Shown piece by piece: positions 1 to 64,000 of a stretch of DNA of 64,000 nt. The notes under the pieces were generated by a model that was not told where the DNA came from, did no database searches, and saw only the letters and a program-made list of their open reading frames with translations. Within the stretch, counting starts at the first letter, position 1; each line of letters starts with the position of its first letter. A program made the translations under genes and the position numbers. The stretch comes from Lutibacter sp. HS1-25 (GTDB lineage Bacteria > Bacteroidota > Bacteroidia > Flavobacteriales > Flavobacteriaceae): NCBI RefSeq assembly GCF_004121075.1, contig NZ_RHLN01000161.1:62001-126000 (forward strand). The letters are read 5' to 3'.

Positions 1-2
1 AT

Positions 3-2006
3 ATAAAAGATGCTGAACATTTACAATATGCAGCTGGTGTACCTCCATTTTTAAGAGGACCTTATAGTGCAATGTACGCAATGCGTCCTTGGACAGTGCG
101 TCAATATGCTGGTTTCTCAACTGCAGAAGAGTCTAATGCCTTTTACAGAAGAAACTTAGCTGCTGGTCAAAAAGGATTGTCAGTTGCTTTCGATTTAGCT
201 ACACACCGTGGATACGATTCAGATCACCCACGTGTAACTGGAGACGTTGGTAAAGCTGGTGTTGCTATTGACTCTATCTTAGATATGGAAATTTTATTCG
301 ACCAAATTCCGTTAGATAAAATGTCTGTTTCTATGACTATGAATGGTGCTGTATTGCCAATTATGGCATTTTACATTGCCGCAGCAAAAAAACAAGGTGT
401 GCCTTTAGATCAATTGAGTGGAACCATTCAAAATGATATTTTAAAAGAATTTATGGTGCGTAACACTTACATCTACCCACCATTACCTTCAATGAAAATT
501 ATTGGTGATATTTTTGATTATACCACTAAAAACATGCCAAAATTCAACTCTATTTCTATTAGTGGTTACCACATGCAAGAAGCTGGTGCAACTGCAGATA
601 TTGAGTTGGCTTATACTTTAGCTGATGGTATGGAATATATTAGAACTGGATTGGCTTCTGGTTTAAAAATTGACGAATTTGCACCACGTTTATCTTTCTT
701 CTGGGCAGTAGGAATGAATCACTTTATGGAAATTGCAAAAATGCGTGCTGCACGTATGCTTTGGGCAAAAATCATAAAATCTTTCAACCCAAAAAATCCA
801 AAATCAATGGCATTGCGTACGCATAGTCAAACTTCTGGATGGAGTTTAAGTGAGCAAGATCCTTTTAACAACGTAGCTAGAACTTGTATTGAAGCAATGG
901 CTGCTGGTTTAGGTGGAACGCAATCACTTCACACAAATGCATTGGATGAAGCTATTGCTTTACCAACAGATTTCTCGGCTCGTATTGCTCGTAATACGCA
1001 AATCTTTATTCAAGATGAAACGCAAATGACTAAAGCGGTTGACCCTTGGGCTGGATCTTATTATGTTGAATATTTAACTAAAGAGATTGCTGAAAAAGCT
1101 TGGAAATTAATTGAAGAAGTTGAAGAACTAGGCGGAATGGCAAAAGCTATTGAAACTGGTGTTCCAAAAATGCGTATTGAAGAAGCTTCGGCTCGTAAAC
1201 AAGCGCGTTTAGATTCTGGTCAAGATATTTTAGTAGGTGTTAACAAATTTAAAACTACTGAAAAATCTAATATCGAAATTTTAGAAGTTGACAATACAGT
1301 TGTTAGAAATTCTCAAATTGAACGTTTAAACAAATTAAGAGCAAACAGAGATCAAGCTGTTGTTGATGCAAAAATTGCTGCACTGTCAGCTTGTGCTGAA
1401 ACTGGAAAAGGTAACTTATTAGCCTTAGCTGTTGATGCTGCAGAAAATTTTGCTACTTTAGGTGAAATATCTGACGCTTTAGAAGTTCATTTTGGAAGAC
1501 ATAAAGCTGATACTAAATTAATAAGTGGTGTGTATAGTAAAGAAGTAAGTGACGATAGTACGTTTGCAAAAGCTCAAAAATTAGCTGATAAATTTGCAGA
1601 AATTGAAGGACGTAGACCAAGAGTAATGATTGCAAAAATGGGACAAGATGGTCACGATAGAGGTGCTAAAGTTGTTGCTTCTAGTTTTGCTGATTTAGGT
1701 TTTGATGTTGATATGGGACCATTGTTCCAAACTCCTGAAGAAGTTGCAAAACAAGCAGTTGAAAACGATGTTCACTTTGTAGGTGCATCAAGTTTAGCAG
1801 CAGGTCACAAAACTTTAATTCCTCAATTAATTGGTGAATTAGAAAAATTAGGAAGACCTGATATTATGGTTTTTGCTGGTGGAGTTATTCCTGCACAAGA
1901 TTACAATTACTTATTAGAAAGAAAAGTAGCTGCCATTTTTGGTCCTGGTACTGTAATTTCTGAATCTGCCATAACTATTATGGACAAATATTTAGAACAA
2001 GAATAA
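3..2006 (+). CDS. scpA: methylmalonyl-CoA mutase large subunit, 5' end outside window
   Basis: This is the catalytic, coenzyme-B12-dependent subunit that interconverts methylmalonyl-CoA and succinyl-CoA in propionate metabolism in the cytoplasm. The frame is open from the window edge, and residues typical of the family ([20 protein letters not shown]) occur upstream of the first ATG at 72, so that ATG is internal and the N-terminus lies outside the window. The substrate-binding TIM barrel comes first. The C-terminal cobalamin domain carries the DGHDRG motif with its cobalt-ligating His at 1653-1655. A strong hairpin terminator follows the stop. The GTPase chaperone MeaB is encoded one gene away on the opposite strand, which fits the same pathway. 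Confidence 0.96.
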
Positions 2007-2026
2007 TTTTTAGATATTAATATTTT

Positions 2027-2055
2027 AAAGCCCAGCATTAATAGTGCTGGGCTTT
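2027..2055 (+). terminator. rho-independent terminator of the mutase gene
   Basis: A perfect 11-bp stem (AAAGCCCAGCA with TGCTGGGCTTT) encloses a 7-nt loop and runs into a seven-T tract. It begins 20 bases after the mutase stop codon. Confidence 0.9.
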
Positions 2056-2120
2056 TTTTGTATGGTTATTTAAAATAATTATCAGTTAAATTAATACACT
2101 ACAAGCATCATTTTAATCAC

Positions 2121-2128
2121 TATTTTTG
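2121..2128 (+). promoter_or_regulatory. -7 promoter element TATTTTTG
   Basis: This matches the Bacteroidetes -7 consensus TAnnTTTG and lies 18 bases before the HAD phosphatase ATG at 2147, implying a very short leader. No clear -33 TTTG is visible at the usual distance. Confidence 0.5.
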
Positions 2129-2146
2129 CCTTTCAAAAATTAATTT

Positions 2147-2953
2147 ATGGATTTTTCAAAAGTTAAATTGGTTGTTACAGATATGGATGGTACTTTGCTA
2201 AACTCAAAAAGTAAAGTTAGCGACCGATTTTTTAATGTTTACAAACAATTAAAAAAGCACAATATTCAGTTTATTGCTGCAAGTGGCAGACAATATTATA
2301 GCATTGTAGACCGATTTGAAACCATTAAAGATGAAATAACCATAGTTGCCGAAAATGGTGCTTTTGCCATGCACGGAAATCAAGAATTATTTACTTCTGA
2401 ATTGCCTTTTGAATACATTCACAATTGCATTGATACATTGCGAAGACTTGACAATGTTTACATTGTTTTATGCGGAAAAAACGCTGCTTATATTGAAACT
2501 AAAGATGAAAACTTCATCAATATGTTTAAAAATTATTATTCAGAATATAAGCTTGTTGATGATTTAACTGAAATTACCAACGATACTTTTTTTAAAATCG
2601 CAGCTTATCATTTTGATTGCTCTGAAACTCATATTTATCCTGCTGTAAAACACTTAGAAAGTGAACTTCAGGTTATTGTTTCAGGCGAACATTGGTTAGA
2701 CATTTCGCATAGCAATGCCAACAAAGGTTTTGCGTTAAATATATTGCAACAAAAACTTGGAATTACAAAAGAAGAAACCATGGTTTTTGGCGATTATAAC
2801 AACGATTTAAAAATGCTTGCCTTGGCAGATTTTAGTTATGCTATGGAAAATGCACATCCCGATGTAAAACGCATTTCAAAATATGAAACCAAAAGCAATG
2901 ACAACTTTGGTGTTGAATTGGTTTTAGAACAATTGATAAATTCGAGAAATTAA
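2147..2953 (+). CDS. HAD-superfamily phosphatase, Cof type
   Basis: This is a predicted cytoplasmic phosphatase of the Cof/YidA group (HAD subclass IIB), which dephosphorylates sugar phosphates or similar small metabolites. The N-terminal catalytic motif DMDGTLLN supplies the nucleophile and acid/base aspartates. The third motif, near the C-terminus, reads GDYNNDLKML. The 268-residue length is normal for the family. The gene converges on meaB, and the two stop codons overlap by four bases, so there is no room for a terminator between them. The true substrate cannot be read from sequence. Confidence 0.88.
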   Translation: MDFSKVKLVVTDMDGTLLNSKSKVSDRFFNVYKQLKKHNIQFIAASGRQYYSIVDRFETIKDEITIVAENGAFAMHGNQELFTSELPFEYIHNCIDTLRRLDNVYIVLCGKNAAYIETKDENFINMFKNYYSEYKLVDDLTEITNDTFFKIAAYHFDCSETHIYPAVKHLESELQVIVSGEHWLDISHSNANKGFALNILQQKLGITKEETMVFGDYNNDLKMLALADFSYAMENAHPDVKRISKYETKSNDNFGVELVLEQLINSRN

Positions 2954-3957
2954 CCTAAGGAATTTTTAAATTCCTCTATTAAAATTTCAGCAGCCTTTAC
3001 AGGTGATATTTTTGCTGAAATAATATCGTTTTTCAGTTCAGAAAGATGCTTTTTAATACTGGCCGAGCCGTAAAATAGATGCTTTAATTCTTCATTAATA
3101 TTGTTGTACATCCAATCAATTTGTTGATGATTTCTGTTTTTTAAGAAATAACCATTTCCATCAACCAACTCTTTAAATTTTGAAATTTCGGTCCAAACAG
3201 TGTCAATTCCAATATTTTTTATTGCAGATGCAGTACTAACTACCGGACTCCAACCCGACTCTGATTGCGGAAAAATATGTAGTGCATTTTGATATTGTAA
3301 ACGAGCCATTTCACTCATTCGCACATTATCGCCATCGGCTTTGTTAATTACAACCATATCAGCCATTTCCATAATCCCTTTTTTAATACCTTGTAATTCA
3401 TCTCCAGCACCCGAAAGCATCAACAATAAAAAGAAATCCGTCATACCATGAACAGCCGTTTCACTTTGCCCTACTCCTACTGTTTCAATTAAAACAACAT
3501 CATAACCATTGGCTTCACATAAAAGCATTGATTCACCCGTTTTATTGGCAACACCACCTAAAGTATCACCAGAAGCAGAAGGACGAATATAGGCTTCCTG
3601 CATAGTTGCCAATTCTTCCATACGTGTTTTATCACCTAAAATACTTCCTTTAGAACGCTGGCTACTTGGATCAATAGATAAAATTGCAACTCTTTTTCCT
3701 TGGGTAATTAAATATTTTCCAAAAGCTTCAATAAAAGTACTTTTACCAACACCCGGAACACCTGTAATACCTATTCTGATAGATTTTCCTGAATAAGGTA
3801 AAATAGATTGTACAATTTCCTTAGCTAATATTTTATCGCTTTCTAAATTACTTTCAACAATAGTAATTGCTCTAGACAATAGCACCCTATCACCTTTTAA
3901 AATTCCATCAATATATGCAGCAGCAGTTAATCTTCCTTTTGGCTTGTAGTTCTTCAT
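2950..3957 (-). CDS. meaB: methylmalonyl-CoA mutase-associated GTPase MeaB
   Basis: This is a G3E-family P-loop GTPase of the ArgK/MeaB group, which gates cobalamin loading and protects methylmalonyl-CoA mutase from inactivation. The Walker A motif GVPGVGKS is at residues 66-73, followed by the conserved segment LSIDPSS and the NKAD base-recognition motif. The 335-residue length is standard. The mutase it serves is encoded just upstream on the other strand, which supports the assignment over the older 'arginine transport kinase' annotation. Its 3' end overlaps that of the HAD phosphatase gene. Confidence 0.93.
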   Translation of the reverse strand: MKNYKPKGRLTAAAYIDGILKGDRVLLSRAITIVESNLESDKILAKEIVQSILPYSGKSIRIGITGVPGVGKSTFIEAFGKYLITQGKRVAILSIDPSSQRSKGSILGDKTRMEELATMQEAYIRPSASGDTLGGVANKTGESMLLCEANGYDVVLIETVGVGQSETAVHGMTDFFLLLMLSGAGDELQGIKKGIMEMADMVVINKADGDNVRMSEMARLQYQNALHIFPQSESGWSPVVSTASAIKNIGIDTVWTEISKFKELVDGNGYFLKNRNHQQIDWMYNNINEELKHLFYGSASIKKHLSELKNDIISAKISPVKAAEILIEEFKNSLG

Positions 3958-4064
3958 TTATAGCTTACTTATTCATTTTTATAAACGTCAAAGATAAGCA
4001 TATTCATAAAAAAGAGTCCATTATACAGCTCCCTTTTATTCACTTAAAAATGTTAAAAAATAAC

Positions 4065-4847
4065 TTAAAAATCTTTTTTACGAAGTTTTAGATTTATTCT
4101 AATTACAGGAATTAACACCCATAAAACCAAAATAGACATAGACAACACCATTCCTAAATTAGTTCCAAAAAACTTTCTAAAAACAGCTCCAGTATAACCT
4201 AATAAAGCAGAGATATCTAATTTAAGTAGTATTAAAATTCGAGACAAATCTATTGGATTAAACATGGTTGCTATAAGCGAAAATTTATCTAATGGGTATT
4301 CATCAAACATCACCAAAGAAATTAAAAAAGCCCCATCATAAATTACCGCTAAAAACAGCCACATTAAAATAGCAAAACCAAAACCTTTTATTTTATTTTC
4401 GGTTGAAAGCGCAATATTATATGAAAGCGCAACAAAAATGAAATTTAAAAAAGAGCCAACAACCAGCAACAAACCAAAATTAAATATTGCAGCTGATTTA
4501 AACAATCCATATAACACAAATGGAATACCCAAACCTAAAACCAAACTCAAGGTTAAAGAAATTGAAATACCTATATACTGGCCCATAAAAATCTTTTTTC
4601 TATTAATAGGTTGTGCCAATAAAAGCTCTGTAAATTCGCGTGAATTATAATAATACATAACTCCAAAAATGGTTCCAATTAATGGGGTCAAAACAATTAT
4701 AATATTCATTAATGTAATTACAGCCTTGTTAACATCGTTATTTAAAAACAACAATACAAAACCTAAAATTAGATAGAATAAAAAATAAACATAACTCCAA
4801 CGACTACGCATTAAGTCATAAAAACTATATTTTAATATTTTAAGCAT
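4065..4847 (-). CDS. nosY: ABC transporter permease, NosY-like
   Basis: This is the membrane half of the NosDFY transporter thought to supply a sulfur species or otherwise support assembly of the CuZ copper-sulfide centre of nitrous oxide reductase. The 260-residue protein has about six hydrophobic segments of the ABC-2 permease kind. Its start overlaps the end of the ATPase gene by eight bases, implying translational coupling. It is the last gene of the minus-strand nos cluster. Assignment rests mainly on topology and position, because permease sequences of this type diverge quickly. Confidence 0.85.
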   Translation of the reverse strand: MLKILKYSFYDLMRSRWSYVYFLFYLILGFVLLFLNNDVNKAVITLMNIIIVLTPLIGTIFGVMYYYNSREFTELLLAQPINRKKIFMGQYIGISISLTLSLVLGLGIPFVLYGLFKSAAIFNFGLLLVVGSFLNFIFVALSYNIALSTENKIKGFGFAILMWLFLAVIYDGAFLISLVMFDEYPLDKFSLIATMFNPIDLSRILILLKLDISALLGYTGAVFRKFFGTNLGMVLSMSILVLWVLIPVIRINLKLRKKDF

Positions 4848-5547
4848 ATTGTTTAGAAATTAAATTAGCAATTGCATGTTCTAGATTTGAATTATTGGTT
4901 TTCTCTTTTAATGCATCAACACTTCCTTTAAAGTAGATTTTACCATCTAAAATAAACACAATTTCATTGGCCATTTCATCAACAAAACTCATAATATGTG
5001 TAGTAATTAAAATGGTTTTTCCTTTTTCTTTTTCTTTTTGAATTAGCTCTTTTAAGTTAATTAAGGCTATTGGATCTAAACCATTTGTTGGTTCATCTAA
5101 AATAATTAGATTGCTATCAAACATAAAAGTCAATACAATATTCACTTTTTGCTTTGTTCCTCCAGATAGGTTTCCCAATTTTTTTTGAAGAGAATCATTC
5201 AACCCAAAAAGTTTGATTAAATCTTTTTCATTAGCTTGTTTTGGACGAAGGTTTTTAACCATTTCAATTAGCTCTTGCACTGTTAAATTTGGTGGAAAAT
5301 TTGCGATTTGAGGTAAATAATTTAAATCGTTTCTATAATCCCATTTACCTAAGACACTTTTATCTTTATAAGTAATTTCTCCTTTTTGCGGAATTACCAT
5401 ACCCAACAAACATTTTATTAAGGTTGTTTTACCAGAACCATTAGGGCCTAAAATAGCAAAAATACCTCCTTCGCTAATACTCAAATCTAGGTTGTTTAAA
5501 ACAACCAATTTTCCAAAATTTTTATGTAAATTTTTAAACTCAATCAT
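4840..5547 (-). CDS. nosF: ABC transporter ATPase NosF
   Basis: This is the ATPase subunit of the NosDFY complex. A Walker A motif (GPNGSGKT, residues 34-41), an LSGGTKQ signature (127-133) and a Walker B segment (LIILDEP, 147-153) are all intact, followed by a switch histidine in the ITTHIM segment. The length of 235 residues is normal for an ABC-2 type ATPase. It overlaps nosD upstream and nosY downstream by eight bases each, so the three are probably translated as a coupled unit. Confidence 0.92.
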   Translation of the reverse strand: MIEFKNLHKNFGKLVVLNNLDLSISEGGIFAILGPNGSGKTTLIKCLLGMVIPQKGEITYKDKSVLGKWDYRNDLNYLPQIANFPPNLTVQELIEMVKNLRPKQANEKDLIKLFGLNDSLQKKLGNLSGGTKQKVNIVLTFMFDSNLIILDEPTNGLDPIALINLKELIQKEKEKGKTILITTHIMSFVDEMANEIVFILDGKIYFKGSVDALKEKTNNSNLEHAIANLISKQYA

Positions 5548-6772
5548 TTATTCTCTTCATTATTGGTTTTTTATCCATTAAATCGTCTGGAGTAAAAACC
5601 GGTGAAACTTTTTCCGAAAAATTAATAATATCAACAAATAAACTTCGCAATAAAACCAAAGCTTCTGGAGTTTGATTTACAATGTAAGAAAACAATTTTA
5701 CAGGTCTATATGGAATATCTCCAATACCATTTTTATCTAAATCATAGCCAGTATACTCACTCCAATAATTACTTTCAAATCTATTGTCATTTACTTGTGT
5801 ATTGTATGCTAAATCTAAAGAATTATGCATAAAATCATTTTGTTCAAAAATGTTACCATAACAAGCTCCTGCAATTTTTATTGCCCAGCCGTTTCTAATA
5901 AAAGTATTATTTTTATAATTGATTCTTGTGCAACCTTCACCTTTAATTCCTATTGTGTTCTCTTCAAAAATATTGTTATAAATCTGAGTGTCATAAATTT
6001 CTTTTAACAATAAACCATAGGATGCTGAACCCCAGTTATGCGTAAATTTATTTTGATACATACTAATAAATTTTGAAAACATAACGGCTACTCCTGCGCC
6101 ATTATTTACAAATTCATTGTTAAAATAGGTATCATTATTTGAAAACATAAAATGTAAACCGTACCTAATATTATTGTGGCTTAAATTGTTATGAATTTTA
6201 CTATCAGTAACAAATTCAAAATAAACTCCATCTCTCATTCCATAAACCTCATTTCCTGAAACTTCCATATTTGAACTATGCCAAATATGAATGCCATTTC
6301 CTGAATTAGCTTCATCTTTTGAAGTGCTTGAAATTTTATTATTTAAAACTTTACCATTGTGAGATTTTTCTATTAAAACGCCAAAAAAGACTTCATCGAG
6401 CACAATATTTTCAATGGTAAAATTATTGCTTCTCACTACTTTTATAGCGGCATAATCTTTTGTATAACTTACTACAACATTAATAATTTTAAGACTTCTA
6501 ATCACAAAATTATCAACTGAAATATGTAAAACACTTCCTTTATTGGTGCCATCTAGAATAGTCCCTTCTTCTCCAAAAATGATCAATGATTTATTTATTT
6601 CAATATCATTTTCCTTATAAATACCTTTTTTAATAAAAATTTCATCGCCATCTTCAGCGATTTCAACTGCCTTTTTTATGGTTGAAATTGAACATGATTT
6701 ACATACTTCAATTTGTTTTGCTTGAAGTATGGTAATGCAAAATAGCGAAAAAAGAAAAAGATAGTTTCTCAT
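5540..6772 (-). CDS. nosD: periplasmic nitrous oxide reductase maturation protein NosD
   Basis: This is the beta-helix component of NosDFY, exported to the periplasm and required for the CuZ site of NosZ. A signal peptide (residues about 1-18, ending LQAKQ) is followed by many parabolic right-handed beta-helix repeats rich in N-N-x-F and G-I-x-I patterns (CASH domain). The 410-residue length fits NosD. It sits two bases after nosL and overlaps nosF by eight bases. The neighbours make the assignment secure, since isolated beta-helix proteins are otherwise hard to name. Confidence 0.92.
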   Translation of the reverse strand: MRNYLFLFSLFCITILQAKQIEVCKSCSISTIKKAVEIAEDGDEIFIKKGIYKENDIEINKSLIIFGEEGTILDGTNKGSVLHISVDNFVIRSLKIINVVVSYTKDYAAIKVVRSNNFTIENIVLDEVFFGVLIEKSHNGKVLNNKISSTSKDEANSGNGIHIWHSSNMEVSGNEVYGMRDGVYFEFVTDSKIHNNLSHNNIRYGLHFMFSNNDTYFNNEFVNNGAGVAVMFSKFISMYQNKFTHNWGSASYGLLLKEIYDTQIYNNIFEENTIGIKGEGCTRINYKNNTFIRNGWAIKIAGACYGNIFEQNDFMHNSLDLAYNTQVNDNRFESNYWSEYTGYDLDKNGIGDIPYRPVKLFSYIVNQTPEALVLLRSLFVDIINFSEKVSPVFTPDDLMDKKPIMKRIND

Positions 6773-6774
6773 TG

Positions 6775-7221
6775 TTATTTATCAGAAAGTCGTTCTTTTA
6801 GTTTTTCCCAAGTGTAAATTTCACCTGTAAATTTTTGTTGAAGTTCTTGTGCTTTTTCTATAGTTGAAACCCCTGAAAGATTTGCACCCATTGGGCTTTT
6901 TATTTCTTTACTTATTAAATAAGTTGCAGATTTTGCATCAATCATTTCACCAGGTTTTATATAATTTGCAACCAAAATTATTGCCAAATCACCTTCATTT
7001 TTTTCACTCAAATCATTTATCAAACATTCGATAGCATCAAACTTAAACTGCTTTCCTTTGTTAGTTACATATTGAGATGCATGTGTTTTATCAACAATGC
7101 TCATCATACAAAAACTACATTGATCTTTACCATAAGCAATAGATTCAGGTTCTATCTTACAAGAAATTGTAAGCAATAGTATGCATATACCAATAAATGG
7201 TTTTAGAAAAATTACTTTCAT
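6775..7221 (-). CDS. nosL: copper chaperone lipoprotein NosL
   Basis: This is an outer-membrane- or periplasm-anchored Cu(I) chaperone that delivers copper to nitrous oxide reductase. A lipobox ends at Cys21 (LLTISC). The mature protein carries the CSFCMM motif (residues 35-40), which provides the Cys/Met copper ligands typical of NosL. The 148-residue length is usual. It is followed directly by nosD. Confidence 0.93.
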   Translation of the reverse strand: MKVIFLKPFIGICILLLTISCKIEPESIAYGKDQCSFCMMSIVDKTHASQYVTNKGKQFKFDAIECLINDLSEKNEGDLAIILVANYIKPGEMIDAKSATYLISKEIKSPMGANLSGVSTIEKAQELQQKFTGEIYTWEKLKERLSDK

Positions 7222-7301
7222 TATTTTGATTTTTTTAGCCCTTAAATATATGTTATAACAAGTGAATTAAAAAATCCAATTGTTTTAATGTATAGATTAA
7301 C

Positions 7302-7889
7302 TTATGCTTTGGTTTCATTTTTTCCAACAAAAAACGCTACTAATGTCATTAACATACCTACAAACATAAAATAAGCTCCAATTTTAGGATAAGAATGGGC
7401 TGTGAAATTAAGAATGTATTTTGTACCAAAAAGAGGTGGCTGAAACCCCATTACTGAACCATCAGGGTTTTTAAAATTCATAATTGCTTTTGGGTCTAAA
7501 TTGTGTCCGTAATTATATTCCCACATATAAAAATCGTACATCCCAGCAGTTCCTAAAATAGTCATTAAAACAAACCAAGCCAAAAACAATTTATAATTCC
7601 CTTTTAAACCTATTACTACACCCAATACGACCATAATTGCAATCACAATTGGAAATATTTTAAACTCAGGTATTGTATCTGGAATGTATTGCATACCTAC
7701 ATAATGATTCATTAAATTGATATTTTTAATATCAAACTCGTGCGTATCTGCAAATTTATTGATATGAATGTCCATTCCCAATGGAATTGGATATTGAGGT
7801 GCTTCTAAAGTGATATTCCACAAAGGAAATACAAATAACCCTAGCAATAATAAAGTACCTATTATCATTAATATTCTAGATTTTTTCAT
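7302..7889 (-). CDS. nos-cluster membrane protein of unknown function
   Basis: I do not recognise a named family. The 195-residue protein has about four hydrophobic segments: residues 7-25, about 82-99, 103-118 and near the C-terminus. The loop after the first segment is about 55 residues long and rich in His, Asp and Asn, including HINKFADTHEF and LMNHYVGMQY. A further His lies before the last segment (FTAHSYPK). Its place between nosZ and nosL suggests a role in NosZ maturation or electron supply, possibly as a metal- or heme-binding membrane protein; that is inference. It begins a second transcript segment after the nosZ terminator. Confidence 0.7.
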   Translation of the reverse strand: MKKSRILMIIGTLLLLGLFVFPLWNITLEAPQYPIPLGMDIHINKFADTHEFDIKNINLMNHYVGMQYIPDTIPEFKIFPIVIAIMVVLGVVIGLKGNYKLFLAWFVLMTILGTAGMYDFYMWEYNYGHNLDPKAIMNFKNPDGSVMGFQPPLFGTKYILNFTAHSYPKIGAYFMFVGMLMTLVAFFVGKNETKA

Positions 7890-7946
7890 TGTTTTTGAAG
7901 TTAAATTTTCAACTGTTATTTATAATTGTTTATTGATATCAATTTA

Positions 7947-7975
7947 CAAAATAACAATTATAAATATGTAACAAA
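7947..7975 (-). promoter_or_regulatory. candidate promoter for the nos accessory genes
   Basis: On the minus strand a TTTG (7975-7972) is followed after 17 bases by TTATTTTG (7954-7947), one base off TAnnTTTG. It lies about 58 bases before the ATG of the unknown membrane protein and after the nosZ terminator, where a new promoter would be needed. Confidence 0.35.
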
Positions 7976-8016
7976 ACTCACATTAAAGGATTCTTTTATC
8001 TTATTTTTTTTGATTG

Positions 8017-8048
8017 AAAAACGGGTAGAAATCACACTACCCGTTTTA
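8017..8048 (-). terminator. terminator downstream of nosZ
   Basis: An 11-bp perfect stem, AAAACGGGTAG with CTACCCGTTTT, encloses an 8-nt loop. On the minus strand the stem runs into a T run. It lies just after the nosZ stop codon and separates nosZ from the accessory genes. Confidence 0.8.
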
Positions 8049-8081
8049 TCAATAATAGAATAAAACTCAATCTAAAAAATA

Positions 8082-10061
8082 TTATTCGGCATCAACAGCA
8101 TCACCATCTAAAGTAAATGATAAAGGTACATTAGATCCTTTAGGAGATACTCTCACATAACCTTGCATTTCTTGATGTAATGCTGAACAAAAATCTGTAC
8201 AATAAAAAGGCCAAACACCTACTTGTTTTGGTTCCCAAACAAAAGTTTCAGTTTGCCCTGGCATAATTAACAATTCTGATGTGTTTGCGCCAATCATAGC
8301 AATACCATGTGGCACATCATAATCCTGTTCTAAATTTGTTACGTGGAAATATACTTTATCTCCAACTTGAACACCTTCAATATTGTCTGGTGCAAAATGA
8401 GAGCGAATCATTGTCATGTAAATATGAACTTCATTTCCTTTTCTAACAACCTTTGCTTCAGCTTCACTTTTTATAGCAAATTCATGTTTATTTTCTTCTA
8501 ACTTGTAAATTTTCTTAGAATTTGCTTCTATTAAACTAGCTGGACAACCTGCTGCATAATGAGGCTCACCAATAGTTGGAAAATCTAATAACAATTCCAT
8601 TTTTTCACCTGAAATATCGTATAACTGAGCAGATTGAGTAACTTCAGGACCAGTTGCTAAATAACGGTCTTTAGTAATTTTATTCATCGCCAATACATAT
8701 TTACCAAATGGTTTACGAGAGTTACCACCAGGAATCATTAAATGACCAACTGAATAATAAGTAGGTTTTCTATCAATAACTTCCCAAGTCCCTAATTTCC
8801 ATTTTACAACTTCAGAAGAAATAAAGAAAGTAGTGTAAGCATTTCCTTCACCATCAAATTCGGTATGTAATGGGCCTAAACCAGGTTGCTTTACTGTACC
8901 AGCCAAAGTAGCTTCATATTGTATGATTGGAATTCCATAAGCATCGCCATCAAATTTTTTCTCTTCAATAGCTTTTACCATTTTGCTAAATGAATGTATT
9001 GTTAACTCTGCAGCTAACTTACCACTACCAACAATGTATTCACCTGAAGGATCTACATCACAACCATGAGGTGATTTTGGAGTAGGCATAAAATAAATAG
9101 CACCCGGAACATCACTTGGATTTACAATTACAACTTCATTTTTCATTGTCGAAGTTGCTGAATGAGTTTCGTCACTATAAACATTATGAGCATAATTTGT
9201 AGGAGCTTTTGTTCCACCACCATTATTTACATATTCTTCAATCTTTTTCCAATTGATTGCTGCAATAAAATCTTTATCATTTTGAGAAGCATTTACTTCT
9301 AACAATGAATTTGCTTCTTCAGTATTATATGTTGTGAAGAAAAACCAACCATGAGATGCACCTCTACCTGGGTGAGATAAATCATAGTTAAAACCAGGCA
9401 TCATTATTTGAAATTTTATATCCATACCTCCATCCTTAGGATCTACTTTTATAAAAGTTAATGCACCTTTAAAATTCCCTTTATATTCGTCAATTGGCAT
9501 GTCTTTTTGAGGGTAAGGAACACTAAAACGAGTTCCTGCAACAACATATTCTGTATTTTCAGTTACAAAAGAAGAGCTGTGGTTACCTGCTGAATTTGGA
9601 ATTTCAATAATCTCAGTAGTTTCAAAAGTTGTTAAATCAATTTTAGCTATACGAGGTGTGTTGTTTCCATTAATAAATAAATAGCGACCATCTAATTCAC
9701 CAGCAGTTTGAGAAATATCTGGGTGATGTGAGTCATCCCAAGGTATAAAACCGTGCGAAGTATTTAACATTGGCTTGGTTTCTTCATTAAAACCGTATGC
9801 TTTTTCTGCATCTACTGAAAAAACAGGAATTACTTTAAATAATCTTCCAGACGGAAGACCATAAACGGCAAGTTGACCACTAAAGCCTCCTGAAATAAAT
9901 GCATAGAATTCATCATGTTCTCCTGGTGCAACATAAACTTTCTCTGCAGCACTACTTGATAAAGCACCTTGAGAACCTTTTTTTGAACCACCATTACCAC
10001 AACTACTAAGAACCATTGAAAGCACTGTAATTGCAAATAAAGATTTAAAAATTGTTTTCAT
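8082..10061 (-). CDS. nosZ: nitrous oxide reductase NosZ, clade II, lipoprotein signal
   Basis: This is the terminal reductase converting N2O to N2 in the periplasm. The N-terminus is a lipoprotein signal ending SSC (Cys21), not a twin-arginine signal, which marks the clade II (atypical) form found in Bacteroidetes. A seven-bladed propeller follows, with His candidates for the CuZ cluster in DDSHHPD (His112-113), GASHGW, DETHSAT, SPHGCD, GPLHTEF and GEPHYA. The cupredoxin domain has the CuA signature with Cys621, Cys625, His629 and Met632. The length of 659 residues is normal. A cytochrome c gene lies 33 bases upstream and may supply its electrons. Confidence 0.97.
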   Translation of the reverse strand: MKTIFKSLFAITVLSMVLSSCGNGGSKKGSQGALSSSAAEKVYVAPGEHDEFYAFISGGFSGQLAVYGLPSGRLFKVIPVFSVDAEKAYGFNEETKPMLNTSHGFIPWDDSHHPDISQTAGELDGRYLFINGNNTPRIAKIDLTTFETTEIIEIPNSAGNHSSSFVTENTEYVVAGTRFSVPYPQKDMPIDEYKGNFKGALTFIKVDPKDGGMDIKFQIMMPGFNYDLSHPGRGASHGWFFFTTYNTEEANSLLEVNASQNDKDFIAAINWKKIEEYVNNGGGTKAPTNYAHNVYSDETHSATSTMKNEVVIVNPSDVPGAIYFMPTPKSPHGCDVDPSGEYIVGSGKLAAELTIHSFSKMVKAIEEKKFDGDAYGIPIIQYEATLAGTVKQPGLGPLHTEFDGEGNAYTTFFISSEVVKWKLGTWEVIDRKPTYYSVGHLMIPGGNSRKPFGKYVLAMNKITKDRYLATGPEVTQSAQLYDISGEKMELLLDFPTIGEPHYAAGCPASLIEANSKKIYKLEENKHEFAIKSEAEAKVVRKGNEVHIYMTMIRSHFAPDNIEGVQVGDKVYFHVTNLEQDYDVPHGIAMIGANTSELLIMPGQTETFVWEPKQVGVWPFYCTDFCSALHQEMQGYVRVSPKGSNVPLSFTLDGDAVDAE

Positions 10062-10094
10062 ACTATAAATTATTTGTTGTTAATTTTTATTTCA

Positions 10095-10571
10095 CTATTC
10101 TTCTGTATTAGAAGATGTTTTTGTTCTAAAATATTCTAAAATTGCTCTAGCTTCAACTTCTGTTAAACTTTGGTTTGCCATAGGAGCTAAATACTCCGCA
10201 AGTAGTTTTTTGGCTATTGGATCTTCAGTAACCATTACTTCAGGATTTAACATCATATTCATAATCCATTCTGGAGAACGTCTTTCAGTTATTCCAATTA
10301 AAGCTGGTCCAACAACACGTTTGCTAATTTTATGACAGGCAGAACATTTAGATGAAAATAAAGTTTTACCTTCAGCTGCCAAAGTATCGTCAATTTCACC
10401 AAGTGTTATACTTGTAATTGGACCAATCCCTTTGTTTTGCATAGGATCTACTTCAACCTCTACTTTTACTTCTTCTTTAGCTTCTGAATTTGATTCAGAT
10501 TTTTTTTCACTACCACTACAACTTGACAAAAATGCTACAACTGCAGCCAATACTAATATTTTTAATTTCAT
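10095..10571 (-). CDS. c-type cytochrome lipoprotein of the nos cluster
   Basis: This is a single-heme periplasmic electron carrier. A lipobox ends at Cys18, followed by a Lys/Glu-rich linker (residues about 20-45). The class I heme motif CSACH is at residues 76-80 and a distal Met candidate lies in APMANQSL. The 158-residue length is usual for a tethered cytochrome c. It lies between the fasciclin gene and nosZ with gaps of about 20 and 33 bases, so it very likely passes electrons to NosZ. The exact redox partner is inferred. Confidence 0.9.
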   Translation of the reverse strand: MKLKILVLAAVVAFLSSCSGSEKKSESNSEAKEEVKVEVEVDPMQNKGIGPITSITLGEIDDTLAAEGKTLFSSKCSACHKISKRVVGPALIGITERRSPEWIMNMMLNPEVMVTEDPIAKKLLAEYLAPMANQSLTEVEARAILEYFRTKTSSNTEE

Positions 10572-10591
10572 TATTTGAGAACGTTTAATTA

Positions 10592-11182
10592 TTATTCAGC
10601 TGGTACTAATACATTGTCAATAACATGTATCCAACCATTACTTACTTGTACTGTTTTTAAAATTTTGGTTCCACCAACATATAAGCCATCTTCTTTTTCT
10701 TCAACTACCAAATATTTCCCAGAAGCCATGTATAATTTTCGTCCCTTTTTAGCTTCTTTTGCCAATTGAGAATCTGGATAATTAGCTGGCGCTACGTGAT
10801 TTGTTAAAATAAAAGCCAGTTGAGACTTGTTTTCTGGTAATAATAAATTTGCTACTGTACCTTCAGGAAGTTTATCAAAAGCTGAATTTACTGGGGCAAA
10901 AATGGTTAATGGACCAACATTTACAACTGCATCTTCAACACCAGCAGCTTCAATAGCCGCAACTAAGGTTGAAAAATCTTCAATTGATTTTGCCACTTGC
11001 AATGCATTTGCTGCAGAAACATCATCAGAAACTGCTGATTGACCTTGACCTTCTACAGTTACTTCAGTTGCATTTTGAACAGCTGAGTCGCTTACTTCTT
11101 GTTTTTTTTCTCCATTACCACAGGAAGTAATGAAAAGCGTAATTAATGTTAAAAGCGATAAAATTAGTTTGATTTTTTTCAT
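10592..11182 (-). CDS. fasciclin (FAS1) domain lipoprotein
   Basis: This is a cell-surface or periplasmic lipoprotein with a lipobox at Cys21 (FITSC), a short low-complexity linker and one FAS1 domain (residues about 60-196). The domain shows the two conserved FAS1 boxes: TIFAPVNSAFDKLP, and near the end NGWIHVIDNVLVP. FAS1 domains normally mediate adhesion or protein contacts. It is the first gene of the nos transcript, a position that argues for a link to nitrous oxide respiration, perhaps holding cytochrome or NosZ; that role is inference. Confidence 0.88.
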   Translation of the reverse strand: MKKIKLILSLLTLITLFITSCGNGEKKQEVSDSAVQNATEVTVEGQGQSAVSDDVSAANALQVAKSIEDFSTLVAAIEAAGVEDAVVNVGPLTIFAPVNSAFDKLPEGTVANLLLPENKSQLAFILTNHVAPANYPDSQLAKEAKKGRKLYMASGKYLVVEEKEDGLYVGGTKILKTVQVSNGWIHVIDNVLVPAE

Positions 11183-11294
11183 AATTAAAATATTAAGTTA
11201 TCTAAATATACAACAAATTAACTAATAAACAACAAGTTACAATTAGCTAAATGTACGTTAAAGATATTAAGATTTTTTTATCTTTATATCTTGA

Positions 11295-11308
11295 GTAACA
11301 AAAGTAAC
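11295..11308. promoter_or_regulatory. possible Crp/Fnr-type operator upstream of the nos cluster
   Basis: The 14-mer GTAACAAAAGTAAC is one mismatch from the palindrome GTAAC-N4-GTTAC, the type bound by redox- or NO-sensing Crp/Fnr-family regulators. It is centred about 120 bases before the first nos-cluster ATG. A TATCTTTA at 11266-11259 on the minus strand, one base off TAnnTTTG, could be the -7 element. A 14-mer sharing the GTAA...TAC ends precedes cydA. Confidence 0.35.
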
Positions 11309-11417
11309 ATTTTTTATTCAAATTCAAGCTTTATTTTTACAAACTAAATAAATTAATTGTTTTGTTGTAAGATAAACAAATAACTTTCGTCCAAAACAAG
11401 AACTAAAAATTTTAAAA

Positions 11418-12032
11418 ATGAATAAATGCCTCATAAAAAATAGTTTAAAAAAAGGAGTAAGCTATTCAACTTATAGAACTTTGATAAAAGGATTGCTTGT
11501 TGAAGGAAAATCAACAGGAAAAGAACAAAGCGATGATCTTTTAAATTACAGCAAATTGAACGATGCTAGAATGGATAGATTAGACAAGACTTTAAAAATT
11601 TCAGAAGAAACTCAACAAGCACTTAATAACCTAACCGAAAACTTTTGGTTACTGGTATTGGCTGAAGGTTGGTGTGGCGATGCTGCTCAAGTTTTACCTG
11701 TTTTAAATAAAATGGCGGAAGCATCCCCAAAATTAAATTTAAAACTAGTTTGCAGAGATGAAAACGACGAATTGATGAATGCTTTTTTAACCAATGGAAG
11801 CAAATCTATTCCGAAAGTAATTCTTATAAATAACAAAAATGAAGTCATAAATAGTTGGGGACCTCGCCCATCTGTTGCAACAAAAATGGTGCAGGATTAT
11901 AAAGAAAAACACGGTGCTTTGGATGCCGAATTTAAAAAAGACCTGCAACTTTGGTATAACAAAAACAAAGGACAAAACATTCAAAATGATATTGTTGAAT
12001 TATTAGAAAATGCTATGGTTTTAACTATTTAA
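11418..12032 (+). CDS. thioredoxin-fold protein with WCGDA motif
   Basis: This is a cytoplasmic thioredoxin-like protein of 204 residues. The thioredoxin fold spans residues about 70-170. The usual WCxxC site reads WCGDAA (Trp85, Cys86), so only the first cysteine remains, as is common in this Bacteroidetes family. A cis-proline loop is present (SIPKVIL). With one cysteine it could not do ordinary disulfide exchange alone; a monothiol or structural role is possible. Upstream, TTTG (11361-11364) and TAACTTTC (11381-11388) may form its promoter. Confidence 0.85.
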   Translation: MNKCLIKNSLKKGVSYSTYRTLIKGLLVEGKSTGKEQSDDLLNYSKLNDARMDRLDKTLKISEETQQALNNLTENFWLLVLAEGWCGDAAQVLPVLNKMAEASPKLNLKLVCRDENDELMNAFLTNGSKSIPKVILINNKNEVINSWGPRPSVATKMVQDYKEKHGALDAEFKKDLQLWYNKNKGQNIQNDIVELLENAMVLTI

Positions 12033-12040
12033 TTTTAAGC

Positions 12041-12048
12041 TATCTTTG
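12041..12048 (+). promoter_or_regulatory. -7 promoter element TATCTTTG
   Basis: A full match to TAnnTTTG, nine bases after the thioredoxin-like stop codon and 17 bases before the ATG at 12066. It suggests the next gene has its own promoter and a very short leader. Confidence 0.5.
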
Positions 12049-12065
12049 TACCATAATTTATAATT

Positions 12066-12551
12066 ATGATAATTGATTTTAATGAAATTCCTGCGTGGTG
12101 TAAATTGTGGGTTTTTCCTTCGAGCAGAAAATTTTACGACCAAGAGATTTCGAGTATTACAGAAACTCTTGAAGCATTTTTAAACAGTTGGACAAGCAAT
12201 AATGAACCAATTAAAAGTGCTTATCAATTAAAATACGAGCGTTTTATAATTATTGCTGTTGACAATTCTGAAACCAGTTTAAGTCTTAAAGCACATGACC
12301 AATTGTCGCTGTTTATATTAGAACTTGAAAAAAAGTTAGACGTAATTTTACTCGATAAAATTAATGTTTGCTACAAACAAGGTGAGTTTGTACAATACAA
12401 AGATTTAATTGAGTTTAAAAAATTAATGACAAACAAAAGTGTTTCTGAAAAAACAATTGTTTTTGACAATATGATTACCACCAAAGAAGAATTGGAAAAC
12501 GATTGGGAAATTAACATTACCGACAGTTGGTTGGGACGTTTTTTAAAATAA
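12066..12551 (+). CDS. conserved flavobacterial hypothetical protein
   Basis: A soluble protein of 161 residues without signal peptide or membrane segment. Homologues in this class are often labelled 'ABC transporter ATPase', but no Walker A, Walker B or signature motif is present, so that name is not supported. The N-terminus has a recognisable segment (IPAWCKLWVFPSSRKF) and the rest is a mixed alpha/beta pattern with many acidic residues. Function unknown. It has a close -7 element of its own and converges on truB across a heptanucleotide repeat array. Confidence 0.75.
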   Translation: MIIDFNEIPAWCKLWVFPSSRKFYDQEISSITETLEAFLNSWTSNNEPIKSAYQLKYERFIIIAVDNSETSLSLKAHDQLSLFILELEKKLDVILLDKINVCYKQGEFVQYKDLIEFKKLMTNKSVSEKTIVFDNMITTKEELENDWEINITDSWLGRFLK

Positions 12552-12620
12552 TTATTTGCAATTTGTGTCTCAAGTAAGCCAAACATTGCATCACTAATTA
12601 TTCACCCCTTTGCAACTTTC

Positions 12621-12690
12621 GACTTTGGACTTTGGACTTTGGACTTTGGACTTGTGACTTGTGACTTTCGACTTTCGACTTGTGACTTAA
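12621..12690. repeat. heptanucleotide tandem array (GACTTTG-like)
   Basis: Ten consecutive 7-base units begin at 12621: GACTTTG four times, GACTTGT twice, GACTTTC twice, GACTTGT and GACTTAA. The array fills the gap between two converging genes. A related array lies at 60450-60503. Confidence 0.85.
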
Positions 12691-12697
12691 TAATCAC

Positions 12698-13390
12698 CTA
12701 ACTTAATTCGTCTTCAATATAAGTCAGTGGTTCTTTTGCATTTTCAACACTAAATTCACCTATTTTAGTGCGTCGTAAAGCAGACAAATAACCGCCAGAA
12801 TTCAATGCTTTTCCAAAATCGTAAGCTAAAGAACGAATGTAAGTTCCCTTGCTACAAACCACTCTAAATTCAACCTTTGGAAAATCGATTTTGGTGATTT
12901 CAAATTCAGAAATTGTAATTTTACGAGAGGCTATTTCAACAGATTTTCCTTCACGAGCCATATCATACAAACGAACACCATCTTTTTTTAATGCCGAAAA
13001 CATAGGTGGCTTTTGATCTATTTCGCCTGTAAATTGCAGTACAGTTTGTCTAATTAATTCTTCGGTAATATGTTCGGTTAAAAAAGTTTGATTTACTTCC
13101 GACTCCATATCGTAACTTGGTGTGGTTGCTCCTAAAGTTATTTCACCAGTATATTCTTTAATTTGACCTTGGTATTCATCAATTTTTTTGGTAAAATTCC
13201 CAGTGCAAATAATTAACAAGCCCGATGCCAAAGGATCTAAAGTACCCGCATGACCGACTTTAATTTTTTTTAAATTAAATTTTTGACGAATGTGCCATCG
13301 CAATTTATTTACCACTTGAAAAGAAGTCCAATTCAAAGGTTTATCAATTAATAAAACTTGTCCGTTTTTATAATCTTCAACAGTCAACAT
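12698..13390 (-). CDS. truB: tRNA pseudouridine(55) synthase TruB
   Basis: This cytoplasmic enzyme converts uridine 55 in the T loop of tRNAs to pseudouridine. The catalytic motif GHAGTLDPLASG has its nucleophilic Asp at residue 52. The KPxGxTS-like N-terminal motif reads DKPLNWTS, and the RS-containing segment CSKGTYIRSLAYD is intact. At 230 residues it lacks the C-terminal PUA extension, as is usual in Bacteroidetes. Its ATG overlaps the uppP stop (TAATG), so it is translationally coupled within the ftsX-DUF3098-uppP-truB operon. Confidence 0.95.
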   Translation of the reverse strand: MLTVEDYKNGQVLLIDKPLNWTSFQVVNKLRWHIRQKFNLKKIKVGHAGTLDPLASGLLIICTGNFTKKIDEYQGQIKEYTGEITLGATTPSYDMESEVNQTFLTEHITEELIRQTVLQFTGEIDQKPPMFSALKKDGVRLYDMAREGKSVEIASRKITISEFEITKIDFPKVEFRVVCSKGTYIRSLAYDFGKALNSGGYLSALRRTKIGEFSVENAKEPLTYIEDELS

Positions 13391-14202
13391 TAAATAACAG
13401 ATAATGGGTAAATAAAATAGTGAATCACAAATAATAAGATTCCTAAAATAATGCGATAATAACCAAATATTTTAAAGCCGTGTTTGCTTAAATAATCAAT
13501 AAAAGATTTAATAGCAATCATAGCAACAACAAAAGCCAGTACATTACCAATAAATAATAAATTTAATTGCTGATTAGATAATACCAAACCATCACCAAAA
13601 TAATCGTATAATTTTTTAGCAGTTGCACCAAACATAGTTGGAACGGCTAAAAAAAACGAAAACTCTGCAGCTGTCTTTCTATTTAACTTTTGCGTCATTC
13701 CACCAACAATGGTAGAACCACTGCGTGAAGTTCCAGGAATCATGGCAATACATTGAAATAATCCAATTTTTAGCGCTGTTAAATAGCTTATTTCGGTATG
13801 AGCTGTAGGGTTTTTATCATCATACACTTCATTTGATTTAAACCAATCGTCTATTTTCAATAAAATAAATCCACCTAAAATTAACGATACAGCAACAACT
13901 AGCGGACTTTCTAACAACTCATCAATTACATTGTTAAATAACAAACCTAAAATAACAGCAGGAATAAAAGCTACCAATAATTTTAAATAAAAATCGACAC
14001 TTTGAAAAAACCGTTTCCAATACAAAGCAACTACAGCAAGTATTGCCCCAAGCTGAATCACAATGGTAAAAAGTTTTGTAAAATCGTCGTTTGCAATTTT
14101 CATAAACGACGAGGCGATAATCATGTGCCCTGTTGAAGAAACTGGCAAATACTCTGTAACTCCTTCAATAATAGCTAAAATAATGGCTTCAATATACGTC
14201 AT
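13390..14202 (-). CDS. uppP: undecaprenyl-diphosphatase UppP
   Basis: This inner-membrane phosphatase recycles undecaprenyl diphosphate to the monophosphate carrier used for peptidoglycan and surface glycans. Both active-site blocks are present: [15 protein letters not shown] near the N-terminus and [13 protein letters not shown] in the middle. About eight hydrophobic segments and a 270-residue length are normal. It lies one base downstream of the DUF3098 gene and overlaps truB by one base. Confidence 0.96.
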
Positions 14203-14203
14203 A

Positions 14204-14446
14204 CTATTTTTTTGACTTTGTCATAATCGCATAAATTTCAATAGCCAAACCAATTAAAACCAATGTTGGCGCTACGCGAATTCTTCTAAAATTATAAATT
14301 GCTTCATTAAATACTTCAGGATCATCGCTACCACCACCGGCCATCAAAATAAAGCCCAAGGTTATAACTGCAATTCCAACTAACATTAATATGTAGTTCT
14401 TTTTTCCAAAAAGGAATTCGTTTTTTTGTATTTCTTTATTGCTCAT
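14204..14446 (-). CDS. DUF3098 small membrane protein
   Basis: An 80-residue protein with two transmembrane segments (about residues 18-35 and 58-72) joined by a polar loop. It matches the small DUF3098 family that in Flavobacteriia is regularly found between ftsX and uppP. Two bases separate it from ftsX and one from uppP, so it belongs to that operon. Function unknown; the context hints at envelope or division work. Confidence 0.85.
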
Positions 14447-14448
14447 TT

Positions 14449-15327
14449 TTAATAATAAATTTCGTCAGTTCTTAAATTCAAAAAGCGTTGAGTTGCAAAA
14501 AAAGTACTCAACCAAGTAATTAAAATTCCTAAAACAACAATTACAGCACTTACAATTCCCATAATTTTATAATCGCCCATCAATTCAATTTCAGGAATTT
14601 TAGCATTTAAATATAAAACAAATGCAAATAAACCTACAATTGCAACAAAAGCCCCAATAATTCCAAGTTTAACACTTTGCCAAATAAATGGTTTTCTAAT
14701 AAAACTTTTAGTCGCTCCAACCATTTGCATGGTTTTTATGGTAAACCTTTTTGAGTAAACCGAAAGTCGAATAGAACTATTAATTAAAACCACCGCAATA
14801 ACCGCAAACAATGCACTAAATAACAACATCCAAAAACTCAAACGTGTAATATTTTTAGACAGCAATTCAATCAACGGTTTATCATAAGTCACTTCAGCAA
14901 CTATGCTTCTTATTACTAAATTTTGTTCTATTTCAGCCATTTTTTCAGGCGTCACAAATTCAGATTTTAACGACAAGTCAATGGCATTTTTCAACGGATT
15001 TTCACCCAAAAACTCTAAAAAATTCTCACCAATATCTTCACTATATTTTTTTGCGGCGTCATCTTTTGAAACATACACAACAGATTTTGTAAAATCCGAT
15101 TTAGCCAATTCAGCCTGTAAAATTTCAATATCACTTTTACCAGCGTTGTCTTTCAAAAAAATTGTTATGGCAACTTGCTCTTTAAAATGTTTAGCTATAT
15201 TATTGGTTTTTAACACAATAATTCCTAAAAGTCCCACTAAAAACAACACCAAACCAATGCTAATAATAACAGATAAGTACGAAGATCTCAATCTTCTTTT
15301 TTGATATTTTTCAAACGATTTATCCAA
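14449..15327 (-). CDS. ftsX: cell division protein FtsX
   Basis: This inner-membrane partner of the ATPase FtsE controls peptidoglycan hydrolases at the division site. One transmembrane segment (about residues 18-40) is followed by an extracytoplasmic domain (about 45-165) and three further segments, the standard FtsX topology. The 292-residue length is usual. No ftsE is in the window. It leads the operon ftsX-DUF3098-uppP-truB, a common order in Flavobacteriia. Confidence 0.92.
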   Translation of the reverse strand: MDKSFEKYQKRRLRSSYLSVIISIGLVLFLVGLLGIIVLKTNNIAKHFKEQVAITIFLKDNAGKSDIEILQAELAKSDFTKSVVYVSKDDAAKKYSEDIGENFLEFLGENPLKNAIDLSLKSEFVTPEKMAEIEQNLVIRSIVAEVTYDKPLIELLSKNITRLSFWMLLFSALFAVIAVVLINSSIRLSVYSKRFTIKTMQMVGATKSFIRKPFIWQSVKLGIIGAFVAIVGLFAFVLYLNAKIPEIELMGDYKIMGIVSAVIVVLGILITWLSTFFATQRFLNLRTDEIYY

Positions 15328-15407
15328 GAGTAACAGGTATTAATTACGTCGCAATATACAAATTAGTTGCGAGTTGTTTATTGATTGGTTTTTAGTTTTT
15401 TTTATTT

Positions 15408-15501
15408 GGGCGTTCCCCTATGGGTCGGGCTACCGCTACTCGCTTTTTTTAAGTTAAAAAAACTTAAAAAAGAGCTCAAACAAAAGCGGTATCCCTAACG
15501 C
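15408..15501. repeat. structured interspersed repeat, copy 1
   Basis: An element with ends GGGCGTT and TAACGC. GCGTT (15410-15414) pairs with AACGC (15497-15501). GGGCTACCGCT (15427-15437) pairs with AGCGGTATCCC (15485-15495) with one mismatch. An inner hairpin of CTTTTTTTAAGTT against AACTTAAAAAAG (15443-15472) sits inside. Copy 2 at 59504-59600 keeps the framework but has a different inner stem. The rest of the 15328-15739 gap holds AT-rich sequence and decayed CTTTCAAC-like repeats (about 15600-15710). Confidence 0.75.
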
Positions 15502-15739
15502 AAAACAATTAATAGTGAAAAATTAAAAATGAATAATTTATTTGTTTTCAACCCTAAAACTTTTTTTGCTGCGTTTTTAAAACTTTGCGCCCTCAAACCT
15601 TTACACTTTCAACTTAATTAAAGCTTCTACTACGCTCAGCCACTTATACTTTTATACTATTAAAACTTTCAACCCTTCAACCTTCCCAACTTTTCAACCT
15701 TCAAAAATAAAAAAACAAAATTTGTGTACATTTAACTAT

Positions 15740-15747
15740 TATCTTTG
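15740..15747 (+). promoter_or_regulatory. -7 promoter element TATCTTTG of rbfA
   Basis: A full match to TAnnTTTG ending four bases before the rbfA ATG at 15752, with a TTTG at 15721-15724 as a somewhat close -33 element. The transcript would start at or next to the ATG, so rbfA is probably leaderless or nearly so. This also rules out an in-frame start upstream at 15722. Confidence 0.6.
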
Positions 15748-15751
15748 CAAA

Positions 15752-16144
15752 ATGGAAACAAACAGACAAAAAAAAATAGCTGGTGTATTACAAAAAGACT
15801 TGGCAGAAGTTTTACAACACGCAGCACAAGACGGAATGAAAGGTGTGATTATATCTGTTACCAAAGTAAATGTAACTTCAGATTTATCACAGGCAAAAGT
15901 ATATTTAAGTGTATTCCCACAATTAAAGCGTGAAATTATTTTAAAAGGTGTGCAGGAAAATACGGCAACCATACGCTATGAAATGGCAAGACGCACTAAA
16001 GAACAATTACGTCGTATGCCTAATTTATTGTTTTATATAGATGATAGCTTGGATTATATTGAAGGTATTGACAATGCTTTGCGTGGTAAAAACGAAAATC
16101 CAATTACAAATCCTGAAATTTTAAACAAACGTCAAAAAAAGTAA
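15752..16144 (+). CDS. rbfA: 30S ribosome-binding factor RbfA
   Basis: This small KH-type protein binds the 30S subunit and helps mature the 16S rRNA 5' end. The start METNRQKKIAG at 15752 is chosen because family members begin this way and because the promoter element at 15740-15747 would lie inside a longer version. The family signature is visible (VTKVNVTSDLSQAKVYLS; RMPNLLFYIDDSLDY). At 130 residues it is normal. It is followed one base later by the permease gene. Confidence 0.93.
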   Translation: METNRQKKIAGVLQKDLAEVLQHAAQDGMKGVIISVTKVNVTSDLSQAKVYLSVFPQLKREIILKGVQENTATIRYEMARRTKEQLRRMPNLLFYIDDSLDYIEGIDNALRGKNENPITNPEILNKRQKK

Positions 16145-16145
16145 T

Positions 16146-17348
16146 TTGAACTTTCCGCTATACATCGCAAAACGGTATTTATTTTCAAAAAGCAGTAACA
16201 ACACCATCAATATTATTACACTTATTGCTGCTATTGGCGTAATTATTGGCACCTTAGCTTTGTTTATAGTAATGTCTGGTTTTTCGGGTTTACGTACTTT
16301 TAGTATTGGATTTTTAAACATTGCCGACCCCGATTTAAAAATAACAGCAACAAAAGGAAAATCGTTCGATTTTAATAGCAAATTACAAACCTCTTTTGAT
16401 CAAGAAAAAGGCATCGCATCCTATTCAAAAGTAATAGAAGAACGCGCTTTTTTCGATTTTCACAACAAAACACATATTGCCTTTATAAAAGGTGTAGATT
16501 CTAATTACGTGCATACCAACAAAATGGACACAACCGTTTATATTGGCAGCTGGTTAGACAAAGATATTCCGCTTGGCGTTGTTGTTGGTAATGGTATTTC
16601 TAACACACTTTCTGTAGGTGTTTTTGAATATCTTGAGCCGCTTAAAATTTACGTTCCAAAACCAGGAAAAGGCTATATTACAGATCCTAAAAATGCATTT
16701 AGCCAAATAAAAACACAGCCCATTGGTATTTTTGCTTTAACCGATGAAATTGATAAAAAATTCACATTTTTACCTTTAGACTTGGCGCAAGTTTTGTTGA
16801 ATTATACACCCAATCAAATTTCGGCTATCGAAATAAAAGTTGCGCAAAACTACGATCGCGATTTGTTAATTACAAACCTTAAAAATACTTTAGGCCCTAA
16901 TTACAAAATTGAAACTCGAGAGCAATTAAACGCAGTATTTTACAAAATGTTAAATACTGAAAATTTGGCTTCTTACTTAATTTTTACACTTATTTTAATT
17001 ATTGCACTATTCAATGTAATTGGCGCAATTATTATGATGATTATAGACAAACGAGACAATCTAAAAACACTTTACAGTTTAGGCGCAACCATCAAAGAAA
17101 TTAAGCAAGTGTTTATTTTACAAGGTTTTTTACTTAGTCTCTTCGGACTTATTATTGGACTTTCTACAGGTGTTATTTTGGTATTTCTTCAAAAAAAATA
17201 CCAACTATTTATGATTACACAAAACTTAGCCTACCCCGTAGAATTTACATTTTTTAATGTATTTACAGTAGCTTCAACCATACTTATTTTAGGCTTTTTA
17301 GCTTCAAAAATAGCTAGTAGTAGAATTTCTAAAAAATTGGTTGAATAA
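16146..17348 (+). CDS. LolE/FtsX-like ABC permease, TTG start
   Basis: This is a membrane component of a MacB/LolE-type ABC system, probably for lipoprotein release or another envelope task. One N-terminal transmembrane segment (about residues 20-45), a large periplasmic domain (about 50-270) and three C-terminal segments are visible, as in LolC/LolE. It starts with TTG at 16146, one base after the rbfA stop; the N-terminus read from it (MNFPLYIAKRYLFSK) matches the family, so TTG is likely right and coupled to rbfA. The cognate ATPase is not nearby. Confidence 0.88.
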   Translation: MNFPLYIAKRYLFSKSSNNTINIITLIAAIGVIIGTLALFIVMSGFSGLRTFSIGFLNIADPDLKITATKGKSFDFNSKLQTSFDQEKGIASYSKVIEERAFFDFHNKTHIAFIKGVDSNYVHTNKMDTTVYIGSWLDKDIPLGVVVGNGISNTLSVGVFEYLEPLKIYVPKPGKGYITDPKNAFSQIKTQPIGIFALTDEIDKKFTFLPLDLAQVLLNYTPNQISAIEIKVAQNYDRDLLITNLKNTLGPNYKIETREQLNAVFYKMLNTENLASYLIFTLILIIALFNVIGAIIMMIIDKRDNLKTLYSLGATIKEIKQVFILQGFLLSLFGLIIGLSTGVILVFLQKKYQLFMITQNLAYPVEFTFFNVFTVASTILILGFLASKIASSRISKKLVE

Positions 17349-17526
17349 TAATTAACCGTTTTCTTCAAAAAATAAAATTATTACATTAAATTTACTAAGC
17401 TGTTATTCAGTGCGGTAATGGTTTTTAACTTCACTCCAAACGTAAAGCACTTATCTTTATATAAATATTATCTATTATTGTTTTTAATTAATAGTTAATT
17501 TTTATACTTATTTTGTAATAAATTAA

Positions 17527-19764
<2,238 letters not shown>

Positions 19765-19920
19765 GTCCGTCAACATCATATTATGGTAATGGTGGCTTCA
19801 CAAGATACAACTCCCAAGCCTAACATTATCTACGCATAAAAGTGTATTGCTACACTTTAAACTAATATTAAATTGCTTTTAATAAAACATGGAAATATTA
19901 GCTGCTGTTATTAAGAAGAT

Positions 19921-19973
19921 ATAAATCAATTTATAAAGACTACATGTTTATGTGGTTTTATAAATTGATTTAT
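19921..19973. repeat. long imperfect hairpin downstream of katG
   Basis: Two 17-base arms (19921-19937 and 19957-19973) are perfect inverted complements. The sequence between them (CTACAT, loop GTTT, ATGTGG) extends the pairing by seven pairs past one bulged G, giving about 24 bp around a 4-nt loop. It lies 157 bases after katG. There is no long T run on either side, so a simple terminator is not obvious. Confidence 0.75.
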
Positions 19974-20254
19974 AATTTATATTTGAAATTGACTCCTGTA
20001 ATTATTTACCATATGTAAATTAAGAAATAATTTAAATCAATAATTATTGATGTTTGAAGTAACAATTAAACGTTATTCATTTATTATAAAAATTACGATA
20101 ATAAAATATGTTACCCTATCCTATCTACAAATTTTCGGGGTTGTGAAAAGCAAAAAAACAACTGAACATTGATATATCCAGACCATAAAACTGTCACATA
20201 GTACATTTATTGGGATGTAATGGGTTGTGCTTCATTAAAACAAACCTATAACAA
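19974..20254. other. intergenic sequence, no gene seen
   Basis: AT-rich sequence before the DUF6090 gene. I see no convincing open frame, RNA gene or full TAnnTTTG promoter element here. Confidence 0.6.
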
Positions 20255-21013
20255 ATGATTAAATTCTTCAGAAAAATTAGACAAAAAATGCTAACTGAAA
20301 ATAAATTCAATAATTATTTGGTATATGCAATTGGTGAAATCATTTTGGTAGTTATCGGAATTTTGATAGCGCTACAGATTAATAATTGGAATGAAACTAG
20401 GAAAAATAAGGCTGCCGAACAGCAATTATTAACATCGCTGCTTCAAGAGTTTGAAACCAACCAAGAAATACTTGATAGTACTATTAAAACCAATACCAAA
20501 ATTTTTGAAACCTGTGTTAAGATTGGAAAATTCACTGGACCCTCATTACCAATAATAAGTGAAAAAGAATTATCCCAATATATGGTGGGAGCCTTTAAAT
20601 ATGAGTCGAGATATGTACCCAATCAGGGAATTATTAATGAGCTAAACAATTCAGGTAAATTATCACTCATATCTGATCCAAACTTAAGAAAGGCTATTTC
20701 TAACTGGCAATCACAATTTGAGCTTGTTAAAAATCAGGAAAACTATGTTGTTGAAGGAAGAGACTATGCTCATGAATTTTTTATCAACAATGGGAATTTT
20801 AGAAGACACTTGAATTTGATTGATGAAACCCTTATTGATGTGAAACCAAGTAGATTTCCAGACAATGACTTTCGTTTTCTTACAAATCCTAAGTTTGAAA
20901 GCAATCTGTACCTGTTTATTGTAGCATCCGTAAATCTAAATAAAACATTTTATCTGCCTCTAAAAGAACAAACCGAACTTATTATTGAACAAATAAAACA
21001 AAATATAAATTAA
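20255..21013 (+). CDS. DUF6090 family membrane-anchored protein
   Basis: A 252-residue protein of a family abundant in Flavobacteriia and of unknown function. It has the typical start (MIKFFRKIRQKMLTENKF), one transmembrane segment at about residues 24-43 (GEIILVVIGILIALQINNWNE), and a long helical domain with a QQLLTSLLQEFETNQ coiled-coil-like stretch. Its neighbours (KatG, diheme cytochrome) give no firm clue to its job. Confidence 0.85.
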   Translation: MIKFFRKIRQKMLTENKFNNYLVYAIGEIILVVIGILIALQINNWNETRKNKAAEQQLLTSLLQEFETNQEILDSTIKTNTKIFETCVKIGKFTGPSLPIISEKELSQYMVGAFKYESRYVPNQGIINELNNSGKLSLISDPNLRKAISNWQSQFELVKNQENYVVEGRDYAHEFFINNGNFRRHLNLIDETLIDVKPSRFPDNDFRFLTNPKFESNLYLFIVASVNLNKTFYLPLKEQTELIIEQIKQNIN

Positions 21014-21131
21014 CATTTAACTTCAAAAGAGTAAAAAAATATTGACTTAAACATTTAAAATGATGAAAACACAACACAGCTTACATAAATAAACGCTTAA
21101 GGCAATTAGTCAACTTTTAAAAAATGAAAAC

Positions 21132-22091
21132 ATGAAAAAAACATTAAAGATTTTCGGAATTGTTATCACATCTATCATCGTATTACTTGGAATTGTATTT
21201 GTGTATATTGGTATGTCTGATATACCCTCTTATGAAGTTCAAAAAATTGAATTTGAAGTAAAAAGCACTCCAGAATCAATTGAAAGGGGAAAGAATCTGA
21301 CCATGATGCTATGTGCAAATTGCCATTTAAATAAAGAGACCGGAAAATTAACCGGGAAAAAATTGCTTGAAGCTCCTACCGAATTTGGGGATATCTATTC
21401 TCAAAATATCACTCAGGATAAGAAATACGGAATAGGAGAATGGACAAATGGCGAATTGCTCTATCTTTTTAGAACTGGAATTAAAAGGAACGGACAATAC
21501 AGTCCACCTTACATGGCTAAATTACCAAACATGGCTGATGAAGATATAAATGCAATTATATCGTTTTTAAAATCAGACAATCCAATGGTTGTGGAAGATT
21601 CAACTCCAGATACTCCACCAGCCCCTTCTTTTTTAACCAAACTTCTTTGCCGAATCGCATTTAAACCATTTCCCATGCCGACAGAGAAGATTGCACTACC
21701 TGACACCAATAATAAAGTAGAATTGGGAAAATACTTGGCATACAACCTCGAGTGTTTCTCTTGCCATTCGTCTGATTTTAAGACCAATAATTTTCTTGAA
21801 CCCGAATTAAGTAAGGGATATTTTGCAGGAGGAAATAAACCTTTGGATGAAGAGGGAAGGGTAAAGTTTACACCTAACCTAACACCAGACAAAGAAACAG
21901 GAATTGGAAACTGGTCGAAAGATGACTTTGTTAATGCTGTAAAATACGGGATTAAAAAAGGTGAAAATGCACTTACCAACCCAATGACACCATATACCCA
22001 GCTTTCAGACCAGGAAGCAGAAGCTATATTTGCATATCTCCAAACCATACCTCCTATCAAGAATAAAGTGGAAAGATCTGTATATAATTAA
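21132..22091 (+). CDS. membrane-anchored diheme cytochrome c
   Basis: A 319-residue periplasmic electron-transfer protein held by an N-terminal transmembrane segment (about residues 8-27). Two cytochrome c domains carry CANCH (residues 61-65) and CFSCH (208-212). Each domain repeats the same block (GIGEWTNGELL and GIGNWSKDDFV) and a Met candidate axial ligand (PPYMAKLP; NPMTPY). The architecture resembles cytochrome subunits of alcohol or sugar dehydrogenases, but no dehydrogenase gene is adjacent. It is the last ordinary gene before the left end of the island. Confidence 0.88.
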   Translation: MKKTLKIFGIVITSIIVLLGIVFVYIGMSDIPSYEVQKIEFEVKSTPESIERGKNLTMMLCANCHLNKETGKLTGKKLLEAPTEFGDIYSQNITQDKKYGIGEWTNGELLYLFRTGIKRNGQYSPPYMAKLPNMADEDINAIISFLKSDNPMVVEDSTPDTPPAPSFLTKLLCRIAFKPFPMPTEKIALPDTNNKVELGKYLAYNLECFSCHSSDFKTNNFLEPELSKGYFAGGNKPLDEEGRVKFTPNLTPDKETGIGNWSKDDFVNAVKYGIKKGENALTNPMTPYTQLSDQEAEAIFAYLQTIPPIKNKVERSVYN

Positions 22092-22227
22092 ACAACAATG
22101 TACATAATTAATAGCAGCCTATTGGCAGGCTAAATATCTTATGCCAACCTTTAAAACAAAACTTCACTAACTTTTTGACACCCCCTTTAATCTCAGTAAT
22201 ATTAAGGGATAAGAGAGGTAAAATAAA

Positions 22228-22258
22228 AAACCCATCACTATCTTTAAGTGATGGGTTT
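22228..22258. terminator. hairpin terminator beside the tRNA fragment
   Basis: A perfect 12-bp stem (AAACCCATCACT with AGTGATGGGTTT) with a 7-nt loop and T/A runs on both sides, so it could work in both directions. It lies just left of the tRNA fragment, where the original terminator of the host tRNA gene would be expected. Confidence 0.75.
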
Positions 22259-22268
22259 TGTTTAATAT

Positions 22269-22307
22269 CGGGAACAAGACTTGAACCTGTGACATTCGGG
22301 TTATAAG
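22269..22307 (-). repeat. tRNA-fMet 3'-half fragment, putative left attachment site
   Basis: This 39-base segment matches 54096-54134 of the intact initiator tRNA gene at 35 of 39 positions, in the same orientation. It covers the anticodon loop to the acceptor stem but lacks the 5' half. Tyrosine integrases that use tRNA genes leave such a 3' duplicate at the far end of the element. It therefore marks the probable left border of the island. Confidence 0.75.
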
Positions 22308-22763
22308 TTCCAAGCAAAAGTTAAATTTCAACTGTTTTATAGGGCTCCCGAGCTATAAATTTGCAAAATCGTGTTCCAAAACGTGTTCCGATTTTAGCTT
22401 TTGATTATTATAATATTTTACTCAAATAAACCTAAAAAATGAACTTATTATAATAAAATTCATTTTTTTCTAGAGAGCCCACCTAAATTAGTTCTCCTAA
22501 AATGAACTGAAAATTCACACTTTAATATTTAAGTAACTTTTTTTATTTAGGAATGTTAACAACAGCGTTTACTAAAACCATTTAATGATTTAAAAATTAC
22601 CACAAAATAATTATTGCCTTTTAAAACCAAATGGTTAAAACATCTTTTTCTAATTTTAAAAATTAAAAATCATTTCTCCCTATCAAAAAAACATAATTCC
22701 CTTATGGTTAATTAAATTGTATCTAACATTGTAACTCAAATAACCAAACTAAATTATATATAT
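22308..22763. other. left island flank before susC, no intact gene
   Basis: This stretch holds a direct repeat, CGTGTTCC at 22370-22377 and again at 22382-22389 with AAAA between, which could be an integrase arm site. The minus strand over it is open for about 26 codons and encodes a doubled GTRF motif, but it is closed by stops on both sides and has no start. The rest is AT-rich. TAACATTG at 22724-22731, one base off TAnnTTTG, is a weak candidate -7 element for the SusC gene. Confidence 0.5.
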
Positions 22764-25700
22764 ATGAAAAAAGCAAAAATTCTTTATTTACTAATTATAT
22801 TTCCTATGATACTTTTTGCACAAAGCAAAGAAATCAAAGGAACTGTAGTAGATGAAAACAATAACCTGCTACCTGGCTCAAGTATTGTAGTTAAGGGAAC
22901 AACTATTGGGACTTCTGCAGATTTTGATGGAAATTTTACTCTTGTAATACCCGAAAAAGCAACGACATTAATAGTTTCTTATCTAGGTTATATACCTCTA
23001 GAAGTTAAAATAACTAATGAAACTATATATAAAATTCAATTAGCTTCTGATAGAAATACTTTAGAAGAAGTTGTAGTTGTAGGATATGGAACATTGCAAC
23101 GAAAAGACATTACAGGGTCTGTTTCAAAAATTAAAGAAACAACTGAAATTGCAGGACAATACACTTCGGCAAGTGCTATGTTACAGGGAAGAAGCGCCGG
23201 TGTTCAGGTATTAAATAATACTGGGTCGCCTAATGCCCCTGCAAGTGTTAGAATTAGAGGAACAAATAGTTTAAGAGGAAATAATGAACCATTATATGTT
23301 ATAGATGGTGTTATTATAAGTTCTGCTGGTGAAGATGTTATAAATGCCACAAACGATGCCAATGAAGTTCAACAAACTCAAAATGGTTTAACAGGTTTAA
23401 ACATGAGAGATGTTGAAAGTATGGAAATATTAAAAGATGCTTCAGCCACTGCCATTTATGGATCAAGAGGTGCTAATGGGGTTGTGCTTATTACTACAAA
23501 AAAAGGGAAAGAAGGAAAAGCCGTTTTCAATATTTATAATTCTGCAACTATTTCACAGGTTTCTAATAAAATTTCCGTTTTAGATCCCGTAAATTATGCA
23601 CAATACAGAAATCAATCAGCATTAATAAATGGCAATTCTGTTAATTATCAAATAGACGGTAAAAATGTTTATTTAATACAAAATGGTGTTCCTAACGAAA
23701 CTCCGTTGCGTCAAATAAACTGGCAGGATGATATTTACAAATTAGGTTATTCTATGAATGCTGGTTTAAATTTAAGCGGAGCATCAGACAAATCAAATTA
23801 TTATTTTTCAGGCGATTATAATCAACTTGAAGGAAACGTTCCAAATACATTTTTACATAATGCAAATGTTAGATTGAATTACACAACTAATGTTTCTGAC
23901 AAAGTAAAAATAGACACTCGTGTTGGTTTTTATTTAAGTAGAGGGAATATGAATCAAGGCGCAAGCAGATCGGGTGGTCAAAGAAGTTTCACACGTCAGT
24001 TAGTAAGTTATAATCCTTTGATTGATGGCGAATTAGCTGATGAAGAAATTGGAGGAACCAATCCTTTTACTTTTCTAGAAGGGTTTGAAGAAAAAATTAA
24101 AGAAAAGAGACTTAATGCTTCCTTAGATTTAACATATAATATTACTGAAGGGTTAAAATATGTATTTAGAGCTGGTACAAATTACTGGAACAAATATCGT
24201 TCTCGCTGGTATGGTCCTGAAACATTTAAAGGTGCACAAACAAATGGAGATCTTTCCTTATCAACCTTAGAAAAAACAGCCTATACTTTTGATAATCTAT
24301 TAATGTACAACAAAACTTTTAATAAAATACATAGATTAAATGCTACTATTGGTGTTACTTATGATGGTTCTGATGCCCACAACACGACTTACGAAGTTGG
24401 TCAGTTTCCAATTAACACCTTAGAAGACAGAGGTCCGCAATACGGAGAATTAGTTATTGCTCCATTTAGTTCTTTAGATATTAGAGATGCCATTTTATCT
24501 TATTTAGCAAGAGTAAATTATACTTTAAATAACAAATATGTGTTTAACGGTACTTTTAGGGTTGACCAATCATCAAAATTTAAAGGATCAAATAAAACTG
24601 GATTATTTCCATCATTCTCATTTGCTTGGATGGCTGCCAAAGAAAATTTCTTAAAAAACTCTAAAACAATTAATAATTTAAAAATTAGAGCAAGCTGGGG
24701 AGAAGTTGGAAATCAAGCTATTAATCCTTATCAAACATATAGTAATTATGGTCCAGAGTTGTATTCAGATGCTAATAACTCAACAATTTTAGGAGTAATT
24801 GCTTTGAATATAGGTAATGAGGACTTAACTTGGGAAACAACAACACAATTAAATTTAGGTTTAGATATTGGTCTTTTCAAAGACAGATTATCTGCATCTA
24901 TTGATGTTTACCATAAACAAACTTCGGATTTATTAATCAACTTACCTACTCCTCCTTCTGTTGGTTTTCCTTTTTATTTGACAAATCAAGGAGGACTTGA
25001 AAACAAAGGATTAGATATTAGCATTGACGGATTGATAGTTGACCATGAGAACTTTAAATTTTCATTAGGTGGAAACATTTCATTTAACAAAAATAAAGTA
25101 ACTGATTTGGGAACTTTACCTAAAGGAGATATTTGGATAGACGGAAAATTAGTCAATGAATCATTTTATTTAGGAAATGGTGTTTCTACGGGTAATAATT
25201 TTAAATCTCCAGCAAATATTTTTATTGAAGGACAACCTGTTGGACTTTTCTGGGGTTTTGAAACTGATGGTATATATACCAGTGATGCAGAAGCGGCACA
25301 AGGACCTTCTTATCAGGGAGCTGCAAATTTAGCTGGAGATGTAAGATTTGTTGACAAAAATGGAGATGGTAACGTAAATGATGAAGATAAAACAAACATT
25401 GGAAATCCTAATGCTGATTTTGTTTATGGTATCAATGCAAATCTTGATTTTAAAAACTTTAATATTTCTATGTTATTTAATGGATCTCAGGGAAATGATA
25501 TTTTGAATGGAAATTTATTGGAAGAAAATGTTGCTGCAGGAAACAGTAATAATATTCGTCCAGAAGCGTATTTTGACGCTTGGTCTACTGAAAACCCAAC
25601 AGGTGCTTATCCAAGAATTGGTTCTTTAACTTCAACTACTGTACCAACCGACAGACTTGTTGAAGATGGAAGTTATTTTAGACTAAGCAACATAACAGTT

Positions 25701-25907
25701 GGCTATAATATAGATTTAGATGAACAAAAATTTATTGATAATGCCAGAATTTATATTGCTGGAAACAATTTATTTACCATTACAAATTATAGTGGATATG
25801 ACCCTGAAATAACCAGCTTTTTATATGACGGAACAATTATAGGTGTTGACTGGTTAAGTACTCCAAATGTATCTAGTGTATTATTAGGTGTTAATATTAA
25901 ATTTTAA
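22764..25907 (+). CDS. SusC-like TonB-dependent outer-membrane transporter
   Basis: This is the oligosaccharide importer of the PUL. A signal peptide ends at about residue 20 (LFAQ). Then come a carboxypeptidase-D-like domain (about 22-100), the connecting motif EEVVVVGYG, a plug domain with the IRGTNS and YVIDGV segments, and a 22-strand beta-barrel ending in an aromatic C-terminus (GVNIKF). The 1047-residue length is normal. It is followed 12 bases later by the SusD partner, the hallmark pair of a Bacteroidetes PUL, and leads the run of genes up to 49226. Confidence 0.95.
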   Translation: MKKAKILYLLIIFPMILFAQSKEIKGTVVDENNNLLPGSSIVVKGTTIGTSADFDGNFTLVIPEKATTLIVSYLGYIPLEVKITNETIYKIQLASDRNTLEEVVVVGYGTLQRKDITGSVSKIKETTEIAGQYTSASAMLQGRSAGVQVLNNTGSPNAPASVRIRGTNSLRGNNEPLYVIDGVIISSAGEDVINATNDANEVQQTQNGLTGLNMRDVESMEILKDASATAIYGSRGANGVVLITTKKGKEGKAVFNIYNSATISQVSNKISVLDPVNYAQYRNQSALINGNSVNYQIDGKNVYLIQNGVPNETPLRQINWQDDIYKLGYSMNAGLNLSGASDKSNYYFSGDYNQLEGNVPNTFLHNANVRLNYTTNVSDKVKIDTRVGFYLSRGNMNQGASRSGGQRSFTRQLVSYNPLIDGELADEEIGGTNPFTFLEGFEEKIKEKRLNASLDLTYNITEGLKYVFRAGTNYWNKYRSRWYGPETFKGAQTNGDLSLSTLEKTAYTFDNLLMYNKTFNKIHRLNATIGVTYDGSDAHNTTYEVGQFPINTLEDRGPQYGELVIAPFSSLDIRDAILSYLARVNYTLNNKYVFNGTFRVDQSSKFKGSNKTGLFPSFSFAWMAAKENFLKNSKTINNLKIRASWGEVGNQAINPYQTYSNYGPELYSDANNSTILGVIALNIGNEDLTWETTTQLNLGLDIGLFKDRLSASIDVYHKQTSDLLINLPTPPSVGFPFYLTNQGGLENKGLDISIDGLIVDHENFKFSLGGNISFNKNKVTDLGTLPKGDIWIDGKLVNESFYLGNGVSTGNNFKSPANIFIEGQPVGLFWGFETDGIYTSDAEAAQGPSYQGAANLAGDVRFVDKNGDGNVNDEDKTNIGNPNADFVYGINANLDFKNFNISMLFNGSQGNDILNGNLLEENVAAGNSNNIRPEAYFDAWSTENPTGAYPRIGSLTSTTVPTDRLVEDGSYFRLSNITVGYNIDLDEQKFIDNARIYIAGNNLFTITNYSGYDPEITSFLYDGTIIGVDWLSTPNVSSVLLGVNIKF

Positions 25908-25919
25908 AGGAAACAAATT

Positions 25920-27437
25920 ATGAAAACATTATATAAATTTTTGATATTGACTATTATAAGTTCAATTTCATTTGTAGGGTGCGATTTAGAGGAAACCCCT
26001 CCATTTTTAGCATCTGACAATATTTACACAACGGTAGAAGGTGCAAATGTGGCGCTTAATGGTGCTTATGGAAAATTGACCAATCACTTTTTCTATGCAG
26101 CAGATTACCACCATTTGACAGATTTTACAAGCGGATTTTTTACTTCAGGAAAAGCTTCTGACACAAAAGATATTGCAGCATTAAACCCATCTTCTTCTCA
26201 GAATTATGTAGAAAATTTATGGGCATTAAGTTATAGTACCATTGCAGTTACTAATGATATTATTACCAATATTTCTGAAACGAATGAAAATCCTCAAATA
26301 AGAAACGTACTAGGACAAGCCTATTTTTTAAGAGCTCACGTATATTTTAATTTAGTACGTTTATATGGAGCCGTTCCATTAAGAGTGGAAGCATCAACAG
26401 CTGATAATTTACATATGGCAAGAACTCCTGTTGATGAGGTTTACAATCAAATAATTGCTGACGCCAATAAAGCTAAAACCTTACTTTTTGATAAGTCAAC
26501 TCAAACCATAGGCAGACCTTCAAATTTAGCACCAAATATGATTTTAGCTAAAGTGTATATGACTTTGGCAGGAAATAACGATAATAGCCCATACTGGCAA
26601 CTTGCTTATAACGAAGCCATTCAAATGTATGGAAAATATAGTCTGGTAGGCAATTATGGAGATTTATGGAATAGCGAGAGTACTGCAAATAACAACAGTG
26701 AATCTATTTTTGAAATTCAGTTTAATGAGGAAGTACCTTCAAAATTGGTAAGACTTTTCACTCATTCCAATGCTTATTCAGGTGTAGGATGGCAACGTAT
26801 TAAACCAAACCCTGAAACTATTGATGACCATATGGCAAGATACCCAGGTGATCCAAGAATAGATTTAACTTTTATATCTTCTTATATTCAAGTTAATGGT
26901 TCTACATCTAAAGTGTATCCAACAAATACTTCAAGATCAAATACAAATAATGCCTACCCATTTATTTACAAATATTGGACAAAGGATCTCACAGCGACTA
27001 CTGATGCAACCAATTTCAATTATGTTCATTTTAGATATGCCGATTTATTATTAATGCTGGCTGAAATTGAAAATGAATTAAATGGTCCTGCAAACGCATA
27101 CAAATATGTGAATGAAGTTTTAGCAAGAGCAAGAAATACAGGAAACTCTGTACAACCTGCCGATTGGTCTGGCCTAAGCCAAGAAGAATTTAGAAGTGCC
27201 ATTATGAAAGAGTATCAATTTGAATTACTTGCAGAAGGACAAGATTGGTTTAACAACCGAAGAAGAGGATATGATTATTTTAAACAAAATATCATAGACC
27301 CTCACAATGCAAGAAATGAAAAAGCTTTTGACATTGTGTATCCTGACAATAACAAAACAATGTTAATGCCAATTCCAGGTTCTGAAATAAATGCAAATCA
27401 GCAAATTTCAGCTGCTGATCAAAACCCTGGGTACTAA
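25920..27437 (+). CDS. SusD/RagB-like glycan-binding lipoprotein
   Basis: This is the surface lipoprotein that caps the SusC barrel and binds glycan. The lipobox ends at Cys21 (SFVGC). The SusD fold is recognised from the RNVLGQAYFLRAHVYFNLVRLYG helix region and the ARYADLLLMLAE-type segment (HFRYADLLLMLAEIENEL), with the C-terminal block QFELLAEGQDWFNNRRRG. The 505-residue length is typical. No glycan specificity can be read from it. Confidence 0.95.
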   Translation: MKTLYKFLILTIISSISFVGCDLEETPPFLASDNIYTTVEGANVALNGAYGKLTNHFFYAADYHHLTDFTSGFFTSGKASDTKDIAALNPSSSQNYVENLWALSYSTIAVTNDIITNISETNENPQIRNVLGQAYFLRAHVYFNLVRLYGAVPLRVEASTADNLHMARTPVDEVYNQIIADANKAKTLLFDKSTQTIGRPSNLAPNMILAKVYMTLAGNNDNSPYWQLAYNEAIQMYGKYSLVGNYGDLWNSESTANNNSESIFEIQFNEEVPSKLVRLFTHSNAYSGVGWQRIKPNPETIDDHMARYPGDPRIDLTFISSYIQVNGSTSKVYPTNTSRSNTNNAYPFIYKYWTKDLTATTDATNFNYVHFRYADLLLMLAEIENELNGPANAYKYVNEVLARARNTGNSVQPADWSGLSQEEFRSAIMKEYQFELLAEGQDWFNNRRRGYDYFKQNIIDPHNARNEKAFDIVYPDNNKTMLMPIPGSEINANQQISAADQNPGY

Positions 27438-27455
27438 TTAAAAAAATAAATCAAG

Positions 27456-29066
27456 ATGGATATAAAAAATATTAAATGGATAAAAGTTGTTTTTACATTC
27501 TTAATCATAGGAAACTTGTTTTCTTGTGTGGAAGATGCAGACAACTATAAAGATAACCCATATATACTTAACAGTGATATTGGATTGCAATACGAAAATA
27601 TGAGTACCTACTCATATCAAGAACTATTGAAAAGTGAAAAACCAAGTTTTAATATCGATAAATCTCAATATGCCTTCTCTCTTTTAACAATTAAAAAAGG
27701 AGGTGCCACAATAACAACTGGTGTTTCTATATTTACAATTGATCCTGCAACTGGAGTTGTAACCATTGATAATAAAAATGCAGGTTTAACTCCTGGTGAA
27801 ATATATAGCTTTGATATTGGTATTGGTAATGTAAATGGTATTATTAGAAATAATGACGCTTTCAGTTTAGAAATTTATGATACACCATTAAATTATACTA
27901 TCAGCAATTCAACTTATGATGCCAAATATCTTGAAGTTGCAGATATTGCAACTGTAACTTATGTTGACACTTCAGAAAATGGAGATGTACTGTCAGATAT
28001 TACTTATAGTCTAAGTAACCCTCCTGCTGGTTTTTCAATTAATAGTACAACAGGTGTAATTTCAAAAAACACAGATGCAACATCTGGTGTTCATGATATT
28101 TCTGTGACTATCAATTCAAATATAGGTCCTAAAACCTTTTCAAATGTTTTAAAAGTTACTGTAGGAGATGCTCCATCACTAACCTATGTGAAAGCTGACA
28201 ATACAACTCCCTTAACAAATGTTGTTTTATCTCCCTGGACAGCTTATGCATCTTCAGCACCTCAAATGGTTGGCATGAATGCAGTTTCTTATGAAATAAT
28301 ATTACCAGAAACACTTACTGCTGGATCTGTAATTGCGAATAATGATGGTACTATAACTGTATTAGTAGACCAAAACTTACCAATAGGTACACATTCTTTA
28401 GGTGTTATTGCTACAAATATAGCTGGCATTAGTGCTTCATTTGACAATATTTTTACCTTAACTGTAGAAACACGTTGGGAAACAACCGATTTATTTAATG
28501 ATACTTTTGACGATGATTTAACTGGTCCAATAGATCCAGGAAATACTCTATATCCTGATTTTGCAGGATATACATTAGGAACTATTAATAGCTGGAATAA
28601 AGCTATTATTGAAAAAGCAGGATCTCCTACTATTCAGGGTGTCAGAGTTCAAAACCCAGGAACTGACCATCATTATTTAGTGCGCACAGTTGATATAACT
28701 GGCGTTAAAGCCATGAAAATTTCATTTGGAGAACAATGGGGGTATAATGATAAATTTGCTACAGAGACTTATCAAAGAGCTTTGTATGCAGGTGAGTCAA
28801 CTTCCGATTTAGAAAGTGGTTCGTTTAATCCTGCGAGTTGGACAGAGATAATGGGTAAAACAGATACTCGCTGGCCAGGCTCAAGTACGTGGTCTTCAAG
28901 AATACCAAATCCAATTGATAATATTGCTGTTGATTTAAGCGCTATTTCTGGTAACACTTTAAAATTAGCATGGTATATTGGTGGAGATACTGCTCAAAAT
29001 GGTCAATATGCGATCGACTACTGCAACGCACAAGTTTCAGTAGCTTTTACAGCTGAAGAACAATAA
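27456..29066 (+). CDS. putative surface glycan-binding lipoprotein
   Basis: A 536-residue lipoprotein (lipobox ending at Cys24, LFSC). After a short linker come two or three cadherin- or Ig-like beta domains (about residues 45-340) with repeated ITTGVSIFTIDPATGVV and FSINSTTGVIS patterns. A C-terminal beta-sandwich domain (about 345-536) begins ETTDLFNDTFDDDL. Its position directly after SusCD and its domain layout are those of SusE/SusF-type surface glycan-binding proteins, although sequence similarity is not informative. A hairpin terminator follows it. Confidence 0.75.
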   Translation: MDIKNIKWIKVVFTFLIIGNLFSCVEDADNYKDNPYILNSDIGLQYENMSTYSYQELLKSEKPSFNIDKSQYAFSLLTIKKGGATITTGVSIFTIDPATGVVTIDNKNAGLTPGEIYSFDIGIGNVNGIIRNNDAFSLEIYDTPLNYTISNSTYDAKYLEVADIATVTYVDTSENGDVLSDITYSLSNPPAGFSINSTTGVISKNTDATSGVHDISVTINSNIGPKTFSNVLKVTVGDAPSLTYVKADNTTPLTNVVLSPWTAYASSAPQMVGMNAVSYEIILPETLTAGSVIANNDGTITVLVDQNLPIGTHSLGVIATNIAGISASFDNIFTLTVETRWETTDLFNDTFDDDLTGPIDPGNTLYPDFAGYTLGTINSWNKAIIEKAGSPTIQGVRVQNPGTDHHYLVRTVDITGVKAMKISFGEQWGYNDKFATETYQRALYAGESTSDLESGSFNPASWTEIMGKTDTRWPGSSTWSSRIPNPIDNIAVDLSAISGNTLKLAWYIGGDTAQNGQYAIDYCNAQVSVAFTAEEQ

Positions 29067-29075
29067 TATTTTTAT

Positions 29076-29106
29076 AAGAGGCTATAGAATTAAGCTATAG
29101 CCTCTT
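29076..29106 (+). terminator. hairpin after the surface-protein gene
   Basis: A 12-bp perfect stem, AAGAGGCTATAG with CTATAGCCTCTT, with a 7-nt loop and a short T-rich tail. Lying between the glycan-binding genes and the enzyme genes, it may reduce transcription of the enzyme genes or stabilise the upstream mRNA end. Confidence 0.65.
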
Positions 29107-29148
29107 TATCACACATAACAAATTTAATATTAATAAATATTTATAAAA

Positions 29149-31755
29149 ATGAAACAGCTAATTTGTTTACTGATTGTTGTAACAAGTGTCTTTCAAATTC
29201 AATCACAAAATACAACAAAACCCAATATTTTGTTTATTGCTATTGATGATTTAAAACCAACTTTAGCTTGTTATGGGGATACATATGCAATTACCCCAAA
29301 TATTAATAAAATAACAGAAAATGCAGCTGTTTTTCTAAACAACCATACGCAACAAGCTGTATGTGGCCCTTCAAGAGCTAGTTTAATGACAGGAAAACGC
29401 CCGGACTATACAAAGGTTAGAGACTTAAAAACCAAGATGCGCGATATCAATCCGGATATATTAACCATTCCTCAATACTTTAAAGAAAATGGTTACATTA
29501 CCGCAGGAACTGGAAAAATATACGATCCAAGATGTGTAGATGAATTTAGAGATAAACCATCATGGTCTATTCCATATATTTCAGAAAATGATATTCCATA
29601 TCCTGCTGAATATGGAAAACCAGTTAGTGGTTATTATCAGAATGCTGAAATCAAAAAAAAATATGCTGAACTTGAAGAGAAAGCCAAAAATGAAGGCATT
29701 AAAAACCTTAGAAGTTACGTTATTAATAATTATAAACCTCCCTTTGAAATTAGCGATGTACCAGATGAAGCTTATACTGATGGCGCAATTGCTGCACATG
29801 CATTAAAATTATTAGATGATGTTACAAATTCAGATAAACCATTTTTTTTAGCAGTTGGTTTTAAAAGACCCCATTTACCCTTTGTTGCTTCAAAAAAATA
29901 TTGGGATTTATACAACAGAGATGAATTCCAACTGGCCCCCTATCAAAAAAAAGCCAAAAACGGGACAGATCTAGCTTATCATAATTCTGGTGAATTATGT
30001 AGCTATAAAGATCCATCCATTGAATATATCATTAATAAAGAAGACTTATTAGCATTAGATGATGATGTGCAAAGAACGTTAATTCATGGCTATTATGCCT
30101 GTACCAGTTTTGTAGATGTTCAAGTTGGTAAAATTATAGAAAAACTTAAAGAAAAAGGCTTAGACAAAAATACAATTATTGTAGTTTGGGGTGACCATGG
30201 CTGGCATTTGGGAGATCACAGTTTATGGAATAAGCATACCAATTTAGAACAAGCTACACGCTCACCATTTATTGTATATTCACCATTTATTAACAAACCA
30301 GTTGAGATTACTTCTCCAACCGAGTTTTTAGATATTTTCCCAACATTATGTGAAATGTCAAACTTAGCTATTCCTGAAAATTTAGATGGAAAAAGTTTGT
30401 TGCCACTACTTAATGGTGATGAAAAAAAAGTAAAAGATTTTGCCGTTAGCCAACAACCGAGAGGTAAAATAACTGGCTATAGCTTTAGATCAGAAAAATA
30501 CAGATATACTGTTTGGCTTAAGGACGACAAAAAAAGTACCGATAAAATTACTTCAAATGATATTGTAGCCGAAGAGCTTTATGATTATATTAAAGATCCT
30601 TTAGAAACCGTAAATCATTTTGGAGAAGCTAAATACAAGGCAGTTCAGTCAGAGTTAATTGCATTTTCAGAAGCATTTTTTAAAGATGAATATAAGAAGA
30701 ATTCAGAAAAAAAAACGCTCATAAAAACATCGGCATCAAAAAGTATTAAAGAACTAGTAAAAGAAAACTATCCTTCAAATAATGTTATTATTGGTGCTAC
30801 CTTAGGTGATAAAGAATTGGGTACAAATGTTGAAAAATTATTCTTAAAGGACTTCAATTACAGTACTTCACGAAATTTTGCAAAACAAACATACATTCAT
30901 CCTGAGCCTGATGTTTGGAGATGGGATAAAATTGATGAGTTTATTGCCTTTGGAAAAAAAAATAATATCGATTTACGATTTCACTCACCTATAAGTCCAC
31001 AAGCTTCAAAATGGGCAATGACTGATTCTAGAACAGCCAAAGAATTAGAAAAAAACATGACCGAATTTATGACTGCCTTATGCAAAAAAATAAACAATGT
31101 TGCCACTATAAAATGGATGGATGTGGTAAACGAAACTGTTGAACGAAATGGAGAGTGGTTTAAAGATAAACCTGGTGTGAAAGAATGGGAAAATCCATGG
31201 GTGAAAATTGGATATAACAAAGATAGCATTCCATTATATATTTTAAAAGCCTTTGAAATTTCAAATAAATATGCTCCAAATATTAGTCAGGTTTATAACC
31301 AACATGGAGGTATGGAACCTGTGATGTGGGAGAAGGTGAAAAAAACAATTTTATACCTAAAGGATAAAGGCTACAAAATTGACGGTCTAGGTTGGCAGGG
31401 ACATTTAAAAGAAAATTCAAGAGTCGTTGATGATCCTAAAAACTTAAAATACCTATCTGAATTAATTGATTGGGCTCATGCAAATAATCTTGATTTTCAT
31501 ATCACCGAATTTGATTATCACTTAAAACCAGGTGAAAACACTCCTGAGAACTATCTAAAACAAGCCGACGCCTACACAAAAATACTCGCTGTGTTATTAG
31601 AAAAAAGCAAAACGGGTCTCGTAACTTTTAACACTTGGGGAATTACAGATTTAGATGACGGAAAAAATACACACAGATTTATTTATGATGAAAATTTGAA
31701 GCCAAAACCTGCCTATTTTGCCATAAAAGATGAATTAATAAAATGTAAAGAATAA
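29149..31755 (+). CDS. S1 sulfatase fused to divergent GH10 domain
   Basis: A single 868-residue exported protein with two catalytic domains. Residues 1-19 form a signal peptide. Residues about 25-510 are a type I sulfatase of the iduronate-2-sulfatase-like kind, with formylglycine site Cys72 in CGPSR, an IDD metal-binding start and the DHGWHLGDH metal motif. After a short Lys/Ser-rich linker, residues about 530-868 form a GH10-like barrel with acid/base Glu662 (DVVNET) and nucleophile Glu787 (ITEFDYH). The usual GH10 HTLVWH block is replaced by HSPISPQ, so the subsite architecture differs from classic xylanases. The protein probably removes sulfate from, and cuts, the same beta-1,4-linked chain. 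Confidence 0.88.
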   Translation: MKQLICLLIVVTSVFQIQSQNTTKPNILFIAIDDLKPTLACYGDTYAITPNINKITENAAVFLNNHTQQAVCGPSRASLMTGKRPDYTKVRDLKTKMRDINPDILTIPQYFKENGYITAGTGKIYDPRCVDEFRDKPSWSIPYISENDIPYPAEYGKPVSGYYQNAEIKKKYAELEEKAKNEGIKNLRSYVINNYKPPFEISDVPDEAYTDGAIAAHALKLLDDVTNSDKPFFLAVGFKRPHLPFVASKKYWDLYNRDEFQLAPYQKKAKNGTDLAYHNSGELCSYKDPSIEYIINKEDLLALDDDVQRTLIHGYYACTSFVDVQVGKIIEKLKEKGLDKNTIIVVWGDHGWHLGDHSLWNKHTNLEQATRSPFIVYSPFINKPVEITSPTEFLDIFPTLCEMSNLAIPENLDGKSLLPLLNGDEKKVKDFAVSQQPRGKITGYSFRSEKYRYTVWLKDDKKSTDKITSNDIVAEELYDYIKDPLETVNHFGEAKYKAVQSELIAFSEAFFKDEYKKNSEKKTLIKTSASKSIKELVKENYPSNNVIIGATLGDKELGTNVEKLFLKDFNYSTSRNFAKQTYIHPEPDVWRWDKIDEFIAFGKKNNIDLRFHSPISPQASKWAMTDSRTAKELEKNMTEFMTALCKKINNVATIKWMDVVNETVERNGEWFKDKPGVKEWENPWVKIGYNKDSIPLYILKAFEISNKYAPNISQVYNQHGGMEPVMWEKVKKTILYLKDKGYKIDGLGWQGHLKENSRVVDDPKNLKYLSELIDWAHANNLDFHITEFDYHLKPGENTPENYLKQADAYTKILAVLLEKSKTGLVTFNTWGITDLDDGKNTHRFIYDENLKPKPAYFAIKDELIKCKE

Positions 31756-31777
31756 ACTAATTTTTAAAACTTGATAA

Positions 31778-34144
31778 ATGAAAATTAAAAAACACACACT
31801 AATCTATTTGGGTTTACTTTTCATTACGTTAGCCGCTTGCAATCAAAAAAAAGAAACTTCAACTTCAAATAGCGATGCTCTCTACTTGGATGCTTCTCAA
31901 TCTGTTGAAAAAAGAGTAGCCGATCTAATGGAAAGAATGACTTTGGAAGAAAAGGTCTATCAAATGAATCAATTCGTTGGTTTAGATCATATGAGAAAAG
32001 CTGAAAAAGATTTAACGGTAGAAGAATTACATAGTAATGATGCACAAGGGTTTTATAAAGGTTTATTTAGTGATGATGTAGCGCAAATGTGCGCAGAGGG
32101 TAAAATTGGTTCTTTTTTACATGTATTAACAGCTGAGGAAGCCAATCTTTTGCAAGAACTTACCTTAAAATCCAGATTAAAAATACCAGTATTAATTGGT
32201 ATAGATGCTATTCACGGAAATGCATTAGTTTCAGGAACTACTGTCTACCCATCACCAATAACATTGGCAGCAACTTGGAATGATGACTTTTCATACTTAG
32301 TAGGGAAACAAACAGCTAAAGAAATGCGTGCCACAGGAAGCCACTGGGCATTTTCACCAAATATTGACGTTTTAAGGGACCCTCGCTGGGGAAGAGTTGG
32401 AGAAACTTTTGGAGAAGATCCATATATGGTTGGAAATATGGGAGCAGCTATGATAAATGGTTTTCAGCAAAATGATTTTACAGGTTTTGATAAAGTAATT
32501 GCCTGTGCAAAACATATGATTGCAGGTAGTGAACCAGCTAATGGATTAAATGCCTCACCTATGGATGTATCACTTAGAACATTAAAGGAAGTTTACTTAC
32601 CTCCATATAAAAAAGCAATTGACGCAGGGGTTTATTCTATTATGGCAGCCCACAATGAACTTAACGGTATTCCTTGCCATATGAATAAATGGTTAATGAC
32701 AGATGTTTTTAGAAATGAATGGGGATTTAAAGGTTTCTATGTTAGTGACTGGATGGACATTGAACGTATTGAAACAGTACATCATGTCGCTCATGATTTA
32801 AAAGAAGCTTCTTATCTGTCGGTTGATGCGGGTATGGACATGCATATGCACGGGGTTGATTTTCCTGAAGCAATAATTGAATTAGTAAAAGAAGGAACGC
32901 TTCCTATTGAAAGAGTAGATGATGCCTGTTCAAAAATCCTGACAGCTAAATTTAAGCTTGGCTTATTTGAAAACCGTTTTGTTGATTTGAATAAGATTAG
33001 TGAATCTGTTAATATTGATGAACATCAACAAGTAGCCCTAGAATCTGCCAGAAAAGGACTTGTTTTACTAAAAAATAACGGAATTCTTCCCCTAAAAGAA
33101 ACAACTTCAAAAAAGAAAATATTGGTTACTGGTCCTAATGCAAATAATCAAGCCATTTTGGGAGATTGGCACGCAAAACAACCAGATGATAATGTAACAA
33201 CAGTTTATGAGGGAATCAAAAATGTTGGAAATTCAAAAGGTTACGATGTTAGTTTTTTTGATTCAGGCGAAAGCACTAGACGAATTGAAGATGGAATCAT
33301 TCCTCAAGCAATAGAGAAAGCTAAAAAAGTAGATTATGTAATTTTAGTTGTTGGCGATAATTCACAACGTTACAACTGGAAAGAAAAAACTGCAGGTGAA
33401 AACATGGGACGAGCATCATTAGATTTGCCTGGAGACCAGTTAGAGCTTATCCAAAATATTAAAAAAACAGGAACACCTATAATTGTTGTATTGGTAAATG
33501 GCCGTCCTATATCAGAACCTTGGTTACAAGACAATATTCCTGCTATTTTGGAAGCGTGGGAGCCTGGTAATTTTGGTGGACAGGCAGTTGCTGAAGCAAT
33601 ATTTGGAGATATAAACCCTAGTGGTAAATTACCTTTGACTGTTGCACGTTCTGTTGGGCAATTACAAATGATTTACAACCACAAACCTTCTCAATATTTT
33701 CATAAATATGCTGAAGAAAAAATAACACCTCTATATCCATTTGGCTATGGTTTAAGTTATACTAAATATGTATACGGTGAGCCAACAATATCAAAAGCCT
33801 CATTAGATAAAGCTGATGAAGAAATCAAGGTGTCAGTTACTATAACAAATAATGGCGAAATGGACGGAGAAGAAATTGCTCAACTGTATATAAGGGACGA
33901 TGTGAGCAGTGCTACAAGACCTGTAAAAGAACTAAAAGGTTACCAAAGGGTATTCTTAAAAGCCGGTGAAACCAAATCTTTAGATTTCAAATTAAATGCT
34001 AAAAGCTTGGCATTTTTCGATAGAGTAATGAATTATTGTGTAGAAGCTGGAACATTTACAATTATGACTGGCCCCTCTTCTGACTCAAAAGATCTTAAAG
34101 AAATAACTCTTGAAGTTGCCAAAAGAATAAATTTAAAAAATTAA
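31778..34144 (+). CDS. GH3 beta-glycosidase, lipoprotein
   Basis: A 788-residue GH3 enzyme of the periplasmic beta-glucosidase/xylosidase type that releases sugars from oligosaccharide ends. The lipobox ends at Cys21 (TLAAC). The (beta/alpha)8 domain carries the nucleophile Asp324 in VSDWMD and the substrate motif KHMIAGS. The C-terminal alpha/beta sandwich and a fibronectin-III-like domain (about residues 690-780) complete the usual three-domain form. It lies 22 bases after the sulfatase-GH10 gene. Confidence 0.93.
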   Translation: MKIKKHTLIYLGLLFITLAACNQKKETSTSNSDALYLDASQSVEKRVADLMERMTLEEKVYQMNQFVGLDHMRKAEKDLTVEELHSNDAQGFYKGLFSDDVAQMCAEGKIGSFLHVLTAEEANLLQELTLKSRLKIPVLIGIDAIHGNALVSGTTVYPSPITLAATWNDDFSYLVGKQTAKEMRATGSHWAFSPNIDVLRDPRWGRVGETFGEDPYMVGNMGAAMINGFQQNDFTGFDKVIACAKHMIAGSEPANGLNASPMDVSLRTLKEVYLPPYKKAIDAGVYSIMAAHNELNGIPCHMNKWLMTDVFRNEWGFKGFYVSDWMDIERIETVHHVAHDLKEASYLSVDAGMDMHMHGVDFPEAIIELVKEGTLPIERVDDACSKILTAKFKLGLFENRFVDLNKISESVNIDEHQQVALESARKGLVLLKNNGILPLKETTSKKKILVTGPNANNQAILGDWHAKQPDDNVTTVYEGIKNVGNSKGYDVSFFDSGESTRRIEDGIIPQAIEKAKKVDYVILVVGDNSQRYNWKEKTAGENMGRASLDLPGDQLELIQNIKKTGTPIIVVLVNGRPISEPWLQDNIPAILEAWEPGNFGGQAVAEAIFGDINPSGKLPLTVARSVGQLQMIYNHKPSQYFHKYAEEKITPLYPFGYGLSYTKYVYGEPTISKASLDKADEEIKVSVTITNNGEMDGEEIAQLYIRDDVSSATRPVKELKGYQRVFLKAGETKSLDFKLNAKSLAFFDRVMNYCVEAGTFTIMTGPSSDSKDLKEITLEVAKRINLKN

Positions 34145-34149
34145 TAATT

Positions 34150-35784
34150 ATGAAATTCATTTTTAATACATATTTAAAAGCCTTTTCTGCTATAGCTTTA
34201 ATAAGTTTTAGCTCTTGCTCTCAAAAAGAAGAAAAACCTGAAACACCTATAAAGCCAAATATTATTTATATCATGGCCGATGATTTAACAACACAAGCAA
34301 TTAGTGCTTATGGAGGAATATATAGAGATATTGCTCCCACACCTAATATTGATAAAATAGCTCAGGAAGGTATGTTATTTCAAGATGCATTATGTACAAA
34401 TGCTATTTGCGGTCCAAGTAGAGCAGCAATTTTAACTGGAAATTATAGCAATATAAACGGTTATTACAAAAATGAAAGTGGAGGGAAATTTGATAAAACG
34501 CAATGGACTTTCCCTCAAGAATTTCAAAAAAATGGTTATAGCACTAGTTTATTTGGAAAATGGCATTTAGGGACAGAACCAGTAGGATTTGACACATTTA
34601 AATATCACAATTCGGCTGGGCAACAAGGCCATTATTGGGATCCTGTATATAATGAAAATGGGGTTGATGTAAAGGAAAAAGGGTATTCAACCAATTTAAG
34701 CACCGACTTTGCATTGAATTGGTTAGAATCAAACAAATCTACCAACAAGCCATTTATGATGATATTGCAATACAAGGCACCTCATCGTCCTTGGGAACCA
34801 GACACAAAATACGAACAACTATGGGAAGATATAGAAATGCCATACCCTGCAACCTTCAATGACACCTATGAAGGTAGAGAAAAAACTGCTGGTGATACCG
34901 AAATGACAATGGAATATTTCAGTAATAGAGATATGAAATTACCAGAACCTGAAGGATTAAAAGGAAAAGAAAAAATTAAATGGGCCTTTTATGGTGCAAA
35001 ACCTGGAGAAATTGTTCAACCTAAAAACATGACTGCTGAAGAAGGAAGAAAATGGAGATACCAAACTTATATTAAGGACTATTTAGCCTGTGTGAAATCT
35101 GTTGATGATAATATTGGTAGAGTATTAAACTATTTAAAAGAAAATAATCTTGAAGAAAATACTGTAATCGTATTAACTTCTGATCAAGGTTTTTACTTAG
35201 GTGATCACGGTTTTTTTGATAAAAGATTTATTTATGAAGAATCTTTAAGAATGCCATTTATGGTAAAATATCCTAATAAAGTTAAAGCCGGAAGTGTAAG
35301 TGAAGACATTATTACGAACATAGATTTTGCGCCAACTTTATTAGAATTGGCAGGTATAAAAACGACTCAAAAAATGCAGGGAACTAGTTTTGTTCCTGTG
35401 TTAGAAGGCAAAACACCTAAAGATTGGCAAGATGGGATGTATTATCATTACTATGAGTTTCCTTTCTGGCACCACGTACAACCACATTACGGAATAAGAA
35501 CACAAAAATATACATTGGCTCACTTTTACTATAATATTGATGTTTGGGAATTATACGATTTAGAAAAGGATCCAAACCAATTGAATAATGTTTATAATGA
35601 CCCTAATTATGCCGATATTGTTGTTGAATTGAATGCTAAATTGAAAAATTTAATGGTGAAATTTGAAGATAATAAAACTCTTGAAGACTTCAGAATAATT
35701 ACTGATAAAGACTTTGGTAGCATTGTTGATAATATTAAAGATGAAGAGTCTGTTCAAGAAATTTTAACAAAAAAAGAAAATTAA
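34150..35784 (+). CDS. type I sulfatase, lipoprotein
   Basis: A 544-residue S1-family sulfatase with lipobox Cys23 and formylglycine site Cys87 in CGPSRAA. Metal ligands are visible in ADDLTT and in TSDQGFYLGDHGF. The choline-sulfatase/arylsulfatase-like C-terminal block YDLEKDPNQLNN is present. It starts five bases after the GH3 stop, so it is in the same operon. It must be activated by a formylglycine-generating enzyme encoded elsewhere. The sulfate position it attacks is unknown. Confidence 0.93.
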   Translation: MKFIFNTYLKAFSAIALISFSSCSQKEEKPETPIKPNIIYIMADDLTTQAISAYGGIYRDIAPTPNIDKIAQEGMLFQDALCTNAICGPSRAAILTGNYSNINGYYKNESGGKFDKTQWTFPQEFQKNGYSTSLFGKWHLGTEPVGFDTFKYHNSAGQQGHYWDPVYNENGVDVKEKGYSTNLSTDFALNWLESNKSTNKPFMMILQYKAPHRPWEPDTKYEQLWEDIEMPYPATFNDTYEGREKTAGDTEMTMEYFSNRDMKLPEPEGLKGKEKIKWAFYGAKPGEIVQPKNMTAEEGRKWRYQTYIKDYLACVKSVDDNIGRVLNYLKENNLEENTVIVLTSDQGFYLGDHGFFDKRFIYEESLRMPFMVKYPNKVKAGSVSEDIITNIDFAPTLLELAGIKTTQKMQGTSFVPVLEGKTPKDWQDGMYYHYYEFPFWHHVQPHYGIRTQKYTLAHFYYNIDVWELYDLEKDPNQLNNVYNDPNYADIVVELNAKLKNLMVKFEDNKTLEDFRIITDKDFGSIVDNIKDEESVQEILTKKEN

Positions 35785-35785
35785 A

Positions 35786-37360
35786 ATGATTTCAAATAAA
35801 GGTATCTGTTTACTGGCCAGTGCTCTTTTTGCAATTACAAATTGTAAATCACAACAAGCAAAAAGTACCTCAGAAGAATCCTCTCCTAAAAACATACTGT
35901 TTATTGCTGTTGATGATTTAAAACCGCTGCTGAATGCATATGGAGCACATCAAATGCATACCCCTAATTTTGATAGATTAGCAGAAATGGGTGTTATTTT
36001 TGAAAATGCTGAAGTACAACAAGCCGTTTGTGGGCCATCACGAGCAAGTATTATGACCGCAATGTATCCTGACCATACAAAAGTTTGGGACTTACAAACC
36101 AATTTCAGAGAATCTGCACCCGATTTAATATCAATGCCCGAATATTTAATAACTCAAGGTTATGAAACGACAGGAACAGGCAAAATTTATCATCAAGGTT
36201 CTACCTCTGAAGGACATGATGCAAAAAGCTGGAGTATTCCATACGTTTCACCCGATTATTATGATCCAAAATATGGCGAACCAGCATTTGGCGCTTATCA
36301 AAACCCTGAAACAAAGGAAAAATATAAAACACTTGAAAAAGAAGCCTTAGATAAAGGGATCAAAAAAGAAGGTCAACAGCGCGCCTACGCTTTAAAAAAA
36401 TTACGCCCAAGTACTGAATCTGCAGATGTTTCTGATGAAGCTTATAATGCTGGTTTGTATACCATTCAAACCTTAAAAAATTTAGAAACACTTCAAAAAA
36501 CAGGTAAACCCTTCTTTTTGGCTGTTGGTTATCAAAAACCTCATTTACCGTTTGTAGCTCCAAAAAAATATTGGGATTTATACAAACGAGAAGATATTAA
36601 GCTTGCTGAATTTCAGGAATTGTCTGAAGGTACTCCAGATATTGCTTATCACTCTTTTGGAGAATTAAGGGCCTATACGGATATTGATAATAATTTAAAA
36701 GTTGGTGAAAAACTACCTGAAGCCAAGCAACGTGAATTAACACACGGTTATATGGCCTGCGTTTCATTTATTGATGCTCAATTGGGTGTATTATTAGATA
36801 CTTTTGAAGAAAAAGACTTATTAGATAATACCATCATTGTTCTTTGGGGAGATCACGGTTACCACTTAGGTGATCATACTGAATGGAATAAGCATTCAAA
36901 TTTTGAACAGGCAACTAGAACAGTTTTAATGTTCGCAGGCCCTGGAATTTCAAAAAATAGAAAAGTTGAAAACCCTGTAGAATTGGTAGATATTTTCCCT
37001 ACTTTATTTGAATTGGCTGGAGTAAAAACGCCTAAAGTAGATGGTAAATCATTGGTTCCTTTAATGGATAATGATGAAAAATCAACCATAGATGTCGATT
37101 TTGCAGTTAGTCAATACAGAAGACATAAGGAAAAAATGGGTTATTCGTTGCGCACAAATCGTTATCGTTACACAGAATGGTTTGATGAAGGCTACAGATC
37201 TTATAAACCCTATGATGAAGGTGTTGTTATTGCCCGAGAATTGTATGATTACGAAGTAGACCCATTGGAATCAAAAAATTTAGTAAATGAAGCAGAATAC
37301 GCTTCTATAGTTATTGAATTAAAGAGCAAATTAAAAAAACATCTTCAAAAATATAATTGA
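35786..37360 (+). CDS. type I sulfatase, iduronate-2-sulfatase-like
   Basis: A 524-residue S1 sulfatase lipoprotein (lipobox Cys20, AITNC) with formylglycine site Cys82 in CGPSRAS. It is a close paralogue of the sulfatase half of the GH10 fusion: both share DDLKP, QQAVCGPSRAS, the GTGKIY motif, SWSIPY and KKYWDLY blocks in the same order. Metal-site residues occur in WGDHGYHLGDH. It starts one base after the preceding sulfatase stop. Confidence 0.93.
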   Translation: MISNKGICLLASALFAITNCKSQQAKSTSEESSPKNILFIAVDDLKPLLNAYGAHQMHTPNFDRLAEMGVIFENAEVQQAVCGPSRASIMTAMYPDHTKVWDLQTNFRESAPDLISMPEYLITQGYETTGTGKIYHQGSTSEGHDAKSWSIPYVSPDYYDPKYGEPAFGAYQNPETKEKYKTLEKEALDKGIKKEGQQRAYALKKLRPSTESADVSDEAYNAGLYTIQTLKNLETLQKTGKPFFLAVGYQKPHLPFVAPKKYWDLYKREDIKLAEFQELSEGTPDIAYHSFGELRAYTDIDNNLKVGEKLPEAKQRELTHGYMACVSFIDAQLGVLLDTFEEKDLLDNTIIVLWGDHGYHLGDHTEWNKHSNFEQATRTVLMFAGPGISKNRKVENPVELVDIFPTLFELAGVKTPKVDGKSLVPLMDNDEKSTIDVDFAVSQYRRHKEKMGYSLRTNRYRYTEWFDEGYRSYKPYDEGVVIARELYDYEVDPLESKNLVNEAEYASIVIELKSKLKKHLQKYN

Positions 37361-37376
37361 CTTTAAAATTTAAATT

Positions 37377-38798
37377 ATGAAAAAAATATTTATAATCTTT
37401 TTGTTTGTTGGATTATTTTCTAGCAATGCACAAAATAAAAGTAAACAACCAAATGTTATTTTCTTTTTAGTAGATGATTTTGGATGGATGGATACTGGTT
37501 ATCAAGGAAGTTCTTTTTATGAAACACCAAATATTGACAAATTAGCACATGAAAGTATGCGTTTCAATCAAGCGTATGCAGCCCATCCGCGGTGCGTCCC
37601 ATCACGTTTTGCCATGATTACAGGAAAATATCCTGCCAGAGAAGGTATGCCTGGAAAAGGTGGAAGAGATGCTGGCAATTTACAAAAATCAGAATTTGGG
37701 ATTGCTAAAGCCTTCAAAGAAAAAGGTTATACCACATTTTTTACTGGTAAATGGCATTTGGCTTCAAATGAGGTATATCCTGAAGATGAAGGGTTTGATT
37801 ATAATTTTGGTGGCGGTCATGCGGGTGCTCCAAAAAGCTATTTTTACCCATATAATGTTGCCAAAGGGAACAGTGGAAATGGAAAAGAAAGAAATATTGA
37901 AAATTTAGATGACGCCAAAGAAGGTGATTATTTAACCGATCATTTGACTCGTAAAACATTAGATTTTATAAAAGAAAATAAAGACAAACCATTCTTTATT
38001 TATTTATCTCATTATGGAGTACATACTCCTTTTGAAGGAAAAGATAAACTTGAAAAATATTATCAAGAAAAACTAAAAGAAAATCCTGTTCCAGATGGTC
38101 CCCAATATGCAACAGTTGGCAACACTGGTGAGACTAAAATATATCAAGACAATGCAACTTATGCTGCTATGATTCAAAGTGTTGATGAAAGTTTAGCTAA
38201 AATAGTAGCATTGTTGAAAGATCTGAACCTAGACGAAAATACCATTATTGTTTTCACTTCAGACCACGGAGGATTGTCAAACAGAGGTAATAAAAGACAA
38301 TTAGCCACCTCAAACCTTCCGCTCAGAGCTGGAAAAGGGCATAATTACGAAGGAGGTATTCGCGTACCAATGTTCGTAAAATGGCCTGGTGTTACTCAAG
38401 AAAATTCAACAACTGATGCTATAGTTACTGGAACAGATTATTACCCAACATTGGTAGATATGGCAAATTTAAATCCTCACCCAGAACAATATTTAGATGG
38501 CGTGAGTTTTGCGGAAGTTTTAAAAGGAACTAACACAAAAGATAATGAAAGAACTGTTTTTTGGCATTCACCATTACCAAGACCTACCAGCACAGGCGAT
38601 ACTGCAAATACAACAGTAAGAAAAGGAGATTTTAAACTTTTGGATTTTTATGAAGATGGTTATGTTGAATTGTACAATATTGCCAAAGATCCTGGTGAAA
38701 CAAAAAATCTGGCAGCATCAATGCCTGAAAAAACAAAAGAACTTACAAAACTGATACAAGATTGGAGAAAAGAAGTAAATGCTGTTATAAAACATTAA
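37377..38798 (+). CDS. type I sulfatase, arylsulfatase A-like
   Basis: A 473-residue exported S1 sulfatase with a signal peptide ending near residue 19 (SSNAQ). The formylglycine site is Cys73 in CVPSRFA. The metal-binding segments LVDDFGWMD and SDHGGLSNRG are typical of the arylsulfatase A/S1_16-like groups, clearly different from the iduronate-2-sulfatase-like members of this locus. It lies 16 bases after the preceding sulfatase. Confidence 0.92.
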   Translation: MKKIFIIFLFVGLFSSNAQNKSKQPNVIFFLVDDFGWMDTGYQGSSFYETPNIDKLAHESMRFNQAYAAHPRCVPSRFAMITGKYPAREGMPGKGGRDAGNLQKSEFGIAKAFKEKGYTTFFTGKWHLASNEVYPEDEGFDYNFGGGHAGAPKSYFYPYNVAKGNSGNGKERNIENLDDAKEGDYLTDHLTRKTLDFIKENKDKPFFIYLSHYGVHTPFEGKDKLEKYYQEKLKENPVPDGPQYATVGNTGETKIYQDNATYAAMIQSVDESLAKIVALLKDLNLDENTIIVFTSDHGGLSNRGNKRQLATSNLPLRAGKGHNYEGGIRVPMFVKWPGVTQENSTTDAIVTGTDYYPTLVDMANLNPHPEQYLDGVSFAEVLKGTNTKDNERTVFWHSPLPRPTSTGDTANTTVRKGDFKLLDFYEDGYVELYNIAKDPGETKNLAASMPEKTKELTKLIQDWRKEVNAVIKH

Positions 38799-38823
38799 TA
38801 CTAGTGGTTTAGTTATTTCAAAA

Positions 38824-38857
38824 AGGCTATCAAAGCTAGTTGTAGTAGAGATAGCCT
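38824..38857 (+). terminator. weak hairpin between enzyme genes
   Basis: AGGCTATC (38824-38831) pairs perfectly with GATAGCCT (38850-38857) around an 18-nt loop, in a 127-base gap between the sulfatase and esterase genes. The stem is short and the T run is broken. Confidence 0.35.
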
Positions 38858-38925
38858 ATTTGTTGTTAGTAACTAGTCATTTTAAAGAAAATCAGCCCAA
38901 CTAAAAAAATATTTAAAATGTCAAA

Positions 38926-39918
38926 ATGAAAATATTATTTCTATTTGCCCTATCAATATTTCATCTTTTAGCTTTTAGCCATAATGAAAATGGTGTTTCC
39001 ACAGGCTCACAAAATGAAATTCCTATGGTACAATCTACTGCTACATATAATGTAATCTTAAAGGAAGATATCATATATGCTGAGGGACTGAGCCATGAGA
39101 GTGTCAATAGTTCTAATGCCACTATAATACCATTAAAGTTGGATATTTATGTTCCAGATAATGATTTGAAAAACAGACCTGCTTATATGTTTATCCATGG
39201 CGGAGGTTTTGCTGGAGGATCAAAACAACAAGCTCAGATTAAAAATTTAGCTAAATATTACACTTCAAGAGGCTGGGTATTTATCTCTATTGATTATAGA
39301 TTAAAAAATAATAATGGTACAGTACCACAACTATGGGAAAATTACTCAACTAAAGTTCCTAAAGACAAAGTTAGTCAGTTCTTATCAATATATCCTGCTA
39401 TACGCGATGCAAAGGCAGCATTAAGATATATTGTTGCCAACGCCCATACTTATAGCATCAACACAAACTATATAACAGTGGGCGGTGGTTCTGCAGGAGC
39501 AATCACTGCGATAACTCTTGGAATCTCAAATCAAGAAGATTTTAGAGATGAAATAGATACCAGCCAAGATCCAACCCTTGCTAGTACAAATTTGGAGCAA
39601 TCATATCAAATAAGAACTATAATAGACCTCTGGGGGTCAAAAATTGCATTAAATGCACTTGAGGAAATTTTAGGATATCATCGATTTGATACTAATGACC
39701 CTTCATTGTTTATTGCACATGGAACTGAAGACACAGTAGTACCTTACAGTAATGCTGAAGAATTAAAATCTATTTATAAAACCAACGGAGTGCCTTTTGC
39801 CTATTATGCCTTAGAGGGAAAAAAGCATGGTGCTTGGGATGCAACAGTAAACAATAAGAAATTGGAAGAATTGGCTTTTGATTTTATTGTTCAACAACAA
39901 AATTTAATAGTAAAATAA
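38926..39918 (+). CDS. alpha/beta-hydrolase carbohydrate esterase
   Basis: A 330-residue exported serine hydrolase of the BD-FAE/acetyl-esterase type, expected to remove acyl groups from the glycan. A signal peptide covers about residues 1-18. The oxyanion motif HGGGF (residues 91-95), the nucleophile Ser189 in GGGSAG, the Asp of HGTEDTVVP and the His of KKHGAWD form a full active site. A paralogue with a nonsense mutation lies two genes downstream, so this may be the only working esterase of the locus. Confidence 0.87.
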   Translation: MKILFLFALSIFHLLAFSHNENGVSTGSQNEIPMVQSTATYNVILKEDIIYAEGLSHESVNSSNATIIPLKLDIYVPDNDLKNRPAYMFIHGGGFAGGSKQQAQIKNLAKYYTSRGWVFISIDYRLKNNNGTVPQLWENYSTKVPKDKVSQFLSIYPAIRDAKAALRYIVANAHTYSINTNYITVGGGSAGAITAITLGISNQEDFRDEIDTSQDPTLASTNLEQSYQIRTIIDLWGSKIALNALEEILGYHRFDTNDPSLFIAHGTEDTVVPYSNAEELKSIYKTNGVPFAYYALEGKKHGAWDATVNNKKLEELAFDFIVQQQNLIVK

Positions 39919-39953
39919 AACTACGGGCAACAAAGAACTTAATTTAGACCTAT

Positions 39954-41624
39954 ATGATTTACGTAAAAAACATACTTTTTATAATTTCGCTGGTTTTAGT
40001 TGTAAATACATCTAATTCACAAAACCACATCAATTCAATTAAACCAAATATTGTTTGGATTGTTTGCGAAGATATAAGTCCAACATTATCTATGTATGGT
40101 GACTTTACGGCTAAAACGCCAAATCTTGATAAACTTGCAGGTGAATCAATTGTTTATGACAACGCTTTTGCACCTGTAGGTGTTTGTGCGCCTACTAGAT
40201 CTTCAATAATTACAGGAATGTATCCAATAAGTATTGGCACTATGAATATGCGCACAGGGAAAGATATTCAATCCTGGGGTGTTAGGAAATATGAAAATAA
40301 AATTCAAATTACAGATATTGAAGGAGATACCATTCGACAATATTCTGCAGTGGTTCCTTCAAACGTAAAATGTTTTACAGAGTATTTAAGAGCTGATGGC
40401 TATTATTGCACGAACAATCAAAAAACCGATTACCAATTTGCTGCACCAATAACGGCCTGGGATGAAAATAACTCAAAAGCTCATTGGAGAAATACGCCTA
40501 AAGGGATGCCATTTTTTTCAGTTTTTAATTTTGGTTCTACACATGAAAGTAAAATTTGGTTACAAAAAAAACCACTAACAGTAAATCCAGAAACTGTACC
40601 TGTACCCCCTTATTTTCAAGATACAGAAATAGCTCGTAACGATATTGCTCGTCATTACAGCAATGTTGAAATAATGGACGCTGAAGTTGGTCAACTTATT
40701 CAGCAATTAAAGGAAGATGGCTTGTATGAAAATACGATTATATTTTTTTATAGTGATCACGGTGGCCCATTACCAAGACAAAAAAGAGCCATTTTAGACT
40801 CAGGTCTTAAAGTTCCTTTTATGGTGAAAAATATTGGAAGTTCAGATATTGGTAGAACGGACAGATTGATTTCTTTTACCGATTTGGCTCCAACTGTTTT
40901 AAGTTTAGCGGGTATTCAACCTCCAAATTATATGGATGGGTCAGCTTTTCTAGGTAAATACATTGCAAAACCGAGAGATTATGTTTTTGGAAGTTCTGAT
41001 AGATTTGATGAAAGTTCAGACAGAATTCGCTCAGTAAGAAATAAACAATATTTATACTTAAAAAATTATTTTCCTAAAAAAACTAAATACAAGGATATTA
41101 GCTACAGAAAAAACATTCCAATGATGAATGAGCTCTTAGATTTGAAAGAACAAAATAAATTAAATGAAATACAACTTGACTGGTTCAATACAAAAACTAC
41201 AGAAGAATTGTATGATTGCGAAAAGGATCCTTATAATTTAATAAATTTAGCTGAAAATCCTGATTATCATAAAGTGTTGATTGATTTAAGAAATGTAAAT
41301 GATGAACACTTTAAAAATTTTCCGGATTTAGGAATGATTCCCGAGGCACAATTAATTAATAGGATGTGGCCAAATTTTGAACAACCACAAACTGATATTG
41401 TTACACTACTACAAGAAGAAGAAACCATTTATCTTTCAACAACAACAGAAGGAGCTTCAATTGCTTATATTTTAAGTGACAATCCTAATTTGGAATTAGA
41501 TTATAACAGTCATTGGAAATTGTATTCAACTCCAATAAAAGCCGAAAAAAACATGTATATCTATACCATTGCTGAAAGAATTGGTTTTAAAGAAAGTGAC
41601 ATTGTTATGCATCAAATAAAATAA
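39954..41624 (+). CDS. type I sulfatase with C-terminal beta domain
   Basis: A 556-residue exported S1 sulfatase (signal peptide about residues 1-22). The active site reads CAPTR with Cys78, so Thr replaces the usual Ser of CxPSR; this variant occurs in some S1 subfamilies. Metal-site residues are in CEDISP and YSDHGGPLPRQKR. After the sulfatase fold, about residues 480-556 look like the small CHB_HEX_C beta domain seen at the end of some glycoside hydrolases (TTTEGASIAYILSD). Follows the esterase gene by 35 bases. Confidence 0.9.
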   Translation: MIYVKNILFIISLVLVVNTSNSQNHINSIKPNIVWIVCEDISPTLSMYGDFTAKTPNLDKLAGESIVYDNAFAPVGVCAPTRSSIITGMYPISIGTMNMRTGKDIQSWGVRKYENKIQITDIEGDTIRQYSAVVPSNVKCFTEYLRADGYYCTNNQKTDYQFAAPITAWDENNSKAHWRNTPKGMPFFSVFNFGSTHESKIWLQKKPLTVNPETVPVPPYFQDTEIARNDIARHYSNVEIMDAEVGQLIQQLKEDGLYENTIIFFYSDHGGPLPRQKRAILDSGLKVPFMVKNIGSSDIGRTDRLISFTDLAPTVLSLAGIQPPNYMDGSAFLGKYIAKPRDYVFGSSDRFDESSDRIRSVRNKQYLYLKNYFPKKTKYKDISYRKNIPMMNELLDLKEQNKLNEIQLDWFNTKTTEELYDCEKDPYNLINLAENPDYHKVLIDLRNVNDEHFKNFPDLGMIPEAQLINRMWPNFEQPQTDIVTLLQEEETIYLSTTTEGASIAYILSDNPNLELDYNSHWKLYSTPIKAEKNMYIYTIAERIGFKESDIVMHQIK

Positions 41625-41663
41625 AATTAAGTAATCCAGCATTGTTTTTTAAAACAGCTAAAT

Positions 41664-42524
41664 ATGAATTTCTTGAAAACAAAATTCTTCCTGTTTTTTA
41701 TAATTGTAACAATTGGTCACTGTCAGACCTCTATACTAAAAATAAATCCTATAACTATTGAATATAAAAAAATAGATACGATTTCATTAAAATTACATGT
41801 GTATTACCCAATAGATTTTGACACAACAAAAGTCTATAATACTATTATCTTTTTTCATGGCGGAGGCTGGAACAACGGAAATTACACGGCTTTTTCTTGA
41901 CAGTCTAGCTATTTAGCTTCTAGAGGAATGATTGCAATTTCAGCAGATTACAGAATTAAAAACACCCATGGAACTACACCTTTTGATGCCGTAAATGATG
42001 CCAAATCAGCTATAAGATATGTTAGAAAACATGCAAAGGAATTGCATATTAACCCTGATATGATTGCTGCTGGAGGAGGCTCAGCTGGAGGGCATTTGGC
42101 TGCTTCCTGCGGAAACATCATTGGTTTAGAAGACCCTTCTGAAGATTTAAGTATTAGTTCTGTTCCAAATGCATTGGTATTATTCAATCCTGTTTATGAT
42201 TTAGGCCCAAACGGCTTTGCTCATCAAAGAATGGAAGGTCGGTATTTAGAAATTTCACCTTTGCATAATATTAGTATGGGTGCACCCCCAACTATTGTGT
42301 TTTTTGGAACAAAAGATAAAACAACCCCTGTAGCATCTTCAAAAGAATACAAGAAAAAAATGGAAGAAGTTGGAAGTCGTTGTGATTTGTTTTTATATGA
42401 AGGGCAAGAACACTCCTTTTTTAATAAAGGGAAATATTTTGATGAAACCTTATATGAAACTGACTTATTTTTAACTTCACTTGGATATCTTAAAGGAAAT
42501 CCAACAATTGTAAAACAACTTTAA
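41664..42524 (+). pseudogene. alpha/beta-hydrolase esterase interrupted by TGA
   Basis: A second BD-FAE/acetyl-esterase-like gene. The frame is broken only by a TGA at 41898-41900; before it comes HGGGWNNGNYTAFS and after it, in the same frame, QSSYLASRGMIAISADYR, both normal family sequence. The nucleophile motif GGGSAGG and the C-terminal Asp and His motifs (GTKDKTTP; GQEHSFF) are intact, so decay is recent. One C-to-T change of a CGA Arg codon would explain it. A sequencing error is possible. The second half has an ATG at 41928 but would lack the oxyanion motif. Confidence 0.85.
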
Positions 42525-42700
42525 TTTTACCTACATAAAAGTTAAATATTTTACAACAACACATTATCCATATTTTTTAAAACACTCAAAATAAGGTATT
42601 AAAACCATAATGCCCTTCTAAAAAAACATTTCTCCCCTTCACATTTCGGTTCATAATTTAACTTCGTCAAAATAAATCAAATTTAAATTTTACATTAATT

Positions 42701-43051
42701 ATGAAAACAATAAAATTATTATTGAGTACCATTCTGTTTGTTTCAATAACAGCTAATGCTTTTGCACAAGACAAAGCAACAATTGAAGCTACTAAAAAAG
42801 TTGATGAATTAAACAAGGAGCTTGTATCAGTTGATAAATCTGCAGCATTAACAGATGAACAGCAAAAAGAAATCACTGCTCTTTATGTTGAAAAAAGCAA
42901 GGCTATAAAAAAAATTAAAGAAGAAGTAACTGACAAAAACGAACAAAAAGAACAAATACAAGCACTTAATAAAGCGCTTGGCAAAAAAGTTTATGGCTTA
43001 TTAAATAAACAACAACAAGTTGCTAAAAAAGCCGCCAAAGAAAAAAGTTAA
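42701..43051 (+). CDS. small exported helical protein
   Basis: A 116-residue protein with a clear signal peptide (cleavage after about residue 22, NAFAQ) and a mature part that is almost entirely helical and very rich in Lys, Glu and Gln. The pattern (LTDEQQKEITALYVEKSKA) resembles periplasmic Spy/CpxP-like or DUF4890-type proteins that follow growth or envelope stress in Bacteroidetes. Function unknown. It sits ten bases before the GH5 gene, inside the PUL. Confidence 0.7.
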   Translation: MKTIKLLLSTILFVSITANAFAQDKATIEATKKVDELNKELVSVDKSAALTDEQQKEITALYVEKSKAIKKIKEEVTDKNEQKEQIQALNKALGKKVYGLLNKQQQVAKKAAKEKS

Positions 43052-43061
43052 AAACTCCTCT

Positions 43062-44972
43062 ATGAAAAGAAAAATACATCTTTTAATTTTATCTATTAGT
43101 TTTCCTCTATTGGTGCTTTCCCAAAGTACACCGCAACAAATGGTGGCTAAAATGGGTAGAGGTATTAATTTAGGAAATACCTTAAGTGCCCCTGTTGAAG
43201 GTAACTGGGCTCCTGCTGTTGAAGAATCTTATTTTGATGATATTGCTTCGGTAGGTTTTAAAACAGTTAGAATTCCTGCAGATTTTTTTGGGACTAGAAC
43301 CTCAGGTGATACTTCTGGATATTCAAAAGATGCAAATACGGCAAGCGACTACACGAATAACCCATTAACTTTTACTGTTTCTTCTACTTATTTAGATAGA
43401 ATTGAAGAAGTACTAACTTGGGCTTTGAATAGAAATTTAGTAGTTATTTTAGATTTTCATGGAAGCACGTTAAAAGATGAATTTATTGAAACTTTTAATG
43501 AATCTAAAAATCCAGCATTATATACACATCCCACTTCTGCAAAAAGAGCTGCTGACAACGCAAAATTTAGAGCCATTTGGACACAAATTTCAAATAGATT
43601 AAAAAATTTCTCCTATGATTTATTGTTTGAAATAATAAATGAGCCTTATTTCAATATAACTGATATTGAAATGGATGTTTTAAATACCGATATTATTAAC
43701 ATTATTAGAAGTACTGGCAGTAATAACGCTGATAGAAATATTGTAATTACTGGAGGTTCCAAAAATGCTTATGAAGCGCCTTTACAAATTGGAAGCAGTG
43801 TATTAAGTTTAGATGACAATTTAATAGCCACATATCATTATTATTGGCCAAGAGCATTTACAGCTTCTTCGAGTTCTCAACACACAGATTATGATTGGGG
43901 TACAGATGCTGATAAATTAGAAGTTGATACGGATTTTGGTGCAGTTAAAACTTGGTCAACAGCAAACAATATTCCCATTTTATTTGGAGAGTTTGGTGCC
44001 GATAATGAAGGTGGTTATAATTATAGCACTAAAACCTATGGCGATTTTGGTGGCCCTGAAAATGCTTCCAGAGTTGAGTTTCACCGTTATTTAGCACAAA
44101 AAGCAATTGATTTAGGTTTTGCATTCACTGTTTGGGATGCTGGTGACCAAGCAAATAAAACTATTTATAAAGTGACTGACAGAACCTGGGTAAGTGATGT
44201 CCGAAATGCGGTATTAGGAATTAATTGTTTAGATATTGAAATGATAAAAAATGCTGATATAGAATGTGGTTATAACAGCAATTGGAATCTTTATGTTGCC
44301 AATGATGGTCCTGTCGCTTCTATTTCAAATACTACAAGCCCAAACATTTATGAAGATCTAGAATCTTTAAAAATAGAAGTTACAACAGCAGGAACTGCTC
44401 ATAGTAAAGTAGTACTTAAGAATGAGCCATATACCCAAAATATTTCAGGGAAAACTTATACTTTCAGAACAGTCGCAAAAGGCAGTACGAGCTCACAAAA
44501 TTTTAAATTTCGTTTAAAAGTAACTGATAACAGTGATGCCGTTTCCTATACTTTAATTTCTAATGCTTTTAACTTAACAACTGATTACCAATTATTTGAA
44601 TACACTTGTGACATCCCATTAAATACAAAGGAAGTGGAATTTCAAATATTATGTGGCGCCAAAACGGGTATATATTATTTTGACAACTTTAACGCTTTTA
44701 CTAACCAAACATTAAGCATATCTAATGAAACAAACCTTTTGATAGAAAAAGTAATGATGTATCCAAACCCTGCAAAAGGAAACGTATTTTTCAAAACAAC
44801 ACAAGAGATTGTAAAAATTAAAGTGTACGATTTAACTGGGTCGGAAAAAAAATGTGCCTTTAACAAGAATACTTTAGACGTTTCAAACCTAAGTACTAAT
44901 GTTTATTTTTTACAATTATTTTTAAGCAATAGCTCACAACAACACAAAAAATTAGTCATAATCAACAATTAA
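43062..44972 (+). CDS. GH5 endoglycanase with T9SS sorting domain
   Basis: A 636-residue secreted GH5 enzyme. The ATG at 43062 is chosen because it gives a proper signal peptide (MKRKIHLLILSISFPLLVLS), whereas an upstream in-frame start lies within the preceding gene. The (beta/alpha)8 domain (about residues 25-385) has acid/base Glu194 (INEP) and nucleophile Glu310 (GEFG). A carbohydrate-binding-like beta-sandwich (about 395-545) follows, then a type A T9SS C-terminal domain with YPNPAKG. GH5 acts on beta-1,4-glucan, mannan, xylan or xyloglucan; the subfamily is not clear. Confidence 0.9.
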   Translation: MKRKIHLLILSISFPLLVLSQSTPQQMVAKMGRGINLGNTLSAPVEGNWAPAVEESYFDDIASVGFKTVRIPADFFGTRTSGDTSGYSKDANTASDYTNNPLTFTVSSTYLDRIEEVLTWALNRNLVVILDFHGSTLKDEFIETFNESKNPALYTHPTSAKRAADNAKFRAIWTQISNRLKNFSYDLLFEIINEPYFNITDIEMDVLNTDIINIIRSTGSNNADRNIVITGGSKNAYEAPLQIGSSVLSLDDNLIATYHYYWPRAFTASSSSQHTDYDWGTDADKLEVDTDFGAVKTWSTANNIPILFGEFGADNEGGYNYSTKTYGDFGGPENASRVEFHRYLAQKAIDLGFAFTVWDAGDQANKTIYKVTDRTWVSDVRNAVLGINCLDIEMIKNADIECGYNSNWNLYVANDGPVASISNTTSPNIYEDLESLKIEVTTAGTAHSKVVLKNEPYTQNISGKTYTFRTVAKGSTSSQNFKFRLKVTDNSDAVSYTLISNAFNLTTDYQLFEYTCDIPLNTKEVEFQILCGAKTGIYYFDNFNAFTNQTLSISNETNLLIEKVMMYPNPAKGNVFFKTTQEIVKIKVYDLTGSEKKCAFNKNTLDVSNLSTNVYFLQLFLSNSSQQHKKLVIINN

Positions 44973-44988
44973 TTTAAAACTATTTATT

Positions 44989-46212
44989 ATGAAAAAACTT
45001 TACATTTTATTTTTATTAACTGCACTGCCTTTTAGTGGGTTTGGGCAAACTTTTAATTTCACCAATTCAGTTGATAACTGGGATGCTACAATAACGGGTG
45101 CAACTTTAACAGCAAGCCCAACTTTTGTTGCAGTAAATTTAACTGAAGCTGTATCAAATCCTAAAATTGGTTCTTCAACTGCTGGAGTAGATGGAGTAAC
45201 TAATAAAATTTGTGCCGTTACACTTCAAAATTTAAGTACCGAAGGACCAACATTTTTAAGAATTTCATTTGCAAAGGCTGCAGGTGGTCGTATATACATT
45301 GAACAAGATATTACTTCAGGTGATACTGGGTATGTAACGTATTATTTTAATTTAACAAATGCTGATTGGGGAAATGATGTCCCTGAAAATGATATACAAA
45401 TGCATTTTAAAGCTGCTGGAAATGCAAATTATACAACTCCAGCTGGCGGTGTGACTCTTAACATTGATAAAATTGAGTTTTTAAATGCAATTCCAAGATC
45501 AGAAAAATTAATTTATGAATTTAACACTGATGGAGATTCAGAAGGATGGTCTGAAGTAACTAGTACAATTAATGTAAGTGCGAATGTTTTAACAATAACT
45601 CCAACAGGTAACGGGATTGGCTCTAAAATTACTAACCTAGTAAACTCTGTTGATGCTGATGCAAATACATTTATGCATATTGTTTATAAAAATGAGAATG
45701 CAAATAATAATCAATTCAGAATTCAATTTAGACATTCGGCTGATAATTACGTTGGCTTTATTGGTACAAATGTTAGTATAAATCAAAATATGTCAACATT
45801 TGAATCAATTCCAATTGATTTAGCAACTGCAAAAACTGAATGGACAGGAATTACACAAGATATCCAAATTATAATTAGAAATACAAATAATGCAAGTAAT
45901 GCGGCTTCATTAGAAGATATTATAATTGATAGAATAGTTTTTAATAATTCAGCTACATTAAGTCTTGATGATATTGATTTTAAAGATGATGCCAGCATTT
46001 TGATTTACCCCAACCCAGTACAAAATATATTAAATGTAAATGCTTTAAATGAAATAGAAAAAATAGAAGTATTTAATATTTTAGGTCAAAAAGTGTTAAG
46101 CAAAGAGAATGATTCTTCAATAGATGTTAGTGGCTTAAATAAAGGCACTTACATTGCTAAAATTTACCAAGAAAATAATATAATTTCAACAAAACGTTTT
46201 ATTAAAGAATAA
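44989..46212 (+). CDS. secreted beta-sandwich protein with T9SS domain
   Basis: A 407-residue secreted protein with a signal peptide (about residues 1-20, GFGQ) and two beta-rich modules (about 21-165 and 170-325). Each starts with an FNTDGDSEGW- or FTNSVDNWD-like motif, as in carbohydrate-binding domains that follow glycan-active enzymes. A T9SS C-terminal domain (YPNPVQN ... NILGQK) ends it. No catalytic motif is seen. It probably holds glycan at the cell surface. It follows the GH5 gene by 16 bases. Confidence 0.78.
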   Translation: MKKLYILFLLTALPFSGFGQTFNFTNSVDNWDATITGATLTASPTFVAVNLTEAVSNPKIGSSTAGVDGVTNKICAVTLQNLSTEGPTFLRISFAKAAGGRIYIEQDITSGDTGYVTYYFNLTNADWGNDVPENDIQMHFKAAGNANYTTPAGGVTLNIDKIEFLNAIPRSEKLIYEFNTDGDSEGWSEVTSTINVSANVLTITPTGNGIGSKITNLVNSVDADANTFMHIVYKNENANNNQFRIQFRHSADNYVGFIGTNVSINQNMSTFESIPIDLATAKTEWTGITQDIQIIIRNTNNASNAASLEDIIIDRIVFNNSATLSLDDIDFKDDASILIYPNPVQNILNVNALNEIEKIEVFNILGQKVLSKENDSSIDVSGLNKGTYIAKIYQENNIISTKRFIKE

Positions 46213-46227
46213 TTTTTTAACCTTTTT

Positions 46228-46267
46228 ATAAAACAAGCCAATAAATATATTTATTGGCTTGTTTTAT
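46228..46267 (+). terminator. 40-bp perfect palindrome, likely terminator
   Basis: A perfect 40-base inverted repeat centred at 46247/46248, with core AAGCCAATAAAT against ATTTATTGGCTT, flanked by T runs. It starts 15 bases after the secreted beta-sandwich gene and could stop transcription in both directions. Confidence 0.75.
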
Positions 46268-46348
46268 AAAATTATACTTTTAAATTAAATATTACGCATT
46301 GTATCTATTGGAGAAGCAACCAAGAAGGCATTTTAAATAGAATCAAAA

Positions 46349-47674
46349 ATGAAACATAGAATTCTTTTAATATTATTAGTGTTTATTCCAATTTTAAATT
46401 TGAAAGCCCAAACAATGGCTTTAGTTTTTAGAAGTGAATATGAAAAAATTGGAGATGTAATTTATGATATTAACGATTCCCAAGAAGGTTCTGTCACTTA
46501 TAGTATAACTTCTGGTAACAACAATTCATACTATACTATTAATCAAAGTACTGGCGTTATTAAAATTAACAATATAATACCAGATACATATAATGTAATA
46601 CACACAGATATCCTTCAAATAAATGCTTCAGCAACAAACTATACAATTGAAATTGTCGATGGATACGATTATACTATTCAAAATTTAGATAGTTCATATC
46701 AAATTTTGGATCTACACAATGAATCTTATATAAATTCAGCAAATGATTGGACTGTATTAAATAATTTATGGGGACGAGGAACAGCCGTTCCGAATGTAGA
46801 TTTTAGAATGGCAACAATTTATAAAACAAACGCCCCGGAATCCACCATATTTTTATGGGATACACCCTCAAAAGCAAATGCTTATGGAGGTGCTTCCGTT
46901 TGGAGTTATGTAAATGTATTTTGGGGCAATAGAAAAAATATAAGAGAAGATTTATCAAGCTTTCCTTTTCAAATTAGTTCGCTGGAGTCTTTATCATTAG
47001 ATTTTGATTTTGAACACTTATTTGGAACTGAAGAATATAAAATAGCTATGAATATGTTTTTAACAGATGAAAGCTATTTAACCAATTTTTCAAAAAATGA
47101 TGGTGATTTTTTCTTTGTCTTTGATCAAAATGGCACTTGGATTCCACCCTACCCATATACCCTTCCCGATACTCAAATACTTGGAAAACCATTTGCATGG
47201 CTATATGACATTCAAGATAATTATGAATGGCGAAGAGTGATTATAAAAGATAATAATAAACTATTAAATGGCTCTTTAAATATTAAAAACCTATTTGACA
47301 GATTCCAGGCAGAAGGATACATTAATCCTAATCAATATATTTATCATATTCAATTAGGAATTGAAATAACCCAAGGCTATGGAGCCGTTCGTTTTAATAA
47401 AGCGGCTATAAGTATGACACAAAAATCATTATCAACTGAATATTTAGATTTACAAAAGATTGAAATTTATCCTAACCCAGTACAAAACACTTTGCAAATT
47501 AACTCTTCAAAAGAATTGCTGAAAATTGAGGTTTTCAACATTTTAGGCCAAAAAATGTTAAGCAAAGAAAATAGTGATACTATAGATGTTAGTAGCTTGA
47601 ATAAAGGTATTTACCTTGCTAAAATTTACCCAGAAAACAATACCAACTTAATAAGACGTTTTATTAAAGATTAA
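46349..47674 (+). CDS. secreted protein, possible GH12-like domain, T9SS domain
   Basis: A 441-residue secreted protein. After a signal peptide (about residues 1-20, LKAQ) comes a short cadherin-like domain (about 22-105). A beta-jelly-roll domain (about 115-360) has a layout resembling GH12 endoglucanases: a WG-rich start, a central FPFQISSLESLSLDFDF block, and an end with LGIEITQGYGAVRF, where the Glu could match the GH12 acid/base. The expected nucleophile motif EIMIW is replaced by YKIAMNMF, so activity is doubtful. A T9SS domain very similar to that of the previous gene ends it. Confidence 0.6.
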   Translation: MKHRILLILLVFIPILNLKAQTMALVFRSEYEKIGDVIYDINDSQEGSVTYSITSGNNNSYYTINQSTGVIKINNIIPDTYNVIHTDILQINASATNYTIEIVDGYDYTIQNLDSSYQILDLHNESYINSANDWTVLNNLWGRGTAVPNVDFRMATIYKTNAPESTIFLWDTPSKANAYGGASVWSYVNVFWGNRKNIREDLSSFPFQISSLESLSLDFDFEHLFGTEEYKIAMNMFLTDESYLTNFSKNDGDFFFVFDQNGTWIPPYPYTLPDTQILGKPFAWLYDIQDNYEWRRVIIKDNNKLLNGSLNIKNLFDRFQAEGYINPNQYIYHIQLGIEITQGYGAVRFNKAAISMTQKSLSTEYLDLQKIEIYPNPVQNTLQINSSKELLKIEVFNILGQKMLSKENSDTIDVSSLNKGIYLAKIYPENNTNLIRRFIKD

Positions 47675-47712
47675 ATAGATTTAGACATTTAACATTTCAT
47701 CCAAAAAATATG

Positions 47713-47741
47713 ATACGATTTATTATTACATCGTATTTTTA
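47713..47741 (+). terminator. weak hairpin before the last sulfatase
   Basis: ATACGAT (47713-47719) pairs with ATCGTAT (47730-47736) around a 10-nt loop, followed by a T run. Confidence 0.4.
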
Positions 47742-47768
47742 ATACTTCATAAAAAATTAAATAAAAAT

Positions 47769-49226
47769 ATGAATACTTTAAAAATTATTCTCACTTGCTG
47801 TTTTGGCTTACTATTTAATATTTCAAATGCTACAGGAACTCCAAAACCAAATGTCCTCATTTTATATATGGACGACCTAAGACCACAATTAGGTTGTTAT
47901 GGGCAGACTCAAATGCAATCCCCAAATATAGACAAACTTGCAAAAGAAGGTGTCTTATTTAAAAATGCCTATTGTAATGTTGCCGTTTGTGGTGCATCAC
48001 GAGCCAGTATGTTAACGGGAATTAGGCCTACAAAAAATATTTTTAGAGATTATAAAGTTTTTGTTCAGGATGACACACCAGAAGCAATCACACTTCCTCA
48101 ACTTTTTAAAGAAAATGGATATATTACCATTTCAAATGGCAAAATATATCACCATTTAGATGACAGAATAAACGACTGGACTGAAGTATGGCGCCCATAT
48201 GCTTTTGATGAAAATCCAGATGGTTTAGCACCTACAGATTGGTGGCAAAGTTTATGGAGAGATTATTTGCTTCCAGAAAATGTTTTAACATATAAAGAAA
48301 CCAATACCGGACCCGCGTATGAAAAAGCAGCTGTAAATGACACAGATTATATTGATGGTTTAATGACTCAAAAAGTGATTGGAGATTTAGACAAACTAAA
48401 AAATAGCAATCAACCTTTTTTATTAACTGCTGGCTTCATTAGTCCACATTTACCTTTTAATGCACCTGCCCGTCATTGGGATAAATATCCTGAAAATGTT
48501 ATTCATAAGCCATACAATAATTATTCTCCCAAAAATGCACCTGCCATTTCTATAAGCAACTCTGCAGAATTAAGACAGTATACTGGAATTCCTCCAATTG
48601 GAGAAACTGTTAGTGATGATACGGCCATTTCATTAATACACGGCTATTACGCAACTGTTAGCTATGTTGATACCTTAATAGGTGAAATACTTGCAAAACT
48701 AAAAGCTACTGGATTGGATAAAAACACGATTGTAGTATTTGTTTCTGACCACGGTTATAATTTACAAGAACATGGGCAATGGGCTAAATGGACAAGTCAC
48801 AGAACCTCAACACAAGTTCCATTAATCATTTACTCACCTTTTAACAAAAATAAAGGAATTACCAATGCTTTGGTTGAATTGGTTGATATTTTTCCTACGT
48901 TGGCAGCTATGTGTAATTTAGAAATTCCCAAAAACCAATTGGAAGGAGAAAGTTTATTGCCCATTTTAGAGAACCTAAACTTAAAAGGAAAAACTGAAGT
49001 ATTTTTTAACAACTCTAATGGGTATAGTATTAAAACACTGCGATACAGTTATACAGAATATATAAATCCAAATAACAATGAAACATTTGCTCGCATGTTG
49101 TTTGACCACGAAATTGATCCTGACGAAAATGAAAATGTAGCAGAATATAGTGACTATGCTCAAATTGTGAATACTTTACACAACACACTTCATAAAAATT
49201 ATAGTAAAAATATATTAGGAAATTAA
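47769..49226 (+). CDS. type I sulfatase with CGASR active site
   Basis: A 485-residue exported sulfatase of the iduronate-2-sulfatase-like group (signal peptide about residues 1-22). The active-site block reads VCGASRAS with Cys74, so Ala stands where CxPSR has Pro; CxAxR is a known alternative substrate for formylglycine formation. Other blocks match the paralogues at 29149 and 35786 (MDDLRP, NGKIYHH, VSDHGYNLQEHGQWAKW). It is the last enzyme gene before the regulator. Confidence 0.9.
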   Translation: MNTLKIILTCCFGLLFNISNATGTPKPNVLILYMDDLRPQLGCYGQTQMQSPNIDKLAKEGVLFKNAYCNVAVCGASRASMLTGIRPTKNIFRDYKVFVQDDTPEAITLPQLFKENGYITISNGKIYHHLDDRINDWTEVWRPYAFDENPDGLAPTDWWQSLWRDYLLPENVLTYKETNTGPAYEKAAVNDTDYIDGLMTQKVIGDLDKLKNSNQPFLLTAGFISPHLPFNAPARHWDKYPENVIHKPYNNYSPKNAPAISISNSAELRQYTGIPPIGETVSDDTAISLIHGYYATVSYVDTLIGEILAKLKATGLDKNTIVVFVSDHGYNLQEHGQWAKWTSHRTSTQVPLIIYSPFNKNKGITNALVELVDIFPTLAAMCNLEIPKNQLEGESLLPILENLNLKGKTEVFFNNSNGYSIKTLRYSYTEYINPNNNETFARMLFDHEIDPDENENVAEYSDYAQIVNTLHNTLHKNYSKNILGN

Positions 49227-49288
49227 TCCTAATTCATCATTTCAAAAAACATTAACTTTATTGCTAAATTATATTTTAAAAGCTTTAA

Positions 49289-52200
49289 ATGACAAATTCA
49301 ATTAGAATAATATTATTTTTCATCTACTTATTTATAAGTAACACTATTTATTCTCAATGGAGACTTAACCAAATTTCTGGAGAAGAAGGTTTGTCGCAAA
49401 ACACCATTAAGAGTATTATCCAAGATAAAAATGGTTTTATCTGGATAGGCACCTATAACGGAATTAATAAATATGATGGATATTCCATGGAGCATTATAA
49501 ATACGAAACTGATGTTCGTGGATTAAGCAGTAATATAATAATTAAACTATTCGAAGACAAAGATGGATATATATGGGCTGGGACTACAGATGCCGGATTA
49601 AATAGAATTAACCCTGACACAGGAGAAATTAACGTTTATTTCAACAATTCAAACCAACCCAATTCTATTTTTGATATCAACAATATTTACCAATCAACCA
49701 GTGGTATTTTTTTTATTAATACGCTCAAAGGACTTAATTTTTTTAAGGTCAATGAAAATGGAGAACTATTGTTTCAGAAATTTTTAAAAGAAACCAAAGG
49801 GTTTGATTTAAGTATCAAAAAAATTATTCCTGCTAAAAACGGGAAGCATTGGTTTTTAACTCCCGAAAGAAAAACAAAAATACACCAAGTTGAAATAACT
49901 AACGAACTAGATTTTCCTGAAATAAATATTACGCAGACCAATCTAAAAGAAAACCTTTTTAAAGAAGGTTATGCTGTAGATTTTTTTGAATATCCTAAAA
50001 ACACTATTTGGATAGTTAGCAGTAAACTGCAAATGTTAAAAATAAAGTTAAACGAACAACTACAGGTAATTGATAAACAATTGATAAATTTAGTTTCAAA
50101 TGATGAAATGAAGACTAGTAAAGTTTATAGAAAGTTAAACATGGTGGTTGATAAAAATGAGCGCTTATGGATTGCGGGTAATGGACTTCTTTTAAACTAT
50201 GATACTAATAAGGGGGAAATCACGAATTTTGGCAAAAACAATCAGCTAAAAAAATTAATATACACGCAACAAGCTCAAGAATTATTAATTGATAAAACTA
50301 ATATTTTATGGCTAGGAACTTTAAATTATGGTTTATATAAAATTGACTTAGAAAGCCATACTTTTTTTAATTCAACTGAGTTTTTAGATCCTAAAAATGA
50401 GGCGATATTCCAATCTTTCCCCATCCTCTCTATGTGTGAAGATACAGAAGGAAATATTTGGTTAGGTTCTCAAGGAGAAGGAGGTATTGCTGTCATTAAT
50501 AAAAAGGAACTTAAACAGAGTATTTTCAACAATTCAAATACCCCTTGGGTTTATAATTATTTGACTGAGAAGAATGAAAAGTTAAACGTTCCTGAATTAT
50601 TTGAAGTAAAGCGTTTAATGAATGACCATAATGGAAATATATGGGTAGGAGCCAAAAACGGCCTAAGTAGAATCCAATTGTCTGAAAAAACAAATACTTA
50701 CATGGTTGAAACCTTCAACAATTTTAAAGATAACTTAGGAGAACCAATAGTAAATGCTGTATTTGGATTAGAAGAAGACAATCATGGAAATATTTGGGCT
50801 GGTTATTGGAATAATGGACTATTGAAAATTTCTTTTGATGAAAAAAATCAACCTTATAAAACTATTAATTACAACCCAATAGCTAATGACACAAATAGTT
50901 TATCAAATAACTATGTAAGAGATATTCTTGAAGATTATGAAGGAAATATCTGGGTTGGAACAATCGGAGGTTTAAACAAATTAGAAAATTCAAACTATGG
51001 AAATGATAAATTTATTCGCTATCTGCATCAATCAAATAATAAAAATAGTATAAGCAACAATTATGTGCTTGATATTTTTCAATCTAAAGATGGAAAATTA
51101 TATGTTGGAACTTTTGGTGGCGGATTAAATCAAATTGAAATATCAAAAAATAAAGAATTAAAATTTACTCACTATTCTGTTGAAAATGGTTTACCTAGTG
51201 ATGTTGTTTACCAAATTAAAGAGGATTTTGACGGTAATATTTGGATGATGCACGTACGAGAAATCTCTAAATTAAATCCTTCTACAGGTGAAATTACACA
51301 TTTTGAAAAACAAGATGGCTTTAATGTAAATGAATTTAGAGACAATGCTATGATCTTTTCATCCTCAGGAATTATGCTTTGTGGAGGGGTAAATGGCTTA
51401 ACTTTTTTTCAACCAAACAATTTGTCAGTGAACAAGTTTAAGCCCCAATTAACAATTACAAATTTTAAACTCTTTGACGAATCAATTAAACCATTTCAAA
51501 GCGTAAAAGACAATATTATATTGACAAAAAGTATTGATAAAACTGATAATATTGTTTTACCTCATTATCTAAATTCTATAGAATTTGCATTTTCAAGTAT
51601 GCATTTTTCAAACCCTAAAAAAAATAAGTATAAATATATTTTAGAAGGATTTAATCAAAAATGGCAATATGCAACTGGCAATAATCGTCGATTTGCTTCA
51701 TACACAAATTTACTTCCAGGAAATTATACTTTTAAAGTTTATGGTTCTAATAGTGCAGGAATTTGGACAGATACACCCAAACAAATTTCAATAACTATTA
51801 AAAACCCTTGGTATCTTACACCTATAGCACTTATACTGTTTACGCTAATCATTTTGGGTATTACAGTTCTAATCATTCAATTTAGAATGAACCAAATAAA
51901 ACTTAAAAATGAATTGATTTTAGAAAGTGCATTACACGAAAAATCAGAAGAAATCACTAAAATGAAACTTCAGTTTTTTACAAATATTTCTCATGAATTA
52001 AGAACTCCGCTTACCCTAATTATTGGCCCATTACAACAAATTATGAGGGGCAATACAAATCCTGAATACTTACATAAATTAAATTCAATTATGTACAAAA
52101 ATTCGGTGAGATTATTAAAATTGATCAATCAATTGTTAGATTTTAGAAAAGCTGAATCGGGCTCTATCAATTTAATTGTTCAAAATGGTGACTTAGTTTC

Positions 52201-53554
52201 TTTTGTAAAAGAAATTTATTTTGCATTTGAAGAAATATCCACAGAAAAATCAATAAAATTTGAATTCATCTCCAAAAAAAATTCTATAGATGCCTGGTTT
52301 GATAATGATAAAATTGAAAAAATTCTTTACAATTTATTATCCAATGCATTTAAATTTACGCCTCCCAATAAAACAATTTCAATAAGTATTGAAGAAGTAT
52401 TTATTAATAACAAAAAACAAGCCCTAATTAAAGTTACTGATGAAGGAATCGGGATACCAAAAGATGAATTGGAAAGTATTTTTGAACGATTTTATCAAAC
52501 TAAAAAAGAAAATAGCTCCATTCACATTGGCTCAGGTTTAGGATTGGCCTATACGAAACATTTGGTCGAAATTCACAAGGGCAATATCACCATTGAAAGT
52601 GATGAAGATAAAGGAACAACTTGCTCAATAATAATTCCAATTTTAAAAAGTGATTATATTGACGATTCAATTATAGAACTTTTACCAAAGCAATACGATT
52701 TTAGTTTTACAAAAAAAGAAGTAATCGATATAAAAGAAAACATATTAACATTACAAAAAGAAAATAAAACTATTGAACACCCCTCTAAAACACCAACCAT
52801 ATTAATTGTAGAGGACAATAAAGATTTACAAGAATACTTATTTAATTATTTTGGAAATTATTTTAATGTCATTGCCGCGAATAATGGTATTGAGGGTTTA
52901 GAATATACTATAAAAAATATGCCAGACATTATTATTAGTGATTTAATGATGCCAAAAATGAATGGTATTGAAATGTGTAAAAAAATAAAAACTGATTTAA
53001 ATACAAGTCATATTCCAGTAATTATATTAACTGCTAAAGCCGGTATAGAAAATGAAAAAGAAGGATTAGAAACAGGAGCTGATGAATTTATTTTAAAACC
53101 TTTTAATGTTGAAGTTTTAAAGCTTAGAGTTGATAATATTCTGCGAACAAAACGATTATGGGCTCAGAAATTTAACACTGAATCTAGTTCTGAATCATGG
53201 AAAGAATTATCCAGTAAATTAGATCAAGATTTTCTAGAAAAGTCATTAAAAATAATTAAAAAAAACATAGATAACCCTGATTTTTCCGTTGAGCAATTTT
53301 CACTAGATATTGGTATCAGCAGATCATCTTTGTTTAATAAAATTAAATCCATTACCGGTCAATCAACTTCACAATTTATTAGGTCTATTCGTCTTAAAAA
53401 AGCTGCAAAACTTATGAAATCAGGTAAATATTCCATTACTGAGATAATATTTATGGTTGGATTTTCTGATCCAAAATACTTTAGAACTTGCTTTAGAAAA
53501 CAATTTAATCAAACTCCGAGTGATTACTTAAAAGAATTTAAAAAAGATTCATAA
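49289..53554 (+). CDS. hybrid two-component system sensor-regulator
   Basis: A 1421-residue one-protein signalling system of the kind that controls PULs by sensing glycan fragments in the periplasm. A signal or membrane segment (residues 1-22) is followed by about 14 two-bladed-propeller repeats (Reg_prop, such as DKNGFIWIGTYNGI; about 25-760), a Y_Y_Y domain (about 785-850) and a transmembrane segment (about 855-876). The cytoplasm holds HisKA with His902 (SHELRTPLT), an HATPase domain, a receiver with Asp1218 (ISDLMMP) and a C-terminal AraC-type DNA-binding domain. Placed at the distal end, it probably controls the whole locus. Confidence 0.95.
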   Translation: MTNSIRIILFFIYLFISNTIYSQWRLNQISGEEGLSQNTIKSIIQDKNGFIWIGTYNGINKYDGYSMEHYKYETDVRGLSSNIIIKLFEDKDGYIWAGTTDAGLNRINPDTGEINVYFNNSNQPNSIFDINNIYQSTSGIFFINTLKGLNFFKVNENGELLFQKFLKETKGFDLSIKKIIPAKNGKHWFLTPERKTKIHQVEITNELDFPEINITQTNLKENLFKEGYAVDFFEYPKNTIWIVSSKLQMLKIKLNEQLQVIDKQLINLVSNDEMKTSKVYRKLNMVVDKNERLWIAGNGLLLNYDTNKGEITNFGKNNQLKKLIYTQQAQELLIDKTNILWLGTLNYGLYKIDLESHTFFNSTEFLDPKNEAIFQSFPILSMCEDTEGNIWLGSQGEGGIAVINKKELKQSIFNNSNTPWVYNYLTEKNEKLNVPELFEVKRLMNDHNGNIWVGAKNGLSRIQLSEKTNTYMVETFNNFKDNLGEPIVNAVFGLEEDNHGNIWAGYWNNGLLKISFDEKNQPYKTINYNPIANDTNSLSNNYVRDILEDYEGNIWVGTIGGLNKLENSNYGNDKFIRYLHQSNNKNSISNNYVLDIFQSKDGKLYVGTFGGGLNQIEISKNKELKFTHYSVENGLPSDVVYQIKEDFDGNIWMMHVREISKLNPSTGEITHFEKQDGFNVNEFRDNAMIFSSSGIMLCGGVNGLTFFQPNNLSVNKFKPQLTITNFKLFDESIKPFQSVKDNIILTKSIDKTDNIVLPHYLNSIEFAFSSMHFSNPKKNKYKYILEGFNQKWQYATGNNRRFASYTNLLPGNYTFKVYGSNSAGIWTDTPKQISITIKNPWYLTPIALILFTLIILGITVLIIQFRMNQIKLKNELILESALHEKSEEITKMKLQFFTNISHELRTPLTLIIGPLQQIMRGNTNPEYLHKLNSIMYKNSVRLLKLINQLLDFRKAESGSINLIVQNGDLVSFVKEIYFAFEEISTEKSIKFEFISKKNSIDAWFDNDKIEKILYNLLSNAFKFTPPNKTISISIEEVFINNKKQALIKVTDEGIGIPKDELESIFERFYQTKKENSSIHIGSGLGLAYTKHLVEIHKGNITIESDEDKGTTCSIIIPILKSDYIDDSIIELLPKQYDFSFTKKEVIDIKENILTLQKENKTIEHPSKTPTILIVEDNKDLQEYLFNYFGNYFNVIAANNGIEGLEYTIKNMPDIIISDLMMPKMNGIEMCKKIKTDLNTSHIPVIILTAKAGIENEKEGLETGADEFILKPFNVEVLKLRVDNILRTKRLWAQKFNTESSSESWKELSSKLDQDFLEKSLKIIKKNIDNPDFSVEQFSLDIGISRSSLFNKIKSITGQSTSQFIRSIRLKKAAKLMKSGKYSITEIIFMVGFSDPKYFRTCFRKQFNQTPSDYLKEFKKDS

Positions 53555-53902
53555 CTTTTGATCACTCTCTTTCGTATTATTTTAATTTTAACCGATTCGC
53601 GTTCAAAGTAACCCTCTTTTATAAAAATTAAATAACACTATCTGCAGCATCATAACCTGTATAGTTATTTTAGGACGAGTCAGGACTAGTCATTTCCGCA
53701 ACATACCCCATAGATACCCGCAACATACCCGCAACATACTCGCAGTATAAAACAAATCTAATTAAATGCAATAGAAGACAATACTCACCTGTTAAAAAAT
53801 GGAAAAAAATTTAAAACAACATTACTTAAAAAGGCGAGCTTAAAAAATGCTGAGGAAATATTAAATTGTAAAAAATATTTTTCATCCACTAAAAACTCAA
53901 GC
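53555..53902. other. right island flank with short repeats, no gene
   Basis: Two 9-base repeats, GGACGAGTC (53673-53681) and GGACTAGTC (53683-53691), are followed by an 11-base unit CCCGCAACATA that occurs twice exactly and twice in diverged form between about 53696 and 53749. Such arrays near an attachment site could be recombinase or excisionase binding sites. A 60-codon open stretch on the plus strand (53762-53944) has no start codon and overlaps the integrase stump, so I do not call it a gene. Confidence 0.5.
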
Positions 53903-54037
53903 CTAAAGTTTGATAAGCAAATTAACATACCAACGCTTGTCTAAATCGCCATTAGCATTGTAAATTTTTGGGGTTGAAAAATTCTTCTTCACTTGCAAAT
54001 CGTGTTCATTTTGGTACTCAAAAGGTAAAACTTTCAT
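53903..54037 (-). pseudogene. tyrosine integrase N-terminal remnant
   Basis: A 44-codon minus-strand frame begins with ATG at 54037. It encodes the typical start of Bacteroidetes phage/ICE tyrosine integrases: YQNEHDLQVKKNFSTPKIY, then NANGDLDKRWYV. After RWYV the family pattern is lost and the frame stops, so the SAM-like and catalytic domains are missing. It lies 56 bases from the tRNA gene, where integrases of tRNA-targeting elements normally sit. It indicates a former integrative element now unable to move by itself. Confidence 0.75.
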
Positions 54038-54055
54038 TTAAATTGAACATAATAA

Positions 54056-54087
54056 AAAAACGGTTTAGACTAATCTAAACCGTTTTT
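54056..54087 (-). terminator. terminator of the tRNA-fMet gene
   Basis: A 14-bp perfect stem (AAAAACGGTTTAGA with TCTAAACCGTTTTT) with a 4-nt loop, ending six bases from the tRNA 3' end. It is oriented to stop tRNA transcription. Confidence 0.85.
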
Positions 54088-54092
54088 ACTAG

Positions 54093-54159
<67 letters not shown>

Positions 54160-54165
<6 letters not shown>

Positions 54166-54849
54166 TACGAATTACAAGCCTCTATGATGAATTTTGTGAA
54201 AACGGCTTTTGAAGATGATGATGTGCTTATTTATATGGTTGAAATTGGCGAAAAGGAATTAAAAGATGAGCAGTTTTTTAATAAAATTCAACATTCTAAA
54301 GTGCCCGTTTTATTATTAATCAATAAAATATACACCTCTTCACAAGAAGAAGTTGAAGAAAAATTATTGTACTGGAAAGAAAAAGTGCCAAATGCGGAAG
54401 TTACCGTAATTTCAGCTTTAGAAAATTTCAATGTTCAAGGTGTTTTCGACAAAATTTTAGAATTGTTACCTGAATCTCCACCCTATTACCCGAAAGATCA
54501 ATTAACAGACAAGCCTGAGCGTTTTTTTATCAACGAAGCCATTCGAGAAAAAATACTATTGCACTACAAAAAGGAAATTCCTTATTCTGTTGAAATTGAA
54601 ACTGAAGAGTTTTTTGAAAGTGACACGATGATTAGAATTCGTTCTGTAATTATGGTCGAACGCGAAACCCAAAAAGGAATTATCATAGGTCATAAAGGTG
54701 CGCCTTTAAAACGTGTTGGAACCGAAGCAAGAAAAGATTTGGAAAAATTTTTCGACAAAAAAATTCATTTAGAATTATATGTAAAAGTGAATAAAAACTG
54801 GAGAAGCGATAAACGACAATTACGCAGATTTGGTTATAATAATGAGTAA
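54160..54849 (+). pseudogene. era: GTPase Era, 5'-truncated, NKxD mutated
   Basis: Era is a ribosome-assembly GTPase. Homology starts abruptly at PAYELQ, about residue 66 of a normal flavobacterial Era, right at the tRNA 5' end, so the P-loop (G1), G2 and DxPG (G3) are missing. The G4 motif reads NKIYT instead of NKIDT, removing the guanine-binding Asp. The C-terminal KH domain (GIIIGHKGAPLKRVG) is intact. An ATG at 54130 lies inside the reversed tRNA and is not a true start. A working era must exist elsewhere if this join is real. Confidence 0.85.
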
Positions 54850-54965
54850 AATCGGTTGTTGGTTGTTTGTAAGAGCTTTAATAAAAACTAATACTTCGTA
54901 CCTTTGTATCTTTCAAACTCTAAAAATTACAGCATACTTTAACTGAAAACTTTATACTTTATTAC

Positions 54966-55472
54966 TTAATTTCTCTCCAAAGTTTTCATCATAAATTTAT
55001 ACAATTCGTCCATTTGCTTATTACCCGTACTTTTACCCCATCTTCCAAAAAAATACATTAAAATCCACAAAATAGGCAAAGCAATTACCACTTCCAAAGC
55101 AAATAAATAATCAGATTTTAAAGTCCATTGTACATAAGCCATTACTGAAAAACCAATAAAAGCAACTGCTACAGCAAAATGAAAAAACATAAATAATGTC
55201 CACACTTGCGGTTTGGGTCCAAACAAACCTTTTACAATAGTTTTACCTTCTTCAACCTGTTCAATTTCAATATTTAACTGTGGTGACCAAAACTTATTTT
55301 CTTCAACAGGCACATCAATAACTATATGTCCATCAACAATTTTACTGCAATATTTACAATTTCCATCCTTTAAATTAGCTTCAAATTTTGAAATCAAATT
55401 TTGCTGACTTTCATTAAAATCCATCTTAAACCGTGGCCTTAAATGGATATCACTGTTTTTTTCTATTTCCAT
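54966..55472 (-). CDS. conserved flavobacterial membrane protein
   Basis: A 168-residue protein of unknown function. The start is placed at 55472 (MEIEKNSDIHLRPRF) because the RPRF block begins homologues I recognise and because a TATATTTC, one base off TAnnTTTG, lies at 55503-55496 just upstream; a longer frame to 55553 would span that promoter. The N-terminal half is soluble and contains CKYC. Two transmembrane segments lie near the C-terminus (after GPKPQVWTLF). It sits between era and der, divergent from der. Confidence 0.72.
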   Translation of the reverse strand: MEIEKNSDIHLRPRFKMDFNESQQNLISKFEANLKDGNCKYCSKIVDGHIVIDVPVEENKFWSPQLNIEIEQVEEGKTIVKGLFGPKPQVWTLFMFFHFAVAVAFIGFSVMAYVQWTLKSDYLFALEVVIALPILWILMYFFGRWGKSTGNKQMDELYKFMMKTLERN

Positions 55473-55565
55473 TGAAAATGATTTTTTTAGTTGTTGAAAT
55501 ATACTATTTTTTATGAAATAAAAACTTAGCAATCCTAATACCTTCATTTCCAAAATAAAAAAATG

Positions 55566-55573
55566 TATTTTTG
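55566..55573 (+). promoter_or_regulatory. -7 promoter element TATTTTTG of der
   Basis: A full TAnnTTTG match ending 21 bases before the der ATG at 55595. An in-frame TTG at 55571 lies inside this element, which argues that TTG is not the start. Confidence 0.6.
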
Positions 55574-55594
55574 CAAAAAATTAAAAAGTATCAA

Positions 55595-56896
55595 ATGAGT
55601 AATATCGTAGCCATAGTTGGAAGACCTAATGTTGGAAAATCAACTTTATTTAATCGTTTAATTAAACACCGACAAGCAATTGTTGATTCTGTGAGTGGAG
55701 TTACTCGTGACAGACACTACGGAAAAAGTGATTGGAATGGCAAAAATTTCTCGGTAATTGATACTGGAGGTTATGTTATTGGATCTGATGATATTTTTGA
55801 AGAAGAAATAAGAAAGCAGGTTCAATTAGCTGTTGATGAAGCTGATATCATCATTTTTGTTGTTGATGTTGAAGAAGGTATTACGCCTTTAGATGCTGAA
55901 GTTGCTAAATTTTTACGAAAAATAAAGAAACCTATTTTTATTGCTGTAAATAAAGTTGACAACGCTATGCGCGACGCCAATGCTGTTGAATTTTACAACC
56001 TAGGATTGGGTGAGTATTATACAATTTCATCAATCAACGGTAGCGGTACAGGTGAATTATTAGATGCTGTTGTTGAAAAAATGGAAGATGATGTTGTTGA
56101 AGAAAGTGAATTACCTCGCTTTGCTGTTGTAGGACGACCAAACGCAGGAAAATCTTCATTTATCAATGCTTTAATTGGTGAAGACAGAAATATTGTAACC
56201 GATATTGCTGGAACAACTCGCGATACGATTGATACAAAATACAACCGTTTTGGATTTGAATTTAATTTGGTTGATACTGCCGGAATTAGAAAAAAATCGA
56301 AAGTTAAAGAAGATTTAGAGTTTTACTCTGTAATGCGTGCTGTAAGAGCTATTGAAAGTTGTGATGTAGCTATTTTAGTATTGGATGCCACCCGCGGTTT
56401 TGAAGGTCAGGATGAAAATATTTTTTGGTTGGCCGAAAAAAACAAAAAAGGAGTTGTTATTTTAGTAAACAAATGGGATTTGGTTGAAAAAGAAACCAAT
56501 ACCATGCGTGATTTTGAAGCACAAGTTAGACGAGAAATTGCACCTTTTACTGATGTGCCAATTATTTTTACTAGTGTTTTAACAAAACAACGTATTTTTA
56601 AAGCCATTGAAACTGCTGTTGAAGTTTTTGAAAATAGAAAAAAACGCATTCCAACCAGCAAGTTAAACGAAACAATGTTAGACATTGTAAAACACAACGG
56701 ACCACCTGCAATTAAAGGTAAGTTTGTAAAAATTAAATATTGTATGCAGTTGCCAACACCTACACCTCAGTTTGTGTTTTTCTGTAATTTACCACAATAT
56801 GTAAAAGAGCCTTACAAACGTTATGTAGAAAACAAACTCCGTGAAATTTATGATTTTTCAGGCGTACCAATTGTAATCTATTTTAGACAAAAATAA
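55595..56896 (+). CDS. der: ribosome biogenesis GTPase Der (EngA)
   Basis: An essential double GTPase acting in 50S subunit assembly. The first G domain has GRPNVGKS near residue 8 with DTGG and NKVD. The second has [12 protein letters not shown] and NKWD. A KH-like C-terminal domain follows (about residues 350-433). The ATG at 55595 gives the usual [16 protein letters not shown] start. At 433 residues it is normal. It is a separate gene from the damaged era nearby. Confidence 0.97.
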
Positions 56897-56918
56897 GCTG
56901 TTTTAATCATCTTTTAAT

Positions 56919-56932
56919 GTAAGTTACATTAC
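56919..56932. promoter_or_regulatory. possible Crp/Fnr-type operator of cydAB
   Basis: GTAAGTTACATTAC contains GTAA and TTAC as a perfect inverted repeat separated by six bases. Its centre is about 40 bases upstream of the start expected from the -7 element at 56954-56961, the usual class II activator position. It resembles the site upstream of the nos cluster. Confidence 0.35.
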
Positions 56933-56953
56933 CTACATTCTCTAGATAATTCG

Positions 56954-56961
56954 TAATTTTG
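56954..56961 (+). promoter_or_regulatory. -7 promoter element TAATTTTG of cydA
   Basis: A full TAnnTTTG match ending 23 bases before the cydA ATG at 56985. Confidence 0.5.
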
Positions 56962-56984
56962 GGCATTCTTAAAATTTCTTATGA

Positions 56985-58316
56985 ATGGATGATGCTTTAC
57001 TTTACGGCAGATTACAGTTTGCTTTTACTATAACCTACCATTATTTATTTCCACAACTCACTATGGGTTTGGCTTTAATAATTGTACTTTATAAAGGTTT
57101 TTATTTAAAAACCAGCAATATAATTTTTAACGAATCGGCTAAATTTTGGGCTAAAATATTTGCCATAAACTTTGGAATGGGCGTTGTTACTGGGATTCCA
57201 ATGGAATTTCAGTTTGGGACAAATTGGGCGCAATTTTCTGAAAAAACAGGCAATATAATTGGCCAAACGCTGGCTATGGAAGGTATGTTTTCCTTCTTTT
57301 TAGAATCCTCCTTTTTAGGATTGTTTTTATTTGGCGAAAAAATTCTAGGCAAAAAACTCCATTTTTTAGTTGCTTTATTGATATTTATTGGCACCTGGGC
57401 TAGTGGTTATTTAATTATTGCAACACACTCTTGGATGCAACATCCTGTTGGTTATGAAATTTTAGCCAACGGAAAATTTGCACTTAAAAACTTTTCCGAA
57501 TTATTTGGAAATCCTTGGTTATTACCTTCATTTTTCCACAACCAAATGGCGTCATTGGTAACAACTTCATTTGTTGTTGCTTGCGTTGGTGCATTTTATC
57601 TGTTAATCAACAAACACAAGCCTTATGCGCATTTATTTTTAAAAACAGCATTGATTACCGGGCTTATTTCTTCCTTATTTGTAGCGGTTCCTACAGGCGA
57701 TTTATTAGCCAAACAAGTTGCACTAAAGCAACCTGTAACTTTAGCCGCTATGGAAGGTTTATTTAATACTGAAAACGGCGCGCCAATAGTATTAATTGGA
57801 CAGCCAAATATGAAAGAACAACGCTTAGACAATAAAATTGAAGTTCCTAATGTGCTTAGTTTTTTAACTTACAAACGTTGGGATGCAGAAATAAAAGGCT
57901 TAAACGATTTTCCTAAAGAAGAATGGCCTACAAATATTCCTGGATTGTACTATGCATACCATATTATGGTTGGATTAGGCACCATTTTTATAGGAATTAT
58001 GTTTTTAGGTGTTTGGTTTTTATGGAAGAAAAAATTAGAAGTTCAACGTTGGTTTTTGTGGGTTTTAATGTTTGCAGCACCATTTCCATACATTGCAAAT
58101 ACCGCCGGTTGGTATACTGCCGAGTTAGGCCGACAACCATACCTTGTATATGGCTTATTTAAAACTGCCGATGGTATTTCAGAAAGCGTATCCGCAGGAA
58201 ATACACTATTTACCTTATTGGGTTTTGTTGGTTTGTATCTGGTACTGGGTTTTATTATGCTTATTTTAGTTGGAAAAATCATTCATAAAGGACCAAAATT
58301 AATTGTAAAAAACTAA
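56985..58316 (+). CDS. cydA: cytochrome bd oxidase subunit I
   Basis: The quinol-oxidizing subunit of the high-affinity terminal oxidase in the inner membrane. The N-terminus (GRLQFAFTITYHYLFP) holds a heme ligand His, and the MEGMFSFFLESSFLG segment holds the conserved acidic residues. The usual GRQPW motif reads GRQPY. At 443 residues it is the short Q-loop form. An alternative ATG lies four bases upstream but out of frame; the start giving MDDALLYGRLQF is used. cydB follows four bases later. Confidence 0.95.
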   Translation: MDDALLYGRLQFAFTITYHYLFPQLTMGLALIIVLYKGFYLKTSNIIFNESAKFWAKIFAINFGMGVVTGIPMEFQFGTNWAQFSEKTGNIIGQTLAMEGMFSFFLESSFLGLFLFGEKILGKKLHFLVALLIFIGTWASGYLIIATHSWMQHPVGYEILANGKFALKNFSELFGNPWLLPSFFHNQMASLVTTSFVVACVGAFYLLINKHKPYAHLFLKTALITGLISSLFVAVPTGDLLAKQVALKQPVTLAAMEGLFNTENGAPIVLIGQPNMKEQRLDNKIEVPNVLSFLTYKRWDAEIKGLNDFPKEEWPTNIPGLYYAYHIMVGLGTIFIGIMFLGVWFLWKKKLEVQRWFLWVLMFAAPFPYIANTAGWYTAELGRQPYLVYGLFKTADGISESVSAGNTLFTLLGFVGLYLVLGFIMLILVGKIIHKGPKLIVKN

Positions 58317-58320
58317 AATT

Positions 58321-59397
58321 ATGGAATTGACTTGGTATCTGATTTTATGCTTTATGCTAATTATGTATATTGTTTTAGATGGTTTTGATTTTGGTGCAGG
58401 AATCATTCATTTCTTTTTTGCAAAAACTGATGAAGAAAAAAAACAAGTAATGCGTGCCATTGGTCCTTTTTGGGACGGAAACGAGGTTTGGCTAATTGCC
58501 TTTGGTGGCGTTTTATTTGCAGCTTTTCCTACCCTTTACGCATCAGCTTTTAGCGGCTTTTATTTGCCTTTAATTTTAATTTTATGGCTCTTTATTTTTA
58601 GGGCATTGGGAATTGAATTTACCCATTTAATAAACCACGAATTGTGGATCAAACCTTGGCAAAAAGCATTCGGTATTTCAAGTTTGTTATTGGCATTGTT
58701 TTTTGGTGTCGCTTTTGGAAACGTTATTAGAGGTGTAAACCTTGGTGGTGTTGAAGATGGTATTGCAAAATTCACAAATAGTTATTCGTTTTTTACACCC
58801 TTATGGGATGGTAGTTTTTCTCCTTTTGCTCAAAGACCCGGCGTAATAGATTGGTTTACAATAACCATTGGCTTGGTCGCTGTTTTTACACTAACCATCC
58901 ACGGAGCATATTGGATTATATTAAAAACCGAAGGTGATTTTGTTAAAAAACTACAAAGCAAAATCCTGCCATTGTGGATTGCTTTGGTTGTTTTTATTGT
59001 AATTTCTCTCATCGCTTTTGTTACAATGAAATCTTTTCAAAACCAAATATTCAACCAACATCCATCAATATATTTATTGCCATTTATAGCGCTTTCGGGT
59101 TTAATTGGTATGCTACTTGCCCGTAACAGCAGCAAGCATTGGATAGGTTTTACATCGTCAACAATATTTATAATTGCAGGTATTTGCACAGCAGTAGCAA
59201 GCCTGTTTCCTGTGGTAATTCCAAGCACAAATTCGGTAGTAGATTCTTTAACAATTTACAACACCGCTTCCGAAAAGTACGCTTTAGAAACTGGCATTGT
59301 TTGGTGGATAATCGCTTTTATACTCATTGTAATTTACGTCACTTTTGTACACAGAGTCTACAAAGGAAAATTAACCGAAAAACACGATCATCATTAA
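58321..59397 (+). CDS. cydB: cytochrome bd oxidase subunit II
   Basis: The second membrane subunit of cytochrome bd, needed for heme assembly and stability. The diagnostic block VLDGFDFGAG near the N-terminus and GPFWDGNEVWL soon after are both intact, with about eight to nine transmembrane segments. The length of 358 residues is normal. The C-terminus ends in a His-rich tail (HDHH). It is co-transcribed with cydA. A structured repeat lies downstream. Confidence 0.96.
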   Translation: MELTWYLILCFMLIMYIVLDGFDFGAGIIHFFFAKTDEEKKQVMRAIGPFWDGNEVWLIAFGGVLFAAFPTLYASAFSGFYLPLILILWLFIFRALGIEFTHLINHELWIKPWQKAFGISSLLLALFFGVAFGNVIRGVNLGGVEDGIAKFTNSYSFFTPLWDGSFSPFAQRPGVIDWFTITIGLVAVFTLTIHGAYWIILKTEGDFVKKLQSKILPLWIALVVFIVISLIAFVTMKSFQNQIFNQHPSIYLLPFIALSGLIGMLLARNSSKHWIGFTSSTIFIIAGICTAVASLFPVVIPSTNSVVDSLTIYNTASEKYALETGIVWWIIAFILIVIYVTFVHRVYKGKLTEKHDHH

Positions 59398-59503
59398 AAA
59401 TGGTTGTTGGCATTTAGTTGCTGGTTGTTAGCAAAGACTAAAACGAAGAGCTTTTTTTATTGTTTTTAAAAAATTGATAACTCGTAATTGTGAATTGTAT
59501 CTA

Positions 59504-59600
59504 GGGCGTTACCCGCAAGGGGTCAGGCTTTCCGCTATATCTTTTTTACAATTTCACTGCGTTGCATTGTAAAAAAGGATGCCGCTGCAATCCTTAACGC
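59504..59600. repeat. structured interspersed repeat, copy 2
   Basis: This has the same framework as the element at 15408-15501: GGGCGTT at the left, a GGTCAGGCT...CCGCT block, CCGCTGCAATCC and TAACGC at the right end. The inner hairpin is CTTTTTTACAAT (59541-59552) against ATTGTAAAAAAG (59566-59577), perfect for 12 bp and unlike the inner stem of copy 1. It lies between cydB and the methyltransferase gene. Confidence 0.75.
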
Positions 59601-59636
59601 GGTTTTACCAAAAAAAGTAAGTTTTTCAATAACCAC

Positions 59637-60362
59637 CTACCAAGCCTCTACAATTAAAGCCATACTATCAACCGTATACAATTCTTGATTAAAATTACCA
59701 TAGTAATTACAATTATTAAATCCAGCCGTTTTTAATAAAAGTGCTAGTTCCTTTTTTAATACAGGTAACAATTCAATGCTGTTTTCAATTATTTCATCAG
59801 TTGATTTCACCGTTAAACGCGTATTAAAATCCATCTTATTTTCAGATTTATGATAAATATAATTTCGTTCAAACGTAATTTCATCATTTGCAACCAATGG
59901 TAATTCCTTTATATTTTGCTCAATAATTTTATCGTAATTAACTATTTGCAGCAACAATTTTCCAGCTGGTTTAACTACGTGTTTTGCTTGTTGTAAAAAA
60001 TCAGCAATTTCATCTAAAGAATTCAAATGCACCAAAGTATTTCCAAAACAAACAATACCATCCAAAGCGCTTTTATCAAAAGTAGCAGCTAATTTAAGCA
60101 TACTTATTTGTTTAAACTCAATGGATTTTAACTGATCTCCTTTTTGTTTTAAAGCTACTCGTATCATTTCAGCATCCATATCAATACCATAAATACGCTT
60201 ATAATAATTGCCAAGTTCCAAAGAAAGCGTTCCAATTCCGCACCCTACATCTAAAACCTCACCATTATTTTCGGGTATTTTTAACCTAATAAAATCAACC
60301 TGACTTACATTAATTTTAAAAATATGGTGATAATAAGGTGCAATTTGCTGATAAAAACTCAT
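59637..60362 (-). CDS. class I SAM-dependent methyltransferase
   Basis: A 241-residue cytoplasmic methyltransferase of unknown substrate. The SAM-binding glycine motif (LDVGCGIGTLSLELG) and the following acidic residue (YGIDMDAE) are clear. The N-terminus MSFYQQIAPYYHHIF resembles small methyltransferases that use ubiquinone-like or protein substrates. The ATG at 60362 is used because the longer frame begins with a TTG inside the promoter element at 60381-60388. Confidence 0.85.
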   Translation of the reverse strand: MSFYQQIAPYYHHIFKINVSQVDFIRLKIPENNGEVLDVGCGIGTLSLELGNYYKRIYGIDMDAEMIRVALKQKGDQLKSIEFKQISMLKLAATFDKSALDGIVCFGNTLVHLNSLDEIADFLQQAKHVVKPAGKLLLQIVNYDKIIEQNIKELPLVANDEITFERNYIYHKSENKMDFNTRLTVKSTDEIIENSIELLPVLKKELALLLKTAGFNNCNYYGNFNQELYTVDSMALIVEAW

Positions 60363-60380
60363 AATTATTTGATATAGTTT

Positions 60381-60388
60381 CAAAGATA
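60381..60388 (-). promoter_or_regulatory. -7 promoter element TATCTTTG of the methyltransferase
   Basis: On the minus strand this is a full TAnnTTTG match ending 18 bases before the ATG at 60362. Confidence 0.5.
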
Positions 60389-60401
60389 GTTATTACAAAA
60401 C

Positions 60402-60437
60402 AAAAAAGCGGAATTCCCTTAAATAGGTATTCCGCTT
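60402..60437 (-). terminator. terminator of the lemA-TPM operon
   Basis: AAGCGGAAT and ATTCCGCTT (60406-60414 and 60429-60437) form a perfect 9-bp stem, extended by CC/GG pairs. On the minus strand the stem is followed by six T residues. It ends the operon reading from 62371 leftward. Confidence 0.75.
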
Positions 60438-60449
60438 ATGTATTTAAAA

Positions 60450-60503
60450 AACTTTTGACTTTTGACTTCTGACTTTTGACTTCTGACTTTAAGACTTTCG
60501 ACT
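60450..60503. repeat. heptanucleotide array (GACTTTT-like)
   Basis: Seven-base units GACTTTT, GACTTCT, GACTTTT, GACTTCT and GACTTTA run from 60457, followed by a shifted GACTTTC. It matches in unit length and core the array at 12621-12690 and also lies at a gene end. Confidence 0.75.
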
Positions 60504-60509
60504 CAAAAA

Positions 60510-61325
60510 CTACCAGCTTCCACCGGCACCACCTCCAGAAAAGCCTCCGCCTCCAAAGCCACCACCAAAACCGCCTCCACCAAAGCTTCCGCCGCTAGAA
60601 CCGCCACCAAAGCCACCGCCAAATCCACCTCGACCAGCTCTACTCAATAAAATTGCAGTTAAAATATCAGTTGCATCGTTTCTACCTCCTCTATTATTAC
60701 GACCACCACCTTTGTCTTTTTTAGAAAAAACAAACCATAAAATCAGTAAAATCAATATAATAAGCGGACCTTTTGGAACACTTGGCTGCTTGTTACTTTT
60801 TGCGGGCTGATTGTTTTTATAAGAACCATTTAAAACTTCAAAAATAGCATAGGTTCCGTTATCTAAACCTGCATAATAATTGCCATTTTTAAACTGAGGT
60901 ATAATCACATCTCTAACAATGCTACCTGTTGTACCAGCAGTTAATAAATGCTCAACACCATAACCAGGAGCAATCCAAATTTTGCGCTCTTTTACAGCCA
61001 ACAGCACAAAAACACCGTTGTCTTCTTTGGCTTGTCCAATTCCCCACTGATGCGCCCATTTTGGCGTTAAAATACCAATATCTTCACCATTAATTGTTTC
61101 AACAGTTGCCACTACAATTTGCGTAGATGTTGAATCGGAATATTGAATTAATTTATTTTCTAACGTTGATTTTTCAGAAGGCGATAACAATTTAGCATAA
61201 TCGTAAACACTTGTTTGAAGTTTTGGTTTTTCGGGTATCGTAAACTGCCCAAAAGCAACTTCCACAAACAAAAATGCGATTAAAACAAAAAATGATTTTT
61301 TATATAATTTATGAAAATTTACCAT
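60510..61325 (-). CDS. TPM-domain protein with glycine-rich tail
   Basis: A 271-residue membrane-anchored protein with a signal segment (about residues 9-26), a TPM domain (about 38-160, with IQYSDSTSTQIVVATV and DNGVFVLLAVKERK), a transmembrane helix (about 187-203) and a C-terminal tail made of GGGFGGG-type repeats. It belongs to the YgcG group. Together with the TPM-only gene and lemA upstream it forms the usual LemA-TPM operon, whose role is poorly known but linked to envelope stress or photosystem-like protein repair in other organisms. Confidence 0.87.
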   Translation of the reverse strand: MVNFHKLYKKSFFVLIAFLFVEVAFGQFTIPEKPKLQTSVYDYAKLLSPSEKSTLENKLIQYSDSTSTQIVVATVETINGEDIGILTPKWAHQWGIGQAKEDNGVFVLLAVKERKIWIAPGYGVEHLLTAGTTGSIVRDVIIPQFKNGNYYAGLDNGTYAIFEVLNGSYKNNQPAKSNKQPSVPKGPLIILILLILWFVFSKKDKGGGRNNRGGRNDATDILTAILLSRAGRGGFGGGFGGGSSGGSFGGGGFGGGFGGGGFSGGGAGGSW

Positions 61326-61763
61326 TTATCCTCTTGAAATTTCATTCGATAATTCATTGGTATCATCAGACTGATACGGAAAGAATTCTTTTAATTTGTT
61401 ACCAACTTCTATAATTGCCAACTCTAAACCTTTACAAAATTCGCCTTTTTTAAAATGAGAAAAAACCAACTCTTTTTCAGATTCCCAAAAATTTTTGGGC
61501 ACTAGTTTATTAATACCTTCATCACCTAAAATGGCAAATTTCTTACTTTCAACAGCAATAAAAATTAGCACACCATTACGCAATTGAGTAGCATCCATTT
61601 TTAAAAAATGAAAAACCTCCAATGCCCTTTCCATTGGAGGTAATTCTGTACTATTCTCAATGTGAACACGTATTTCACCCGAAGTATTTTTTTCAGCAAT
61701 TTGAATTGCTTCAACTAAAACTTGCTCTTCTGCTGCTGTTATAAAATTTACTTCTTTAGACAT
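61326..61763 (-). CDS. TPM-domain protein
   Basis: A 145-residue soluble protein consisting of one TPM domain (about residues 8-130: SGEIRVHIENSTE, NGVLIFIAVESKKFAILGDEGI). There is no signal peptide or membrane helix. It overlaps the lemA stop by one base and is followed directly by the second TPM gene, so the three form one operon. Confidence 0.87.
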   Translation of the reverse strand: MSKEVNFITAAEEQVLVEAIQIAEKNTSGEIRVHIENSTELPPMERALEVFHFLKMDATQLRNGVLIFIAVESKKFAILGDEGINKLVPKNFWESEKELVFSHFKKGEFCKGLELAIIEVGNKLKEFFPYQSDDTNELSNEISRG

Positions 61764-62371
61764 TATTCTTTTTTTCCAAAATCAAATTTAACATCTGGTG
61801 CTTTTTCTGCTCCAGCTTCAGCTTCAAAATAAGGTTTTTCCTGAAAATTAAAGAAACCTGCCAATATGTTATTTGGAAATGTTTTTACGTGATTATTATA
61901 AGGTTTAATTGCTTCATTATAACGTGTACGTGCCGTCAAAATCTGATTTTCAGTACTTGTTAATTCATCTTGTAATTTCAAAAAGTTTTGATTTGCTTTT
62001 AAATCAGGGTAACGTTCAACCGTAACCAATAAACTTTTTAAAGCGCCACTTAAACCACCTTGAGCTTGGTTAAATTGCGCCAATTGTTCTGGTGTAATGT
62101 TTGCTGGATCAATAGAAACAGAAGTTGCTTTTGCACGTGCTTCAATAACGGCTGTAAGTGTTTCTTTTTCGTAATCTGCAGCACCTTGAACTGTATTTAC
62201 TAAGTTTCCAATTAAATCACTTCTACGTTGGTAAGCAGTTTGCACATTTCCCCAACTTTCTTTTACGTTTTCATTTAATTGAACTGTTGTATTGTAAAAT
62301 CCTTTTACCCAACTATAACCAGCAAATGCTATTACAGCTATAATTATTACAGGTATTAACCATTTTTTCAT
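61763..62371 (-). CDS. LemA family protein
   Basis: A 202-residue protein with one N-terminal membrane helix (about residues 4-22) and a helical LemA domain outside or inside the membrane. Conserved blocks VKESWGNVQTAYQRR, LIGNLVNTVQGAA and TARTRYNEAIKPYNN are intact. First gene of the LemA-TPM-TPM operon. The molecular function is unknown. Confidence 0.92.
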   Translation of the reverse strand: MKKWLIPVIIIAVIAFAGYSWVKGFYNTTVQLNENVKESWGNVQTAYQRRSDLIGNLVNTVQGAADYEKETLTAVIEARAKATSVSIDPANITPEQLAQFNQAQGGLSGALKSLLVTVERYPDLKANQNFLKLQDELTSTENQILTARTRYNEAIKPYNNHVKTFPNNILAGFFNFQEKPYFEAEAGAEKAPDVKFDFGKKE

Positions 62372-62432
62372 TTTAATTATTTTTTAATTGTTATTAAGAT
62401 TAGTTGTTATTTTAATTGATTTGTTACTGTTT

Positions 62433-62765
62433 TTAAGATAAATTATTTTTAATTGTAATCAGTTCTTGCTTAATAGCTTCTAAGCGCGTTATAATTTCAA
62501 AATTATCTTTAATTTTTTTTGGCTTTTCTTTTAATTTGCTTTTTGCACCTTCTAAAGTAAACCCTTTTTCTTTAACTAAGTGGTAAATTAACTTTAAATT
62601 TTGAAGGTCTTCCTGAGTAAATAATCGGTTGCCTTTGTTATTTTTTTTTGGTTTTAAAATATCAAATTCATTTTCCCAAAAGCGAATATGAGAGGTATTT
62701 ACACCAAATGCCTTGGCTACTTCGCCAATTTTGTAATATCTTTTTTCTGGTAGATCTATATACAT
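62433..62765 (-). CDS. MerR family transcriptional regulator
   Basis: A 110-residue regulator. The N-terminal winged helix-turn-helix (YYKIGEVAKAFGVNTSHIRFWENEF) is typical of MerR, followed by a coiled-coil stretch. There is no metal- or drug-binding C-terminal domain. Its ATG overlaps the stop of the M23 peptidase gene (TAATG), so it is co-translated with it. This order is common in Flavobacteriia. The target genes are unknown. Confidence 0.9.
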   Translation of the reverse strand: MYIDLPEKRYYKIGEVAKAFGVNTSHIRFWENEFDILKPKKNNKGNRLFTQEDLQNLKLIYHLVKEKGFTLEGAKSKLKEKPKKIKDNFEIITRLEAIKQELITIKNNLS

Positions 62766-63736
62766 TAATCAAGAGATTGTCCTTCAATTTCAGCTGCTCT
62801 TTGCATGGCAGCAAACTCTTCAGGAGATAAGTTTCCGTAATAAAAATTTATAGGGTTTATTTGTTCCCCATTTTTAATAACCTCGTAATGTAAATGAGGG
62901 GCTTCAGATCGACCTGTATTACCTACAAATCCAATTAAATCTCCTCTTTTTACACGTTGATTTTTTCTAACATTGTAATCACTTAAATGCGCATACAAGG
63001 TTACATATCCAAACCCATGATGAATTCTAATATGCTTACCATAACCTGCAGCAGTTTGATCGGCTCTTACCACAACACCATCACCTGTTGCATAAATTGG
63101 CGTTCCTTTTGGAGCAGTAAAATCCATTCCAAAATGTCTTTTTCTAGCTTTGGTAAACGGGTCATTTCGCCAACCATAACCAGAAGCCATGCGCGTAAGA
63201 TCTTCATTTTTTACAGGTTGAATTGCAGGTATTGCTGCTAACAATTCTTCCTTATTTTCTGCTAATTTAACTATTTCATCCAAAGACTTAGACTGAATGT
63301 ACAATTGCTTTGACAAAATATCCATGTTTTTTGTCACATCGGTAATCATTTCCGAATTGTCAAAACCTTCCAATGCTTTATACCTGTTAACACCCCCAAA
63401 ACCTGCCTGACGTTGCTCTAAAGGAATAGGATTTACTTCAAAATACAAACGGTAAATATTGTTATCCCTTTCTTGTATTTCACTTAAAACTTCACTTAAC
63501 TGTTCAATTTTTTTACTGTGTAATTCTTCATTTAATTTCACAAATTCCAATTCGCGCTTCAACTCCTTTTCTTTAGGCGATTCAAAAACCTGTGTAAACA
63601 CTACAAAACCCAACACCATAAACATAAAAGCAGATACCATTGCCAAAGAAATCTTCTTCAGCGTATTTCTCATTTTAGTCTTTATCTTTTTATAAGAAAG
63701 TGTTTCTGAATCGTAATAATATTTTACTTTCGCCAT
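62765..63736 (-). CDS. M23 family peptidoglycan endopeptidase
   Basis: A 323-residue membrane-anchored cell-wall peptidase. One transmembrane helix (about residues 31-50) is followed by a coiled coil (about 53-95) and a LytM/M23 domain (about 185-300) with zinc ligands in HFGMD and HLHYEV, all intact. It is divergent from alaS and coupled to the MerR gene. The intergenic region holds TAAATTTG (63814-63807) and TACTTTTG (63834-63827), two minus-strand matches to the -7 consensus. Confidence 0.93.
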   Translation of the reverse strand: MAKVKYYYDSETLSYKKIKTKMRNTLKKISLAMVSAFMFMVLGFVVFTQVFESPKEKELKRELEFVKLNEELHSKKIEQLSEVLSEIQERDNNIYRLYFEVNPIPLEQRQAGFGGVNRYKALEGFDNSEMITDVTKNMDILSKQLYIQSKSLDEIVKLAENKEELLAAIPAIQPVKNEDLTRMASGYGWRNDPFTKARKRHFGMDFTAPKGTPIYATGDGVVVRADQTAAGYGKHIRIHHGFGYVTLYAHLSDYNVRKNQRVKRGDLIGFVGNTGRSEAPHLHYEVIKNGEQINPINFYYGNLSPEEFAAMQRAAEIEGQSLD

Positions 63737-63940
63737 CTATATAAATTATCTTATTTTTGTACAATCATATGCACTTTAATTTGATAATAGCGCATTTGAC
63801 AATTAACAAATTTACAAAATGTTTTACAAAAGTAAATAAGCGTTAATTTATTTAGCATATAATTAACGAAAGAATTTACCAATAAAATATTTTAAACAAA
63901 AAAATTAAAATGGTTATCCATTAATAATAATTAGTAACAA

Positions 63941-64000
63941 ATGAAATCACAACTAATACGTCAACAATTTTTAGATTTTTTTGCTTCAAAAAAACATGCA
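63941..64000 (+). CDS. alaS: alanyl-tRNA synthetase, 5' end only
   Basis: The last 60 bases of the window encode MKSQLIRQQFLDFFASKKHA, matching the start of flavobacterial AlaS (the usual beginning MKSxEIRxxFLDFF). The gene runs out of the window. The M23-alaS divergent pair is common in this class. Confidence 0.85.
   Translation, partial: MKSQLIRQQFLDFFASKKHA

Follow-up and report, generated by a model that had tools for sequence, protein, structure and literature searches.

Loci with sulfatase domain-containing GH10 proteins have been described from North Sea Bacteroidetes (Formosa, Aurantivirga and Polaribacter), and in the part of that paper available to us they are predicted to serve in the use of sulfated xylan or xylose-rich substrates (Kruger et al., 2019; PMC6794258). 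The same source, as far as the available part goes, names sulfated xylans and xylose-rich chains as predicted nutrients for the bacteria that succeed algal blooms. Both the architecture and the locus type are in print (PMC6794258 and PMC6298971, available parts), and a sulfatase–GH10 fusion is a kind of protein already described in outline, and not new to print. In the open-licence PMC literature we found no characterised enzyme of this locus type. The fusion ties two suspected activities to one gene, which can be expressed whole or in halves.

Two proteins of ulvan degradation provide further points of comparison. P36, a GH78|S1_25 hybrid of the Formosa agariphila ulvan locus, has been assayed, and its sulfatase and GH78 act in consecutive steps (PMC8511951, available part). 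The protein considered here resembles it in joining an S1 sulfatase to a glycoside hydrolase in a marine flavobacterium, although here the steps are proposed only; P36 carries an alpha-L-rhamnosidase of GH78, which works on ulvan oligosaccharides, whereas our hydrolase belongs to GH10, and the Pfam scan found no GH78 domain in our protein. The other is P18_S1_7 (structure 6hhm), which takes the 2-sulfate off xylose in ulvan (PMC9096561, available part). It is the nearest solved relative of our sulfatase half by both sequence and fold, but is free-standing where ours is fused, and the two are 35% identical. In the accessible parts of the two papers, P18_S1_7 is called endo (PMC9096561) and S1_7 is called exolytic (PMC8360166).

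The locus and the fusion protein

The window (the whole stretch of 64,000 nucleotides analysed, from Lutibacter sp. HS1-25) contains the features listed in Table 1. The fusion gene is preceded by genes for SusC-like, SusD-like and third proteins, and is followed by those for a GH3 enzyme, four sulfatases, esterases, a GH5 enzyme, a fifth sulfatase and a regulator. Judged against the published description of the North Sea loci and not against their sequences, the window is like them in having sulfatase and GH10 in one protein, a GH3 enzyme and at least two further sulfatases, and unlike them in adding GH5 and esterases and in having five separate sulfatases (PMC6794258, available part).

Table 1. 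Features of the window, in order of position
Feature	Position	Strand	Basis
SusC-like transporter	22764..25907	+	sequence appearance
SusD-like protein	25920..27437	+	sequence appearance
Protein after SusD	27456..29066	+	Pfam: no family over cut-off
Sulfatase + GH10 fusion gene	29149..31755	+	ORF, Pfam, predicted structure
Probable N-terminal signal, residues 1-20	29149..29208	+	sequence; model helix 2-19
S1 sulfatase domain, residues 25-508	29221..30672	+	Pfam; 6hhm is nearest solved structure
Formylglycine motif C72-G-P-S-R	29362..29376	+	sequence, alignment
Linker: end of long helix (494-524), low-confidence loop 522-529, start of short helix (533-540)	30673..30765	+	model
GH10 domain, residues 540-861	30766..31731	+	Pfam, structure match
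R575 (E or A in other rows)	30871..30873	+	alignment
HSPISPQ, residues 612-618, branch mark H-[GSA]-P-x-[SG]-P-Q	30982..31002	+	alignment
E662, acid/base Glu	31132..31134	+	alignment
E787, nucleophile Glu	31507..31509	+	alignment
GH3; beta-xylosidases 7zb3 and 8c7f are nearest solved enzymes	31778..34144	+	Pfam, sequence match
S1 sulfatase	34150..35784	+	Pfam
S1 sulfatase, free paralogue, own clade	35786..37360	+	Pfam, trees
S1 sulfatase	37377..38798	+	Pfam
Esterase-like alpha/beta hydrolase (BD-FAE)	38926..39918	+	Pfam
S1 sulfatase	39954..41624	+	Pfam
GH5 + CBM_4_9 + T9SS tail	43020..44972	+	Pfam; endoglucanases are nearest solved relatives
Sulfatase	47769..49226	+	6hhm is best solved match, 301 bits
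Hybrid two-component regulator	49289..53554	+	sequence appearance

A single frame of 868 aa runs from the ATG at 29149 to the stop at 31755, without internal stops. In it Pfam places Sulfatase at residues 25-402 (140.1 bits, cut-off 25), SGSH_C at 355-503 (42.8 bits, cut-off 29.3) and Glyco_hydro_10 at 540-861 (136.4 bits, cut-off 22.1). The sequence-only reading of this DNA had claimed one frame holding an S1 sulfatase, with Cys72 in CGPSR, and a GH10-like barrel with Glu residues at 662 and 787; Pfam, alignment and model all bear this out, the GH10 score lying above its cut-off and both Glu residues being in place by alignment. These two, in the GH10 family the acid/base (E662) and the nucleophile (E787), align with Glu in all 37 rows of the GH10 branch discussed below and in 10/10 comparison rows, and N576, K579, H612, Q618, W622, N661, Q750, H752 and W830 are likewise kept in 37/37 branch rows. 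The motifs CxPSR, DHG and W-x-KH were found in all 15 fused sulfatase halves read (the CGPSR of L049 from its N-terminus; the half in L045 is cut). Three PF03781 (FGE) matches over the cut-off in the window's own genome are candidate FGEs by family match.

From the appearance of its N-terminus the fusion protein is probably exported; the Pfam scan of its 868 aa found no Por_Secre_tail (T9SS tail). A crude lipobox pattern was present in 2/14 fused and 6/21 free rows (L045, L049 and L067 being dropped), too slight a difference for us to claim separate export routes for the two forms.

AlphaFold2, run on 19 aligned proteins from the window and the other loci, gave a model of the fusion with pLDDT 83.1 and pTM 0.60, the latter value leaving the orientation of the two halves unsettled. 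When this model was searched in 'pdb' and 'pdb_via', residues 23-518 matched the sulfatase 6hhm (Z 39.9, rmsd 2.6, 441 residues) and residues 528-868 matched GH10 xylanases (Z 34.8-37.9 among the matches listed), with Thermotoga petrophila xylanase 10B at Z 37.9 and rmsd 2.5 over 313 residues, so that a sulfatase fold and a GH10 barrel, the two parts foreseen from the letters, were both recovered. By sequence, 6hhm is the best solved match of the sulfatase half and of the sulfatases at 35786 and 47769 alike; the sugar addressed by the sulfatase half is uncertain, because the identity to 6hhm is 35% and an iduronate-2-sulfatase is the next-nearest solved protein. The GH3 neighbour matches the beta-xylosidase 7zb3 with 503 bits. 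At 41664-42524 lies an esterase gene with an in-frame stop; a relative in L070 has a single uninterrupted frame of 280 aa, so the 198-aa ORF at 41928 is the rear part of this gene.

Distribution and history of the fusion

The whole fusion, with the same domain order and in one frame, is present at 14 other loci on different contigs (825-1022 aa), as the sequence-only reading had led one to look for, and a 15th locus, L045, truncated by the contig start, opens with the end of a sulfatase. That an assembly or frame error has joined two neighbouring genes is thereby refuted, the loci being independent, and we give it a negligible chance, even though a two-gene form does exist: in L110, a locus from outside the family, a branch GH10 gene is immediately preceded on the same strand by a related sulfatase gene, which ends 8 bases before the GH10 start. 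In the GH10-half search of 397 Flavobacteriaceae genomes, 62 matched at 1e-10 and 23 had a close relative (at least 50% identity), which in nine of the 23, the window's own genome included, lay within a frame of 860-887 aa. A scan of the genome_contigs set gave 13 loci, two of them (L041 and L046, dropped) on contigs already covered by L054 and L068. Among 395 genomes across the phylum, four matched the GH10 half at 1e-40, and only that of the window's own genome was in a fusion. One fused relative, L049, comes from a Formosa MAG, and L043 has a CBM_4_9 domain between the two halves. Lutibacter agarilyticus carries three consecutive branch GH10 genes (L044:7355-12220), one fused and two free, and at L067:8962-10059, where the locus also has GH3 and several sulfatases, a branch GH10 gene is broken by a stop.

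A tree of 37 GH10 domains (16 fused and 21 free, the broken one of L067 being left out) requires seven changes between the fused and free states. A single clade of fused GH10 halves was rejected (p-AU 3e-51, for 15 fused rows, L045 then being scored as free). Close to the window, L053 (free GH10, 72% identical) and L054 (fused GH10) are sisters (98/90), and the window groups with this pair (100/99).

The sulfatase halves were compared in a first tree of 60 sulfatases, limited to those of loci already in the GH10-based set, where 14 of the 15 fused halves fell in one clade (100/98), L043 being unresolved; monophyly of all 15 was not rejected (p-AU 0.34). A search of the 397 family genomes with the sulfatase half found relatives without GH10, and the clade of 14 fused halves also contains four of them (SH-aLRT 99 in a quick tree, two on long branches). 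The idea of a sulfatase lineage that occurs only fused to GH10 is therefore wrong. L152 has a T9SS-like end. L153 is a free protein, and the stretch covered of its locus contains SusCD, GH5 and GH3 but no GH10. L144 and L151 have a tail of other sequence and read CAASR in place of CxPxR; in these two genes (L144:2968-4869 and L151:8780-10681) the tail, of about 115 aa, stands in the place of GH10, and the site is either an unusual formylglycine site or that of an inactive enzyme. Second copies in G389 (49%) and G165 (49%) were left out of the later sulfatase tree, as were six long or distant rows from the later sulfatase trees.

The fusion is old, and relatives with either half alone exist. 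The simplest account, from these trees, would be one early joining followed by loss of either half, although the halves may have been joined repeatedly. The gene pair of L110 may show what preceded the joining. In the same locus (L110:13762-15981) a 740-aa sulfatase has its own CBM_4_9 and a T9SS-like end, and there are nine sulfatase frames around the branch GH10.

It had been suggested that the fusion arose by joining GH10 to a duplicate of the free sulfatase at 35786-37360. The paralogue is indeed there, 48% identical to the sulfatase half, but the proposed origin fails: the paralogue sits in a separate clade of 13 rows (100/100), and its grouping as sister of the window's fused half was rejected (p-AU 2.4e-14). 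Both clades fall within one broader group, and a much older duplication may link them. Orthologues of the 35786 type (at least 60%) stand beside 2/16 fused and 10/21 free rows (Fisher p 0.035, for rows that are related, some sharing a locus, and with several loci cut by contig ends), which is suggestive, at most, of the fusion having replaced the 35786 type.

The GH10 branch mark and neighbouring sulfatase genes

Like ordinary GH10 endo-beta-1,4-xylanases, the window's GH10 half has the fold, both catalytic Glu residues and most of the polar active-site residues; unlike them, it shares with all 39 branch rows the replacement of the ...WH block by the branch mark and the loss of a second tryptophan. 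The mark H-[GSA]-P-x-[SG]-P-Q is present in 37/37 GH10-branch rows, fused or free alike. The tryptophan of the ordinary block is absent from 39/39 branch rows (two from outside the family) and present in 21/21 ordinary rows, and the second is absent from 39/39 and present in 20/21; many other positions are changed too. Both lost residues, we presume from xylanase 10A structures, line the glycone subsites. The branch forms one side of a split with SH-aLRT 100 (in a quick tree, with a long-branch warning for the ordinary GH10 of the window's own genome). At 39 further GH10 loci, the proteins of four lacked [VIL]WH, with other letters there and in no case the branch mark, so GH10 outside the branch can lose the block too; the mark itself is seen in this branch only, among the GH10 compared. 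R575 occurs in only 3/37 rows (the window, L053 and L054), which rules it out as a general sulfate-binding residue.

That the HTLVWH block is missing and HSPISPQ stands in its place was correctly read from the letters. The proposed tie between this loss and a sulfated chain holds in altered form: the loss accompanies loci rich in sulfatases, but as a trait of the GH10 branch, whether fused or free, and not of the fusion alone.

Sulfatase genes were counted with an HMM made from the six window sulfatases (E 1e-10), over about 10 kb on each side where contigs allowed, and the window itself was not counted. Separate sulfatase genes were found near 32 of 34 branch loci (median 2.5) and near 5 of 60 loci with other GH10, a contrast to which we attach no probability because the loci are related. 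Among the branch loci, L049, where the stretch is short, and L052, from a planctomycete, lack one; two more loci from outside the family have nine and three sulfatase frames. The controls came from 64 weaker GH10 matches, 20 in a first set and 39 in a second (five that lay within or bordered stretches already covered were omitted), together with the ordinary GH10 of the window's own genome. The clean contrast of the first set (0/21) did not survive the second (5/39), the loci with sulfatases being L114, L128, L136 and L144 (one each) and L150 (four). In genomes with both kinds of GH10, six sulfatases at the branch locus compare with none at the others read (G154 and G115) and three with one (G342), whereas in G389 the direction is opposite (three against four). 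The odds that we give to the readings below were unchanged by the larger control, since 32/34 against 5/60 still clearly separates the two kinds.

Possible activity and its alternatives

Our preferred reading, which we consider rather probable, is of a bifunctional enzyme able both to desulfate and to cut an algal chain that is sulfated and contains xylose; the substrate and the order of steps are what we infer, from the observed single frame, both folds, active-site motifs, locus content and a GH10 branch that goes with sulfatase loci. The protein would be a probably exported component of a sulfated-glycan utilization locus. Its N-terminal S1 sulfatase, with formylglycine at C72, would take off a sulfate ester, for which xylose is the most likely carrier (at 2-O, if P18_S1_7 is a guide), and the C-terminal barrel, by means of E662 and E787, would cut the neighbouring beta-xylosidic backbone, the loss of two tryptophans on the glycone side perhaps leaving room for a sulfate or side group. 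The GH3 enzyme would then complete the breakdown of the oligosaccharides, other sulfates being left to the five separate sulfatases. Joining may be advantageous in that one half makes the substrate of the other; it is not essential, because GH10 stands alone in 21 of the 37 rows and four proteins related to the sulfatase half have no GH10. The coupling of desulfation to backbone cleavage proposed in the sequence-only reading agrees with the bifunctional architecture and the active-site motifs of both halves, from which activity is predicted. Its sulfated, xylose-containing target also gains support: 6hhm is an ulvan xylose-2-sulfatase, the GH3 enzyme is nearest to a beta-xylosidase and the locus type has been assigned to sulfated xylan in print.

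The same architecture could serve on another chain, with the GH10 half cutting not a sulfated homoxylan but a sulfated heteroglycan in which xylose is combined with glucose, rhamnose or uronic acid. The two lost tryptophans could point to a chain other than plain xylan, and their absence from 39/39 branch rows, with many other positions changed, would suit a heteroglycan, as would the endoglucanases nearest to the locus GH5 and the action of the nearest solved sulfatase on ulvan. We nevertheless think it unlikely, given that N, K, H, Q, W and both Glu residues of the GH10 site are kept in 37/37 rows, that the GH3 enzyme is nearest to a beta-xylosidase, and that the locus type is assigned in print to sulfated xylan or xylose-rich substrates (PMC6794258, available part). 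The order of events is a separate matter: GH10 might accept or need the sulfate and cut first, the fused sulfatase only cleaning the products, which is compatible with the preferred reading or with a heteroglycan and differs from the former in step order only. Remodelling that is common to fused and free GH10 and goes with sulfatase loci would fit this order, as would R575, replacing E or A in the window's lineage, but this arginine is confined to 3/37 rows, and cutting first seems to us somewhat unlikely. As for the sulfatase half being a non-catalytic tether or binding module, it is true that GH10 does without it in 21/37 rows and that the GH10-less relatives L144 and L151 lack the motif proline (CAASR), but CxPSR, DHG and W-x-KH are kept in 15/15 fused halves read, which makes this very improbable.

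With less confidence than in the preferred desulfating and cutting enzyme, we tentatively suggest that the proteins with the mark H-[GSA]-P-x-[SG]-P-Q form a GH10 subfamily of their own, adapted to sulfated chains, in which a sulfated sugar could fit through the loss of two glycone-side tryptophans and the fixing of other residues (e.g. H784, three before the nucleophile), and to which a sulfatase arm was joined early, either half being shed later in several lineages. We found no description of the mark and its sulfatase context in the open-licence PMC literature, a body that misses most subscription journals. If the suggestion is true, the mark would help to separate sulfated-chain GH10s from ordinary xylanases by sequence.

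Elsewhere in the window's own genome, contigs C4, C10, C144 and C161 carry many sulfatase genes, and 56 stretches genome-wide match the fusion protein. One gene on C4 (about 118191-121715; L084:8192-11716) encodes a fusion of sulfatase and alpha-L-rhamnosidase, of 1175 aa, with the architecture of P36.
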